A stretch of 64,000 bases of DNA from Cinnamomum chago. Its lineage: Eukaryota > Streptophyta > Magnoliopsida > Laurales > Lauraceae. The first letter of the stretch is position 1. The number at the start of each line of letters is the position of its first letter. The stretch spans positions 22,230,501-22,294,500 of the forward strand of contig CP142456.1 of assembly GCA_038049695.1 (NCBI GenBank), given 5' to 3'. A program made the translations under genes and the position numbers. The notes below the pieces were generated by a model. It saw only the letters and a list, made by a program, of their open reading frames with translations. It ran no database searches and was not told where the DNA came from. Positions 1 to 64,000 of the stretch are shown here, piece after piece.

Positions 1-905
1 AATAAAGAATGTCACGTCTGACCGTGGTGGTGAATACTACGGCAGATATGACGGTTCAGGTGAACAACATCCAGGACCGTTTGCTAAATTCCTAGATGAA
101 TGTGGAATCGTCCCACAGTACACCATGCCAGGGTCACCTAGCATTAATGGTGTATCTGAAAGGCGAAATCGGACTCTTAAGGATAAGGTAAGGAGTATGA
201 TTAGTCGTTCCACTCTACCAGAGTCACTCTGGGGAGAAGCACTCAAAACAACAGCTTATATTCTGAATAGAGTGCCAACTAAAGCAGCTGCAAAAACACC
301 TTATGAGCTTTGGACAGGCAGAAAGCCTAGTTTAAAACATTTTCACATTTGGGGATGTCCAGCTGAGGCAAGGCCTTACAGGCCACATGAAAAGAAATTG
401 GACTCCAAAACTGTGAGCAGCTACTTCATTGGCTACTCTGAACGATCTAGGGGCTATAAGTTTTATAATCCCACACTTAGGTCAATTTTTGAGACGGGAA
501 CTGCAACATTTTTTAAGGATGTTGAGTTTGGGGGGAGAAATAAGGTTAGAGACATTGTCTTTGAGGAAAAATCAGTTACGATTCCCACTATTGCTTTTGA
601 CAATGTGCAGGTTTCTATATCTGTCATTGATCAATAAACGAATCTGGATCCTCAACAAGACAATGTTGATCAACCCCCCATTCAAGATGAGGAACAAACT
701 CAACAACCTCAAGAACCAGTGCCATTAAGGCGATCCACTAAAGAGAGGAGACATGTTATTCCGGACGATTTTTTCGTATTTCTCCAAGAACATGAGGAAG
801 AAATTGGAATGGTGGAAAATGATCCAATCAACTTCCATCAAGCCATGCAAGGTTCTAACTCTCAAAAGTGGATTGATGCCATGAATGAGGAGATGGAAAT
901 TTAGG
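1..905 (+). mobile_element. Ty1/copia retrotransposon fragment (integrase to start of RT)
   Basis: A fossil fragment cut on the left by the window edge. The conceptual protein shows the second half of a copia integrase core ([50 protein letters not shown]), then the chromodomain-less C-terminal part ([16 protein letters not shown]), then the acidic linker that leads to reverse transcriptase (KWIDAMNEEM). Homology fades at about 905, and no RT, RNase H or right LTR follows, so the piece is truncated as well as broken in a few places. The lineage resembles TNT1-like copia elements. It differs in sequence from the copia element at 46925-61669, so it is a separate insertion. Confidence 0.9.
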
Positions 906-2275
906 GCAAGATGAAGCTAGTCAATATGATAGAACTGGTTAAATGGAGTCTAATAAGTTCGGCCCTTGTTAAAAGTGTATTAAAAAAAACCATGCATCAA
1001 AATGGAGTATGTATTGGAGTCATCGCATCTGGGCAGGGAATGGGTAAACCTTTTGTGAAATGGTCACTTCCAAAGGGCACTCTTGACATATGTTGGTAAC
1101 CAAAAGATAGGATCATACCTACATCAGTGCGTCTATGCTTAAAAATTGGCTCTTTCAATGATCTTCTGTCACCATATGGGGCATATTTTTTATTTTTTTT
1201 TCGTTCTTGTTCCTTGTATCAGCTGCCTGATGGTGTCAATTACATGATTTTATCGTTATAAAAAAAAATGGTGTCAATTACATGTTTTCAGTACTTAAAA
1301 ATCATAAAGCCTTTCATGTTTCCAGCAGCTAGAATGCGACAATTGCTGAGAGAGAAAATTTGCGGAAGTTGCTTGCTTCAGTGATACTACAATTTATTTT
1401 GTTAATGATTCTGATTTTGACAAAGGACATTTTTGCAGGCCCTGCCAGCTCAGATCAAATCATCTTTGTTTGGCTATCAACTCACGTATGGATTTCCTTT
1501 GTTCGCATCCTCAATATGAGACCTCATTTCTTTCCAGTTCATTTACAACAGTCTTAAATTTTATACGGGGTTCCAATAACCTATGGGCATCTCAACATGG
1601 GAACTTGGCAGGTAAGGAGGAATAGGATAACTGCTGGACAACTTGCTTATTTTTCTAATGACATGATTTAAACACTAAACAGTATATTGATTGTCCATGT
1701 ATTATTATGTGGTTTTTATATGTTTACAAAATCATTAATGGTGAGTTTTGTATTAGATTCCAAAATTGTTGAAGGGAGTTTGGCTCTGGGATAAAGCGGA
1801 GCACCTCTGTATACTCCCTTTTCACCAGTTTTGTATATTCCCTCAATGCATAAACTTAGTTAAGAAGATGAGTGTTTGCTTGTTTGCAGCAGTTATTAGT
1901 AAAATGACTCACATCCAATGTAAGCTATCAATGAAAATTTGTACATGTGGTGTGTTGTCGCTATCCAAACACTCTCTAGGAGCAAGCCATTGCTTTTTTT
2001 AAGCATAAAATGCACTACTTGTATGTCATGGATGTCCTATGTCTATTCTATTTTTATATTACATTTCTATTATTTCTTATAATTGTTGCTGGACCTGAAA
2101 AACTTAGGCCAACTTATTGTCAAGGTAATTTGTTGAATTTAAACTGTTCTCTGTAGTCTTTAAATGGCAACTCAACTGATTACTCAAATTGGACTAATAT
2201 TAAGCTGTATTGAAACCCATCTTCCATATTTGCTTGCAAACATTACATTATGAGGGGCCAGAGAAGAGAAGAATG
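906..2275. other. Non-coding stretch, nothing recognised
   Basis: AT-rich sequence with only short open frames, none with family motifs or convincing splice context. The first 200 bases may be decayed remains of the copia fragment. No terminal repeats or tandem structure were seen. Confidence 0.5.
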
Positions 2276-2307
2276 AGCAAAAATAGGAATATGAGCCCGA
2301 CTATGGG

Positions 2308-2392
2308 TCGCGGACAAGGTCATCGCCGACCTTATGCAGTGTAAATAAGGTTATCGCCGACCTTACTCAGTGTAAATAAGGTCGGCGCTGAC
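2308..2392. repeat. Short tandem array of palindromic 31-bp units
   Basis: About two and a half units, each holding the imperfect palindrome AAGGTC(N)6GACCTT followed by a spacer close to ATGCAGTGTAAAT. The arms AAGGTC and GACCTT are perfect inverted repeats, so each unit can fold into a small hairpin. The local GC content is well above the surrounding AT-rich DNA. Confidence 0.7.
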
Positions 2393-2399
2393 GATGTGC

Positions 2400-3116
2400 T
2401 AAATAGGCAAAAAAAATGAAAATCGGATCCAATTGCTCTAATTGGTGCCCCACTTGCTAAAGTGTTTGATTGTGTAACACGTCCAGATTAAGTGTTTTTT
2501 CCAGTAAAATCCTCTTATATATAATATATGTTTATATATGTAAATATGTATTGAAATACCCTAGTAACGTCACTTAACAATAATAAAATGAAAATATGAA
2601 GGCAGTTTCATACCTCCATACCCATTACAAGATACCCTAAAAATCCGTACACACATACTTGGAGCAAGAAAGTTGGGGCGGATCCCTCTTCCCCTAAGTT
2701 GGGGTGATGGAAAGATCTCATTATATCCATTCCTCCAAACTCCTTAGTTTTAGACTGCTCAAAATCATTCTTACCTTCTGCAGTGAAGGATATCATAGTT
2801 GTGTGGATGGTAAGATTGATCACAAGTAAAACAAGTCACTCAAGTAAGTAAAAGAGAGTCAAATCATGTGTTTTTGGGCATCACTAATTCTGTCGTGGAC
2901 ATAAACCTGTTTGGAGTCTTATTTTTCTCAGTGATAGAGTAAGTTGGGAAAATAATTTGACTTGATTGAATTTCAAAGTTGAACCAGCTGATGGATTTAT
3001 CGCAATGTCCGTATGCACAAGCACCGCTTTCAGATTCAATTCAGTAATTTGCTTCCTATCCAAGCTCTGTGTCGGAATCAACCTCATCCAAAAAGGACAA
3101 CAGAGATCCACCCTAT
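2400..3116. other. Non-coding stretch, nothing recognised
   Basis: AT-rich DNA without supported coding sequence. No terminal inverted repeats or target duplications were seen. Confidence 0.45.
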
Positions 3117-3125
3117 ATGTAAGAT

Positions 3126-3267
3126 GGAAACGGATCCCTGTTTGGACCAATCAGGGGTGCCACATGGGGTTGAGATGTCACATCCATCTCTTTAAAAAAA
3201 AATCACATCTCTTAAAAAAAAAATTCTCTTCCCATGTGGCACCCCCTAAGTCAGGGGATCTGGTTCC
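3126..3267. mobile_element. 142-bp Mutator-type MITE with 9-bp TSD
   Basis: Miniature element bounded by perfect 9-bp direct repeats ATGTAAGAT at 3117-3125 and 3268-3276. Its ends are inverted repeats: left GGAAACGGATCCCTG, right read in reverse GGAACCAGATCCCCTG. A second inverted stretch around GGGTGCCACATGGG follows. The centre is two A-runs. A 9-bp duplication is the known signature of Mutator-like transposases, so this is most likely a non-autonomous MULE derivative. It has no coding capacity. Confidence 0.8.
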
Positions 3268-3276
3268 ATGTAAGAT

Positions 3277-4482
3277 CTAGTGGGTGTTCAATGGGCTTTT
3301 GTTATCTGTTTAAACATCCCTTCCTTTTTTCTTTTTCCACTTTGGTACGGTTGTTTGTTTGCATTGAAGGATTTATTTTATTTTATTTTATTTTATTTTA
3401 ATTCCAATGCAAACATGCCCAAAATCACTACCCCACCTAATTCTATCATTAAAAATAAATTCAATCTATTCATAGTCATGCCGACCACTAAATTGATTGC
3501 ATCTAAAACAAGTTATTAAAATAAGAGAATACAAAGAAGTCGAATCCTGTGTTATACACATTAATCTGATGGTGGGCTATTAAAATTTCTTTGATAACAA
3601 TTCCTACCAAATTTTCAAGGCATTAGTAGAATAACCATAAATACTTTTCAATACTCACCCCCATGTGGAACCCAGTTGGCGCACTTTTGAAATTACATTA
3701 TTTTTTTCAGAACAATCGATTCCTCTTATGATTCGAGCTCACGACCAGATAGCTCGATACCATATTAAACTTCCTTAATTAGCTAACCATCCATACCAAA
3801 ACCTTAAAGCGGTAGTAGGGACATAACCATGATTAGAGTGAATTTTTCTTATTGATATATGGAATGGAGTAGATTTTTCCTTAATGATAGAATGGCAGGT
3901 CAATAACTTTGCGCAAATTGAATTTCTATGGTGGACCAGCCAATGGATTTATAGCATTGGCGCAAATAAACTCTTCCTTATTACAATCTTGATTAGTTGG
4001 ATATAAAATCACGACCGCACAAAATAAACAGCAGTGGCAACTTATTCTAGCCATTTAACAGATCATCTCATCATCACAACAAAAGTGACATTTGATCCTT
4101 GTGTAACGTGAGACTGAGACCCACAATATATGAGAAAAACTTTGGTCTCCCAAAGAGGCCTGTTTCTTTGAAAGCTCTAGCTAGTTTCAGCCAAATGGAT
4201 AGAATTCATAGAACAGTGCCAAAATAACCCACTTTGGGAAAAAAAGGCAGAACTCATCCAGTCAAACCACGTCAACAACAAGAATAAGACATAAATCTAC
4301 AGCATTTTGGTGGGTGCCTTGGAACCCCATGCTCCCTTTATTTGGCTGACTGTTAAAGATACAAGAATGAATGCATGCACGCGTGCAGTGCAACAAACTG
4401 TACCACCCAAAAAACAAGAGAGGTAAATCAGTGACACTAGTTAAGTGTATCAAAATTCCTTACATGATCCACCAACCTAGCA
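3277..4482. other. Non-coding stretch with a TTTTA microsatellite
   Basis: Contains a (TTTTA)n run near 3369-3400. Otherwise AT-rich DNA with no supported gene. Confidence 0.5.
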
Positions 4483-4491
4483 AAGAAAAAA

Positions 4492-5504
4492 GGGACAATT
4501 ACCGTACTAACGGTCTTAAAGTTGACAATTGTCCTATAAAAGTTAAAGAGCAAGGCTCTCCTAAGCTCAAGCTTAAGAAAAAAGTTCTTAAGCTCATGCT
4601 TGTGGGGCCCACCTTTGGTCCATCCAAATGGACCAAACACATGACTTCCCTAAATTGAACATGTCCACCAATTTTCGGTCAGATCCGAATTTACTCAACC
4701 GTTGGATCGACTATGTATCAATCCAAATGGACTGTTAACCGTTAAACTTTTGGGCCCATATGGAGATGATAGAAATCGCATTTGGGGCTGATTTTTTGTA
4801 AAGAGGAAGATCCCATGGAGTCCTTGAAATCCCCCCTACCCCCATCCTCATGTGGGTCCCCAGGTGGGCCCTACCACACACTTGAGCTTGCTTTATCTTA
4901 AGCTTGAGCTTAAGAGAGCTGGCCCCAAAGTTAAAAGATATATATTTATCGTAGAGCTGATCGATCCGTAGGATATTGCAGATATCGCAAGTTGTGATAT
5001 CCTAAGGGATGTAGGATATCCCACAATCAAAAGCGGGAAGACTTGAACAGTCTATTTTTTTCCTTTTTCTTTCTTGACTGTAGGACCACCAAACCATCAT
5101 CCAAACCGTTAGATAGTTGTATGAGTGTAAGAACTAACATCGCACCAAATTTGAACCGTTGATCTAGCACGGAATTTAAACCGTTGATCTATCACGGTTA
5201 TCGAGAGCCACGTTTTTTTTTCAAATTTCTCAATAACCGTGATAAAACAACGATTCAAATTTAGTGCGATATTTCTTACACTCATACAGCTATCCAACGG
5301 TTTGGATGGTGGTTTGGTGGTCCCACAGTCAAGGATAAAAAATAAATACATTGACTGTTTAAAGTGATTATGAGATATCCTACATCCCTAGGATATCGCA
5401 GCTTTCGATATCTTATAGCTCGAACAACTCTACGGTAAATATACATTTTTGGGCTGTTCTGGGACTATTGTCATCTTTAAGACCGTCCTTACGGTAATTG
5501 TCCC
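4492..5504. mobile_element. Foldback Mutator-like element with very long inverted arms
   Basis: The whole element is an imperfect palindrome centred near 5210. Its tips are GGGACAATTACCGTA and the exact inverse. The arms, about 350 bp each once the nested MITE is removed, pair across conserved blocks such as GATGTAGGATATC, CCACCAAACCA and AACCGTT. Perfect 9-bp direct repeats AAGAAAAAA flank it (4483-4491 and 5505-5513), which points to a Mutator-like transposase. No transposase gene is present. The left arm is interrupted by a second, unrelated MITE (4548-4926), so the foldback is the older of the two. Transcription across it would give a long hairpin RNA. Confidence 0.88.
4548..4926. mobile_element. 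379-bp MULE-type MITE nested in the foldback element (copy A)
   Basis: Inverted termini: left GAGCAAGGCTCTCCTAAGC, right read in reverse GGGGCCAGCTCTCTTAAGC, continuing into CTCAAGCTTAAG on both sides. Perfect 9-bp direct repeats AAAGTTAAA lie at 4539-4547 and 4927-4935. A second copy with the same ends and interior sits at 43875-44256. The interior has the block GTGGGGCCCACCTTTGG and no open frame of note. It is a non-autonomous Mutator-like element. Confidence 0.88.
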
Positions 5505-5513
5505 AAGAAAAAA

Positions 5514-5961
5514 AATCCCAACATGATAAGGAGAAAATAAAATCTTATTGGATGGGCCCCACTGACATTTCGGGCACACATCATCCTATGGGGGCCTACT
5601 AATGGATTTATTGCAACCAGCCCCATTTGTCCCTGATGGGAGGAACTACATCCACTATTGAATTATCAAAGAAGATAATGCGGAAGAAAAAAAGGGTACA
5701 ACTTTTAGGGCATATTTGTACAGCTAAGTTTAGTTTAAAAAAAAAAAGAAGGTAGAAAGCAAATCTTAGAAACAACAATGAAAATTGTTTATCATTTGAT
5801 GCAACCTCTTCTCATGAGTAAAAGCGCAAAATTGAGTTTGATCGAGTTTTTATGATTTTATAACAAAGCATTTTGTAAAAAAGAAAAATGTTCAAATTGT
5901 TACTTAGTTGGTGAGGGACTTGAGTTGTATGTGAATGTTTTGAGTTCTTGTCTCCCAACAC

Positions 5962-5966
<5 letters not shown>
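5514..5966. other. Non-coding stretch, nothing recognised
   Basis: AT-rich sequence between the foldback element and the CT microsatellite. Nothing supported. Confidence 0.4.

Positions 5967-6023
<57 letters not shown>
5967..6023. repeat. (CT)n microsatellite
   Basis: An uninterrupted CT dinucleotide run of about 28 units. The long serine-leucine and arginine-glutamate open frames across it are artefacts of the repeat. Confidence 0.97.
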
Positions 6024-6025
<2 letters not shown>

Positions 6026-6151
6026 AGACGCATCCAGACTATCAAGGTCTCTCTCTCAAAGACACATCCAAACTATCAAGGTGGTCTCTAAAGAGGCAGA
6101 CCATATATGCACAGAACCCAGTCGATAATACCCATGGCAAGTACTAGATAT

Positions 6152-6343
6152 GTGAACCTCAAAGGATAGCTCAGTTGGCCTAGGACTACGGTTTGCACCC
6201 GGAGGTTGTGAGTTCGAAACTGCTCTACCACACTGGGGCCACAGGGGGATTTTATCCCGCTTTCTCTCCTGAGCCCGTAGGAATTATTCTGGTCCAAAAG
6301 GCTGTGAACCCTACATTATAAAATAAAAAAATAAAAAAAAAAG
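6152..6343 (+). mobile_element. tRNA-derived SINE with 12-bp TSD
   Basis: The 5' part resembles a tRNA with both internal pol III promoter boxes: an A-box-like block in GATAGCTCAGTTGG and a B-box-like block GAGTTCGAAACT. A tRNA-unrelated body follows, ending in an A-rich tail. Perfect 12-bp direct repeats AGTACTAGATAT bracket it at 6140-6151 and 6344-6355, the mark of LINE-assisted retroposition. It is not a functional tRNA gene because no acceptor stem can be formed. The intact long duplication suggests a fairly recent insertion. Confidence 0.9.
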
Positions 6344-6355
6344 AGTACTAGATAT

Positions 6356-7624
6356 CTGCAGGTAAATAAAGATGGGTCAAAGTTTCTCAATGGAAGCAGT
6401 GTGATCTTTTACTTTAGTCTTCCCTACCCACTTTTTCTTTTTTGTATGCTCTGAGACCATACTATTCCACTGTCAGCTTTCTCATACAACTCTGTCCCAA
6501 CATTCCTTTACACCAAAGTAATATAATACTTGTCATTTTACTAGTTGTTTTAAGTGTCCCATGAATTTTTCTCGAGATCCTCGAAATACCCATTTGTTGT
6601 AAGCACTGTTTTGATTTAAGATTAACTTAAGTTGGGATTTGTGAATGCCTTTTGCTGCAACTTTCTTTACACTTTCTCTGGCTTAACTGCTTTTAAGATG
6701 CTGCAAAAACCTTCCCATGTTCCTCTGTAAAGCAGAGTACCCAACATCTTTTATCCTTGGGACTGGTGGTTCTCTGTTTCTGAATTAGATGATGAAAACC
6801 AGTTTATAAGCCATCATTCCATTTCCCATTGGTCTATGCTGATGCTGGTGTGCAGAGCAGATAGTGAAACATTCTTCTTGTGATGGCCATATTACTTTCA
6901 TCTGGCCTATTGTTTGATTAATAGGAGTGGTTTCTTAAAAATTTACCTATTTGTGATGTTTAGAGAGTGTTGTTGTGAGGCCAGCGATCTCCAGCAAGAC
7001 CAGTGGCGAAAACTAAAACTTTTCTAAAACTTTTTTTTAAGATGAGATTTTCAAAAAAATAATAATAATAAAAAAGTTGGTGGGGCCCATATCTTTTCCC
7101 ATTTACAGTGATTATCATTTCTTTGATTAGTATCTCTGTGTAGATATGCATATAGATTCAACAATTAAAAAATCAAATTTTATCATTACTTGCCAGTGAA
7201 AATGTCTCTCTAATATGTATGTAACTTAGGAGAAAATATATGATCAGCTCTGATATTTTTGTTGACTGGATCAGAAGAGCCACTGAGACTGTTACATGGG
7301 CCCACATGCCAACAGTTTCAAAATGTCAGATAGTTCTTTATAACTTTATACAGGGGGGGTTTTTTTTGGTAAATTTATACAGGTGGGTTGGATATAAAAT
7401 TACCCAGCCATCATACTCGGCAGTGGAAACAGATTGATGATGGACAAGTTTTATGTCATCATCATGTTAGGAATAGTTATACACAGGATTTCAGTATATA
7501 CGCTGTCACTCTAGGTTTTTTTTTTATAAAAAAATACCTTCGTTGCTTACTAAATACAGATTACATCATAGAATCGATAAGAACTTGTTGTCTAATAAAA
7601 TCTGGTACTTAATCCCAAAAACAC
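6356..7624. other. Non-coding stretch, nothing recognised
   Basis: AT-rich DNA with homopolymer runs. No gene or repeat boundary is supported. Confidence 0.4.
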
Positions 7625-7930
7625 TCATGTCCTCAGCAAATTTAGTGATTTAGCGTTTATAGCAAGTTTATGAACTGCTTCGTTACCCTCCCAGTCCACA
7701 TGAGCAACTTCATAACTAGTAAAATATTTTAATAGTTCTGTGGTATCGTCAATCACAATAAATTTGTAGTATGAGAGTTTAATCCGTCCACTATCTTCAA
7801 TAATCACTTTCATATGCAACCGACGCAATGCCGCTAAAGTTTCAATGTCCTCCGCTTCATCCATTTCATTCTGTATCTTAGTCATAGCCAAAATCATACT
7901 TTCAATGAGATAGGAACTTGCCAGTATGTC
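7625..7930 (-). pseudogene. LINE-type RNase H domain remnant
   Basis: The minus-strand frame ends with the pattern of the C-terminal half of plant RNase H-like domains found in LINEs (VAHVDWEGNEAVHKLA, compare the usual HV-R-N--AD-LA). The upstream part is much decayed and no reverse transcriptase is seen nearby, so this is a short relic. Alternatively it could be a remnant of a host RVT_3-type RNase H gene. The two cannot be told apart from this scrap. Confidence 0.6.
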
Positions 7931-7959
7931 CTACTCTCAATCCAGGGCTAAGAGATTCT

Positions 7960-9406
7960 TCCGGTCCATTCATATAAATCCACAAGCAGACTTATTTATA
8001 AATAATTAAAACTGCTCAAAATCATTTTCCACCATGTTATACCTACCCCAACTGATTAAGAGTTATTCTCTCACATGTTGATCACATATAAAATACATAA
8101 TTAATTTATAAAAGCAAACTTTCCTTTGTTGTAGCATTAACTTAAAATGCCCTCAATATAAGTATTGGTGTATGTTGTCGGGAGCTGATAGTAAGCCTCA
8201 TTGTGCAGTGAAAGAATTGAACATAACTAGAAAAGGAAATGAACTATTTTATAAAACTCGATTTATTTTTTGTTATAGACATGATCAATCTAAAAATGGA
8301 AGTAAGTTCAATTGAAATGAAACCAGAATACTATATAATAAGGTGGGATAGTGGCCTTCACTGATTTGATTTGCAGAGATAAGGTCACTGAAGAATTTAT
8401 TACAATGGACTCAGAAAATTCTCTAAGCCCAGACCCAAAAGGATCCCACCATTGATCAATTGGGAGCTATGGGCATGGCTACACCAGATTAATGGCATAA
8501 GACCTAATTTGAATGTGCCCCACTAATGGGAATTTCTAAATTACATGTGAAAGTGTGCCACATTCGTGGGGAAGGGTTCTCACAATCCGAGGAAAGAGAG
8601 GCAATAAGAAAAAGGAAATTGTCTGGGGCCCTTTCTGTAGAAAAAGGAAACAAGATGGAGAAAATCCAAATGTGAGGGTAATTTGGTACATGTCCAGGAA
8701 ATAAAGAACCTTTGGGAAAGGGGAGCCTTTATATCCATATTCATCTTTATACATGCAAAAAAAAAAAAAAAAAATATTGCTAGCATCCCCAGCTTTGAAT
8801 AGAGATTGGAGCCATCAGAACTGTGGGCCCCATCTGAAGCACTATCTCACTTCAGAGAGTGAAGTTCCCATATATCCCCCTCACATGACCACCACCCATC
8901 AGGGAGTTTGGGATCCCAATTGTAGCACTATCCTCACTTCAGAGAAAATATTCTTCTTTCTTGTCCATCACCCACAACAACTACTGAAGAAAACAAAACA
9001 AGCCCATGAAACATATGTGGAGATGTTGGTGATACTGGACAAATGAAAATGAGGTGGAGTAATTTTAAAGTGCAATAGTAATTTAGTATCATCACCTGTA
9101 CTCCAATTGGCAAAGTTTTTCAGTCTTGACCATCCAATTGATAGGGTTAAAAAAAATGCATCTCAGGGGATGAAAATGGTTGGGTTCGGGTCAGGTCCTT
9201 ACTGTGTCCAGATACTGACCCACATTACTAATATGGACCCGGGACCCTTACATGCCTTAGAACTAAGTTACAGCAGGACCTGTACAGGTACCCAGATTTA
9301 AATAAAAGCCCAATCCACCCTCAACCTGTGCATATTTTGTGGTTCTCTTAATGGAATTCTGCTTTACAAAAAATAAAAATAAAAATAAAAGATCTTAAAC
9401 GTGTGG

Positions 9407-9417
<11 letters not shown>
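7960..9417. other. Non-coding stretch, nothing recognised
   Basis: Mixed-composition DNA with an A-run at 8757-8775. No gene supported. Confidence 0.4.

Positions 9418-9473
<56 letters not shown>
9418..9473. repeat. (TA)n microsatellite
   Basis: About 28 uninterrupted TA units. The tyrosine-isoleucine frames over it are artefacts. Confidence 0.97.
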
Positions 9474-9479
<6 letters not shown>

Positions 9480-9652
9480 GGCATTGGGTATATTGCTTGT
9501 CGAGTATGAAATTCAGAGACTTGAACCCAGAGTTTAATCTTATTGGGTTACCCATACTCGGCCCTATATTTAGAATGGCTCCTTACCCGAGTGATAAGGA
9601 GCATCAATTCTTACCTGCCTGCCCGGGGTTTGAACCCCGGGTATGTCACATC

Positions 9653-11687
9653 TGTTAGGAATTTTGTAGATTGCAATTTGATGGATGCATTATCATTCTA
9701 GCATCATTTGATTTATACATGTGCATTGATTTATAAAAACTTGAAATCTTGTTTTATACATGCATTGGTTTTTAGACTTGAAGAAATATTGATTTATACA
9801 TGTTTTTGTTTTTAATCTTGGATGCATTTGTTTTTGAAAAATGAGTTTTAGAAAATCAAGCAAGCCATTGGTTTTATAATTTCGAATCTTTTTTGGCTTT
9901 TTATCTTTCATGTTTTAAAACCCTTAGAATGATTTAAAACATGTTTTTAAGCTTGATTTAATGGCCCAAAAAATTTCCAACCAAAAATACTTTGAAAAAT
10001 GGATTTTAGGGAATTTTGGTCCCAGGCCAGAAACGCAGTGTACCAGGTCGACCGAGCCAGGCCCAGGTCGACTGGGTATACTGTCGTTGGCTATTTTTCA
10101 AACGGTCACTTTTTTTACCGTTGTGAAGGCCAGGTCGACCGGGGAAGAGCCAGGTCGACCGAGGGACTAGCCGTTGGGCTGTTTTGGCTATAAATACTAG
10201 TTCATTCCTTTGCCAAAAGTTGAGGATTTTTAGACCTTCCTTGAGAGGTTTTGAGGCAAATCAAAGGGGAATGAACTAAGGGATGAAGGGGATCATTAGG
10301 AAAGCTAAAGCTTGGATTAATGAAGTTAAATCACCAAGTAGGCTCTACTTTCCTTAATCATATGTTTTCATGCTTTGTTTTATTTTTGGTAAATCTTTTG
10401 TATCATGATAAACTATGAGGTGTTGTGTCCTTAACATGTTTTATGTTTTGAATTGATTTATTGTTTTGGATACATCACCATTGATTCAATCCAAGTAGTA
10501 CTTTATTTGGTAAATCTAAGTAGATCATGTTAATGAAAGAATCTTTGAAATTATATGTAACATGATTCCTATACTTGGTTGAATCTATGGTTGTTGTTTT
10601 TCAACATAAGAAAATCACTTTCAAAACTATCTTATGTTTTGGATTCAACATCTTTACAAATCATATGTTTTTGTGTTTTGTTTTATCTTTGGTAAATCTT
10701 TAGTAGCATGTTAAACTATGATTTGTTGTGTCCTTAACATATTTATGTTTTGAATTGATCTATTGTTTTGGATGCATCACCATTTGATTCAATTCAAGTA
10801 GTACTTTATTTGGTAAATCTAAGTAGATCATGTTAATGAAAGAATCTTTGAAATTATATGTAACATGATTCCTATACTTGGTTGAATCTTTTGTTGTTGT
10901 TTTTCATCATAAGAAAATCTCTTTCAAATATATCTTATGTTTTGGATTCAACATCTTTACAAATCATATGTAACTTTGTTTTAAAGTTTCACAACTTGCT
11001 TTGCATTGATTGGTATATCATATTCAAGTTGTATTTATAATTACATATGATTTGTCCCCTAATTTCAATCAAATCTATTTTTATGTTTTGAGCTACATTG
11101 TTGATTTGATTGACATCCCTATGCATCACATGTTTAAAGCTAATTAATCTCATACAACTTGTGAATCTTTGAAATCATTAACAAGTTGTTACTTTTAACA
11201 TGTGACTTGCATTCCTTCCTCAATCATAAATGTTTTTAGGAGCTAAAACTTTCAAAAGCCTTAGGCATACATTTATGAGCTTTCATTTTCAAAATGATTG
11301 AGGACATCACACACTCACATCATGAGCATACATCTTTGCATTCATTTAGTGTTTGTGTGAGTTAGATTTTAATATCCGCCTATTTTAGAGGCAAATGTAA
11401 TGAGCTTAATTGAATCTCCATCAAGTGTATTTTAAACACTCATTAGAGAGATAACCAACCTTTGGTTGAAGAGGTTATTGCTTAGCCTAAGAAAAGCATA
11501 ATGTATAGGTTGATGTTAAGCCTTGAAAAACATTATTCTACAGGTTATTGCTTAGCCTATTGAAAAGCATATATTGTGGAAATCCGGTGGGGTGTTGGAT
11601 CACAAGCCGGTAGTGGATGTAGGCATTGAGGCCGAACCACTATAAATCCTTGTGTGATGGTACTTGCTTTGTGGTGATTGTTTTTAT
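9653..11687 (+). repeat. Left LTR, 5' portion
   Basis: Starts TGTTAGGAATTTTG. It is interrupted at 11687 by the CACTA transposon and resumes at 23709. It carries a cluster of CAGGTCGACCG-type motifs around 10045-10165 and an internal tandem duplication of about 302 bp (10358-10963). Confidence 0.92.
10189..10196 (+). promoter_or_regulatory. Putative LTR TATA box
   Basis: TATAAATA lies downstream of the repeated GTCGACC motif cluster and an inverted AACGGT/ACCGTT pair. The same box is present at the matching place in the right LTR (about 27467). This position fits an LTR promoter. The start of transcription is not shown. Confidence 0.5.
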
Positions 11688-11704
11688 CACTACAACAATT
11701 TGCA

Positions 11705-12110
11705 CTATTACCGGCGTTTTTTCCCGGCGCAAGCATTAAACGCCGGGAAAAATATAACTTTTACCGGCGAAAAAGCTGTTTTCGCCGGGAAAAAACTGAT
11801 TTTTTCCGGCGTCATATTATCGCCGGCAAAAGGCCGCTTTTTTCCGGCGATTTATTTTTTTCGCTAGCAAAGTTCCTTTTTCCCGGCGATTTATTTTTTT
11901 CGCCGGCAAAGGTAATTTACTTTTCCAGACATGGGTTAGTTTTTTGCCGGCGCATTTGTTTTTTCGCGCGGTAAAGTTATTACTTTTCCCGGCGTTCTAC
12001 CCATTTCACCGGCAAATGTCCTCCGTTCGCGCCTTCAATTGGGCCAGCGCGCGCTTATTTGGGTTAGGTGTTTTATAATTAGTTTTCCCGGCGCGAATTT
12101 TGCGCCGAGA
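11705..12110. repeat. CACTA-1 left subterminal repeat region
   Basis: Many direct and inverted copies of a short motif around TTTTTCCGGCG and CGCCGGGAAAA at intervals of roughly 20-40 bp. This is the typical arrangement of binding sites for a CACTA accessory protein. The same motif recurs at the other end of the element. Confidence 0.85.
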
Positions 12111-12490
12111 TTGTTATCATAAAACAACCCCTCTGCTTATACCCAAAGAAAACAAAAAACGAGCCGTTCTGCATCTCCCTCCTGCATAAGCAAAAAATCG
12201 CAACTCCCTCATTTCAAACACGTTCTGCATCTCCCTCCTCTCTCTGCATCTCGCCTCGTCCAGCCCATCTCGCAGAGCCTCACATCGCAAACTCATGATC
12301 ATTCCGAAGCGAGTCATGGGTGAGGAGTGAGTCGTGGACTCGGACGATTCGGACTCTCCTTTTTAACTCCTTGAAAAGGTCCAAAGGGCTTGCAAGAACA
12401 GAGAGAGTTCTGCAAAAAAAGAATAAACGCTTCCTCTTCATCTTCTCTGCCTTTCAACTTGTTTTTCTCTTTCTCATAGGAACTTCTCAC
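12111..12490 (+). other. Probable captured 5' flank and leader of CSN3
   Basis: CT-rich, plant-leader-like sequence lies directly upstream of the captured CSN3 start codon and downstream of the CACTA subterminal repeats. It may therefore be the promoter and 5' UTR taken along with exon 1. This is inferred from position and composition only. Confidence 0.4.
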
Positions 12491-12679
12491 ATGGATTCTG
12501 TTGAAACTGTGATAGCTCAGATTCAAGGGCTTTCAGGCTCTGTTGGTGATATCATCCATCTCAATGCAGTCTTGAATCAGGCCGATGAGACTCTGCAATC
12601 CCAATCACAGCGATTGGGGCCTTTTCTCGAGCAGCTGGACCCATCCAAGCATTGCCTTGGATATCTCTTTGTCTTGTAA
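12491..12679 (+). pseudogene. CSN3: Captured first exon of COP9 signalosome subunit 3
   Basis: The frame begins with MDSVETVIAQIQGLSG and runs through LGPFLEQLDPSKHCLGYL, matching the N terminus of plant CSN3 (FUS11), where the block QLDPSKHSLGYLYFLE is conserved. CSN3 is a PCI-domain subunit of the COP9 signalosome, which removes NEDD8 from cullins. Only about 60 of some 420 residues are here. The frame ends shortly after the LGYL block and no later CSN3 exon follows. It sits just inside the left subterminal repeats of CACTA-1 and keeps its own start codon, so it could supply a start to any fused transcript. Confidence 0.8.
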
Positions 12680-13468
12680 TCTTCTATCCCCCTTGTTCCT
12701 TTTTGTATTATAAATCTGTGATTTCTTGCATCTGGGGTTGCTGCGTTTTTGTGCTTTACTTATTGTATTTGCGCTCTTATTGTTTATATTAGAAGTGGGG
12801 TTTGATTCATTGTTGAGTTTATGCTTTGTATAAGTCATTTTTCTCGATTTGGGGTGTTGGGTTTTGCTCGAATTTGGTTGTTTTTGCTTGTGGGTTTTGG
12901 TTGATTATTGTTTGTGTGAAGTTTGGCTATTGTTTTGTCCATTATGTGACTGGAACAATAGCCTGTTGTGGTATTTGTTCTTTTCTTGTTATATTGAGGT
13001 TTGGTTATTGTTTTGTCCATTACATCTCATAAACATCAGCCTCTTGCGTTATTTGCACTTTTCTTCTTATATTAGAATTGGGTTTTTTGCTCATTGCTGT
13101 TTTTATGGAGTATTTGGATATGGGTTGCTGGTTGTTTTTGCTGGTGGGTTTGATCAATGATTGTTGCTTTTTTGTCTGGTTTTTGTTTTGGTCATTACGT
13201 CTTTCACAAATTGGAGGTGGTTTTTTGTTCATTGTTGTTTCTATTGAGTCTGTGGATTGTACAGGTCCTTTTCTCAATTTGGGGTGGTTGGGTTTTGATT
13301 GAATTCGGTTGTTTTTACTTGTGGGTTTTGGTCAATTACTTGCATCCAGGTGAAAAAGGCCAAGACCAACTTCCCTTTTTATTGTTTTGTATCTTGTAAT
13401 GAGAATGTTGTTTTTGGAATTAGCAGAGTTTTTTTGGTGCATCTTTTTAGTGTGTTGGGGTTTATTAG
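12680..13468. other. T-rich intron-like filler in CACTA-1
   Basis: T- and G-rich sequence with loosely repeated phrases such as GTTTTTGCTTGTGGG and TTGTTTTGTCCATTA, resembling a plant intron. No coding signal was seen on either strand. Confidence 0.45.
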
Positions 13469-13847
13469 GTGTTATAAGAAATCATGGTCTCCATGGTCGG
13501 ACGAGCCTGTGAAAGGAGATCCTAAGCATGTAGTGCCCGAATGTTATTACACTAAACAACCACCTCAGCTGCATGTATGTCATCATGACTGAATGAAACC
13601 TTTTGCTTTGAGTTTTATTATCTTTTGAGTCCTAACTCTGCTGTTGTGCCTGTAGCAAGGGTATTTTGCGAAGTTTCAGCTTGCAACCCTGTTTTATATC
13701 TTTTACAGGTAGAGTTCTTTGTTTCTTACATTAACTTTGCTGCACTCATCATCCTCAATGAATTAATTTTAGTACCTCCAACTGTAATCTTCTTTTTCTT
13801 CCCAGCATGCCAAAGGATGAGGCTCAACTTTATGCTACTATTGAACT
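13469..13847 (+). pseudogene. NOT2: Captured CCR4-NOT subunit 2 (NOT2) exons
   Basis: Three exon-like blocks with GT-AG borders: 13469-13574 (WSPWSDEPVKGDP, ECYYTKQPPQLH), 13656-13708 (QGYFAKFQLATLFYIF) and 13806-13847 (MPKDEAQLYATIEL). Read in order they follow the NOT2/3/5 box of plant NOT2 proteins, whose usual sequence includes CYYAKQPP, HQGYF and YSMPKDEAQLYAANELY. NOT2 is a scaffold subunit of the CCR4-NOT deadenylase. The C-terminal end of the box and the whole N-terminal half are absent. The introns are kept, so the capture was from genomic DNA and not from mRNA. Confidence 0.82.
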
Positions 13848-14058
13848 GTAAGTGCTTTTTTCACTCTCTCATATCCCCCAAGTCTGTTGACCATGAACAG
13901 CCCTTTAAAAGTCTGTTAGCACTAATGAAAAATGCTAAACAGGTTTCTAAATGCATGTTAGCTTATTCCCATTTATGTTTTGTAACCATGTTAAATACGA
14001 AGTTGCGGTTATATCATATCATGAGGCCTTTAGTTTGTTTCAAGTATCATATCTGTAG

Positions 14059-14560
14059 CAAGCCTATGGAGCACAATGGTGTCATTTTCCCTCCTCCATA
14101 CAAACCTCAGGGGATTAAGATGCTATACAATGGACATCCAGTTGATTTAACTCCAGAACAAGAAGAGGTGATGCTGAATATCTTTTATGATCTTGTACCA
14201 TTTTCACTATTTCTTTTCATTTCTTGTCATGTGATTCTTGTTGCTTCCACTTGTCACATTGCATGTGGCCCGTTGCCCTTGATAAATACATTTTATTCTT
14301 TACCTGCTGTTTTGATTTACTATTTTTTTTTTTTTTTGTATCTGCTGAAAGTATTAGTTCTGCAGGTAGCTACAATGTTTGCAGTGATGAAAGAAACGGA
14401 ATATGCAACAAAGCAGAAATTTATTGACAACTTCATGAACGACTGGAAAGTGCTACTTGGCCGAAACCATGTGATTAAGAAATTTGAGCTCTGTGATTCT
14501 ACCCCAATCTATGAGTGGCATGAGAGGGAGAAGGAAAAGAAAAAGCAAATGAGCACCGAG
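14059..14560 (+). pseudogene. TOP1: Captured DNA topoisomerase I exons
   Basis: Two exon blocks, 14059-14167 (EHNGVIFPPPYKPQGIKMLY, DLTPEQEEV) and 14366-14560 (ATMFAVMKETEYATKQKF, NDWKVLLGRNHVIKKFELCD, IYEWHEREKEKKKQMSTE), separated by an intron with GT-AG borders. They match the start of the conserved core of plant type IB topoisomerase I. The catalytic tyrosine domain, far downstream in the real protein, is absent, so no enzyme can result. The donor at 14560 (GAG|GTAAAT) is intact. The frame that runs through the intron is not meaningful. Confidence 0.9.
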
Positions 14561-15365
14561 GTAAATCAAGGTTTCCTTTAATTGATTTTAGATTAGAGTA
14601 AAACAGGGAGTTGTACAGTGTAAATTGATACATATGGAACTGGTGTATGTGAACAATGAACATTAGTTTAATGATATTGACTTGTTTTATGTCTTAGTGA
14701 AAAATAGATGTTTGTCTATGATACCTGGATACTTCAAAATTGGGAACGTATCCATATCATGTTGTCTCCCATACTTAAGATTTACATGTTAAATTTATGC
14801 CTAATAGCATCCATTGGAGTATCTTGTCTTTTGATAGGTAATATTAATAGAGATTTTGATTGAATTCTGAATTTTGGTAGGTACTACATTTTTGATATCT
14901 CTTACTTCCTCCAAGTATATCTGATATCTCTTACTTCCTGTTTTGGGAGCATGTAAAATTCTCCAAGTTTCCAGGGTTTTAATTCCTGTTTTTTGGAGGC
15001 TACTTTCCCTTACCACCTATTCCTTACTCCGCCTGAGGTTTCCTTGTTTCCTTCTTTTGTTTTGGCCTGATCCTAGGCTGTGGGATATCAGGGCCGTGGG
15101 AAATTCACTCCTTTCTGTTGCTCCCTGTTTTGTATCATTGGTTTCTTTGGCTGCCCAATCTGTGGACTTATTGCTGGCCTGGCTTGTGGGTATTTGCACT
15201 GGAACAAAATATATTCCAGTTGTGCCCCTCTAGGGAAGCTTGCATCAACAAACCAGGCCTCATTCATTTATATTTATATTTTTTATTTTTCATTTTAACT
15301 CCCTTTTAAGCTCTATATTATGCTTTTATAATTCATAAAAGAAATCCATTTTGTATGACTTTCAG
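14561..15365. other. Intron-like filler between captured exons
   Basis: Non-coding, intron-like sequence without recognised exons. Its origin (TOP1 intron or the next captured gene) cannot be fixed. Confidence 0.4.
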
Positions 15366-15472
15366 GTTAGGGGGTGATATAGCAAGGTCATTGATGTACA
15401 TGGCAGTCCGCTATGGTTTCTATCAACCTGGTGGTAGCCCCCACCTGCAACTCTCTAATTCACCAAGCATTG
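15366..15472 (+). pseudogene. Captured exon resembling plant endonuclease I family
   Basis: A block with a good acceptor (TTCAG) and donor (ATTG|GTACG) reads GDIARSLMYMAVRYGF and then YQPGG and LQLSNSPSI in one frame. The GD-AR---YM pattern is what I recall of the endonuclease I (PF04231) domain in plant proteins. Only about 35 residues are present, too few for activity. The identification rests on memory of this short motif and is less sure than those of TOP1 or CPN60. Confidence 0.55.
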
Positions 15473-16004
15473 GTACGTTGTAAAAACTTTGAAACAGTAT
15501 ATGTAAGTCACTATTTTAAGCAATTTGCAAAAGTTTATCTTGGCCATGGGTTAAAGTGAAAAATAGTAAAGGGTTCTGTAAATGGTACGTTTTCTGATGT
15601 ACCATGTGCATGCTTGTGTGCGTATAAAGCAATTGCAAAAGGTAATAATTTCCATAAATGTGTCTTGTTTCTAATCAATGTGGCCACATATAGGAGGGCA
15701 CAAACAGCCACGAGGAAGTGAACCAGTGAATAGCCTGATTAAGGGAAGTGGGGCCATTTGTGAGAGGGAGGGAGACCTATTTCTCTTGATTATCATACAT
15801 ATGTTATTTTTTTGAAAAAAAATGAACTGTTGCTTTGTGTTAGCTTCATGCGTTTTCTTTGTATGGTAAGTCTAGCTTCTTAGTGAATGAAGTATGAATG
15901 ACACTGGTTGGTGTAATTAATGGAGTAATGATGAAGAAATTGATGTCTTGATGGATCATGTTATGTTACTACTGAAGGCTGTTTGAAATCCAATTGTTTC
16001 TTAG

Positions 16005-16356
16005 GTTGAATTGGAGGACCCTGTTGAGAACATTGGTGCTAAGTTGGTGAGACAAGCTGCAGCAAAGACCAATGACTTGGCTGGGGATGGCACTACTACT
16101 TCTGTTGTTCTTGCGCAAAGTCTGATTACTGAAGGTGTTAAGGTCTGTGATATATTTCTCTTCCATGATTGTTGCTGAACCTGAGGAGTATTTGTTTCCC
16201 CTCTTTTTTTTTTAGAAATTCCAGCATTTTTGTACTAATTAGAAGCCAATGATCTGTCAGGTGATTGCAGCGGGTGCAAACCCTGTTCAGATCACTCGTG
16301 GCATTGAGAAAACCACCAAAGCTCTGGTGGCTGAGTTGAAGTTGATGTCCAAAGAG
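16005..16356 (+). pseudogene. CPN60B: Captured chloroplast chaperonin 60 beta exons
   Basis: Two exons with GT-AG borders: 16005-16142 ([43 protein letters not shown]) and 16261-16356 ([30 protein letters not shown]). This is the N-terminal equatorial region of GroEL-type chaperonins with the ATP-binding GDGTTT motif. The sequence follows the plant RuBisCO-binding subunit beta closely. The real protein has about 600 residues, including a transit peptide. Less than 80 are here. Both exons are free of stops, which suggests recent capture. Confidence 0.9.
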
Positions 16357-17812
16357 GTAAGTTGAATGCACATACATTTTTTTGGCCCGGACGATTGTTT
16401 ACTCGTGTAGCTGCAACTTAAATTGATTCTGATGGATGTTAGCGTACTTTCAAGATTTAAGTACAAAAAAAATGTTTATCTGCATCTAGTTGGGCTTAAA
16501 ACTGTCCTTGGTAGGTGTGGCAATGAGCTGGATCCTGGCCTGGCCTCTGTAAGCTAACTCTTTGGCTTAAGGTCCTAAAATTCAAACCTGGATATGTCCC
16601 TGAGGTGTGAAAGGTAGGCTGAACCTTTTATAACTGTTGATATGCCTGGATTCAGGGTTGGATAGAGAATATTGCCAAGCATAGGTCTGTATTCTCTTTT
16701 GTTAAGCTGGAAAATTAGGTCCAAGTGGGGCCTGAGTCCAGCAATTGACATGTTATGTATGGAAGCCGTGCCAACCTGATCCTGTGCCTGTAGTGTTATG
16801 CGCTCTGTTTGCTTTCATTAGTTCATTGACATCTTGACGCAGGCAATTGAAAGCCCTAGCCCTAATTAAATAGAAAACCAAAATTCCAGCCCTAAACCTA
16901 ATCAACAGTAAACAATGCAAGAAAACGAGGAGATAAAGTAGCACTGCTATCAGTGAATAATCCAATATTTTCTTCAATACCAGGAGAATGCATCAGTCCC
17001 AATGGAGAAGAAAGCTGAAAATAGTGTTCTATACAATGTCCAAAACTAGAAAAAAAACTAAAGAACTGCTGAAGAAAGAAATCGTCGACTCTTAGTCTCT
17101 TCTATATGTTTATTTGGCATGCCAACTATCCATTTCTCAACCGAGTCGGTTAAAGTTCCTAACTTAAATTGGCCCCCACATAAATCAAATTAAAGAAACT
17201 ATGGTAAGAACTGTCGAACCTGAATTTTGTTGTGCAAAGTCGCACGTCTGGGGCCCAAATGGCCCGCCTTTTGGACAAGGGGGCCTCATCAGTAAATAGT
17301 AGACTGATGGGCAACCCTGCTTGTATAAGGTTTGTGTGGGTTTGGGCCCATTTAGACCCATTTATTAAAGGCCCCCAAAACACTACACGTTCTGCCAATT
17401 TTTGTGGATTTTCTGGTTTTGCAAATACGCCGGCGCTAAATAATTTATTGCTACATAAAAAGTTATATATACTGAAATGGTAAAAGTTAATTTATTGCTA
17501 CATAAAAAAAATAAAAAAAACCAATTAGAAAATTACAATGAAATTTAAGAGTTAGTCACAAGTTGTTACTTCCTAATGTCATATGTGAACCTTTAAATCT
17601 ACCACACATGATTTTGTTTACATGGTAGTTTCTTCGGAACCTGTAAAATGGTTATGGACTGGCTTTGTCTGTTAGCCTTTCGTAGTGTTTTGTTGTAGTT
17701 GTCTACCTGTTTTAGAATTTTATGTCTTCACTTGCCTCTTTTAAAAGGTTGGTTAGTATTTTTTTATTGGTAGGAGCTAAAGAGTCACAGGAAAAGTGCT
17801 GGACAACTTCCA
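16357..17812. other. Non-coding filler in CACTA-1
   Basis: Contains intron-like and repeat-like sequence. Nothing with family motifs was found on either strand. Confidence 0.4.
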
Positions 17813-18260
17813 TTAGTACACTAAGAAACACAAGAAATACGGAAAAGAGGACATCCCAATCTTAAGCCAAAACCAAGCTTTGATGGGAAATTCCTTGCTT
17901 AGCCAATTGGTCTGCCGTTGAATTTTCACTCTAGTCCTCTTCACATGTGCAAATGATGCTTTAAGCATTTTTCCCAGATCAATTACTTCACCTGGTTCGC
18001 CAAAGCACAAGGAGTTCTACATAAACCTGACGCCTATGTAATTTGCAAAGAGAATCGCTTTCTACTATTAATCTTTGAAGGTTTAATCTGTGAGCCTCAA
18101 GGAAGCCTACACACATAGCTTCTACCTCTGTTATATTTAATGAACAGAAACCAGCTGAGCTTGAAAAATTATGGAAGTTCTCTAGTGCATCATGAATGAC
18201 CCCTCCCAAAACTTTCTGCACCTGGAATACCAATTGGACTTCTGTCAAAATCTTGCTTGC
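17813..18260 (-). pseudogene. LINE-type RNase H domain remnant inside CACTA-1
   Basis: The minus-strand frame shows the pattern of plant RNase H-like domains: GGVIHDALENFHNFS, then ITEVEAMCVGFLEAH, then LQRLIVESDSL. The acidic E and D positions of that fold are visible (E in TEVEA, D in VESDS). It lies opposite to every captured exon in this element and is probably a LINE relic swept in with genomic DNA. It is broken and lacks any reverse transcriptase. Confidence 0.65.
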
Positions 18261-18731
18261 AAACCCCCAATGGCGGGGGCCACCATCTGGGGAGGCATTG
18301 TGGCTTAAACAGGTTCAGATGCCCTGTTGCTGACTTAAGTTTATTCCTTCGGCAACTTTTAATAATGCATCATATTGTTGCCTATATCTATGAAATGTAA
18401 ATCATCTTTATTTTTCATATACGTTCTCAAGGATCAGCTGGCTTGTTGAATTTAATAGCGGTTTTATTGTCCTTGTATCTTATATGGACTTGTATTGATA
18501 CTGCCTGATTGTGTTGTTTCAAAGATTCTATTTGTTGATTTATTTCCTTTTCTTTTATCTTATGATGGGTTTAATAATATTGATTTTGGAGCATTTGCAC
18601 ATATTTTATGTATAACAACATATAACGTATTTGCAAAAAAGTTACTTGGTTGTTGTCATTGTATTGCCGCTTATGTTCTTTAAGGAGGCTGATTATAGGG
18701 ATTGGGGTCTGATATTTACTTGGTTTGTCAG

Positions 18732-18807
18732 CTTTTTCAATGCTGCTAGCTATGATCGGAAATGGTCTTATGGTCCCGCGTGCACTTTTTATTCGTGACT
18801 TCATGTG
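18732..18807 (+). pseudogene. MEX1: Captured exon of the plastid maltose transporter MEX1
   Basis: A short block with acceptor TTGTCAG and donor ATGTG|GTAC reads FSMLLAMIGNGLMVPRALF and then IRDFMW. This is a hallmark stretch of MEX1 (maltose excess protein 1), the chloroplast inner-envelope maltose exporter used in starch breakdown at night. Only one exon of about 25 residues is recognised. The neighbouring sequence looks like intron. Confidence 0.78.
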
Positions 18808-20153
18808 GTACTTCTTCTTTCCTTGGAATCTTCATATTATCATTGCAAATACAGATTATCATATTGCTATGGTTGTTCTCTTGATTTTCTAAGAATGACT
18901 GAATCTAGATGTTGAAATACTTGATTCTCGTAGCACATAGTGTATATTGGATTAGGAATATTTGGGATTTGGATAGCCTACAATTTGTGTTTCTCGAAAA
19001 ACTTATACCATAACAGGAATTTTGAGATGTTAGCAGCGACAACACCTAGTATATATTGTGCAAAACAATAATGACTATTATAATAATTTATAAGGCAGCG
19101 GTCAGTTTTCTTTATATAATCATCCTTAGCGGTCAGCTAAGTTACTTATCATATTGTTTATGATGATGGGATGGGATTTGAAGGAATTTTTCCCAATATG
19201 ATGAATATGTATATCTGAGATTTTGTATTGCACCTTTTCATATATGATTTTTTTTTTTTTTTTTACTGTGAGTTTTTTTTTCTTTGTTTTTTTATAGATC
19301 TGTTATCAACATTCTCATGGTGACAAGAATTTTGAAATGGATCCATGAGATTTAGGTGTGTATTGTGGGGATTTTGATATGGTTACTTCTAATGGTATCT
19401 GTTTTCTCATTTGTCTTGAAACTGGAGCTTTTGTAGTTAAAGAGATTCCTCTTTGAAAATTTTCATTTAACAACGATGGTAGTTGTGATGGGTTTGTGTG
19501 ATTCCATTTGCACAAGAAATTTTAATGGTGCTTTGAGACTTTTATAGTTAGAAAGACTTCATTTTGAACAAGAAAAAAAAAAAAAACAAAACCCTTTGCA
19601 TACAATCATTGGTGTTTGTGATGGGACTGCAGTATTTTGGCGGATTGGAACTTATTGGGAGAATGGGAATGAATAACTGCAGTATATTTACCATGTAACA
19701 AGTGGTAAATATAGTACAGTTTTCTATATTGTTTTGGGGGCTGTAAAGGCCAGAGACAGTAATGTATTTTATGTGATTTCTGAATTTCATGTAACCTTAA
19801 ATGCAATGGGAATGAATAACTGGCATCCAAATTGGATTAGCAATGATTGATATAAAGTCCCTTTTTTTATAGAGCAGTCTATTGCTTCAACAGACTGCAA
19901 TGAATGATATACAGTCCCTTTTTTTTCTTCTTAAGTAATAACCATTATAGTGATTATATTTTTCGTAACTGGGGAAGTATTCAAATGCACCTGTTGTTTG
20001 CGAATCCATAACACAGTACATGGTTATTTTGGAATGGATTTGACGGACTCCATTTTTTTACAAAGTTATATTTTCTTTAATGGAAGAATTTCAGAGTTAA
20101 TGTTGAAAATGCTACATAAGCTGAGGTTTAATGTTTGGAGACACTTTTTGCAG
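18808..20153. other. Non-coding filler in CACTA-1
   Basis: T-rich intron-like DNA with homopolymer runs. No exon recognised. Confidence 0.4.
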
Positions 20154-20522
20154 GATGCAAGGGGCAATGATGTGGATTTCAGCACGTACAAGGGAAAGGT
20201 TCTTTTGATTGTGAATGTTGCATCAAAATGGTAAATATATAGAACAAAGTTCCTTGTAGGGGATTGCAACTTATTTTTCCCTTCACACTCCAACAAAAAT
20301 CAAGCTTAATATTTGGTATATGAAATCACTGATACATTCTTTGGTTGTCCTCTTGTTTTCTCCTGAATACCAATTTCTTCTGTTTGTTACTTTTCTCTGA
20401 TTCTGATTAAGTTCTTTGTTTCTTTATCTTCTCTAACTTCTTGTTGCAGTGGATTGACCAACTCAAATTACACAGAGCTAGCTCAGCTATATGGGAAATA
20501 CTCACTCTCTTCAGCTCTGCTG
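20154..20522 (+). pseudogene. Captured glutathione peroxidase exons
   Basis: Exon 20154-20230 reads [20 protein letters not shown], then NVASK, and ends inside a codon. Exon 20450-20522 completes the codon to Cys and continues GLTNSNYTELAQLYGKYS. Together they are the N-terminal part of plant glutathione (thioredoxin-dependent) peroxidases, including the peroxidatic Cys of the NVAS-CG-T motif. The Gln-Trp part of the active site and the resolving Cys are missing. Acceptors and donors are intact. After GKYS the sequence departs from the family. Confidence 0.87.
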
Positions 20523-22394
20523 GTAAGTACTCACTCTCTTCAGCCCTTCTTTTAGTTTATTGTTTTGTAATTTTGTTCTAGTTTGTATGGGTTAGTGTGT
20601 CATTCCATGTTAAATCACCTTCCCAACTAATGCTCAGAATAATATATATGATGATTGCATGTTTCAATTATGGATGTCAGTCCAACTAGTTGTACTGCAA
20701 TATTAAGCAACCCACTTTTCTTTGTTGGCAATATTGGATTACATATTATATTTTACCTTTTTTTTTCTGTTTTGTTGTGGTCAATAAAATTTAGTGTATG
20801 TTTGGATGTTGTAATATGAGTTTGATTAGGGAAATGCAGAAAAAAAAAAAAAAAACCCTTCAATTACCAGCCTGTTGCAGTTTAATCTTCTCTTGTTATC
20901 TCAAGCCAAATTTGAAATGGATCCTTATCCTGCTCATTCTGTTTCATCATCCTCAGGGCATGTTTGGCATTTCCCTCTAGGCCCATTTGGGTTTATGTAT
21001 ATCATGTTGAAGTACCTTGGTTTACACATAATCATGAGTTCAGGCATTTGGATATCCCTGTTAGTTTGCTATGAATCCTATATCCAATCAGTGCTCATGG
21101 TGGATCTTGAAGCAAATAATCACAAAAAACCAAACTATACTAGAGTTCTGGCATGCTTCTATCCATGCTTGAACTTGAGTGGGAGTGTGATACGGATTTT
21201 CAAGATGATGAATCTTCTCCCATGCACCTCCCTCTTGTAACAAGGATGATGGCTTCCTCTTTGCTGAGTTGAGACTTGAAAGGGATAGAAGAGACTGGCC
21301 ATACTTATTTAGTTAACTTCCAATGAGATTTCTAGTCGATCAAGGTTCTCGAAACTATAGAGGTTTCCTTATTGGGATGTGGAGCTTGTAACTAATTAGG
21401 GAATAACTAATTATGGGGTAACAAGTTTTACAACAATTTTGAAACTCAAATGAGTAGTTGTTAGGAAACTCATGGGTCCCACTGTGGTTGTGTAGGATGA
21501 TACAAGGTCTAATCTGCAATCTCAAAAGCATGGAAATAAAATAAAATGATGATACAAGGTCATGAGATTACACTTACATTGAAAACACTCAATGTACAAC
21601 ATAACACCAATTATAAATACACAAAATAAGCCCCATTGAAGACTTTTTTGGAGCTTCAGTTGATTGATATATTACAATTCCCTGGGATGTGTTTTCCATG
21701 TATAGTTTATGATGCTGCTCCTCTCTGGTGCACTTGTCCAAGTGGACAGAAGTCAATGGAATGTTGTGTGATCATCTTTAGGCCTGTCTGCTGCATGTTT
21801 TGGTTATCTGAGATTCAGGGAATTTTTAGACCATTTGTTATTTAGCATAAATGGTAATGGATGGCATCTTTCCATCTGGAAAGTAGTTGCTAGTTGGCTT
21901 CATATTTTGTGACAACAGTTCATTTTGTTCTTTTTGTGGTAGATGAACTGCATAGATTCATTTATTCCATCCTTATTTATTTTGATTTTTCGTTGTCCTG
22001 TACAAAGATAGAAATACCTAATTCGTCTCTGAAAAATATTACCTGCAAGAGACCTTCCTAATTCCCATTCAGACCATTACCTATGGCGAACATTCTCGTA
22101 GTTTGTGCATTTCATTTTCAGGAAAATTTTGTGTCTTGAGTTAAACATGATGAGTGTACAGCCAGGTCATCAACATTAAAAAAAATAAAAAAAGTTGCTG
22201 ATCTGGTGGTACTGTGTTAAGTACCAAGAAAAAACAAAGCAGTTCCTGTTTGCCTTAATTACTCCCTAGATGCAGTGAATCTTCCTTATAAAGTTGTTCA
22301 TTCTAATTTAGCAATCATCTGAAAAATGTAATTCTATTGGGTGGTATGATATTCTTTAATCTTTTAGAATCATTTTCTTCTTTCCGAAATGTAG
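20523..22394. other. Non-coding filler in CACTA-1
   Basis: No recognised exon. Several open frames here lack motifs and splice support. Confidence 0.4.
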
Positions 22395-22742
22395 GTTCTA
22401 TTTGGATTGGAATATGCACATGCTGTTCAGAGTATCAAAGAAAAACTGGTAGTTGAATCTTCAATGTTTGGCAGTTCCAAGTATCCAGCACTTCATTATG
22501 CAGATGTCATGTGTTCAGTTATGAATCCATCAGATTATGACAAAGCACTAAAGGGGGAACTGGAGTCCTCCAATGGCTACACTTCTAATGGCAATCTGCT
22601 CAAGTGTGTGAACAACAACAATATTCTGAGTCCAGACAATTGCAAGCAAAATACTCTAACTATCACAAGCTATAACCTAGGAGGTCTGACATGGAGCTTG
22701 CCTCAAGAGCATAACATAACAGATTGCCATATGTTAAAATAG
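22395..22742 (+). pseudogene. Captured terminal exon of an unrecognised gene
   Basis: Follows a plausible acceptor (AAATGTAG). The open frame reads VLFGLEYAHAVQSIKEKL, then ESSMFGSSKYPALHYADVMC, NPSDYDKALKGELESSNG, and ends with a stop at 22740-22742. The amino acid mix is protein-like: balanced, with a predicted helix around AHAVQSIKEKL. The frame is as long and clean as a real exon. I do not recognise the family. Its place just before the right CACTA subterminal repeats suggests it gives the 3' end of any transcript that crosses the element. Confidence 0.55.
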
Positions 22743-23099
22743 GATGTATGAAGTTTTTTTGAACAATGTTGCAGGTGTTGGATTGGTGCAACAATGAGAT
22801 GATTGTATATGAAGATGTAATTTTTCATTGGCATTTGAATGTTGGCAAATAGTAGAATGTTAGCATGGATTTTTATTTTGTAATGGTAATGGTAAAGTAC
22901 TTTTAATATTGTAAGGATATTTGAATATTAATATGAAGTGGAATGAATATTTGGAATAGATAGATGTTGGGTGTGTAGGAGATTTGGTCTTAGATACTAG
23001 AATAGTAGTTTCATACAATACAGGTTGGAAGTTGTAATGATGCATATACAGGAAAAAAAAATTAAAAAATCAAATAAATACAATACATGAATATTGATT

Positions 23100-23695
23100 G
23101 CCGGCGCAACATTTTTGCCGGCAAAACACCTTCAAAATAATTACTTAAAAAAAATAAATGTTTTCCCGGCGACAAAATACGCCGGTAAAAAATTTTGGAA
23201 AATTAATTTTCAAAAAATATAAATGTTTTGCCGGCGCAAAAAAAACGCCGGCAATGAATTTTGAAAAAAAATCCATAAAATATAAATGTTTTGCCGGCGC
23301 AAAAAAAACGCCGGCAATAAATTTTGAAAAAAGAATCCATAAAATATAAATGTTTTGCCGGCGCAAAAAAAAAACGCCAGCAATAAATTTTGAAAAAAAA
23401 ATCCATAAAATATAATGTTTTGCCGGCGCAAAAAAACGCCGGCAAAAGTTTTTAATCAATTTATTATTGAAAAATAAAGGCATTTTCGCGGCGTTTTATA
23501 CCTCTTTTCCCGGCGAATAAAAACGCCATTAATGTATTATTTTTCCCGACGCTAACCTTTTTTCGCCGGCAAAAGTTATTGCTGGCGACCTTTTACCGGC
23601 GTATTGCCGGCGCAAGGAAAATCGCCGGCAAAGGTGTTCACCGGCGTTTTATAGACTTTTGCCGGCGCTTATTTAGCGCCGGGAAAAGTGTAATT
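23100..23695. repeat. CACTA-1 right subterminal tandem repeats
   Basis: Tandem units of about 60 bp (23210-23450), each with GTTTTGCCGGCGC, an A-run and CGCCGGCAA, followed by more scattered CCGGCG motifs up to the terminal inverted repeat. Motif content matches the left subterminal region. The repeated phenylalanine-rich frames are artefacts of this array. Confidence 0.9.
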
Positions 23696-23708
23696 TCTTG
23701 TAGTGTAT

Positions 23709-23849
23709 TAAGCTTCCGCATTTTATTTGATAATCATCACTTATGACTAGTTTAATTTAAGGAAGTTAAAATTTATCTTAATTGGTCATAATTGGAGCTC
23801 ACCCTATTCACCCCCCCCCCCCTCTAGGGTTCGGATCCCCGGACTTTTA
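23709..23849 (+). repeat. Left LTR, 3' portion
   Basis: Continuation of the left LTR after the CACTA insertion. It includes a 12-base C run (23811-23822) and the end GGATCCCCGGACTTTTA, followed at once by the tRNA primer site. Confidence 0.9.
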
Positions 23850-26800
23850 ATTGGTATCAGAGAGGGTTACTCCATTTTAGGGCTTAACAACCCGGAGTTG
23901 ATCCTTGGTAGATTAGAACCCTAGTGTTGTGATTTATTGCATATCTTTTTAAAGATTTCCACTATGTTTGAAAATGAAATTTCCCCTAGCTTCATTGCAC
24001 CACTCTAAGACTTGTTCAAGTTATATCTTCAAGAGTTGGTGAGTCCTCAAAGTGATCTCTCAAGGACATCCTTTTCAAGACCTTAGGTGAATCTTCATTG
24101 GTACACATTTAGACTAACCTTAAGGCCTTGATCCTCTCTAGACCAACCTATTATTTTTAGTTATATCTAATTGTTGGTCATGTTACATTTGCATTTTGTT
24201 TCTTTATAGTCACATCTTTTAAAATGCAATGTTTCTTTGTGATCATTTGATTTTGTCTTTATGAACTTTTAAGTTATATCTCATGGTTTTCAAAATCCTT
24301 TGATTGCAATAATTTCATGATGGATTTGCATTTTGTTCATATAGTCATATCTCTTGTAGTGCATATACATTCATGATCAATTGATTGTGATTACAAAAGC
24401 TTTCATAGATAGATTTTTCATGATCAAATGATGTCGGAAAATCATTTGATGAATGTCATAGTTAGATTTTTTTTTTTAAATCAAATGATTTGAAGCAATC
24501 TAAGTTTTCCATTGATCATTCAAGTTATATCTCTTGGTATGGAAAACATGTGTTCAATTTGTAGGAGTGTCTATTGTCATATTGAGAATACAAATTGAAA
24601 ATTTTATAATAGTACACTTCTTGTTTTTCAAAATCGCTTGCTCATAATTCTATAAATGATTCTTTGTTGGAATTTCATATATTGAAGTGATTTGAAAAAC
24701 TTTGGAAAATGTTCTAAGCTTTATTGGTGGTATTTATAGAAGCATTTTCCTTGAATCTATTTCCTTGTGCCTATTTATGATTATATCATTTGGAAGGAAA
24801 TAATTTTTACAAACAATTTGCATCCTTGCTCATTTAGTTATATTTCTTTTATGCAAATTGATTTTGATGACTTACATTGCATGGTTGGATATAGTTTCAT
24901 TAATTTGCATGTTTGTGCCTAACTTGGTATATATATTTTCATTAATGCAAATTGATGATTGTTTATGTGCTTTATAGTAAAATCTTGTATTTGAGCTTTT
25001 TAAAGTACATATGTGATTTTATGTGCCAAGTTCATTTGGTTTAAACCTCATGTCCATTTTCCATTGCATTGTAAGCTTAGTACATTTGCTTAGAGTGGAG
25101 ATGTTGCATGATAGATTGATCCATTTAACTTCATACATTCTTGTGCTTACATAGTTATATTCTTTATTGATGATATTGTATGAGTTAGATCTTGAGTGTT
25201 GATTGATCCTCTCTATTCAAATGTCAAATCGTTCTATGTATGGTTGTGTTATTCATTATATTTGTAGAAACCATACTAGAACTAAAATCCATCCTCTATG
25301 CTTTCTAGTTATATTTTTTTTTTATGGTTATGATGTTGATTCATGTACTTTCTCTAAGTGATATCATCCTTATACTTGTTTCAACATCATAGTAGTGATC
25401 TTGATCATATGAAACTCTTTGAAATTCATTCCTCGTATTTCTATATGTTTGATGGATATCTTAGATGTTGAATTCATATGATTTTGACACTTTGAAAATT
25501 GCATGCATTTTCAAGATTATATCCTTTTGCATTGCAATTTATCTTGTTCATCACTATGCTCATTAGTTATATCATTAAAAGTGATGAATATCCATTTATG
25601 TTGCTTAATGGAATTTTGTGTTTGTCACATCCTTGCTAGTAATCATGTTGTCATATTCAATTGGTTTCATTTGATATAATTTTCCATTGATTTCATATCC
25701 AATTGATGTCTTATCTTGTGAATGTGATAGACCTTGTGTACATTGGATTGAACTTGATAGTTATATGTTTTCATTCCATGTCACATTTCATTAGCATCAT
25801 AATTTTCATGCTTGCCACCTCTCTTGCTCATATAGGTATATCTCATGACCACCATGTTTATGTGTTCATAATATTGGTTGGTTATTAGTTGAGGTTAGCT
25901 TCATGCTTGAAATCTCATTTCACTCATCTTGCACATGATAGTCATATTTTTTTATTGAATGAAATGATTTCAAAGCTTACATAGCATATGATTTTCATAG
26001 TTAAATTGATTGATGCTATGATTTATAAACCCCATTTCATCATGGATAGCTCTAATTTGGATTTTTCCTAATAGTTATATTTTTAAATCCATTTTAGAGT
26101 GATTGTTTTAATAGACTTATCTTTGAATCTCAATTGGTATCCTTTGTTTTTCCAATTGGTATCCATGATTGCTTCTCTCATTAGACCTTGCTTTCTTTTG
26201 GTAATTTGATCATACTGAGCTTTATAGTTAAACGAATCTAAACCTTCTCTTGAAGTTGACTCTCAATTGGTTAAAACCATCCACTTCTTGAACCAAATAG
26301 TTATACCTTTGTCAAAAGTTTGACAAAAGAAGAGAATGGATTGAGGGGGAGTGTAAACCTTCATAGGAAGTATTAGTTTTGATCAAATTGACCCTTGGAT
26401 TGCCTTTGGACCCTTAGAAACTACTACCATACATGATCACCTATTATGTATTTCATATTTTTTTTTATTTCTTTTGTTAACAGGTACAACTAAAAGGTAT
26501 TTTCCTTATTTCATGTGTGTAGGTACCTTTGCAATTTAATGTCAAAGGGGGAGAGAGCATTCAAGTTCTCAAAAGGGTGAAGAGAATGTCCAAGCTTCCT
26601 AAGGGGAGATTTTGTATGATCTTCTACAGGGGGAGAGAATGCATATCTTGCCAAAGGGAGAGAAAGGCATGGTCAAAGGGGGAGAGCTAATAGAAGAAAT
26701 AAAGCTTGGAACTAAAGAAGATGCTTGGCCATAGAGAGGAAGAAGAAGAGAAAGCTTGAAGAATGATCAAGCACCAAGCATCAAGAAGATTGGAGAAAAA

Positions 26801-26931
26801 GTCCAAGAGCCCAAGCTAAGAGAAGGAGCATCCAAGAAGATTTCAAGACTTGTCCAGCTTAGGGGGAGCTGAAGACTTGGTGTGTTAATTCAATGATGAG
26901 TAAGTTTCCATCAAATTGCAAAGGGGGAGAT
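23850..26931 (+). other. Coding-free interior of the Sirevirus-like element
   Basis: T-rich interior with no gag, protease, integrase or RT similarity. A loosely conserved motif near TAGTTATATCT recurs every 60-200 bp over most of its length. The last 400 bp are purine-rich, with at least six tracts related to AAAGGGGGAGAG (near 26544, 26600, 26626, 26652, 26672, 26857) before the final polypurine tract at 26920-26930. Confidence 0.8.
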
Positions 26932-29109
26932 TGTTAGGAATTTTGTAGATTGCAATTTAATGGATGCATTATCATTCTAGCATCATTTGATTTACACATG
27001 TGCATTGATTTATAAAAACTTGAAATCTTGTTTTATACATGCATTGGTTTTTAGACTTGAAGAAATATTGATTTATGCATGTTTTTGTTTTTAATCTTGG
27101 ATGCATTTGTTTTTGAAAAATGAGTTTTAGAAAATCAAGCAAGCCATTGGTTTTATAATTTCGAATCTTTTTTGGCTTTTTATGTTTCATGTTTTAAAAC
27201 CCTTAGAATGATTTAAAACATGTTTTTAAGCTTGATTTAATGGCCCAAAAAATTTCCAACCAAAAATACTTTGAAAAATGGATTTTAGGGAATTTTGGTC
27301 CCAGGCCAGAAAGGCAGTGTACCAGGTCGACCGAGCCAGGCCCAAGTCGACCGGGTATACTGTCGTTGGCCATTTTTCAAACGGTCACTTTTTTTACCGT
27401 TGTGAAGGCCAGGTCGACCGGGGAAGAGCCAGGTCGACCGAGGGACTAGCCGTTGGGCTGTTTTGGCTATAAATACTAGTTCATTCCTTTACCAAAAGTT
27501 GAGGATTTTTAGACCTTCCTTGAGAGGTTTTGAGGCAAATCAAAGGGGAATGAACTAAGGGATGAAGGGGATCATTAGGAAAGCTAAAGCTTGGATTAAT
27601 GAAGTTAAATCACCAAGTAGACTCTACTTTCCTTAATCATATGTTTTCATGCTTTGTTTTATTTTTGGTAAATCTTTTGTATCATGATAAACTATGAGGT
27701 GTTGTGTCCTTAACATGTTTTATGTTTTGAATTGATTTATTGTTTTGGATACATCACCATTGATTCAATACAAGTAGTACTTTATTTGGTAAATCTAAGT
27801 AGATCATGTTAATGAAAGAATCTTTGAAATTATATGTAACATGATTCCTATACTTGGTTGAATCTATGGTTGTTGTTTTTCAACATAAGAAAATCACTTT
27901 CAAAACTATCTTATGTTTTGGATTCAACATCTTTACAAATCATATGTTTTCATGTTTTGTTTTATCTTTGGTAAATCTTTAGTAGCATGTTAAACTATGA
28001 TTTGTTGTGTCCTTAACATATTTATGTTTTGAATTGATCTATTGTTTTGGATGCATCACCATTTGATTCAATTCAAGTAGTACTTTATTTGGTAAATCTA
28101 AGTAGATCATGTTAATGAAAGAATCTTTGAAATTATATGTAACATGATTCCTATACTTGGTTGAATCTTTTGTTGTTGTTTTTCATCATAAGAAAATCTC
28201 TTTCAAATATATCTTATGTTTTGGATTCAACATCTTTACAAATCATATGTAACTTTGTTTTAAAGTTTCACAACTTGCTTTGCATTGATTGGTATATCAT
28301 ATTCAAGTTGTATTTATAATTACATATGATTTGTCCCCTAATTTCAATCAAATCTATTTTTATGTTTTGAGCTACATTGTTGATTTGATTGACATCCCTA
28401 TGCATCACATGTTTAGAGCTAATTAATCTCATACAACTTGTGAATCTTTGATATCATTAACAAGTTGTTACTTTTAACATGTGACTTGCATTCCTTCATC
28501 AATCATAAATGTTTTTATGAGCTAAAACTTTCAAAAGCCTTAGGCATACATTTATGAGCTTTCATTTTCAAAATGATTGAGGACATCATACACACACACA
28601 TCATGAGCATACATCTTTGCATTCATTTAGTGTTTGTGTGAGTTAGATTTTAATATCCGCCTATTTTAGAGGCAAATGTAATGAGCTTAATTGAATCTCC
28701 ATCAAGTGTATTTTAGACACTCATTAGAGAGATAACCAACCTTTGGTTGAAGAGGTTATTGCTTAGCCTAAGAAAAGCATAATGTATAGGTTGGTGTTAA
28801 GCCTTGAAAAACATTATTGTAAAGGTTATTGCTTAGCCTATTGAAAAGCATATATTGTGGAAATCCGGTGGGGTGTTGGATCACAAGCCGGTAGTGGATG
28901 TAGGCATTGAGGCCGAACCACTATAAATCCTTTTGTGATGGTGCTTGTTTTGTGGTGATTGTTTTTATTAAGCTTCTGCATTTTATTTGATAATCATCAC
29001 TTATGACTAGTTTAATTTAAGGAAGTTAAAATTTATCTTAATTGGTCATAATTGGAGCTCACCCTATTCACCCCCCCCCCCCTCCAGGGTTCGGATCCCC
29101 GGACTTTCA
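26932..29109 (+). repeat. Right LTR of the Sirevirus-like element
   Basis: Uninterrupted 2178-bp LTR from TGTTAGGAATTTTG to GGACTTTCA. It carries the same 302-bp internal tandem duplication and 12-base C run (29071-29082) as the left LTR. It shows the empty CACTA site (TTTTTATTAAGC). Confidence 0.93.
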
Positions 29110-29114
29110 ACATC

Positions 29115-31256
29115 TTTCCACTTGTGCGGGCTCCTTTTCCACTTGGTTGTGGTTTCTTTCTACTTGAGTAGACTACCTTCTCGTGTGCATGCAGGCTCTC
29201 TCTTGGGTCCCTACCCCTTTGGCTGGGTACCAAAAAAAAAACAAAAAGCCCGGCCTATATTAAAAAGGGTCCAAAACAGATACCCAATTGCCCATTTTCA
29301 TGGGCTCCACCTTGTGGTCAAAAGTTCTTTGAGAGCCAGACTTGTGTGTGAAATTTCATGTCCAACGGATCAACCTTAACCACTGACCCATGGCCCTCAA
29401 TTTTAAAGGTTTCAAAAGACACCTGTTTTTGATTAATTAATACAACAGTTAATTTTCGTTGGATCAGCATCAAACCCATGAGATAATTGACATTCACGGG
29501 AGTCGTTGGTAGTAGACTTGTTCGGATGATAGTGGGTTCCACCTACCCAATTTCTTATTGAGTTTTTTGTTTATACACCTTTGAGATTTCTAATATTTAT
29601 AAATAGGCTCCTGCTTTGGCATTTTAATACCTTTCATGTCTCAAAATATGTCAAATCAATAGTCATGAGAAGAAAGCATTTGGATTTAAAGCATCTTGAC
29701 ACTTTTAACCTTGTCTCTGTCTTTTATACATAATTTTCAAAATGCTATTAAAAAATTCTTTACATTCTAACAATAATTTTACCATTTTACTATACTTTTT
29801 TCCTCTCACTTCCTCCCCCACCCCAATGACCACTTGTAGATTAGCAAAGTTCCGCAAGATCCATCCAATCCTCTTACTTAACCAAAGCCCTCACGAATGA
29901 GAATTGCGTTTGTTCTTCGGAGTTTATTTATTTTATTAACAATCAGCATCTACAAGTGCTTCTCATGGCAATGGAATTGAAGAAATCTACATAGTACAAT
30001 TTTCTCTTTTTTTCTTTTTTCTTCCCTTTATTCATTTATAACATCTTATGAATCCAGTTTCCTCTCTTGGGCTTTTGTTTCCTTTCTTTCTTTCAATATA
30101 AATTACCCTTAAAGCAAAAAAAAAAAAAAAAGAAATTGGTTTTCAATGAATTCTTCTTCTTCTACTACTTTATAGTTTATTTTTTTTATCTTTCAAGAAT
30201 AAAAGTCATTATAATCTAATTATAGCTGATATTTAGAATAATGTACTCCTTAGGTAGTTTAAACAAGGAAAACCAAGAAATCTTTTTCTTTTTCTTTTTT
30301 ATTTTGAAAAAATAAAGTTTAAATATATTTAATTGATACGCTAGTCCTCTTATATTTATTTAATAGTGGTGTAATAGGCAAGTTAGGTTTGCATATTACC
30401 TCAACTCAGGGCTTATTTAGTGTAGGTAAATCCCAAATACAAAGCCGACCTAAGCCCAAATTGAATTATAGATTCTCCAACCATATAAGGTTGGGCACTT
30501 GAATATTAGAAACCTCAGGGGTTTATGTAAAATTCTTAGAAATTTTAGGGAGGTATATACACAAAATCCTTTTTAAAATAATACCTAGTGTTTAATGGAT
30601 GTGAGGTCAAACCTGTCATTTTCATAAAAATTCATCATTCAACTCACGATGGCTGCTCATTATTGGAAACTTAGATATATTCTGGTACATGAAAGGTCTT
30701 AAAATACCAAAGTAGGGGCATATCTACAAATATTGAAACCACAACAACCTATTTACAAATATTAAAAACCGCATAACACACAATATCATATCATAGGTTG
30801 TAAATGATTTATATGAAATAACCCCAAAACACAAGTCTTTAAGAGAGAATGGGCCCACTACACTTGGCATATCTTCCCTTTATGTTGAGAATTTTGAACT
30901 ATAGGATCCTGGCCGATCAATATTTCTGGAATGTTTTTTTGGCGCTTTTGTTCATTACTGGTTTCAGTTTTTTCTTTTCTTTTGTTTTGTTTGGTTTTGT
31001 AGAAATATAACAATGGACTTAAGGTGCATTAGGCAAGGGGTTTTTTTTTTTTTTTTTATCAGTTTGACTTAAATGTTAACACTACCTACCCAGGGTTTTT
31101 ATTTGGCTGGCGAATGCAATGGTCAAGTTAAAAAGTTGAATAATAAAATGGAGTTTTTAAGGTGTTATTTAAGGAGTTTCTTGAATCTCTGCACATGCGT
31201 TGTAACACTTAGGTCCACTCCTGAACACCACTTCAAACGTATGTTTGAGGGGCTAT
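29115..31256. other. Non-coding stretch, nothing recognised
   Basis: AT-rich DNA with homopolymer runs. No gene, terminal repeat or target duplication is supported. Confidence 0.45.
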
Positions 31257-31622
31257 GTGCTAGGGGTACCATCTCACGGATTTATGTGAGATAACCATTT
31301 TAGTACCATGTGGGACATCACATGACAAATTCATTCCCTTCACACCTACTAACCCTCACAAATTAGTACTTACCCTAATTTGACACTAATCTAAATAATA
31401 ATCATTGCCAAACTGAATTTCATTAAAAATGTAACTTTAAGAAATCTTCAAAGTTTAATATGACGGTAATTATTATTTAGATTAGTGTCAAGTTAGAGTG
31501 AGTGCTAATTTATGAGGGGTTAGTGAGTGTGAAGGGGTTAAATTTGTCATAGAATGTCTCATGTGATTTCAAAAGGGTTACCTCTCACACAAATCTATGA
31601 CTGATATCTCTTATAGTACATT
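31257..31622. mobile_element. Foldback MITE-like inverted repeat
   Basis: Imperfect palindrome. The left arm block TTGACACTAATCTAAATAA recurs inverted in the right arm, with further pairing at CACTAACCCCTC-like and CACATGA-like blocks out to GATTTATGTGAGA/GATTTGTGTGAGA. A clear target duplication was not found, so the class is unassigned. Confidence 0.6.
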
Positions 31623-31844
31623 CTGCTATTTTTCAGTACTTAGATTATTGGGAGAAAACTATAGTTAAATTTTTTAAATACTCATGAATGTTTAAAGCAA
31701 GTGGATAACTTTTAATCTTTTCTTTCATAAATTTGCCTATGTAACCTTTACCATATAACAAGTTTTGTCTTACTACATTTATCTGAGGACAAACTTGATT
31801 TTTCTAGGGTAAATTAGTCAACAATCCATGAGCATGGTCTTCTA

Positions 31845-32351
31845 AGGCATCCAGTCCAACAACTTTTTCTCAAATGTCTATAGTCCAGACTGCTGGAGAT
31901 ATTTTGGTGAGAGGTCCCTAATATGCCACGTCATATATTTTCATGACTAATTTGCCCCTTTCAACCCTCATTCCTAGGCCAAGTTCTCTCTTATTCTCTG
32001 TAGTCCCAGAAAACTCCTTCATTCTTCGCTTTTTTCATTTTTCATTTTCCGTTCCTTTCCATGGTTGTGGAGTATCGTTGCAGAGCACTTTTCGTCGCCA
32101 CCATGACTTCCGATTCTTTTTCTTTCATTTCTTCAAAGATAGAAACGGTTGTACTTTATCTTACTCTTTCCTCTAAAGTCTTTTCCAAATCTCTCTCTCT
32201 ACAACTGATTTGAAAGAGAGCAGATTACTCTTTTCCTTGTTTTCCCTCTCTCTCTTTTCTCGATTAGATCATGGTCATCAAGTGTTCTTATTTTGAATTT
32301 CGATTTTTATTAGAATCTAATTTTCTGTATTCTGACTTTTGGTGTCGCCGA
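31845..32351. other. Leader-like CT-rich stretch, no gene recognised
   Basis: CT-rich sequence around 31960-32260 looks like a plant 5' leader, but no homologous protein follows. It may be a captured gene end within a transposon. Confidence 0.3.
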
Positions 32352-32525
32352 ACTCAGATAAATTTTCCAGAATCTCTGATAAACTGGATAAAAAATCAGA
32401 TAAATTTGCCAAAACTCAGATAAATTTATCTGACTTATGGCAAATTTGTATGATTTATCTAAGTTCCTGGCAAAACTCAGACAAATTTATCTGAGTTTCG
32501 AACAATTTTTCTAAGTTTTGAACAA
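32352..32525. repeat. Array of CTCAGATAAATTTGTC-type motifs (left)
   Basis: Several direct and inverted copies of a motif close to AACTCAGATAAATTT and TTTGGCAAAACTC. The same motif forms a second array at 33036-33140 on the other side of a minus-strand open frame. Confidence 0.75.
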
Positions 32526-32935
32526 ATAGCTATGTGAAGTGGTGCCATCCGACGACCCATATTCACCAAATTCAAGCAATTCATGCTGGCATCCACTTCT
32601 TTAACTATGTCCTCTTGAGTGTCATTCTCTTGTACCTTTGAAACAGTACCCATATCATCCAGGCAAATGGTTTCTGCACGCATGGAACAGTCTCTTAAGG
32701 AGATACTCTTATTTTCTACAGTATGGTCCTCATTATTTTTTATTTTCTCACCAAGCTTCTCAGTTGGGCCATTTAGCTTTGAAGACAACTCCAACCCATT
32801 TCTCCTTGGTAAATTATCCACCACTTGAATTCCTTGCAGATATGTATGCACTTCTACTAGGAATGGAGTCACTGGATCATTATTCTTTAAGAACGAGTGT
32901 AACCCCTTAGAGTGTTCCACTGACTCTTGGAAACA
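32477..32935 (-). CDS. Unrecognised open frame, probable gene fragment
   Basis: A 147-codon frame beginning MEHSKGLHSFLKNNDPV and containing VEVHTYLQGIQVVDNLP, LNGPTEKLGEKIKNNED and CLDDMGTVSKVQENDTQ. The composition is acidic and hydrophilic, like a piece of a large plant regulatory protein. The frame stays open upstream of the Met to about 32970, so the true exon may be longer. Its 3' end runs into the motif array. I do not recognise the family. Being bracketed by two copies of the same motif array hints at capture by a transposon. It may be non-functional. Confidence 0.35.
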   Translation of the reverse strand, partial: CFQESVEHSKGLHSFLKNNDPVTPFLVEVHTYLQGIQVVDNLPRRNGLELSSKLNGPTEKLGEKIKNNEDHTVENKSISLRDCSMRAETICLDDMGTVSKVQENDTQEDIVKEVDASMNCLNLVNMGRRMAPLHIAICSKLRKIVRNSDKFV

Positions 32936-33035
32936 GAGTTGGGAAGCTTCTGCAAATTAGCTTGTTTGGCGAGGTTCTCATTGGTCTCAAATATAGATAG
33001 AACCTAGAAGGAAAGAAGTTCATTTGAACTATTGC

Positions 33036-33140
33036 TAAGTTTTTGCAAATTTATCTGAGTTTTATATGAGTTTTGCCAAAACTCGGATAAATTTGTCTGA
33101 GTTTTGCCAAAACTCAGGTAAATTTGTCTGAATTCTGCTT
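33036..33140. repeat. Array of CTCAGATAAATTTGTC-type motifs (right)
   Basis: Copies of TTTGCCAAAACTC and GATAAATTTGTCTGAG in both orientations, matching the array at 32352-32525. Confidence 0.75.
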
Positions 33141-34019
33141 TTGCTGACATGTACAAGGGCGTTTTTTGTCTTTTTCAATGCATTATTTTTACAAGAGGAC
33201 AGCCGTCAGTACGATAAAATATTGTGGACCGTTTGCAATAAAAACCACAGTTGAGGGACCTCCGCCCAAATGCCCCATTTTTCTAACTAAATGAACATGG
33301 CCTTTCAAAACAAGAGTATGCCTAATCACCTGAATGCTTGATGGCTTAGCTCTGGTCACAATTTTTAACCAAAAATAAATAAATAAATCCAGTCACCATT
33401 TATTACTATCAACTTCAAACTATTGATAGAAGGTTCGACCATGTTCAATTGTTCTTCCACCAAATTCAATTGACAATTAGGCCATCATATATAATAAAGA
33501 GATTGGCAAAACGCTCCCGTGCTTAACACAGGCAATTGAAGTCGATAAAAAAATATCATTTAATTTTTCGATAGAAATAAAAAAAAATGATTTTCATTTC
33601 ATATGTTTATATTATAGAAGAACTATAATAAAAATATCTCTCAAAATAAATGATTTACACACTTAAATTTATATTCATCGATAGAAAGGATGTTATATCC
33701 TGTTTCCTAATCATGAAACACAGAATAATAGGCTTTCTTAGAAATCACACAATTGAAAATCTAAATAAATAATTAATAAAAAAAATTGAGATTTTAGTAA
33801 AAACTTGAAATATGATATTTTTGTATATATGAATTATATTTAGTTGAAAGACTTTTATAAGAAATTTAAAATATGATATTTTTCAATTAGAGGTGGGTTT
33901 TATAGTGAGTTGGTTGGGTTCAAGGTAGTTTTGGGTTTCTGAAGTTTGACTCAAGCTGGTCTCAAAACAGGCAATTTTAGTTTGTGACTCACCTTTCCAT
34001 TAATAATATTGATAAAATC
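33141..34019. other. Non-coding AT-rich stretch
   Basis: Very AT-rich. It holds a hairpin motif CCCGTGCTTAACACAGG near 33518 that recurs in altered form near 35405 and 38395. No gene seen. Confidence 0.45.
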
Positions 34020-35345
34020 CTCACCACTTATGTTTCTTCATGACAAACTTTATGCTGAAAAGTTATAATAACAATATGTCTTTATAAAATAATATGATTA
34101 GTTAAGTTGGATGATGAACTATACCATGAGATTATTCATTAATTGCTCATAGATTTAAAATAAACTAACATATTTATAAATTCTAAAAACTTATTTAATT
34201 AAGTTGAAAAATAAAATAGTTAGATTCAAGATTTAGGGTTTTTCCATCACAATAATTGTGTCTATCTTGGTCGTCATAGATCTAATGATACATTATCAAT
34301 CATCGAAACAATAAATGTCATTCAATAAATGATATTGCTATTGAATTGAATTAGATTAAATAAGATTAAAGGAGAATTGTGTATTGGAATGGATGATGGT
34401 CTTTTGGTCAAAATTATGTAGGATGGTCAAAATCAATTGGAGCTTATTTCAAATTGAAATCACCACCACTTATGTTTCTTCATGACAAACTTTATGCTGA
34501 AAAGTTATAATAGCAATAGATCTTTATGAAATAATACAATTAGTTAAGTTGGATGATGAACTATACCATGAGACTATTCATTAATAGCTCATAGATTTAA
34601 TATAAACTAATCTATTTATAATTTCTAAAAACTTATTTAAGTTGAAAAAATAAATAGATAGATTCAAGATTTAGGATTTTCACATCACAATAATTATGTC
34701 TACCTTGTGCATCATAGATCTAATAGCATATTATCAATCATTGAAACAATAAATGTCATTCAATAAATGACATTATTATTGAATTGAATTAGGAGCTTAT
34801 TTCAAATTGAAATCATCACCACTTATGTTTCTTCATGACAAACATTATGCTGAAAAGTTATAATAGTAATAGATCTTTATGAAATAATATAATTAGTTAA
34901 GTTGGATGATGAACTATACCATGAGACTATTCAGTAATTGCTCATAGATTTAAAATAAACTAATATATTTATAATTTCTAAAAACTTATTTAAGTTGAAA
35001 AATAAATAGATAGATTCAAGATTTAGGATTGTCACATCACAATAATTGTGTCTACCTTGTGCATCATAGATCTAATAGCACATTAATATTAATCATTGAA
35101 ACAATAAATATGATTCAATAAATGACATTATTATTGAGTTGAATTAGATTAAATAAGATTAAAGGAGAATTGTGAATTAGAATTGATGATGGGTATCAAT
35201 CATTGAAACAATAAATGTGATTCAATAAATGACATTATTATTGAATTGAATTAGATTAAATAGGATTAAAGGAGAATTGTGAATTAGAATTGATGATGGT
35301 CATTTAGCCAAAATTATGTAGGATGGTCAAAATCAATTGGTGCTA
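34020..35345. repeat. Diverged tandem array, about 3.5 units of 345-445 bp
   Basis: Units start near 34022, 34467 and 34811, each opening with CACCACTTATGTTTCTTCATG and running through GATGATGAACTATACCATGAG and AAACAATAAATGTCATTCAA. A shorter repeated tail (GAATTAGATTAAATA, GGAGAATTGTG) occurs at about 35135 and 35245. Units differ mainly by short deletions. No coding potential. Confidence 0.85.
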
Positions 35346-35803
35346 ATTTCAAATTGAAACTAGCCTCTTTCATTATATTATTATATATATAACTAGCGAA
35401 AGACGCTCATGCTTAGCACGGGTAACATATCTCATGATGTGAAAAATGTAAAAATAGTATTTCACTATAGATGAAACCAAGTTATTTGGATAGGGCCCAT
35501 ATTGTAAGTAGACAGGATTTCTCCATGTGTGTTTGATTGGTGGGGCATTAGGGAAGCTTAGTATTCATGGAGTGGATAAAATATCAAGACAATAGATAGA
35601 GGTAAATAAAGATAAGGAAAACTTGTGGAACCGGAAAAGTGCAAAAGTGTTAGAAAACCGAAATAAAAGATAAAGTGTAAAGATTCATGGGTAATGTGAG
35701 AGACGTTATTTTATTTTAACAAGGAGAGATTGATAATTTAGTAGAATTTATAATATTAAAGAGACATTATCATTTTAAACATGAATAATGAGATTTTTAG
35801 AAG

Positions 35804-37534
35804 TGTTAGGGATTTTGTGTTAATTGCAATTTGATGGATGCATTATCATTTTAGCATCATTCAAATTTTCACACATGCATTGATTTAGAAAATCTTGAAA
35901 TCTTGATTTACACATGCATTGTTTTTAAGACTTGTAGAAATATTGATTTATGCATGTTTTGATTTTAAACTTGGATGCATTTAAATTTGAAAATAAGTTT
36001 TATAAATCAAGTTAGCCTCTGTTTTAAATCTTTCAAATCATTTTAGGCTTTTTGTGTTTCATGTTTTCAATCCTCTTAGTTTGATTTAAATCATGATTCC
36101 AAGCTTGATTTAATGGCCCAAAAGTCCCCACAAGAAATTATCTTTTAAATATGCATTTTTGGGGAAATTGGTCCCTGGGCCCGGGTCGACCTGCAGTGTG
36201 CTCAGTCGACCGAGCCCATGGACCCGGTCGATCGAGCACACTGTAAGTCGACCGGGAAAGAGCCGTTGGTGCTCCTTTTCAAACGGTCAGATTTATGACC
36301 GTTGAGCCAGGTCGACCGGGGAAAGATGCAAGTCGACCGGGGACTTGCAGGAACTCAATTTTTTTAGTATAAAATGAGGTTCATTCCTTTGGAAAAGATG
36401 TTGAAAAAGAGATGAACTAAGAGCCACTCTTCAGGAGTTTGGATACAAGGAAAAGTGGATGAACTAAGAGAGACCAAGGGGTCATTGGTGAAGCTAAAAC
36501 TTGGATCAATGAAGTTAAATACATAAGTAAGATTTACTTTTATTAATCATATGTTATATGCTTTGTTTAAATTATTGGTAAATGAATTTTAGCATGATAA
36601 CTATGATGTGTTGAATCCATTCTTCATTTAATCTTTGATCTAAGTTGGATTGGATTCTTTACCTTGATTTCAAACCAAGTTTGTTTTAAAATCTTATTTA
36701 ATCATGCTTAGCCAAAATCTTTGATTTCTTTTATAGCATGATTCATTTATTTGGTTGAAATTTATTTGTTGTTTTCATTTATTTGAACCTTAGTTAAATT
36801 AGTTTGGTTTTGAAAACAACATTGCACATGCATCACATGTTTAGAGTTAATTAGTTTCATACAACTTCTGAGCCTTTGATTTTCACTTCATCTACAAGTT
36901 AGTATTCATACATGTGATTTGCATTTCACTTCATTCAAATCATTTTATGTGCCTTAAACTTTTAAATGCTTTGAGCTTATAGTGATTGATCTTGCTTTTT
37001 AACTTGATTGAAGTTATTACACACACACATCATGAGCATACACCTTTGCATTCATATAGTATTTGTGTGAGTTAGATTTTCAATTTCATATCCGCCTATT
37101 TTAGAGGCATTGTAATTGAGCTTAAATTGTATCTCTTTTAGTGTTTGTGTAGACACTACTTTGAGAGAAAATTTTCTTCTTGTAAATGTTATTGTTTAGC
37201 CTAAGAAAAGCATAGTGAAGAAGTTATTGCTTAACCTTTTAAAAAGCATCTTGTTAAGGTTATTGCTTAGCCTAGAAAAGCACATTGTAAAGGTTATTAC
37301 TTAACCAATTGAAAAGCATAGATAGTGGAAATCCGGTGGATCACAAGCCGGTAGTGGATGTACGTAGGCATTGAGGCCGAACTACTATAATCCTTGTATG
37401 ATGATGCATGCTTTGTGGTGATTGTTTTTGTTTAGCTTCCTAATTTAATTTTATAATCTTCACTTGTGACTAGTTAATTTTAAAGAAGTTAAAATTTGTC
37501 ATAATTGGTCACTAATTTGTAGCTCACCCTATTC

Positions 37535-37568
<34 letters not shown>

Positions 37569-37591
37569 AGAATTAGGATCCCGGACTTTCA
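35804..37591 (+). mobile_element. Solo LTR of the Sirevirus-like family
   Basis: Starts TGTTAGGGATTTTG and ends GGATCCCGGACTTTCA, the same termini as the LTRs at 9653 and 26932. It is flanked by a perfect 5-bp duplication AGAAG (35799-35803, 37592-37596). No interior or second LTR is present, so this is the product of LTR-LTR recombination. It is 1788 bp, shorter than its relatives because it lacks the 302-bp internal duplication. It has the GTCGACCG motif cluster and a 32-base C run (37537-37568). It is clearly more diverged, so it is an older insertion of a related subfamily. Confidence 0.93.
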
Positions 37592-37596
37592 AGAAG

Positions 37597-40500
37597 GAGA
37601 AAAAAAAGATTTAATTGAGAAATGCAATGGGTCATAATGACGTGGCATCATGGAGGTCTCTCTCTAAGAAATGGGTAAGAGAAAAAGGGTCGGTTAATGA
37701 GCAATTGATGCAGTATTAAAGAAATTGAATAGTCAAATTCAATTGGAAAAGTCAAAATCATTTCAGCAATTGAGGCTGATTTCTCAATTGGAACAGCCAC
37801 TTTCATATATATAAATTGATTTGGGATTTCAATTTTGATCAACTTCAATTAATTTTTACCGGATGGCAATGGGGTGAGTCAAGTTCATGTTTAGGCCGAC
37901 CTGAAGCCAGCCGGAATGAAAGTTTCTTTGCCCTGAATCTGACTTGCCCCATGACTGCTGCAGGGTGACCTAAAGAGTAGTATGTTATGTCTCGTACTAC
38001 TATCACATTGCATTGAGAAAATTTATTAAATAATATGTAAGTTAAATGCAAAAGACGCAGGCAAGTCAACAAAACCAAGCCTAAATCCAAGTCGGTCAAA
38101 GTCTAAAAAACCATACCTGTGTCTGAACCATGAGTTTAATTCTTTTTCATATATTTTCTTAGTTTTTATTATTATAATATGCTTATCTCAATAAATTTTA
38201 TAGAGAAACCCACCCCAAATCTAATGAACTCGCTACCGAACCCATCCAAATAGGAAAATGTCATATTTTATTTTTCTTATAAAAATCATATAGCTTAATA
38301 TGATTTATGCAAAAAAAAAATCATATTTTACATTTCTTTTATAATTTCAAAAAATTTGTATACTTTTTTATTATGATTAATTATATTGTTCGTGCTAACC
38401 TCGAGCATGTTTTGCTAGTGATATATGAAGAACATTAAAGCACGTGTTGAAAGGGGTCCCACAAGTGTTGCCCATATCAAATTTAACAACCAAATTTTTT
38501 TCACAAATGCATTCTTATTGAAGAACAACTTCCTCTTTCTTTATTTGATTAAACTTCTTTTATTTGACTATTTAATTTAAATTTATTGATGCCTCTTTAT
38601 GTTGGAAAATATTAGGGTTTGCGTCATTATAACTTTCTTTTAATTCTTTATATAGATGCAAGTATTTATTTAGTTTGAAGCACCATTGCAAATATGATTA
38701 TCATTGGTTCATGATATATAGTAGAAATACAAGAAAAACATCAATTCTACTGCTCGCTTGTGAGTGTTAAATTAGTCTTATTCTGATGTATGATATCTTA
38801 TCAAAGAAAATCGCATTAAATTTGAAAAAACGCATATTGAACTTAATTTATTTTTTAATAATTGAAGTTATTTTTTTCCTTATCTTGGTTTTAAATACTA
38901 GCTTTTCCTTAAAGTCAATATACTTTTTAACCAATATAGAGAGGGAAAATGTTCTCCATATTACAAGTGTAGTCCAATCCCGTGGGGCATACTTGGGCCC
39001 ATCTTTTATCATTGCAACTCCCTTGATAGTCTTTTCATCCTATGAGCTGGCATCAGGCTCAATTTTACATTTATTGAACATTCACTGACCGTTGGATTGA
39101 ATCTCAATAAAATATATTGTTGAGATACCATTAAACTTTAAGGCTGTTAAATCTAAAACTAGGTAATATGGTGGAGCCGATATTTTGGATCCCTCTTAGC
39201 CATGCAGGGAGCTTTCAATCCGCCCTCCTTCTATTAACGAACTTGCATCTAAGGGCCTCGCGAGCTGGACTACTATAAGGTACATGCAGTATGCTCGAAG
39301 TGTGATACACATCTTGTTTGTATTGTGCACTCAACCAAAATGTAACTTGACTTTTTTTTTGCTTCTGGAATTTAACCTTTAAAAACACCAATCCAAGATT
39401 GATACGTACTAGTTGTTTGCCTAATGACAAAGTATCACTGATACTTGAACCAATGATTATCAATCATATTACTTGATATATCGGAACATTATTTTTGCCT
39501 TAGTTGGAATGACTAATCAAGTTGCAGGTCTTTCTATTTATGTACCTGACATTCACCAATCTCTCTTTTCCCATGGTATGGTTGGCCAACATGGTAGATA
39601 GACAAAATGGTTATAAATGAAGTCAAATTCTCCCAATGGCCCTCTTATTAACGCACTTTCTGTTTTTCACGCGTACTTATAATTAATTCACTCTCTTCGC
39701 AATTACTTGTTTATCCTAATTTAACATTAATTTGAACATTAGTCGCCTTTAGATTTAGTAGGAAAAATTTGCATGATATATACTTGTTAAACTTTGAGAT
39801 GCTATTCATTTCATCAGCCTCGTATTAGGATTTGAGAGTCTCTAATTCATATCTTTACTAGTTTATCTCATCTTGATCTGCACGACTGCTCTCATCTAGG
39901 TGGGCCCACATGCGAGCCATTGAACGAAAGAAATGAACAGGGCTAGTGGGGAATCTATGTTGGAGCACAGTAACTGGTGCTCCTACTGGCCACCTGCATT
40001 AATATCCTGCAGTCTGAGTCAGTCATACTCATAGCCATAGGTGCTATTGAAGATTTGAGCATGGGTGGTGGGTTCATATTTATTCAAGCAGATTGAAATG
40101 GCTGAGGCCTGAGATCTCTCTTTTGAGTTTTGACTAGAGGACATTGGGGATGCTATCATTCTTACTCAGGAGGTACAGAATTTTCAGGAGCTCCCGCAGT
40201 GTACACTACTGGGCTTCGAATGCATTGATATCTCTGCATATAGAGGACTGCATGTTCGAATTATTCTTCTTCTGTGTATGATTGCTTTTGAACCTTGTGT
40301 CCTTTTTGGACTGCCTTTCTCCCTGCTCTCATTACTCCCTCTCTTTATTTTATTTCAATGCTACAAGGAATATACACCCACACTTCTGGATGGGTTAAAA
40401 ATTAAAAGATTGCTTAATTTTTAGGCCCACCGTTAGAATCAAGATCATAACAGGAGAGTCTTGACATATTAGAAGTCAAAATGTCATTTGGCAAGTTAAG

Positions 40501-41872
40501 ACATATTCAAACAAATGTTTAAGTGCATGCATGACTTTTGTGGAGGTCTCATTCAATAAGGTTGCAGATCTTTATGCCTCTTTTTCAAAAGAGGAATCAA
40601 AATGACCTTTTCAAATAAATATAAACGTTTAAAGCAAAATTTAATTATAATGACATTTTTTTGGTACTACTTATACTCAATAGAAATTTGCCTGTACTAC
40701 TTTAATCATATAACAACTTAGCCCAAGTAACTTTTATGGTGCAAAAAGTTTATTTTTTCCTCTAATTGAATTAGACATGTCAATGATTCTATTTGTAAGA
40801 TGTATAATTGAAACAAGCCTATTTTAAGATCTACTTGAATTAGCTTTATTTCAAACAGTGAAGACTTGCTAAAAAAACACTTTATTCTATTGAGAAGTGC
40901 ATATATAGTACAATGTGAACTTGTCTGTGCGGCCCAACTGTGGCATGCAAATCATTTGGCAGGTGTTAATGATTGTTATTCCTTGTGGATTTCGTTTTAA
41001 CTTCAGTTAAATCGGAGTTTACGGGAGTAAGTATGATGGATTCGCGACCCGAGATTAGTCCTAACTCCTAAGTAATCCGATCTTGGGCTCGGGTCATGAC
41101 ATAAGTATACCAAAATATGAGTGTAACTCCAGTTATTTAGGCCCTCAAAATCTAAATTATTTTTAATATGTGAATGTAATAGCTTTGGATCTAGAAACTC
41201 AGGTCAAAAGATACATGGATCTCATTATGGATCACAATGCTCTAAATCTATTGTGCTTGGATCAAATCCGAATATCTCCAAATCCAAAAATAGGTTATTT
41301 ACCCACTTTAATCTGAACAAGAGACTTCGGATGCCAAGATGAATCGGGTACCCATGTGCAATCCTACCCTCAAGGACGTCCCCTCAACAATGTTCTAGGC
41401 ATTTATTTATACATTAATCTGCATACCACAAACAATCTAACTTCATTAGCTCCTACCAAAAAATATATATAAATAAATATATATATATATATATATTTCT
41501 AATTACATCATCTGCAGGAGGGGGTTTTTCTTTTTTTATATATATAGAAATCTGCTGGAGGTTGTTAACAACCACTAAATCCCACAAATTGTTGTCCACC
41601 CCAATGTTTATTGGATGATCCTAACCGTCTTTCCCACATTTTGAATCATTTGATTGGACCATTGTCCATTTTCAGGACCACCATATGCTATCCAATAACC
41701 TTAGGCAACAGTTCCCACGCACAACATTTTGATCACGGATTTGATGGCTTCCCACACCCATAACTCCCAATTTCAATCCTTGATTACCCAAATCAGAGGA
41801 GAGAATTTTGAAGAAAAGAAGACAACTGAAAACATATGATTGAAATTACAATTGACCTGTGATAAATAACCT
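37597..41872. other. Gene-poor stretch downstream of the PPR gene
   Basis: AT-rich DNA with short open frames only. A hairpin with terminal CTAGT lies near 38395-38421. No exon with family motifs was found. The last few hundred bases should include the 3' UTR of the PPR gene, but no clear polyadenylation signal could be chosen. Confidence 0.5.
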
Positions 41873-43660
41873 CTACCAATAGTCCAAACAAGAACATGCC
41901 CCATCTCTAAAATGATGGAATCTAATTCTGTCTCTCAATATTATCTCTCTTCCATATATTTGAGAAATGAGCTTAGCACTTGCGTGACAATCACCACATA
42001 CTCTAAGATTCTTGATAATCCTGATAGGAACAGTTGAATCAGAAGCAACAAGTGCAAATGCAATGGCTATCTTCTCACTGTGGTATGAGAGAGCATCCTC
42101 TTTCTCCTCTTCACCTATGTCAAACAGCACTTCTTGGGTGCTTGGCTTATGCCCATATTCATGCAACCTCCTGCCCATCTCATCAAGCATGGCATATATC
42201 TCTCTTGATCTTGGGTGGGCCCTATCTCCCAATATAAACTCATGTATCTCACCATCCATCTCAACCAAGCTGTGGCCAGGCATCTTGTTAATACCCTTGT
42301 CTTTCATCACCTTCCTTACTCTCCTCACATCCTCCCAATGGTTCATGTTTGCATACATGTTTGATAAAAGCACATAGTTACCACTGGACTCTGGTTCTAG
42401 CTCTGTCAAATGCCTAAGTGCAAGCTCTCCCAGCTCCATGTTCCCATGAATCCTAGAAGCCCCCAGCAAAGACCTCCATAACACTGCATCAGGCCTCATG
42501 GGCATCTTCCAAACCACTTCATGGGCCTCATCGAGCCGCCCAGCTCGACCAAGGAGGTCCACTAGACACCCGTAATGCTCAATCTTCGGTTCAATCCCGT
42601 ACACCTCTTTCATGGAATCGAAACACCGGCGCCCCTCATCGACCAACCCAGCATGCGCGCACGCACACATCATGACCATAAAGGTCACGTAATCGACCGC
42701 CACCCCATCTCGATCCATGACATTGAAAAGCTCGATAGCGGGTCGAGCCAGCCCGTGAATCGCAAGCCCACGGATCATTGAATTGTAACACACGGTGTCC
42801 CTCTTGGGCAATGAATCAAACACTTGAATGGCCAAATTGATGCACCCACATTTCGTGTACATGTCAATCAGAGCAGTCGCAACAAAACGGTTCAACTCTA
42901 GACCATGCCTCTCTATGTATGCATGTGCCCATGCACCTTGACTGAGTGCACCCAGATCAGCACAAGCACCAATCACCCCTACAAATGTGAATTCATTAGG
43001 CCTCATCATAGACATTTGCATTTCATTAAACAAAAATAAGGCCTCAATGCATGAACTGGCATCATCACTACAAGTACCAGTGCCATGAGCATAAGCAGAT
43101 ATGATGGAGTTCCAAGCAGCTAGATCAGGATCTTGGATCTGATTAAAGAGATATCTAGACAGTTCCAGTTTGCCACATTTGGAGTAGAACTTGACAAGAG
43201 AGGCATGGAGGAAGTGATCATAGGTGGAGCCAAGGAACTTTAGGACATGGGCATGGAGGGCAAGGCCACGGTGGGTCCATGGGTGGCACTCACATGCTTT
43301 GAAGAGAGATGGGTAGGTGTAGTTGTTGGGGTTGGGGGTTTTGTGGGAGAGGAGGTGAGAGTAGAGAGAGAGGGCAATGTGGGTGTTGTTGGTGGAAGCT
43401 AGAGAGGAGATGAGGGTGTTGTAGAGGAAGATGGTTGGGTTTGGGATTTGATTGAAGATGGAGGTGGGGTAGGAAGATCCAAGGGTGGAGGATAAGGGAG
43501 GGAGGGAGGAGAAGAGGAGGAGACGGCTGAGAGGGAATGTGTGGTGGGCCAGGCCTGTTGTGATCATATGGGCATGGGCTTGCTTGAAGGTGGTTGGGGT
43601 CTTGCATTTTTCTAAGAGGAGAAGGGTTGGATGGTTGCAGATTGGATGTTGGGGTCTCAT
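41873..43660 (-). CDS. Pentatricopeptide repeat protein, E/DYW class (At5g43790-like)
   Basis: A single uninterrupted 595-codon frame without introns, as usual for PLS-class PPR genes. PPR proteins bind organelle RNA, and DYW-ended members edit C to U in chloroplasts or mitochondria. PPR units are visible, for example FLHASLVKFYSKCGKLELS (about residue 150), FVATALIDMYTKCGCINLA (about 260) and EHYGCLVDLLGRAGRLDEA (about 365). The E region precedes a PG-box at about 461 (PGHSLVEMDGEIHEF). The DYW deaminase has HSE at 527-529, CGDC at 555-558, CSC at 589-591 and ends in DYW, so all zinc ligands are present. The N terminus (KTPTTFKQAHAHMITTGLAHHTF) and body match what I recall of Arabidopsis At5g43790, which lacks the DYW domain. 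The ATG at 43658-43660 is the first in frame. Target organelle not determined. Confidence 0.93.
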   Translation of the reverse strand: MRPQHPICNHPTLLLLEKCKTPTTFKQAHAHMITTGLAHHTFPLSRLLLFSSLPPLSSTLGSSYPTSIFNQIPNPTIFLYNTLISSLASTNNTHIALSLYSHLLSHKTPNPNNYTYPSLFKACECHPWTHRGLALHAHVLKFLGSTYDHFLHASLVKFYSKCGKLELSRYLFNQIQDPDLAAWNSIISAYAHGTGTCSDDASSCIEALFLFNEMQMSMMRPNEFTFVGVIGACADLGALSQGAWAHAYIERHGLELNRFVATALIDMYTKCGCINLAIQVFDSLPKRDTVCYNSMIRGLAIHGLARPAIELFNVMDRDGVAVDYVTFMVMMCACAHAGLVDEGRRCFDSMKEVYGIEPKIEHYGCLVDLLGRAGRLDEAHEVVWKMPMRPDAVLWRSLLGASRIHGNMELGELALRHLTELEPESSGNYVLLSNMYANMNHWEDVRRVRKVMKDKGINKMPGHSLVEMDGEIHEFILGDRAHPRSREIYAMLDEMGRRLHEYGHKPSTQEVLFDIGEEEKEDALSYHSEKIAIAFALVASDSTVPIRIIKNLRVCGDCHASAKLISQIYGREIILRDRIRFHHFRDGACSCLDYW

Positions 43661-43760
43661 GGGTTTAGATGTGTTCTACATGGACAGAGGGAGAGATTGC
43701 AGATTGGGCGTTGGGGTCTCAAGGGTTTAGATGTGGTCTACATGGACACAGGGAGAAATT
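43637..43760. repeat. 62-bp tandem duplication over the PPR start codon
   Basis: Units 43637-43698 and 43699-43760 differ at a handful of sites. The first holds the PPR start codon (CAT on the plus strand). In the second, upstream unit the same codon reads TTG on the coding strand, and the shift is out of frame. The 5' leader of the PPR gene thus contains a decayed copy of its own first codons. Confidence 0.85.
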
Positions 43761-43826
43761 GTGAAACACTGATAATATGATGGAAATTCGAATCCTGATT
43801 GATTTCATTGGATAAGTATATTTGAG

Positions 43827-43874
<48 letters not shown>

Positions 43875-43877
<3 letters not shown>

Positions 43878-44254
43878 CAAGGCTCTCCTAAGCTTCAAGC
43901 TTAGAAAAAAAAATTTCGTAAGCTCATGCTTGTGGGGCCCACCTTTGGTCCATCCAAATGGACCAAACACATGGCTTCCCTAAATTACACACGTCTACCA
44001 ACTTTCGGTCAGATACGAATTTATTGGACCGTTGGATTGACTATGTGTCAATCAAATTGAACCGTTGACCATTAAACTTTTGGGCCCATATGGAGATGAT
44101 ATAAATCGCATTTGGGGCTAATTTTTTGTAGAGAGGAAGATCCAAGGAAGTCCTTGAAATCCCCCCCACCCCCATCTCCATTTGGGTTCCCAGGTGGGCT
44201 CCACCACACATTTGAGCTTACCTTATCCTAAGCTTGAGCTTAGGAGAGCTGGCC

Positions 44255-44256
<2 letters not shown>
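43875..44256. mobile_element. 382-bp MULE-type MITE (copy B)
   Basis: Same family as 4548-4926: starts GAGCAAGGCTCTCCTAAGC, ends GGAGAGCTGGCCCC, with matching interior blocks such as GTGGGGCCCACCTTTGG. Flanks are ATATATATA on both sides, compatible with a 9-bp duplication but not diagnostic in a TA repeat. Confidence 0.87.
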
Positions 44257-44290
<34 letters not shown>

Positions 44291-44294
<4 letters not shown>

Positions 44295-44468
44295 AGTTTC
44301 AAGTACATCTATGGTGAGGGACATTATGGTGAGAGACACTTCGGTTTTTGCACATGAAGATAATGAAGTGTACATCACCTTATGTACATGAAAAGTAACT
44401 TTTGTATTTAAAAATTTCTAATTGTGGAAGTCCCTCACCCAAGGGATAAATGCACTTGAAACTTCCCC
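44291..44468. mobile_element. 178-bp MITE inserted in TA repeat
   Basis: Inverted ends: left GAAAAGTTTCAAGTACATC with GGTGAGGGAC, right read in reverse GGGGAAGTTTCAAGTGCAT with GGTGAGGGAC. TA repeats lie on both sides. No coding capacity. Superfamily not certain. Confidence 0.75.
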
Positions 44469-44479
44469 ATATATATATA

Positions 44480-44607
44480 GAGGGCTGCTCTCCTACACTG
44501 CAGCCCTCAGCTGCAGGTGTGTGAACCATGCCTTCACATGCCCTACACTGCTCCCCTCACGTGCCTGCAGCTGATATTAAGGAGGGCTGCAGTGTAGGGG
44601 AGCAGCC

Positions 44608-44610
<3 letters not shown>
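44480..44610. mobile_element. 131-bp MITE with 28-bp inverted ends
   Basis: Ends are nearly perfect inverted repeats of 28 bp starting GAGGGCTGCTCTCCTACACT on the left and GAGGGCTGCTCCCCTACACT read in reverse from the right. The centre holds a second copy of TACACTGCTCCCCTCA. TA repeat on both sides. Confidence 0.85.
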
Positions 44611-44646
<36 letters not shown>

Positions 44647-44835
44647 AAGCTCCTCTCCTCAGCGTCCGCTCAGCATGTGCGTAACCAAGCTTATGTTGAC
44701 AGATTTCGAGTATTTCGTGCGTGGAGACCGCTCAAGCCGTTTTCGTTTCCCCGCTCTCCATCAGAAGCCAAAACCAAATCCCACCTTTGAAAAGAGCCCC
44801 AAAACCCATTTCCTTCCCAGTAGCGCTGACTCCTC

Positions 44836-45700
44836 TTTCTCTCCATTTCGCCATGAACCCATTTCTTTCGCTGGAGGCACGGATCCTCTCCCTCGACCGA
44901 TCGATTCTCTCCGGCGAGACTGTCCTCTCTCCGGCGACGCTCCTCTCCTCAGGCCTGAGCTTTTCTCTCCAGCGACTTTGCCCTCTCTCTCTCTCCATTT
45001 CCAACAGACATGGATCATCCCAAAAGTGAGTCTCTCTCGCGATAGCTTCTCTCCGGCGATGCTCTCTCTTTCCGACGACTTCTCTTCTCCCGCCCCGAGC
45101 GTTTCTCTACAACCAGCGATCGTCTCTTTGAGGTATGCCTTTTCTTCCTTCCTTCTTTGTTTTTTTTTTTTTTTTCATCTATTTTTTTTTTCTCTGCCCT
45201 TAGATCTTGTATAAGCTTCTTGAAATGTGCCCTCTTATGCTCATCTTGGTGTTCCTATCGGCGAACTTGGCCGGGTACTTTGCTTGGAAGTCGATCCAAT
45301 CCGATTCTCCCAAACCCTAAGACGATGTTTCGGACGAGAAAGAGAAGGTTGTAGCTGATTCTGAGAGAGAATCTAGTTTTTGATAGGTGGGTTTTTTTTT
45401 GTTTGATAGAAATCCATCTGGCTTTCATTCCGATTTGAATTTTTCTTCAGACTTTTTTTGCTTTTGCTATTGAATTTTTATGTTGATCTTTGTGTATGTT
45501 GGTTTGGTTCTTTCAGGTGATTGGTAAGGGGTTTTGGACTTTCGTTGATATTGCGAGCGGTAGGTATTTGTGGAGGAATTTGAAGGTGGGAAGCCAGGAA
45601 GGAGAGAAGATGAAAGGATCTTGAGGGATTGATTGTTTGCATCCCTCTTCTTTTTTCCCCCTTTCTTTGTTGTATGTTTGGATTGTAATTACTTTCCACA
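44836..45700 (+). pseudogene. Small conserved plant gene (methyltransferase-related family), copy 1, disrupted
   Basis: CT-rich leader, a leader intron (about 45132-45210), then ATG at 45224 with MCPLMLILVFLSANLAGYFA and WKSIQSDSPKP, then an in-frame TAA at the CCC-TAA of 45317-45319. The frame afterwards would continue DDVSDEKEKVVADSERE. Exon 2 after TTTCAG at 45519 reads VIGKGFWTFVDIASGRYLWR and NLKVGS. This signal-anchor-plus-GFW-F-D--SGRYLWR layout is that of a small plant family of about 70-80 residues often annotated methyltransferase-related, whose function is unknown. The early stop would leave about 31 residues. The second copy, inverted at 62173-63949, keeps Gln at this position, so the ancestor was intact. 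Confidence 0.62.
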
Positions 45701-45988
45701 TGATCCAAATTCTCAATTGCAATGAAAGAGATTTGTCAAGGTTTTATTTTTAAATCTCAATTAATTTTGGTTCCATTGATTGGGTGGAACATCCTCATAT
45801 GAGGCTAGATTGTGGCAAAACAGGCCCATTGGAAGGCAGTGAGCACAGTTTTATTAATTTTCAAGCCTCTGTTTAGATCGATCAACTACTAAATTCAGTC
45901 CATCTGGCCCATTGCCTAATAAAGTGCTGTGACTGTGAGACTTCCACTATGCAAGTGGCTAGTAAAATGGACCTAGTTATCTTACTAT
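44836..45988 (+). repeat. Inverted segmental duplication, arm 1
   Basis: Matches the reverse complement of 62173-63949, including both exons, both introns and about 270 bp of 3' flank (for example TGGGTGGAACATCCTCATATG). Since introns and flanks are shared, this is a DNA-level duplication. It may extend beyond the window at the other arm. Confidence 0.85.
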
Positions 45989-46924
45989 ATAAACAATGGT
46001 ACTGTAGATTGGGCTCCTGACCTAAATGATATTAAATGCATTTAGTTGTCCCAATGACAGCGTGACCGGAAGATGTTTACTTCTTTATAGGATGAATTAA
46101 TAGCAAGATGTTTACTTCTTTCTGCTCCAGGAGATGATAACAGGCCCAATTACAAGAGGTTCATAAGTTAATAAAAAAGAGTGTTGCATATGGTTATACA
46201 CGACTCCTTAATTTCATTGGTTTCTACTATTGTGGTTGTGAACGAGGTCTGCTATTAAAGACTACATCTTTGAATTGAGAATCATTTCCGGCCAAAAGAA
46301 GCCAGAAGAAGGATGCATTTCTCTGTTTCACAGAAACTGATAAACAGTGAGGAAAGAGGGACAAGCTTAGTCAGTTTTGAAACAACAACACATCTACTGC
46401 AATAATGGGTTAATCCTGCATCAGATGCTGCAGTCATTGTTTGTTTTTTTTAATCTCAAAAGAACTAATCATCAAGTCACATACAAGTGGAGTGCATCCA
46501 AAATCTCTAAATTGATAAAAGTTGAAATAAATACCAAAAAAAGTCTGCACCAGATGTTAAAGGGACTGAATCATGAAAATTCCACTGGATTTTGAACCTA
46601 CCTTCCGTTGCAACAGACAAGCTTAATATCTCAATACCCAACAGAGCAGCTAAGGGCTGCCGTCAAACAAATTTTATACAAGCTGACCCTATTTTATATC
46701 CGAGCACAACGGACTGGGTTTTGTGTTCACAATGATTCAGGGTTGCATTTGATCCAGGCTGGCCAAGGCCTGGCGTATATTTGGACTGTGATTGACCTAC
46801 ATTGGGCATGATGATTAAGTATGGGTAGATCATGGGCGTAATAGTCTTGAAGGCCCTAAAAGCAGCCCAGTTGAGACCCACATCTATTACACGAACCACC
46901 GATGTGTTTTTAAACAGGGCTAGA
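45989..46924. other. Spacer, nothing recognised
   Basis: Non-coding DNA between the inverted duplication and the copia element. No gene supported. Confidence 0.4.
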
Positions 46925-47222
46925 TGTTAGCATATGAGCCTATGGCCCACATTTGATGGCCACAAAAGAGCCTGATAGACTCGTTGGTTTTAGGTGATTG
47001 ACTTCTTCTATGATTCCTCCCCTTTTAAGTGTAGAACGTTGCAACGAATCCGGATGTTAGTTTCTCCGAGAAGCTTGCATTAGATCGTTGGGGTTATGTG
47101 ATAAAAACAAACCCTTGATTCATGAATCTGCAACATACACAGCACGATCTGAAAACTTGAGTCTTTTCGGCGGTCTCCAGCCTAGCGGCATCTTCTTCTT
47201 GGATTCGTTGTTGTTCCCTTCA
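46925..47222 (+). repeat. Left LTR of the copia element
   Basis: 298 bp, ending TTCCCTTCA, followed directly by the initiator-Met-type primer site. Confidence 0.93.
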
Positions 47223-47266
47223 TTGGTATCAGAGCCGAGGGCGGCTCTCCTCTGAGTGGTGGGGAT

Positions 47267-47464
47267 TGTCAAATCCCACATCGCCTAGAGACCGCCCAGA
47301 TCTCGGGTTTATATGTGCGAACCCCCCTTGACTTGGTATGACGCATTTTGGAGCCAGCCTGCGGGCCGGCTACCAAGGAACAAATCCGTGCGGGTCGAGA
47401 CCCAAAGCAGACAATATCATACCAGGTTCCGGGTCGGATGTCGTTACGGAAATGGTATTAGAGC
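47267..47464 (+). repeat. TRIM-like LTR and primer-site motif in the copia leader
   Basis: TGTCAAATCCCACATCG is a typical start of small plant TRIM LTRs. About 185 bp later comes TGGTATTAGAGC, one change from the initiator-Met primer site. No second LTR is found. It could be a truncated TRIM or simply part of the copia leader. Confidence 0.4.
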
Positions 47465-48849
47465 TACAGCTTTTGGATTCTCTCAATTCAAAGGATAGTG
47501 GAACCCCCTCCATCTATTTTGTTGTTCTACTCTTTTTCTTTTTGGAGTTCATTGAAGCCGAGAGGAAGAACTCAAGGGAAGAGGGTTCCTGGCACAAATC
47601 TCAATAAGTTGGGGCAAGTGGCACCATCTTCCTGAAGTGAAGAAGGCCTAAATATCTCAAGTACACACTCAAATAGTCAAACCAAGGACAACCGTCTCTC
47701 TCATTCTAGGCGCCGGCTCCATCTCTCCTTATTTTATTATTTTTATTTTCTTCACTTTTTGCTTGAATAGTCACATCTCAATTTGATTTGATATAGGGAT
47801 CACATTTTTAACCTGACCCGTCCCAATCCGGAGTGCTCGTCTCGCCCCGTACGGATTTTTCCCGCCCCGACTCTTAGACGGGGCGAAGACGGGGCGAAAA
47901 AATATACTCCAAATCCAGGACGGGGCGAGGATGGGTATGTTTCTTACCCCGCCCTGCCCCGCCCCGTAACCCGCTCCAAAATTAATAATTTTCTAAAATA
48001 TATATATTTTAGATTTCTTTTATAATAAATAAGCATATTTATATGCAAATGTATATATTGATTTTATGTTGTTATTAAGGGTTAAGTAGATTGATTGAAG
48101 AGTTTTTTTTAAAGTTAAACATGTAATTGAATGAACCCTAGACATTATAAAAGCATATAATATGATCCTATTCCCTCTAATTCAAATTTAATGAAATTAA
48201 AGTTGTTAAAAAATCTATCTAACTATCTAAGCTTATTTTACTTTAATCATATATAATGTTAAATTGTGACATGATAAATCATATTAAATAAAACGAATAT
48301 AAATATATAATAGAATGATAGATCATGCTTTAAGCTTATAATAATATATATGATTAGAGATATCAAGGTAAATTATAATTGGTATGATTCTAATCATACT
48401 AATAACAATATAAATTATACTAATTTGATATAACATTACAAGATATATCATGCTATACGCTTATAATAACTTATATGATTAGAAATAGCAAGGTAAATTA
48501 TAGTTAGTAACTTAATATGATTCTAATCATACTAACAACACTATAAATTATACTAATGTTAATTATATGTAATCAACCTCTTTATTAGTGAGTGGAGTTC
48601 AATACCATAAACACTACTAGAATTCTAAGTTTTCGCGCAGGAAAAAGCGGCCGTCCGAGGTGGGCGCAAATAGTAGCATTAGCTACCGCCATAGGCGGCC
48701 GCAATGGCGGTCGCTAATAGTTTAATAACACCCCACTCCAACCCCACTTCTTTCACTCGTCTCCTCACTGTTTTGCTCCCGAATTTTCCCCCTCCCGCGC
48801 TGCGCTCTGCCCTCCCGCGCTCTGCCCTCCCACCGGAGCTCGCCGCCTG

Positions 48850-49300
48850 CGCCGGAGACTGCCTGCGGTTCTCTCTCTCCCTCCCTCTCCCTTTCTCTCT
48901 CTCGATTTCTCTCTCTCTCTCGCTCTCCCTCTCCCTCTGCACTCTGCCGGAGCCTCCCTCGCCCTCTCCCTCTCTCTATTTCTCTCTGCACTCTGCCCTC
49001 CCTCCACCGGATCTCTCTCTCTCTCTCCCTCGCTCGCTCTCCCTCTCGCTCTGTACTTTGCCAGAGCCTCCCTCTCCCTCTCCCTCTCTCTATTTCTCTC
49101 TGCACTGTGCCCTCCCGCCACCGGATCTCCCTCTCCCTCTCCCTCTCCCTCTCTATTTCTCTCTGCACTGTGCCCTTCCGCGCGCTCTACACTGTCCCGC
49201 CGCACCAGTCACGCCACTGCCGGAGCCGCCTGCGCCGGAGCCGCCACCGGTTCTCTCTCTCTCTCTCTCTCCCTCTGTATTTCTCTCTCTCTTTCCCTAT
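48850..49300. repeat. CT-rich low-complexity region in CACTA-2
   Basis: Repeated CTCTCCCTCTCCCTCT and GCCGGAGCC phrases. Long serine/proline/leucine frames here are compositional. It may be a leader of a captured gene. Confidence 0.8.
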
Positions 49301-49309
49301 TTATATATG

Positions 49310-50710
49310 TATATGCTTACAGATTTTGCATTTGGGTTGGGATTGTTGCATTTTCTTTTTAATCAGTTGGCTTTCGATTTGATTTTGTGCAGTTGACTTC
49401 TTAATGCGATGTAGATCTCTCTTCTTGTATATGTTTAAATTCTTTGTATGTTGGTGTTGTGATTGAGGTGTTATTAATTGAGGAGGAATAAATGGCCGAT
49501 AGATGTATGTTGGGGTTTGGATGGACGACTACTGTTTAATGAATTAGGGCTGGTCGACTAAGTTATGGCAGTTTTTCCTATGGCCGGCCGTCGTGTATGG
49601 TCTAATTATGAGGGCCAACTGTGGGATTTCTGCCACATATTTAATAGTCTGTTGGATGGTAGCGCAAGATGATGATGGTGTGTGATGAATGGTGGGATTG
49701 GAATTCAAAATCTCGACTAAATTATACCTAGGGTTCAAAACCCATAAGACGACTGACTCTGAATGGAATGTGGGGAATTTTAGAATAGTCGTTTCCTATG
49801 TGTTTGTGAATTTGTGTGACCGAATAATGTTAGAGATGTTTGATATTGCTGGTGGAGGACTTAGGTTCAAACCCCATAATTGAATGGAGAGTACAACTAT
49901 AACTAAATGGACTTTTGATGGATGATGATCACGTGATGTATGTGGAGTTTTAGTGTGGGCTGAATGCATGGCTGTGGGCTTGGATAATTAATGTATTATG
50001 CCTGTGTAACTGATTTATGTATATTGAATGAACATAGTCTTGAATTTTTTATTAGGAGATAAAACACCCTGGTTGATGAATAACATGTAATTAGCCTATG
50101 ATCCACAATTAATCATGCTACCATTGCATTCTATGTGTTTGATGAAATGCCCATTAGAATGGGATCTTAGAGTAGCTACAGTGTATTATATTATGAGTGC
50201 TGCTGGTTGATCCTATTCGACATCAGAAATGGTAAACAGCTTCACTAGTGATTACGAACTCATTGCTTTTAGGGACAGTACATGGCACATGTTGACAATA
50301 ATGCATTTCTGTCTTTTTTTTTTATGTTGTGAATTATGATGAATTGTGAAACCTTTATACATAATTTTTGGTGGCATGCAATGCACATATCTCCAGGGTT
50401 ACAGTGGATAAGGGGATATTGTAAAAGCTTAAAAGTTCAAAACCTTGTACATCCAATGGAGAGTAAATATTTCCTAAAGCATTTAAGAACTCATAGTGTT
50501 TTGTTCTTATTAATGAATTTAAGTAGTTATAGATGGTGATGTTTAGAATGAGGTTCATTGTCTATATTTGGATGATTAATAACATTGTTTTTTGTATCAT
50601 TGATTGTTGAGAAAAAAAAATTACATTGTCTATTTTATCATGGAGGGATTGAATCTTGGTTGGTTGGTGGTGGTTAGTTTTATTTTATTTTATTTGTTAT
50701 TGCATAGCAG
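49310..50710. other. Intron-like filler in CACTA-2
   Basis: T-rich non-coding DNA upstream of the captured OB-fold exon. Nothing recognised. Confidence 0.4.
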
Positions 50711-50934
50711 ATGGAACTGGAAAGAAACAATGTCAAAGTAAGCCTGCAGCAGAAGCTAAACCGAAGGCAACTGAATTGGAAGTTTCTGTTTCAAGGCTTG
50801 ATATTCGTGTAGGACTAATCAAGAAAGTTCAGAAGCATCCTGATGCTGATTCTCTTTACGTGGAAGAAATTGATGTGGGTGAGGAATTACCACGCACTGT
50901 TGTTAGTGGCCTTGTCAAGTACATTCCTCTCTTG
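50711..50934 (+). pseudogene. Captured exon of an EMAPII/Arc1p-like tRNA-binding protein
   Basis: Between a TAG acceptor and a TTG|GTATC donor the frame reads [39 protein letters not shown] and [19 protein letters not shown]. This is the first part of the OB-fold tRNA-binding domain found in plant Arc1p/EMAPII homologues and in the C terminus of plant methionyl-tRNA synthetase. [13 protein letters not shown] and RTVVSGLVK are its best-known stretches. About 75 residues of a roughly 170-residue domain are present, with no stop. No continuing exon of the same protein is recognised downstream. Confidence 0.87.
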
Positions 50935-52798
50935 GTATCACCCTCCTTTTGGAGGTCTGCTCTCTGGTCTCTGTTATTTGGTATTTGTTTTTTGTTGGTA
51001 TCTGCCAATTGGATCGAGTTTCCGGTTTGTTTTATAGGTAGTTAGCTCAGATGCTCTGTACTTGCTTTGTTGGTTTTAATTAAAGTATTCTGTGAATTAC
51101 AATATGACCATGATTTTTTTTTCGTGACTATCTGATTGGATTATGTTATGTACCTGTAACCACATGTATCTCTATTTGAGTGGAGAGATCTTCAGATTTT
51201 AGCAGGTAAATATCTCAAATTAGAGTATTGGGTGTATGCTGGTAATAAAGAATAAAATTATAGTTAGAAGAGAGGATGCTTGAACTCTAGTACCTTCAGT
51301 GCACTTTGGCGATGGATCTGGAGTTTAAGCTGTCTTTTTTGTTCATCATTTCAAATGAGTGATGCCACAGGAGAGGAGGTAGTACCGTAGTAGACACAGT
51401 TAGTCCAATACAATCAGGGAATTAGGTGAATTCAAATTTTCATTGCACAAATCCCAAAAATGTCAATGTTTGATTGCTTTAATATATAGCAGTCAGTTGT
51501 TCATGGTTGTCATTTGTTCTTGGGTTTTGACCAGTTCTTCCTGTATGAGCACTTCTTGTCATTGGCAATGCAACATTCTTCCTTTAGATGGTCTTCCACT
51601 TCTTGTGGACATGTTTGCTGGATGAATGGAAGGGCTGCGTGGCTAAGTTTCAGTTTGTTGGTCATTTGGATTGGGGCTGGTTTGGGGTAGTTTTATGTTT
51701 AATGGATTTCAACTGATAAAGGTGCTGTGTGGGATTGGGTGGGTTCTACACTTCTACCTCTATCTGGGAAGTGTAAAGGGCTGCTTAAAGACTAGTTTAA
51801 GTTGAGACTGTGTGCGCCGATTTGGGGTCCAGTTTGTGTCTGGATTTGGGGCAGATTCAGGACTTCTGGGGAGGGGGTAATTTAGGTGAAGTTGGAACTT
51901 ATATTACTGTCAAACGGATCAGTATTTGGGCTGGTTTATGCCTGGAAACTTGCTACAGTTAAGGGATTTATATGGCTGTTGATAAGGGAAGTATACTGGC
52001 TGCAATTGGGATGCTATTTTATTGGACTAGGTTATTGATTGAAGGGGTTTCAGTGAAAGTTGAGATTTTAATTGAAGCACAGTTCTGACTATTTATTGTG
52101 ACAGTAGACTGTGCAAGGTTTTGTGGTAAATTGAAGCTAGGGTTTTGATTTGAAATTGGATTCTGAGATGCCATTAGGGTCTTCAATGGATTTGATGTGG
52201 GGAAATTTTTGGGAGTTCAAACACCGATTCTGCGTCTTTTGGAATTGCTTGGGGTCCATTCATGGGTTTCTGCCATAGTTGTCGATTTTATTTTGGAGAT
52301 CATTTCGGTTTGCCTTTATATGGAAATATGTTTTGGCATATTGGCTTCCCATCTTGGCAAAAGTCCCTATGTAAAAAAAAAAAAAAAAAAATGTAAAAAA
52401 GTATAAAAAGGAAATGATCTTAAAGATCGTGGGGTGCCATCTGTGGGGTGCCATCTAATTGTAAAGATCGTGACAGTTAAATCCGATGGGTCTCATATGT
52501 CCATTGTATGTGTACCATTAACGTTTTGTCTCCCTTTTCATCTCTGTGGTTGGCTCAGTGAGGGGACTCTCAATGTGTATCTTGACATCATGTAGGAGGG
52601 TTTGTGATGAAGGGCATATGGTTCTTGACATCATGTATCTTGACATCATGATTAGCTGACTTCTAATTTTTACTGTTAAAAATATCACATGCATAAATTT
52701 GCATAAGCCTTTCATATTTTGATGGATGTTTCTTTGTTCTCCCTCTACATTTTACATTCATGGAGCAATTTTAAATATTGCTTTGTCAAATGTCAATT
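50935..52798. other. Non-coding filler in CACTA-2
   Basis: Intron-like DNA. Three copies of TCTTGACATCATG lie at 52560-52650. No exon recognised. Confidence 0.4.
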
Positions 52799-53408
52799 GC
52801 AGGAGTGTTCAAATCAAGGAGTGGTTGGTGTTGCTTGTTCCAAAAGGAAATGGAAGTATTTCAGGTAAGTTTGAGGTTTTAAACTACTGTACTCCCTTTT
52901 TCGAAAAAAAAATTGCACTTTAAAAATCTATCTGTGATTTATTTGTTTTCACCAAGTGACTGAAAAATTGGCAGAAGATTTCATATTACAATAGCTATTA
53001 AAGTATTTCTCTTTGCAATATCTTGCATGATATTTTCTCCTTTTTTATTTAATCTTTGATTTCAAGAATTTATTAAGGTTGACTAACAGTGCTGTTAATT
53101 TTTTGTCATACTATATGCATTTATTATTGTTCTTAATATCTGTGGGCATAGTTTGTTCACTGATACCACTGTACCAGTGGCTAATATTCAGTCATCTTAG
53201 TGGATGGGTAGTGATAAGTGATAATGTTGGTTTTTTTGTTATTGGTGTCAGATGTAAATGCTTTAGCTGCATATTTGTTTATTCTACAAACTGTAAGGCA
53301 TCATGTACCATATATGGTCTGCTTTGATTTTGAAATTGGCAACTCATAAGAATTCTGTTTTGACAGGTTGGACAATAGTAAACGGACAAGCCGTATGGAC
53401 TCCTTTGG
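52799..53408 (+). pseudogene. Two exon-like blocks of an unrecognised gene
   Basis: Blocks 52799-52864 (SVQIKEWLVLLVPKGNG) and 53367-53408 (GWTIVNGQAVWTPL) have plausible acceptors and donors (TTTCAG|GTAAG, TTTG|GTAAG). They lie between recognised captured exons and in the same direction. The peptides are too short for me to assign. Confidence 0.3.
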
Positions 53409-53868
53409 TAAGATTGCTATTAATCGTTTCTCTATTTTCATGTAACTTAGGCACTTACTTCAGATACATGAGCCACACTGGAAAATTTATGTATTTTCAT
53501 TCTTTTCAGTTCTATTTCAATATACAATGACTTTTATAAATTCCAGTACATAGAAGGACAACTTGGAGCCACAGAAAATATATGGGTCAATGTTAAATAA
53601 AACAAAAAATGGAAAAAGTTAAATTAACTCCTTTTCTTAACAGCAATATTGGTATGCTAATGCATGTTAAAGAGAACTTTTTGATTAAAATGAAATGCCC
53701 TTTTTTACTTAAAGAGTGCACCCTCAAAATGGAAAGTTCTTGTTACAGAACAACTTTTCTTTTTATTTTCAATCAACCAAGATTTGAAGATATTTATTGA
53801 TGCTGTTCTTGTAAACTATTTTGATAAGCTTTTTTGTGATTCACATTTTTTTTGCTTGTGCTTGAGAG

Positions 53869-54033
53869 CAGAGATGAAAAATCACAACTACTCTTGGGCA
53901 TTAGGCGGGCTAAGAAGCAACCTATGAATATATCTTCATCTGTTTTGTCAAGTGATATTATGCTTATTGGGATTCTAGCTGCAGCAGCACATGCTGCTAC
54001 AACCATAGTCCCTTCACTGTATTTTACAATCCA
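53869..54033 (+). pseudogene. Captured exon of an auxin response factor (ARF)
   Basis: The frame reads [38 protein letters not shown] and [13 protein letters not shown], then a GT donor. It follows the end of the B3 domain and start of the ARF domain in plant ARFs, whose usual form is [33 protein letters not shown], and NSRFTIFYNPRA. Several substitutions in otherwise invariant positions show decay. Only about 55 residues are present, so neither DNA binding nor activation is possible. Confidence 0.85.
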
Positions 54034-54481
54034 AGGTCAGTGTTTCTTTTGCTCTTCCTATTTAGTTCCTCTTTTTTTCAAATTTTAGTTTTATTACATT
54101 CTGTAGTTTGGATAACATTTGAAACAGGGGGTGAGGTTGGTATAAATTGTATTCTTTTTTTTTTTTTGGGTTTTGGAAGTTGATATTTTTACTGCCTAGT
54201 CTTGATTGTGAGCCCTTTTTGGGAAATTGTTTTGAGTCATGGGTGAAGTGCCTGAGTGTTGTGGGGGCTTCTCATTCAGAAGTAGGGGGTGAAACTGTTG
54301 TCTCCTGTTCTCATGTTTTTTTTTTCCTCAGTGGCTGAGCTACATCGTTTTTTTGTTTTGTGTGTGTTGTAGGTTATGGGTCTTGTGCGTTTCCATCTCC
54401 TGTAAGGTATGTATGGCTTTAATTATGCTTTCCTCTTTTTTCTTGTCATAGAGTGAGATTTCAAGCAAGCATATGCTAGAG

Positions 54482-55135
54482 AAACGGCTCGCCGGGGGTC
54501 CGGAACGGGAAACGGCCCCCGTACAAAAATCGAAAACCGGCACAAGCACTTTGCTTGCGGGTAGGGTGACTTGTAGGAACTGACAGCTCGCAAATAGGAC
54601 TCCCGGTTAGAGAATTACGAGCGAAAACCTGTCATTTTCCAACACTTAGGCTCGAAAAACGGCCCGCCGGTGGTCCGGAACGGGAAACGGCCACCGGAAA
54701 AATCGGAAACCAGCACGAGCACTTCACTCAAGGGTAGAGTGACTTGTAGGAACTGACGGCTCGCAAATAGGACTCCCGGTTAGATAATTACGAGCGAAAA
54801 CCTGTCATTTTCCAACACTTAGGCTCCAAAACGGCCCGCCGGGGGTTCGGAACGGGAAACGGCCCCCGAAAAAATCGAAAACCGGCACAAGCACTTTGCT
54901 TGCGGGTAGGGTGACTTGGAGGAACTGACAGCTCGCAAATAGGACTCCCGGTTAGAGAATTACGAGCGAAAACCTGTCATTTTCCAACACTTAGGCTCGA
55001 AAACTGCCCGCCGGGGGTCCGAAACGGGAAACGGCCACCGGAAAAAATCAAAAACTAGCACGAGCACTTCGCTCGTGGGTAGAGTGACTTGTAGGAACTG
55101 ACGGCTCGCAAATAGGACTCCCGGATTGCTCGTAT
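54482..55135. repeat. GC-rich tandem array, about 3.8 units of 172-175 bp
   Basis: Units start at 54482, 54657, 54829 and 55001, each with CGGAACGGGAAACGGCC, GAACTGAC-GCTCGCAAATAG and GACTCCCGG. Units 1 and 3 share GCACAAGCACTTTGCTTGCGG. Units 2 and 4 share GCACGAGCACTTC and GGCCACCGG. A degenerate fifth unit continues to about 55310. Confidence 0.92.
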
Positions 55136-55754
55136 GCTTGAAACGTAGATTTAACTGAAAACGTTAACTTAAAACTGAAGAAATTAGCCTCCAAGAGCCC
55201 AAATCGTGCAAACGGGCTCCGGTTTTCGTGAAACTGGACGGGCACAAGCTCATATTCATCCCTGACTTGCTGGAATTGATGGCTTGAGATTTCGACTCCC
55301 GGATTTTTCGTATAGTTGAAACGTAGGTTTAACTCTCAAAATTTTGATTTTAATACTTAATTTCGTTTATATTTACTATATATTGCCAATTTTTTTAATT
55401 AACTATTAATATTTATTAAATGTTTTGTTTTCAGGTTTGAGAGCATCGGATCGATCACAACACCCTGTCAAGACAATATATTTATTTTTGTTGTTTTTTT
55501 TTTTTTTGCTTGAATTGTAAAGATTATAATTTCTTGAAATTTTTGTAATGTTTTCAATGTGATTTTTGCTTGAATTGTAAAGATTATTTCTTGAAATTTT
55601 TGTAATGTTTTCAATGTGATTAATATAAGTCTTTGTTTTGTTATTAGTATTTTTAATTAATTGTTTTAGTTGTATGTAATATAATCAAGTATATGTACAG
55701 GTACAGGTACAAAAAACAGGAAAAATTTGTAAAATCGGAAAAAAAAAAATTTAT

Positions 55755-56180
55755 GTATTAGCGGCCGCCATTTCGGCCTTTAGCGATCGCCAGTGGCGGT
55801 CGCTAAAGGTATTTTCAAAAATAAAAAAAATAAAAAAAAATATTTTTATGTATTAGCGGCCGCCATTTCGGCCTTTGGCGGTCGCTAAAGGTATTTTCAA
55901 AAATAAAAAAAAAAAAAAAAAAGTTCTCATTATTTGCGGCCACCATTGGCGGTCGCTAAAGGCCGAAATGGCGGCCGCAAATAATCAAAAAATATTTTTA
56001 TTTTATTTTTTAACTACTTTTAGCGACGGCCAATGGCGGTCGCTAAAGTGTGTGGCGGTCGCTAATAACCATTTGCGACGAGCTTATTGCGGCCGCTATT
56101 TAGCGGTCGCTAATACCCATTAGCGACCGCCAGGGGACTTTTAGCGACGGCTAATGGCGGCCGCTAAAAGTCCCTTTTCT
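55755..56180. repeat. CACTA-2 right subterminal repeats
   Basis: Dense direct and inverted copies of GGCGGTCGCTAAAG and TTAGCGGCCGCCAT, with interspersed A-runs, up to the terminal inverted repeat. Confidence 0.88.
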
Positions 56181-59100
56181 ACTAGTGAAATGAAGTGAAA
56201 CCATGTATTGATGGAGCTCATGATATTTTAGAGAGATATCGTCTTTTTATAAAGAATGTCTCAAAGCATATATGATATTTTCAAGTGTATGTTAGTGGCT
56301 TTCAAGGGCTTAGAGAAAATCTTATAAGAATAAATCTCACTTTAAATAGGTAAAATTTCAGGAAAATGAAAATTTATATTATTAATATTAGATAATTTAA
56401 AAAAATTTAAACAATCTAACAGTGCCCCACACTTATAAAATATTTATGCGGGGAGATCTTTTTATTCTATTTTGGGAGATTTTTTTAATATTATTAAAGG
56501 CATAGAGACAACATAGATGATCATTCATTTGTTTTTTACCATGTAAAATAAATTAATTTACTTTTTTCTTTATAGTCAATTCAAAATTAATTTATTATAT
56601 TTATGGTTGTACTACATCGGGGCGGGGCGCCCCGCGGGGCATGTCGGGGCGGGGACGGGGTATGTAACATACCCCGAATTGCGGGACGGGGCGGACCAAT
56701 TCCGGCTCTGCCCCGCCCCGTTGCCATCCCTAGCTTGAAACACAAATTTTTTTTTTTTTCCATTTACAATTGCTAGAGAACACTGTGAGCCAATGATTTA
56801 ACCAATTTGTTTATGTTAGCTGGTTGTGTATTGCTCGGTTGTTTGTTGGATTTCTTGAATATTTCATTATTGATTGACTGCTAAATAAATAAATAAATAA
56901 ATAAAATTATATATATATTTGCCATATAAGTGCTTGTCTGATTTCTCTAACTACTATTTAAGAACATTGTTTAGAGTATATTATATTGTATTTTGAACCA
57001 TATGGCTAGATCTGTAGTTGCTGCTGAACTTTCAAAGATTGAAAAATTAAATGGTTTGAACTTTGACATATGGAGAAGAAAAATAGAGTATATTTTAATT
57101 CAAGATAGGATTCCATATGTCCTAAAATCAGAAAAACCAATATTAAGTGCAAATCCTACTATAATTGAAATTAAAAAATGGAAGAAATTTGAAGAAGATG
57201 ATCAAATTGGACGAAGTACCTTACTAGCTTTTATGCAAAATGATTTAATTAAATTTTTTGAAAAATATACAACTACAAAAGAAATGATGGAGGCACTCGC
57301 ACAAAAATATGAAACACTCATATTCAATTTCTTTTAGAACAATATAACTCCTGCAAAATGAAAGAGGAAGAGAGTGTTATAAATCATGTCAATAAAATGT
57401 TAGTAATGGCTCAAGATTTAGCTGAAGCAGGGAATATCATTTTTGAAAGGATGCAGATTTCAACTATTCTAAATAGTCTCCCTTCTTCTTGGCAAATAGT
57501 AACTGTCTCCCTTAGGCTCCATCCCCAATCTATTAGTCTATTAGAATTACCTATGAAACTTACACTTGAACAAAAACATATGGAAATGAATAAACAACCT
57601 GATATTCTAAATAAACAACCAGCTTTTCCAAATAAACAACATGATCTCTTAATGGTCAATGATGACAAATACCCTAGAAATAAAGATAATAAAAAATTTC
57701 CTGGAAAATTTGATAGAAATAAACAAGGCTTTAAAGTTAAAGGTAGGAGGCCACAATCTTCTAGAAATAAACCTAATAACATACTAACCTGTTTTGTATG
57801 TGGCAAGGTTGGACATATGAAGGCAGATTGCTGGCATAATAAAGAAAAAGATCAAGACACAAATGAAAAAAGAAAATCACATTCTGAAGGCAGTTCTTCA
57901 AGGGAACGCAAACAAGTTGTCTGTGTGATCTCTGAATGCCTTCATGCTGACTTTGATCATGACGGATGGTGGGTCGACTTTGGTGCAAATCGCCACATTA
58001 CTAACTCAAAAACATGGTTTGAAGATTTTAAAGAGATCCAACCCGGAGAAAAGATCTTTATGGGCAATAACACCTATTTAGATGTACTGGGTGTAGGATC
58101 ATGTAAACTAGATGTTGGATCTTTGGATTTCATATTGACTGCTGTTTATTATGTGCCGAATATTAGGAAAAACATTGTTTCAGTCCCCTTACTTGTTCTT
58201 AAGGGCTTTGATGTACATTTCCGATCAAAGAAAGTAACTATCGGAAAATGTGGCACCATATTAGCTTGGGGATATTTGGTAGAAGATCAAAATTTATTTA
58301 TGTTAAATGTAGCTCATCATGATAATAATATAGTTTCTTCATCTTCTGCTTATATTGAGGGTTCCCTGATGAATTATTGTCTACATATTGATGCTTATAC
58401 ATGGCACTTAAGACTATGACACATAGGAAAAGATAAAATTTAGAGGTTAATGAACATGGGGTTGATTCCAAAATTGGACAAATTAAAGTAGAGTTTGAAA
58501 CTTGTGATCACTGTTTGTCTGGAAAGATGACTAAGAAATCTTTCCCTAAAGGTAAAAGGGCAATAGAATTACTGGATGTTATACATTCAGATATCTGTGG
58601 ACCTCAGGATGTTAAGACTCATAGAGGGAAAGAATATTTTATAACATTCATAAATGATTATTCTAAATATGGATATATATATATATCTGATTACTCACAA
58701 GAATGAAGCTATATCAGTGTTTGATAAATATAGAAGAGAAGTAGAAAATCAGTTGGGAAGGAAAATAAAAGTACTACAAACTGATAGAGGTAGAGAGTAT
58801 GTGTCAAATGAGTTTGATGAATACTGTAAACATAATGGAATTAAGCATCAATTAACAATGACTTATACACCACAGCAAAATGGTGTAGCAGAAAGACGCA
58901 ATAGAACATTGTTGGAAATGTGTCGATCCATGATGGCTCACTCAAGTCTTCCTAAGACTTTTTGGGGCGAAGCAATTAGTACTGCTACATATATACTTAA
59001 TTGGGTACCTACTAAAGGAATAGATCGAACCCCTTATGAATTATGGACTGGTAGAAAACCAGATCTTGGGAATCTTAGAAAGTGGGGTTCTGTAGCTCAT

Positions 59101-61371
59101 GTTTTAATTCCATATCAACTTAGGAGTAAACTTGAACTCAAAACAAATAGGTGTAGATTTATAGGATATTCTAATCAATCAAAAGGCTGGAGATTTTATT
59201 ATAAAGATAAAGGTCTAATTGAAAGCAGAGATGCTGAATTTTTAGAACACCTTAAAGAAAATGATAACACAAATGATAATATGAAAACATTAGATGAAAA
59301 TAATCAATCATTTAATAAAATTGGTCCAAATTCATCCCCTAAGAGAAATGAACAATTTGCTACTCTTATTGGTCATAAAAGATCTAGGAGTCATCCATCA
59401 TATCTAGATGAATTTTATGTGTATATGAGTGAAATAGCAGAAGATTTTATAGATCCACATGAAATGGATGATCCTTGTAATTATGAAGAAGCTATTAGTT
59501 CACCAGAGTCTAATGAATGGCTAAAAGCCATGAATGAAGAAATCAACTCAATAGAGAAAAACAAAGTTTGGGAACTTAGTGATTTACCCGAAAATAGAAA
59601 AGCCATCGGTTGTAAATGGGTATTGAAAAGAAAATTTAAATCTGATGGTTCGATAGATAAGTTTAAAGCTAGATTAGTAGCTAAAGGCTTTTCCCAAAAA
59701 GAAGGAATAGATTATGTTGATACATATTCTCCTGTTGCAAAGTTTATTTCAATTAGGATTTTATTAGCCATAGTTGCTCACTTCAATTTAGAACTATACC
59801 AAATGGATGTTAAAATAACTTTTTTGAATGGTGAGTTAAAAGAAACCATTTATATGCAACAACCAGAAGGATTCAAAATTGAAGGGCAAGAAGATAAAGT
59901 GTATAAGTTAAAAAAAATCTTTATATGGCTTAAAGCAATCTTCTCGCCAATGGTATAAAACTTTTCATAATGCTATTCTAGAATTTGGATATGTAGTAAA
60001 TAAATTAGACCATTGTGTATACATCATGAAAAGTGGAAATCACTTTGCCATTTTATCTCTTTATGTTGATGATATACTTTTGACCGGGAATAATTTAGAT
60101 ATAATACAAAAAACAAAGTCTTGGTTGAACTCTAAATTTGAGATGAAAGACATGGGAGATGCATCTTATGCTTTAGGAATTAAAATAACAAGAGATAGAG
60201 AACTGAAGAAATTATGCTTAAGCCAAGAGAGGTATCTTGAAACTGTTCTTAAAAGATTTAGAATGGAGAATTCTAAAGCTGTTTCTACCCCAATTGAAAA
60301 GGGACTAAGATTGTCTAAAAATGATTGTCCAACTAATGATAAAGAAAAGTCAAATATCCCTTATGCACAAGCTGTTGGTAGCCTTATGTATGCTATGTTA
60401 TGTACTAGACCAGATATTAGATTTGTTGTTGGCTTGGTCAGGATATCAAAGTAACCCTGGGATTAAACACTGGCATACAGTGAAAAGAATATTCAGGTAT
60501 TTAAATGGTACTAAACACCCAAAATTATGCTTTCAGGCTAATAAGCTTGTAGTTGTAGGATATTCAGATGCTGATTTTGCCGGGAACTGGGACGATTGTA
60601 AGTCCACCTCTAGGCATGTTTTCCTCTTTGGAGGTGCTACCATCTCTTGGTCAAGTAAGAAACAAACCGGCGTTGCCCGATATACTCAAGATGCAGAATA
60701 TGTAGCATGTAGTATTGCCTCGACTTTTGCTGTTTGGATAAAACATATTATACATGATTTGGATCTCAATATAGTCAATGGACCAATCCAGATGTATTGT
60801 GATAACCAATCATCAATTAGACTCATAAAGAGTGGGGCAAATAGTCCTAAGGGTAGGCACATTGATGTACACTATCACTATATTCAAGATGTAGTTGAGA
60901 AAGAAGAAGTAACGGTGGATTACTTAACCTCAGCCGATATGATAGCTGACCCTTTAACAAAGGGAATAAGTGCAGAGTTATTTTCAAAGCATGTAAGCTT
61001 GATGGGACTTAGGGATGCCTGAGTCAATTAAATTCTTATGTATTTTTCTTTAGTCATGATTGTCAAAATCCGCGAAAGGCTTGAAAAAGACCTCATGACT
61101 ACGATGAATATCATGAGTCGTAAATTCGCAAAGGCGTGAAAAAGTCCTCATGATGGTAATGAATTGAAGATAACGGGTGTCAACTCCGCAAAAAGCGTGA
61201 AAAAGACCTCATGAATAAATACCAGGTACATATAAAAAAACAGTGGGAGCAATATGTATATGTATAGATCCATGGAAGAGTGGGAGTGTTCCATGTGTGT
61301 TGACATTTGAAATAATGTAGTAGGCCAAAACCTTAAGATACTTTTATGGCTCTTTTTGGCCAAGTGGGAGA

Positions 61372-61669
61372 TGTTAGCATATGAGCCTATGGCCCACATT
61401 TGATGGCCACAAAAGAGCCTGATAGACTCGTTGGTTTTAGGTGATTGACTTCTTCTATGACTCCTCCCCTTTTAAGTGTAGAACGTTGCAACGAATCCGG
61501 ATGTTAGTTTCTCCGAGAAGCTCGCAGTAGATCATTGGGGTTATGTGATAAAAACAAACCCTTGATTCATGAATCTGCAACTTACACAGCACGATCTGAA
61601 AACTTGAGTCTTCTCGGCAATCTCCAGCCCAGCGGCATCTTCTTCTTGGATTCGTTGTTGTTCCCTTCA
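61372..61669 (+). repeat. Right LTR of the copia element
   Basis: 298 bp, same termini as the left LTR, about nine differences by eye. Confidence 0.93.
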
Positions 61670-62172
61670 TTAGACTGGCCCCTAAGTCGAATCCCAAGGG
61701 TTGGGTAAAGGCTTATACCAAAAAGAAGAAAAAAGGGTTGGGTAAAGGCCTATCTATACATTAGGCCCAATAACTAAAATGGGTGGGGTTTAGAGTCTAC
61801 TTCCGTCAGCGAGCTGATTATAATCCTAGTGGACGTTCTATTGCAAGACATGGGTTTTGTTACTTTTGTAAGTCTGGTATAGCCATAGGTGAGTTAGTAT
61901 TTGGGTCCAAGCCATACGCATTAATTGGAGGACTCTGGAGCTTAATTGTGGTTCAATGAATGGGTGGATAAGTCTTACTTTTGAATTCTGGGTCTACTAA
62001 GGACATGGATTGGGTATGGGCTTGAAGTAATCAATGAAAAAAAAAAGGTTATAAGAGTGGTCGTAAGAATAAAAATAACTAGATTATTAGGGTGGTCATA
62101 AGAATGAATAAAGATTAATCACACTTCGTGCGTGTGCTTTGGTATGGGCTTGAAGTAATCAATTAAGAAAAT
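61670..62172. other. Spacer, nothing recognised
   Basis: Non-coding DNA between the copia element and arm 2 of the inverted duplication. Confidence 0.4.
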
Positions 62173-62329
62173 CTTACTAGTAAGATATCTAGGTCCATTT
62201 TACTAGCCACTTGCATGTAGTGGAAGTCTCACAGTCACAGCACTGTATTAGGCAATGGGCCAGATGGACTGAATTTAGCAGTTAATCGATCTAAACAGAG
62301 GCTTGAAAATTAATAAAAATATGAGTGAG

Positions 62330-62380
62330 CAATTTATTTAGGACTTCACCTTCCTAAATTTCATAGTCCTAAATAAATTG
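62330..62380. mobile_element. 51-bp hairpin insertion
   Basis: Present in arm 2 but absent at the matching place of arm 1. Perfect 16-bp inverted arms CAATTTATTTAGGACT and AGTCCTAAATAAATTG with a 19-base loop. It could be a tiny non-autonomous element or a transposon footprint. Confidence 0.7.
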
Positions 62381-62489
62381 CCTTCCAATGGGCCTGTTTT
62401 GCCACAATCTAGCCTCATATGAGGATGTTCCACCCAATCAATGGAACCAAAATTATTTGAGATTTAAAAATAAAACCTTGACAAATCTC

Positions 62490-63140
62490 TTTCATTGCAA
62501 CTGAGAATTCGGATCATGTGGAAAGTAATTACAAGCCAAACATACAACAAAGAAAGGGGAAACAAAAGAGGGAAGCAAACAGTCAATCCCTCTTCTCTCG
62601 CTTCCCACCTTCAAATTCCTCCACAAATACCTCCCGCTCACCATATCCACGAAAGTCCAAAACCCCTTACCAATCACCTGAAAGAACCAAACAAACATAC
62701 ACAAAGATCAACATAAAAATTCAATAGCAAAAAGCAAAAAGAGTCTGATGAAAAATTCAAATCCGAATGAAACCCAAATGGATTTCGATCAAACAAAAAA
62801 AAACCCACCTTTCAAAAACCCGAATTCTCTCTCAGAATCAGCTAATACCTTCTCCTTCTAGTCCGAAACATCGTCTTGGGGTTTGGGAGAATCAAATTGG
62901 ATTGACTTCCAAGCAAAGTACCCAGCCAAGCTGGCCGATAGGATTACCAAGATAAGCCTAAGAGGGCACATTTCATGAAGCTTCTGCAAGATCAAAGGGC
63001 AGAGAAAGAAAACCGAGGGAGAAAAAAAAAACAAAGAAGGAAGGAAGAAAAGACATACCTCGAAGAGACGATCGCTGGCTGGAGAGAAACGCTCAAGGCG
63101 GAAGAAGAGAAGCCGCTGAGAGAGACTCACTTTTGGGATG
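62490..63140 (-). pseudogene. Small conserved plant gene (methyltransferase-related family), copy 2, disrupted
   Basis: On the minus strand the protein starts at the ATG at 62970-62972 with MCPLRLILVILSASLAGYFA, then WKSIQFDSPKPQDDVSD, then meets an in-frame TAG where copy 1 has GAG. Exon 2 (about 62690 downward, after a TTTCAG acceptor) reads VIGKGFWTFVDMVSGRYLWR and NLKVGSERRGIDCL, and its end differs from copy 1. A leader intron is also shared. The early stop leaves about 37 residues. Exon 1 and exon 2 are otherwise well kept, so loss is recent. Both copies here are broken at different codons. A working copy, if any, must lie elsewhere. Confidence 0.62.
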
Positions 63141-63147
63141 ATCCGTG

Positions 63148-63715
63148 CAGGCCCGGCCCTCAACAGGGGCTGTAAGTGCCCTTGCCCAGGGCCCATTTTT
63201 CAGGGGGGGGCAAAATTCCTCTCCTTCTAGCTTCTACCTTTTATTTTCTTTTCAATCATTTGGTGGAGGCAGGGCTCATCCAATGGATTCCATCGTCCTG
63301 GGCATCAATAGACCCATCATCAAATCATCTGAGAGTGCTTATTGCATCACTAATTTGAGCATCCATCAGTGGGGCCCACCAATGATATTTAATATTTGAT
63401 GGCTGAAATTCTGGGAGAATCTAGTCTAGCGTTGGGATGATTTGGGGGTTTTTTGTTTCACAAACAGATCATCAAGCCTTCAGCCCTTCACCTGTTCTTC
63501 TCATTTGTTAGTGGGGCCCACCAATGATTTTTTATTCCCCATATATGATGCTTAAATTCTGGTCTGAGTTCTCTTTCTTCTTCTTTTTTCAAATAGTTAT
63601 ACTTGGGTATCACCAACCCATTGCCAATTTTTCACGTTAGTGGGGCCCACCAATGATATTATCATATATGATGGCTGAAGAGGCCTAACTTTTACTCTTG
63701 CCCTGGACCCGTGCC
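63148..63715. mobile_element. Insertion of about 570 bp in the leader of copy 2
   Basis: Absent from copy 1. It begins GGCCCGGCCCTCAACAGGGG and ends TTGCCCTGGACCCGTGCC, weakly inverted. It contains three diverged repeats opening GTGGGGCCCACCAATGAT (63372, 63512, 63641). The leader segment AGAGACTCACTTTTGGGATG lies on both sides (63119 and 63740). Class not assigned. hAT-like is possible from the terminal style. Confidence 0.5.
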
Positions 63716-63947
63716 TGCAGAAGGAATGGAGAAGCCGCCGAGAGAGACTCACTTTTGGGATGATCCGTGCCTGCAGAAGGAATGGAGAGAGAGAGAGATG
63801 GAAATGGGGAAATGACAAAGTCGCTTTAGAGAAAACCTCAGGCCTGAGGAGAGGAGCGTCGCCAGAGAGAGGACAGTCTCGTCGGAGAGAATCGATCTGT
63901 CGAGGGAGAGGATCCGTGCCTCCAGTGAAGGAAATGGGTTCATGGCG

Positions 63948-63950
<3 letters not shown>

Positions 63951-64000
<50 letters not shown>
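63951..64000. repeat. (GA)n microsatellite at the window end
   Basis: Uninterrupted GA run of 25 units continuing past the window. Confidence 0.97.

Follow-up and report, generated by a model that had tools for sequence, protein, structure and literature searches.

The element and its insertion site

The analyzed window, a stretch of 64,000 nt from Cinnamomum chago, contains one non-autonomous CACTA element at positions 11688-23705. The element is bounded by terminal inverted repeats, CACTACAA at 11688 and TTGTAGTG at 23705, with an imperfect match that extends inward, and its flanking letters are a 3-bp target-site duplication, TAT, at 11685-11687 and 23706-23708. The left repeat and a subterminal CCGGCG array occupy 11688-12120 (plus strand), and the right array and repeat occupy 23091-23705 (minus strand). 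Counts of the CCGGCG/CGCCGG motif are 13 for the 433 bp at the left end and 18 for the 615 bp at the right end, whereas 500 first-order Markov simulations per end yielded a mean of about 1 and a maximum of 5. The clean CACTA termini, the duplication and the subterminal arrays named in a preliminary description of this DNA are thus confirmed by the letters and by the simulations. CACTA inverted repeats, a 3-bp duplication and subterminal repeats in both orientations place the element in the CACTA (En/Spm) group. None of the 26 plus-strand and 22 minus-strand ORFs that were scanned, of 240 element ORFs of at least 30 aa, contained a transposase Pfam domain, and therefore the element was filed as non-autonomous; genes of the TnpA/TnpD type define only the autonomous members. 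A first look with the left 401 bp yielded 601 candidate places in the genome, the best 40 of which were scored.

The element has inserted into a long terminal repeat (LTR) of a host retrotransposon. The 5′ part of LTR1 (9653-11687, plus strand) resumes behind the element at 23706-23850, and LTR1 is 98.7% identical over a long part (9653-11687 versus 26932-28968) to its sister LTR2 (26932-29110, plus strand). LTR2 carries TAT at 28966-28968 and runs uninterrupted across the insertion point. As had been proposed, this empty site fixes both borders.

Fragments of host genes

The element had been described as containing exons of at least seven host genes and an unknown exon. The matches fall short of this number. 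Database matches identify four well supported donors, CSN3, TOP1, CPN60 beta and glutathione peroxidase (GPX); one further match, to endonuclease I, is weak, the proposed NOT2 and MEX1 exons had no database support, and one more exon has nameless homologues. The alternative outcome, that the exons match no host genes, did not come true, as four exon sets match real genes.

The CSN3 piece (12274-13356, plus strand) comprises the upstream region and 5′-UTR, exon 1 (12491-12675) and part of intron 1. The exon matched PDB 9is6 with an E value of 5e-8 and Pfam with 1.3e-4, the latter too weak for the Pfam cut-off. The source locus lies at C1:4.99 Mb (alignment at 4.994 Mb), where a 1089-bp alignment that includes the intron is 97.4% identical, with 19 mismatches in 1080 columns. 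The locus continues into CSN3, with a downstream exon that matched Pfam with 5e-20, and the capture breakpoints lie within the intron and upstream of the gene.

The GPX piece (19133-20501, plus strand) contains one exon (20154-20230) and the first part of the exon that follows, with exon edges read by eye, and is 97% identical to C9:9.276 Mb. The part present in the window matched Pfam with 6.9e-5, which is too weak for the cut-off, and in a sister copy the two exons that come next, when joined, reached 3e-18. The source is a tandem locus at C9:9.19-9.28 Mb. In its longest version, that of copy c11, the captured piece reaches from an intron near the gene start up to the intron that follows its third exon. 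The gene extends outside the captured part, where the following exon matches the final part of the GPX profile with a weak E value of 0.13. The C9 places had also been considered as element copies, and this was rejected because their flanking sequences are gene exons. Source loci were thereby located for two of the donors. At both loci, intron sequence of the element aligns, and the retention of the introns argues for capture at the DNA level.

The TOP1 module (14067-14640, plus strand, mapped to 14640) contains two exons, at about 14059-14167 (starting at the module joint) and at 14366-14560, with the intron between them; the exon edges were read by eye. The exons matched Pfam with 3e-28 and PDB with 2.7e-20. 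The CPN60 beta module was queried as the stretch 15640-16940 (plus strand). Its exons (16005-16142 and 16261-16356) matched Pfam with 9e-9 and PDB 5cdi with 6.7e-16, and they are 90% and 86% identical to the gene at C1:88.92 Mb.

A possible endonuclease-I-like exon (15310-15483, plus strand) matched PF04231 with an E value of 0.021, which is too weak for the cut-off. The module at 13351-14049 (plus strand), the edges of which were derived from partial matches at other places, contains a putative exon at 13479-13574 with AG/GT at its edges. We take this exon to resemble NOT2; it had no match in Pfam, PDB or a protein search. For MEX1, the earlier account gave no coordinates, and the ORF 18616-18798 was chosen here as the candidate. 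It had no match in PDB or the protein search, and the best Pfam match was unrelated (E 0.45), but the test is weak because the ORF straddles the module joint 18713/18722. Four nearby plus-strand ORFs (starts at 18401, 18459, 18713 and 18934) also had no Pfam match. Part of the candidate ORF belongs to a module at 18722-19120 (plus strand), and 14 places match that stretch alone, wholly or partly. The exon described as unknown (22395-22742) has 11 homologues with identities of 38-92%; Pfam and PDB, searched also with an alignment profile, gave it no name, and it may be DPH2-like. It lies in a widespread 3′ module (22274-23090, plus strand). The first look gave 661 candidates for this module, and the 39 places that were scored besides the window all contain it entirely or for the most part; among the 10 fetched copies, 3 carry it in full.

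Related copies of the element

Two copies, at C4:41.3 Mb and C4:63.55 Mb, contain almost the entire length of the element between their own ends. At C9:50.723-50.736 Mb six internal queries matched, all of them on the plus strand and in the order of the element, and the left end is also present. Perfect 3-bp target-site duplications were found in 7 of the 11 copies examined, the window included, in a tally that left out the right end of c04. Copy c11 has no matching duplication, that of c06 is imperfect, and c03 can be counted only by accepting a change in the last base.

The fetched copies have their terminal regions in common and differ in their interiors. In hybrids at C4:63.64 and C10:43.50, the left half is of the window type and is joined to 3.5 kb from the right side of another type. 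In hybrid c06, positions 6043-9588 match c08 (5156-8701) at 99.2%, and the left 5.3 kb match the window type. A 135-bp block (15061-15195, plus strand) is shared at 97.0-99.3% by the window and type-B copies that are otherwise different. Recombination inside this block was considered for c06 and c07 and rejected, because the letters place the joint at its left edge.

Relative to the copies at C4:63.55 and C4:41.3, the window copy is missing about 1.9 kb. The scar lies at 20501-20512, where GPX is cut and its next exon is lost. By this comparison, the window copy appears to have arisen through deletion from an element of about 14 kb with more of the GPX gene.

Recurrence of the pieces as modules

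The NOT2, TOP1, CPN60, GPX and "MEX1" pieces recur at about 12-26 other places in different combinations. The NOT2, TOP1, GPX and "MEX1" pieces behave as separate modules with repeated edges elsewhere, and recurrent edges were found at 14049/14067, 18713/18722, 19120/19133 and 22274. The edges of the CPN60 piece vary, and its stretch is present at 20 other places with 97-99% identity. The TOP1 module occurs at 19 places without the NOT2 piece. We infer that the other places that share modules lie inside CACTA copies, and one NOT2 or TOP1 place could be a real gene. As the pieces recur in other combinations, most of them probably came into the window element as modules, by inheritance or exchange, and were not packed serially by it. 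Of the earlier claim that a 12-kb CACTA element had packaged many host genes, the single element, its fixed borders and its content of exons, introns included, from several unrelated host genes are upheld, and serial packing is improbable for most pieces.

Origin of the element

The element is very probably a non-autonomous CACTA (En/Spm-type) element of the multi-gene-fragment kind represented by Tgm-Express1, Tpn1 and Pack-CACTA, with module capture, module exchange and internal deletion. Each module would have been captured as DNA, either at a break left by excision or insertion, through gap repair or end joining, or when neighbouring copies fused, and modules would later have been exchanged among elements, with CSN3 added last. 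An ancestor of about 14 kb would then have undergone the internal deletion, and the resulting copy may have jumped into the LTR, mobilized by the transposase of an unseen autonomous relative. If transcribed, the pieces would act as cassette exons and not as a coherent protein gene.

Serial capture of at least seven genes by the window element itself is improbable. It would account for the several host-gene pieces in one element, two of them with located sources, and for the CSN3 piece, which was seen only in the window lineage, i.e. in seven other copies and the gene (best 40 of 70 candidates scored). CSN3 looks like the latest capture. For most of the other pieces serial capture is disfavoured by their recurrence in other combinations, and copy c11 contains the GPX part but lacks the stretch from CSN3 to CPN60. 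Less likely still is that a group of adjacent or nested elements and gene pieces was mistaken for one element. The inverted CCGGCG motifs at both ends would fit, and composite copies do exist (the right end of c07 is duplicated), but this reading is refuted by the empty site, which accounts for exactly the 12 kb, and by sisters elsewhere, in which the order is conserved between a single left end and a single right end. The proposed check of whether termini 12 kb apart belong to two elements thus points to one element, as the two ends stay together in sisters.

The common direction of the supported exons, the splice sites kept where they could be read, and the upstream region and start codon brought along by CSN3 could also be expected of an expressed chimeric gene under selection. 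We regard this as very unlikely. Exon 1 of CSN3 has 185 nt and breaks the reading frame of the exon behind it. In a joined test limited to the exons of CSN3, NOT2 and CPN60, the reading frame meets stops, and a coding chimera is not supported. In addition, content differs greatly among the copies, and GPX is truncated in the window copy.

Comparison with known systems

The preferred reading, a modular CACTA element, describes a known phenomenon, of which the window element is a rich and unusually clear modular case, since most of its pieces recur elsewhere in other combinations. Its terminal sequence differs from that of Tpn1, and unlike Helitrons, which are rolling-circle elements, it has terminal inverted repeats and a target-site duplication. 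As far as described in PMC1947982, Tgm-Express1 of soybean is a CACTA element that took up exons and introns from five unrelated genes, and these pieces undergo cassette-exon splicing when transcribed from the host gene. The window element likewise contains exons and introns of unrelated genes, and its supported exons share one direction, as do those of Tgm-Express1, with splice sites predicted from the sequence. In contrast to the 5.7 kb given for one Tgm-Express1 insertion (PMC1947982), it has 12 kb and its sisters about 14 kb, in many copies and with the pieces in many combinations.

The Tpn1 family of Ipomoea nil is reported to have 339 non-autonomous copies with a mean of 7.1 kb and a longest copy of 40.6 kb, in which captured host genes replace internal parts, the ends are conserved and the duplications have 3 bp (PMC5105172). 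The family in C. chago is similar in its hundreds of copies (here candidates), conserved ends, replaced interiors and 3-bp duplications; exchange of modules among copies is proposed here, whereas the portions of PMC5105172 considered do not describe it for Tpn1. For wheat chromosome 3B, with its CACTA families Vincent and TAT, the sections of PMC4290129 on capture give 145 genes in 140 events, i.e. about one gene per event, in contrast to several pieces per element, repeatedly recombined, in our case. An exonuclease piece common to copies of two families was read there as recent DNA exchange. Pack-CACTA (Pack-TYPE) elements share the CACTACAA ends and coding DNA from more than one locus, and a single element with the arrangement found here is not described in the relevant part of PMC8903248. 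Maize Helitrons are stated to contain from 0 to 12 gene fragments each, acquired stepwise as traceable in related copies (PMC3288121), and resemble the window element in both respects.

The exon count of one element overstates the captures made by that element. A single genome that offers module edges, donor loci and hybrid copies allows individual captures and exchanges to be ordered, and such an order in a CACTA family informs how elements collect gene pieces.

Orientation of the exons

All supported exons (CSN3, TOP1, CPN60, GPX and the 3′ exon) have the same direction, as has a peroxidase in another type of element. Among 22 minus-strand ORFs scanned for antisense host exons, no Pfam match was better than an E value of 0.085. 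This uniform direction of fragments from independent genes hints at a bias, in capture or in survival, to sense, spliceable pieces. One tentative and rather doubtful extension is that the family might serve as a mobile exon library, in which modules captured once would be passed between elements, would retain their sense orientation and functional splice sites, and would be combined with new captures, CSN3 among them. GT/AG is present at all exon edges that could be read, and the splice sites look usable.

Borders and sister copies of the element

The preliminary description had proposed a CACTA element at window positions 11688–23705, and its account of the termini and the insertion site was confirmed. 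The element lies inside the left LTR of a retrotransposon. The element starts with CACTACAA at 11688, ends with TTGTAGTG at 23705, and is flanked by TAT on the left and on the right. The left 433 bp contain 13 copies of CCGGCG or its complement and the right 615 bp contain 18, whereas 500 first-order Markov simulations per end produced on average 0.9 and 1.0 copies, respectively, and never more than 5. The right LTR of the host retrotransposon is uninterrupted across the insertion site; this empty site fixes both borders. The two LTRs showed 98.7% identity over 2037 aligned positions. A diverged third copy of this LTR was found at 35804–37550 (67–86% in pieces). The window also contains tandem arrays at 34015–35359 and 54472–55124, whose repeat units are about 350 and 175 bp by a very rough estimate, and large palindromes at 4934–5450 and 31279–31595, perhaps foldback or MITE-like elements.

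The possibility that the termini belong to two separate elements was analyzed by a search for sister copies in the assembly (1.06 Gb, 14 contigs), in which the window occupies C6:22230501–22294500; its genes and repeats suggest a flowering plant. With the left 401 bp of the element as query, 40 of 601 first-look candidates were scored, including the element itself, and all 40 matched at 88% or more. Leaving aside the element itself, 39 left ends were scored, and 20 kb around and rightward of each of the ten best-matching ones were fetched. The copies at C4:41.3 and C4:63.55 Mb contain nearly the entire element, with about 99% identity in the body, and their ends remain paired at distances of 16.8 and 14.0 kb, respectively; the former carries an extra 3-kb insert. 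In the long body alignments, the window copy and the C4:41.3 Mb copy differ by 50 substitutions at 10,270 positions. A further copy at C9:50.72–50.74 Mb has the left end, and the six answered internal queries match it on the plus strand and in the correct order. Perfect 3-bp duplications were present in 7 of the 11 copies inspected, including the window copy, whereby the right end of copy c04 lay outside the check. The duplication is imperfect at C4:63.64 Mb, absent at C10:43.74 Mb, and in copy c03 fits only with a changed last base, as judged by eye. In summary, the region 11688–23705 is one element, and its two ends belong together.

The window copy is a reduced version, as about 1.9 kb are missing between element positions 8814 and 8825, which are kept in the C4:63.55 and C4:41.3 Mb copies and include the next exon of the glutathione peroxidase (GPX) gene. 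A copy at C10:32.48 Mb is 99% like the window element in its left 7.2 kb and, by eye, contains gag-like retrotransposon ORFs in its right half.

Captured exons and their sources

Exons of at least seven host genes had been proposed, and database comparisons did not yield uniform results. Four names were supported by Pfam or PDB. The CSN3 exon matched PDB entry 9is6 (5e-8) and Pfam (1.3e-4, under Pfam's own cut-off), and TOP1 is represented by two exons and the intervening intron (Pfam 3e-28, PDB 2.7e-20). For CPN60 beta, Pfam values were 9e-9 for the first and 0.012 for the second exon, and the top PDB match was chaperonin 60B1. The single GPX exon in the window scored below the cut-off (Pfam 6.9e-5), and the next two exons, present in longer sister copies, reached 3e-18 when joined. 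The endonuclease I candidate exon was also below the cut-off (E 0.021). Database comparisons gave no support for the name NOT2, nor for MEX1, for which the tested ORF straddles a module joint and thus provided a weak test. The 3′ exon (22395–22742) has 11 homologues at 38–92% identity, none naming it; we take it to resemble DPH2. An ORF at 17988–18314 on the minus strand had no Pfam match and may be a LINE RNase H remnant.

Alignment with donor genes, suggested for dating the captures separately, was possible for CSN3, GPX, and, with the nearest gene, CPN60; the sources of the TOP1, NOT2, and endonuclease-like pieces were not located. The CSN3 source at C1:4.994 Mb is 97.4% identical to window 12274–13356, a stretch that begins upstream of the gene, includes exon 1, and breaks off within intron 1. 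The 19 mismatches in 1080 columns are distributed as 3/218 upstream, 2/183 coding, and 14/679 intron, and the locus continues as CSN3 about 3 kb downstream (Pfam 5e-20, profile positions 86–171). The GPX source is a tandem locus on C9, where window 19133–20501 matched at 9.276, 9.237, and 9.188 Mb, with the best copy at 9.276 Mb (97% in the genome search). The gene at 9.188 Mb extends further than the captured piece; its next exon weakly fits the last 16 GPX profile positions (E 0.13), where the captured exons stop. At 9.237 Mb, an exon resembling GPX exon 1 is present upstream.

The nearest CPN60 gene (C1:88.92 Mb; 40 of 44 candidates scored) matches only in the two captured exons, at 90% and 86%. 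Comparison of this gene with the captured exons (15995–16371) yielded a Ks of 0.32 and a Ka of 0.028 over 240 coding bases. The low Ka/Ks points to selection on both lineages for the most part, and therefore, the captured exons probably stem from a different CPN60 gene, i.e., a lost paralogue, a gene in an assembly gap, or foreign DNA.

Recurrence and exchange of modules

Most of the captured fragments recur as modules in different combinations. Among 40 scored of 265 candidates, the NOT2 piece (13440–14049) occurred without the TOP1 piece (14067–14640) at 13 places, the TOP1 piece without the NOT2 piece at 19, and both together in 7 sisters. The CPN60 stretch was detected at 20 further places, where its edges vary (40 of 44), and stretch 18722–19120 alone in 14 places besides the sisters (40 of 52). 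The GPX piece 19900–20501 has 15 matching places, of which three belong to the gene locus on C9, and the adjoining piece 20512–20900 has 24 (40 of 51 candidates scored). The CSN3 piece was confined to 7 other copies and the gene (40 of 70). Of 661 candidates for the 3′ module, which starts at about 22274, 39 places besides the window were scored, and all contained it whole or nearly so. Among the 10 fetched copies, just three (c02, c03, and C10:43.74 Mb) have it complete, and thus, it is widespread, but not general. From shared edges and, for some, a nearby left end, we infer that the module places, most of them outside the fetched regions, lie in CACTA copies. Between its GPX and 3′ parts, the C10:43.74 Mb copy has a short stretch, GKVWKLDDFESYPALL, without a Pfam match in its 24 residues, which we take to be redoxin-like.

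Three fetched copies (C5:24.15, C11:35.8, and C7:6.99 Mb) represent a second type of the family, 8.7 kb long, 99.3% alike, and with other cargo. Their captured sequences include exons of a class III peroxidase (Pfam 3.4e-21) as well as pieces that resemble the TOP1 N-terminus and SPT2, all in the same direction (plus-strand ORFs scanned). In the copies at C4:63.64 and C10:43.50 Mb, a left part of window type is followed by the right 3.5 kb of the second type, and the joint coincides with the left edge of a common 135-bp block. The C10:43.50 Mb copy also has a tandem duplication of the right end plus flank.

Published reports describe five fragments, spliced as cassettes, for soybean Tgm-Express1 (PMC1947982), 339 copies with captured genes for Tpn1 (PMC5105172), DNA exchange between two CACTA families in wheat (PMC4290129), most loci per element for the Pack-CACTAs of maize (PMC8903248), and up to 12 fragments for maize Helitrons (PMC3288121). 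The window element therefore belongs to a known kind. Gene-fragment CACTA elements are a known phenomenon, and modular exchange is unusually clear in this family; no priority over the literature is claimed here for either module exchange or sense bias in such elements.

Direction and splice sites

All supported exons, including the second-type peroxidase piece, have the same direction (6/6, two-sided binomial p = 0.03), and this is also true when the less certain NOT2, endonuclease, SPT2, and TOP1 N-terminal pieces are added (10/10, p = 0.002); the two TOP1 pieces may stem from a single capture event, and the second type was covered on plus-strand ORFs only. A search for antisense host exons in the window, with 22 minus-strand ORFs, yielded no Pfam match better than E 0.085; 26 plus-strand ORFs were also scanned. 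The CSN3 exon shifts the next exon out of frame, and thus, no sensible fusion protein is encoded in that order. GT or AG is present at the edges of the CSN3, NOT2, and CPN60 exons; visual inspection also placed these dinucleotides at the TOP1 edges that face the intron, where the second TOP1 exon ends, and at the first GPX exon.
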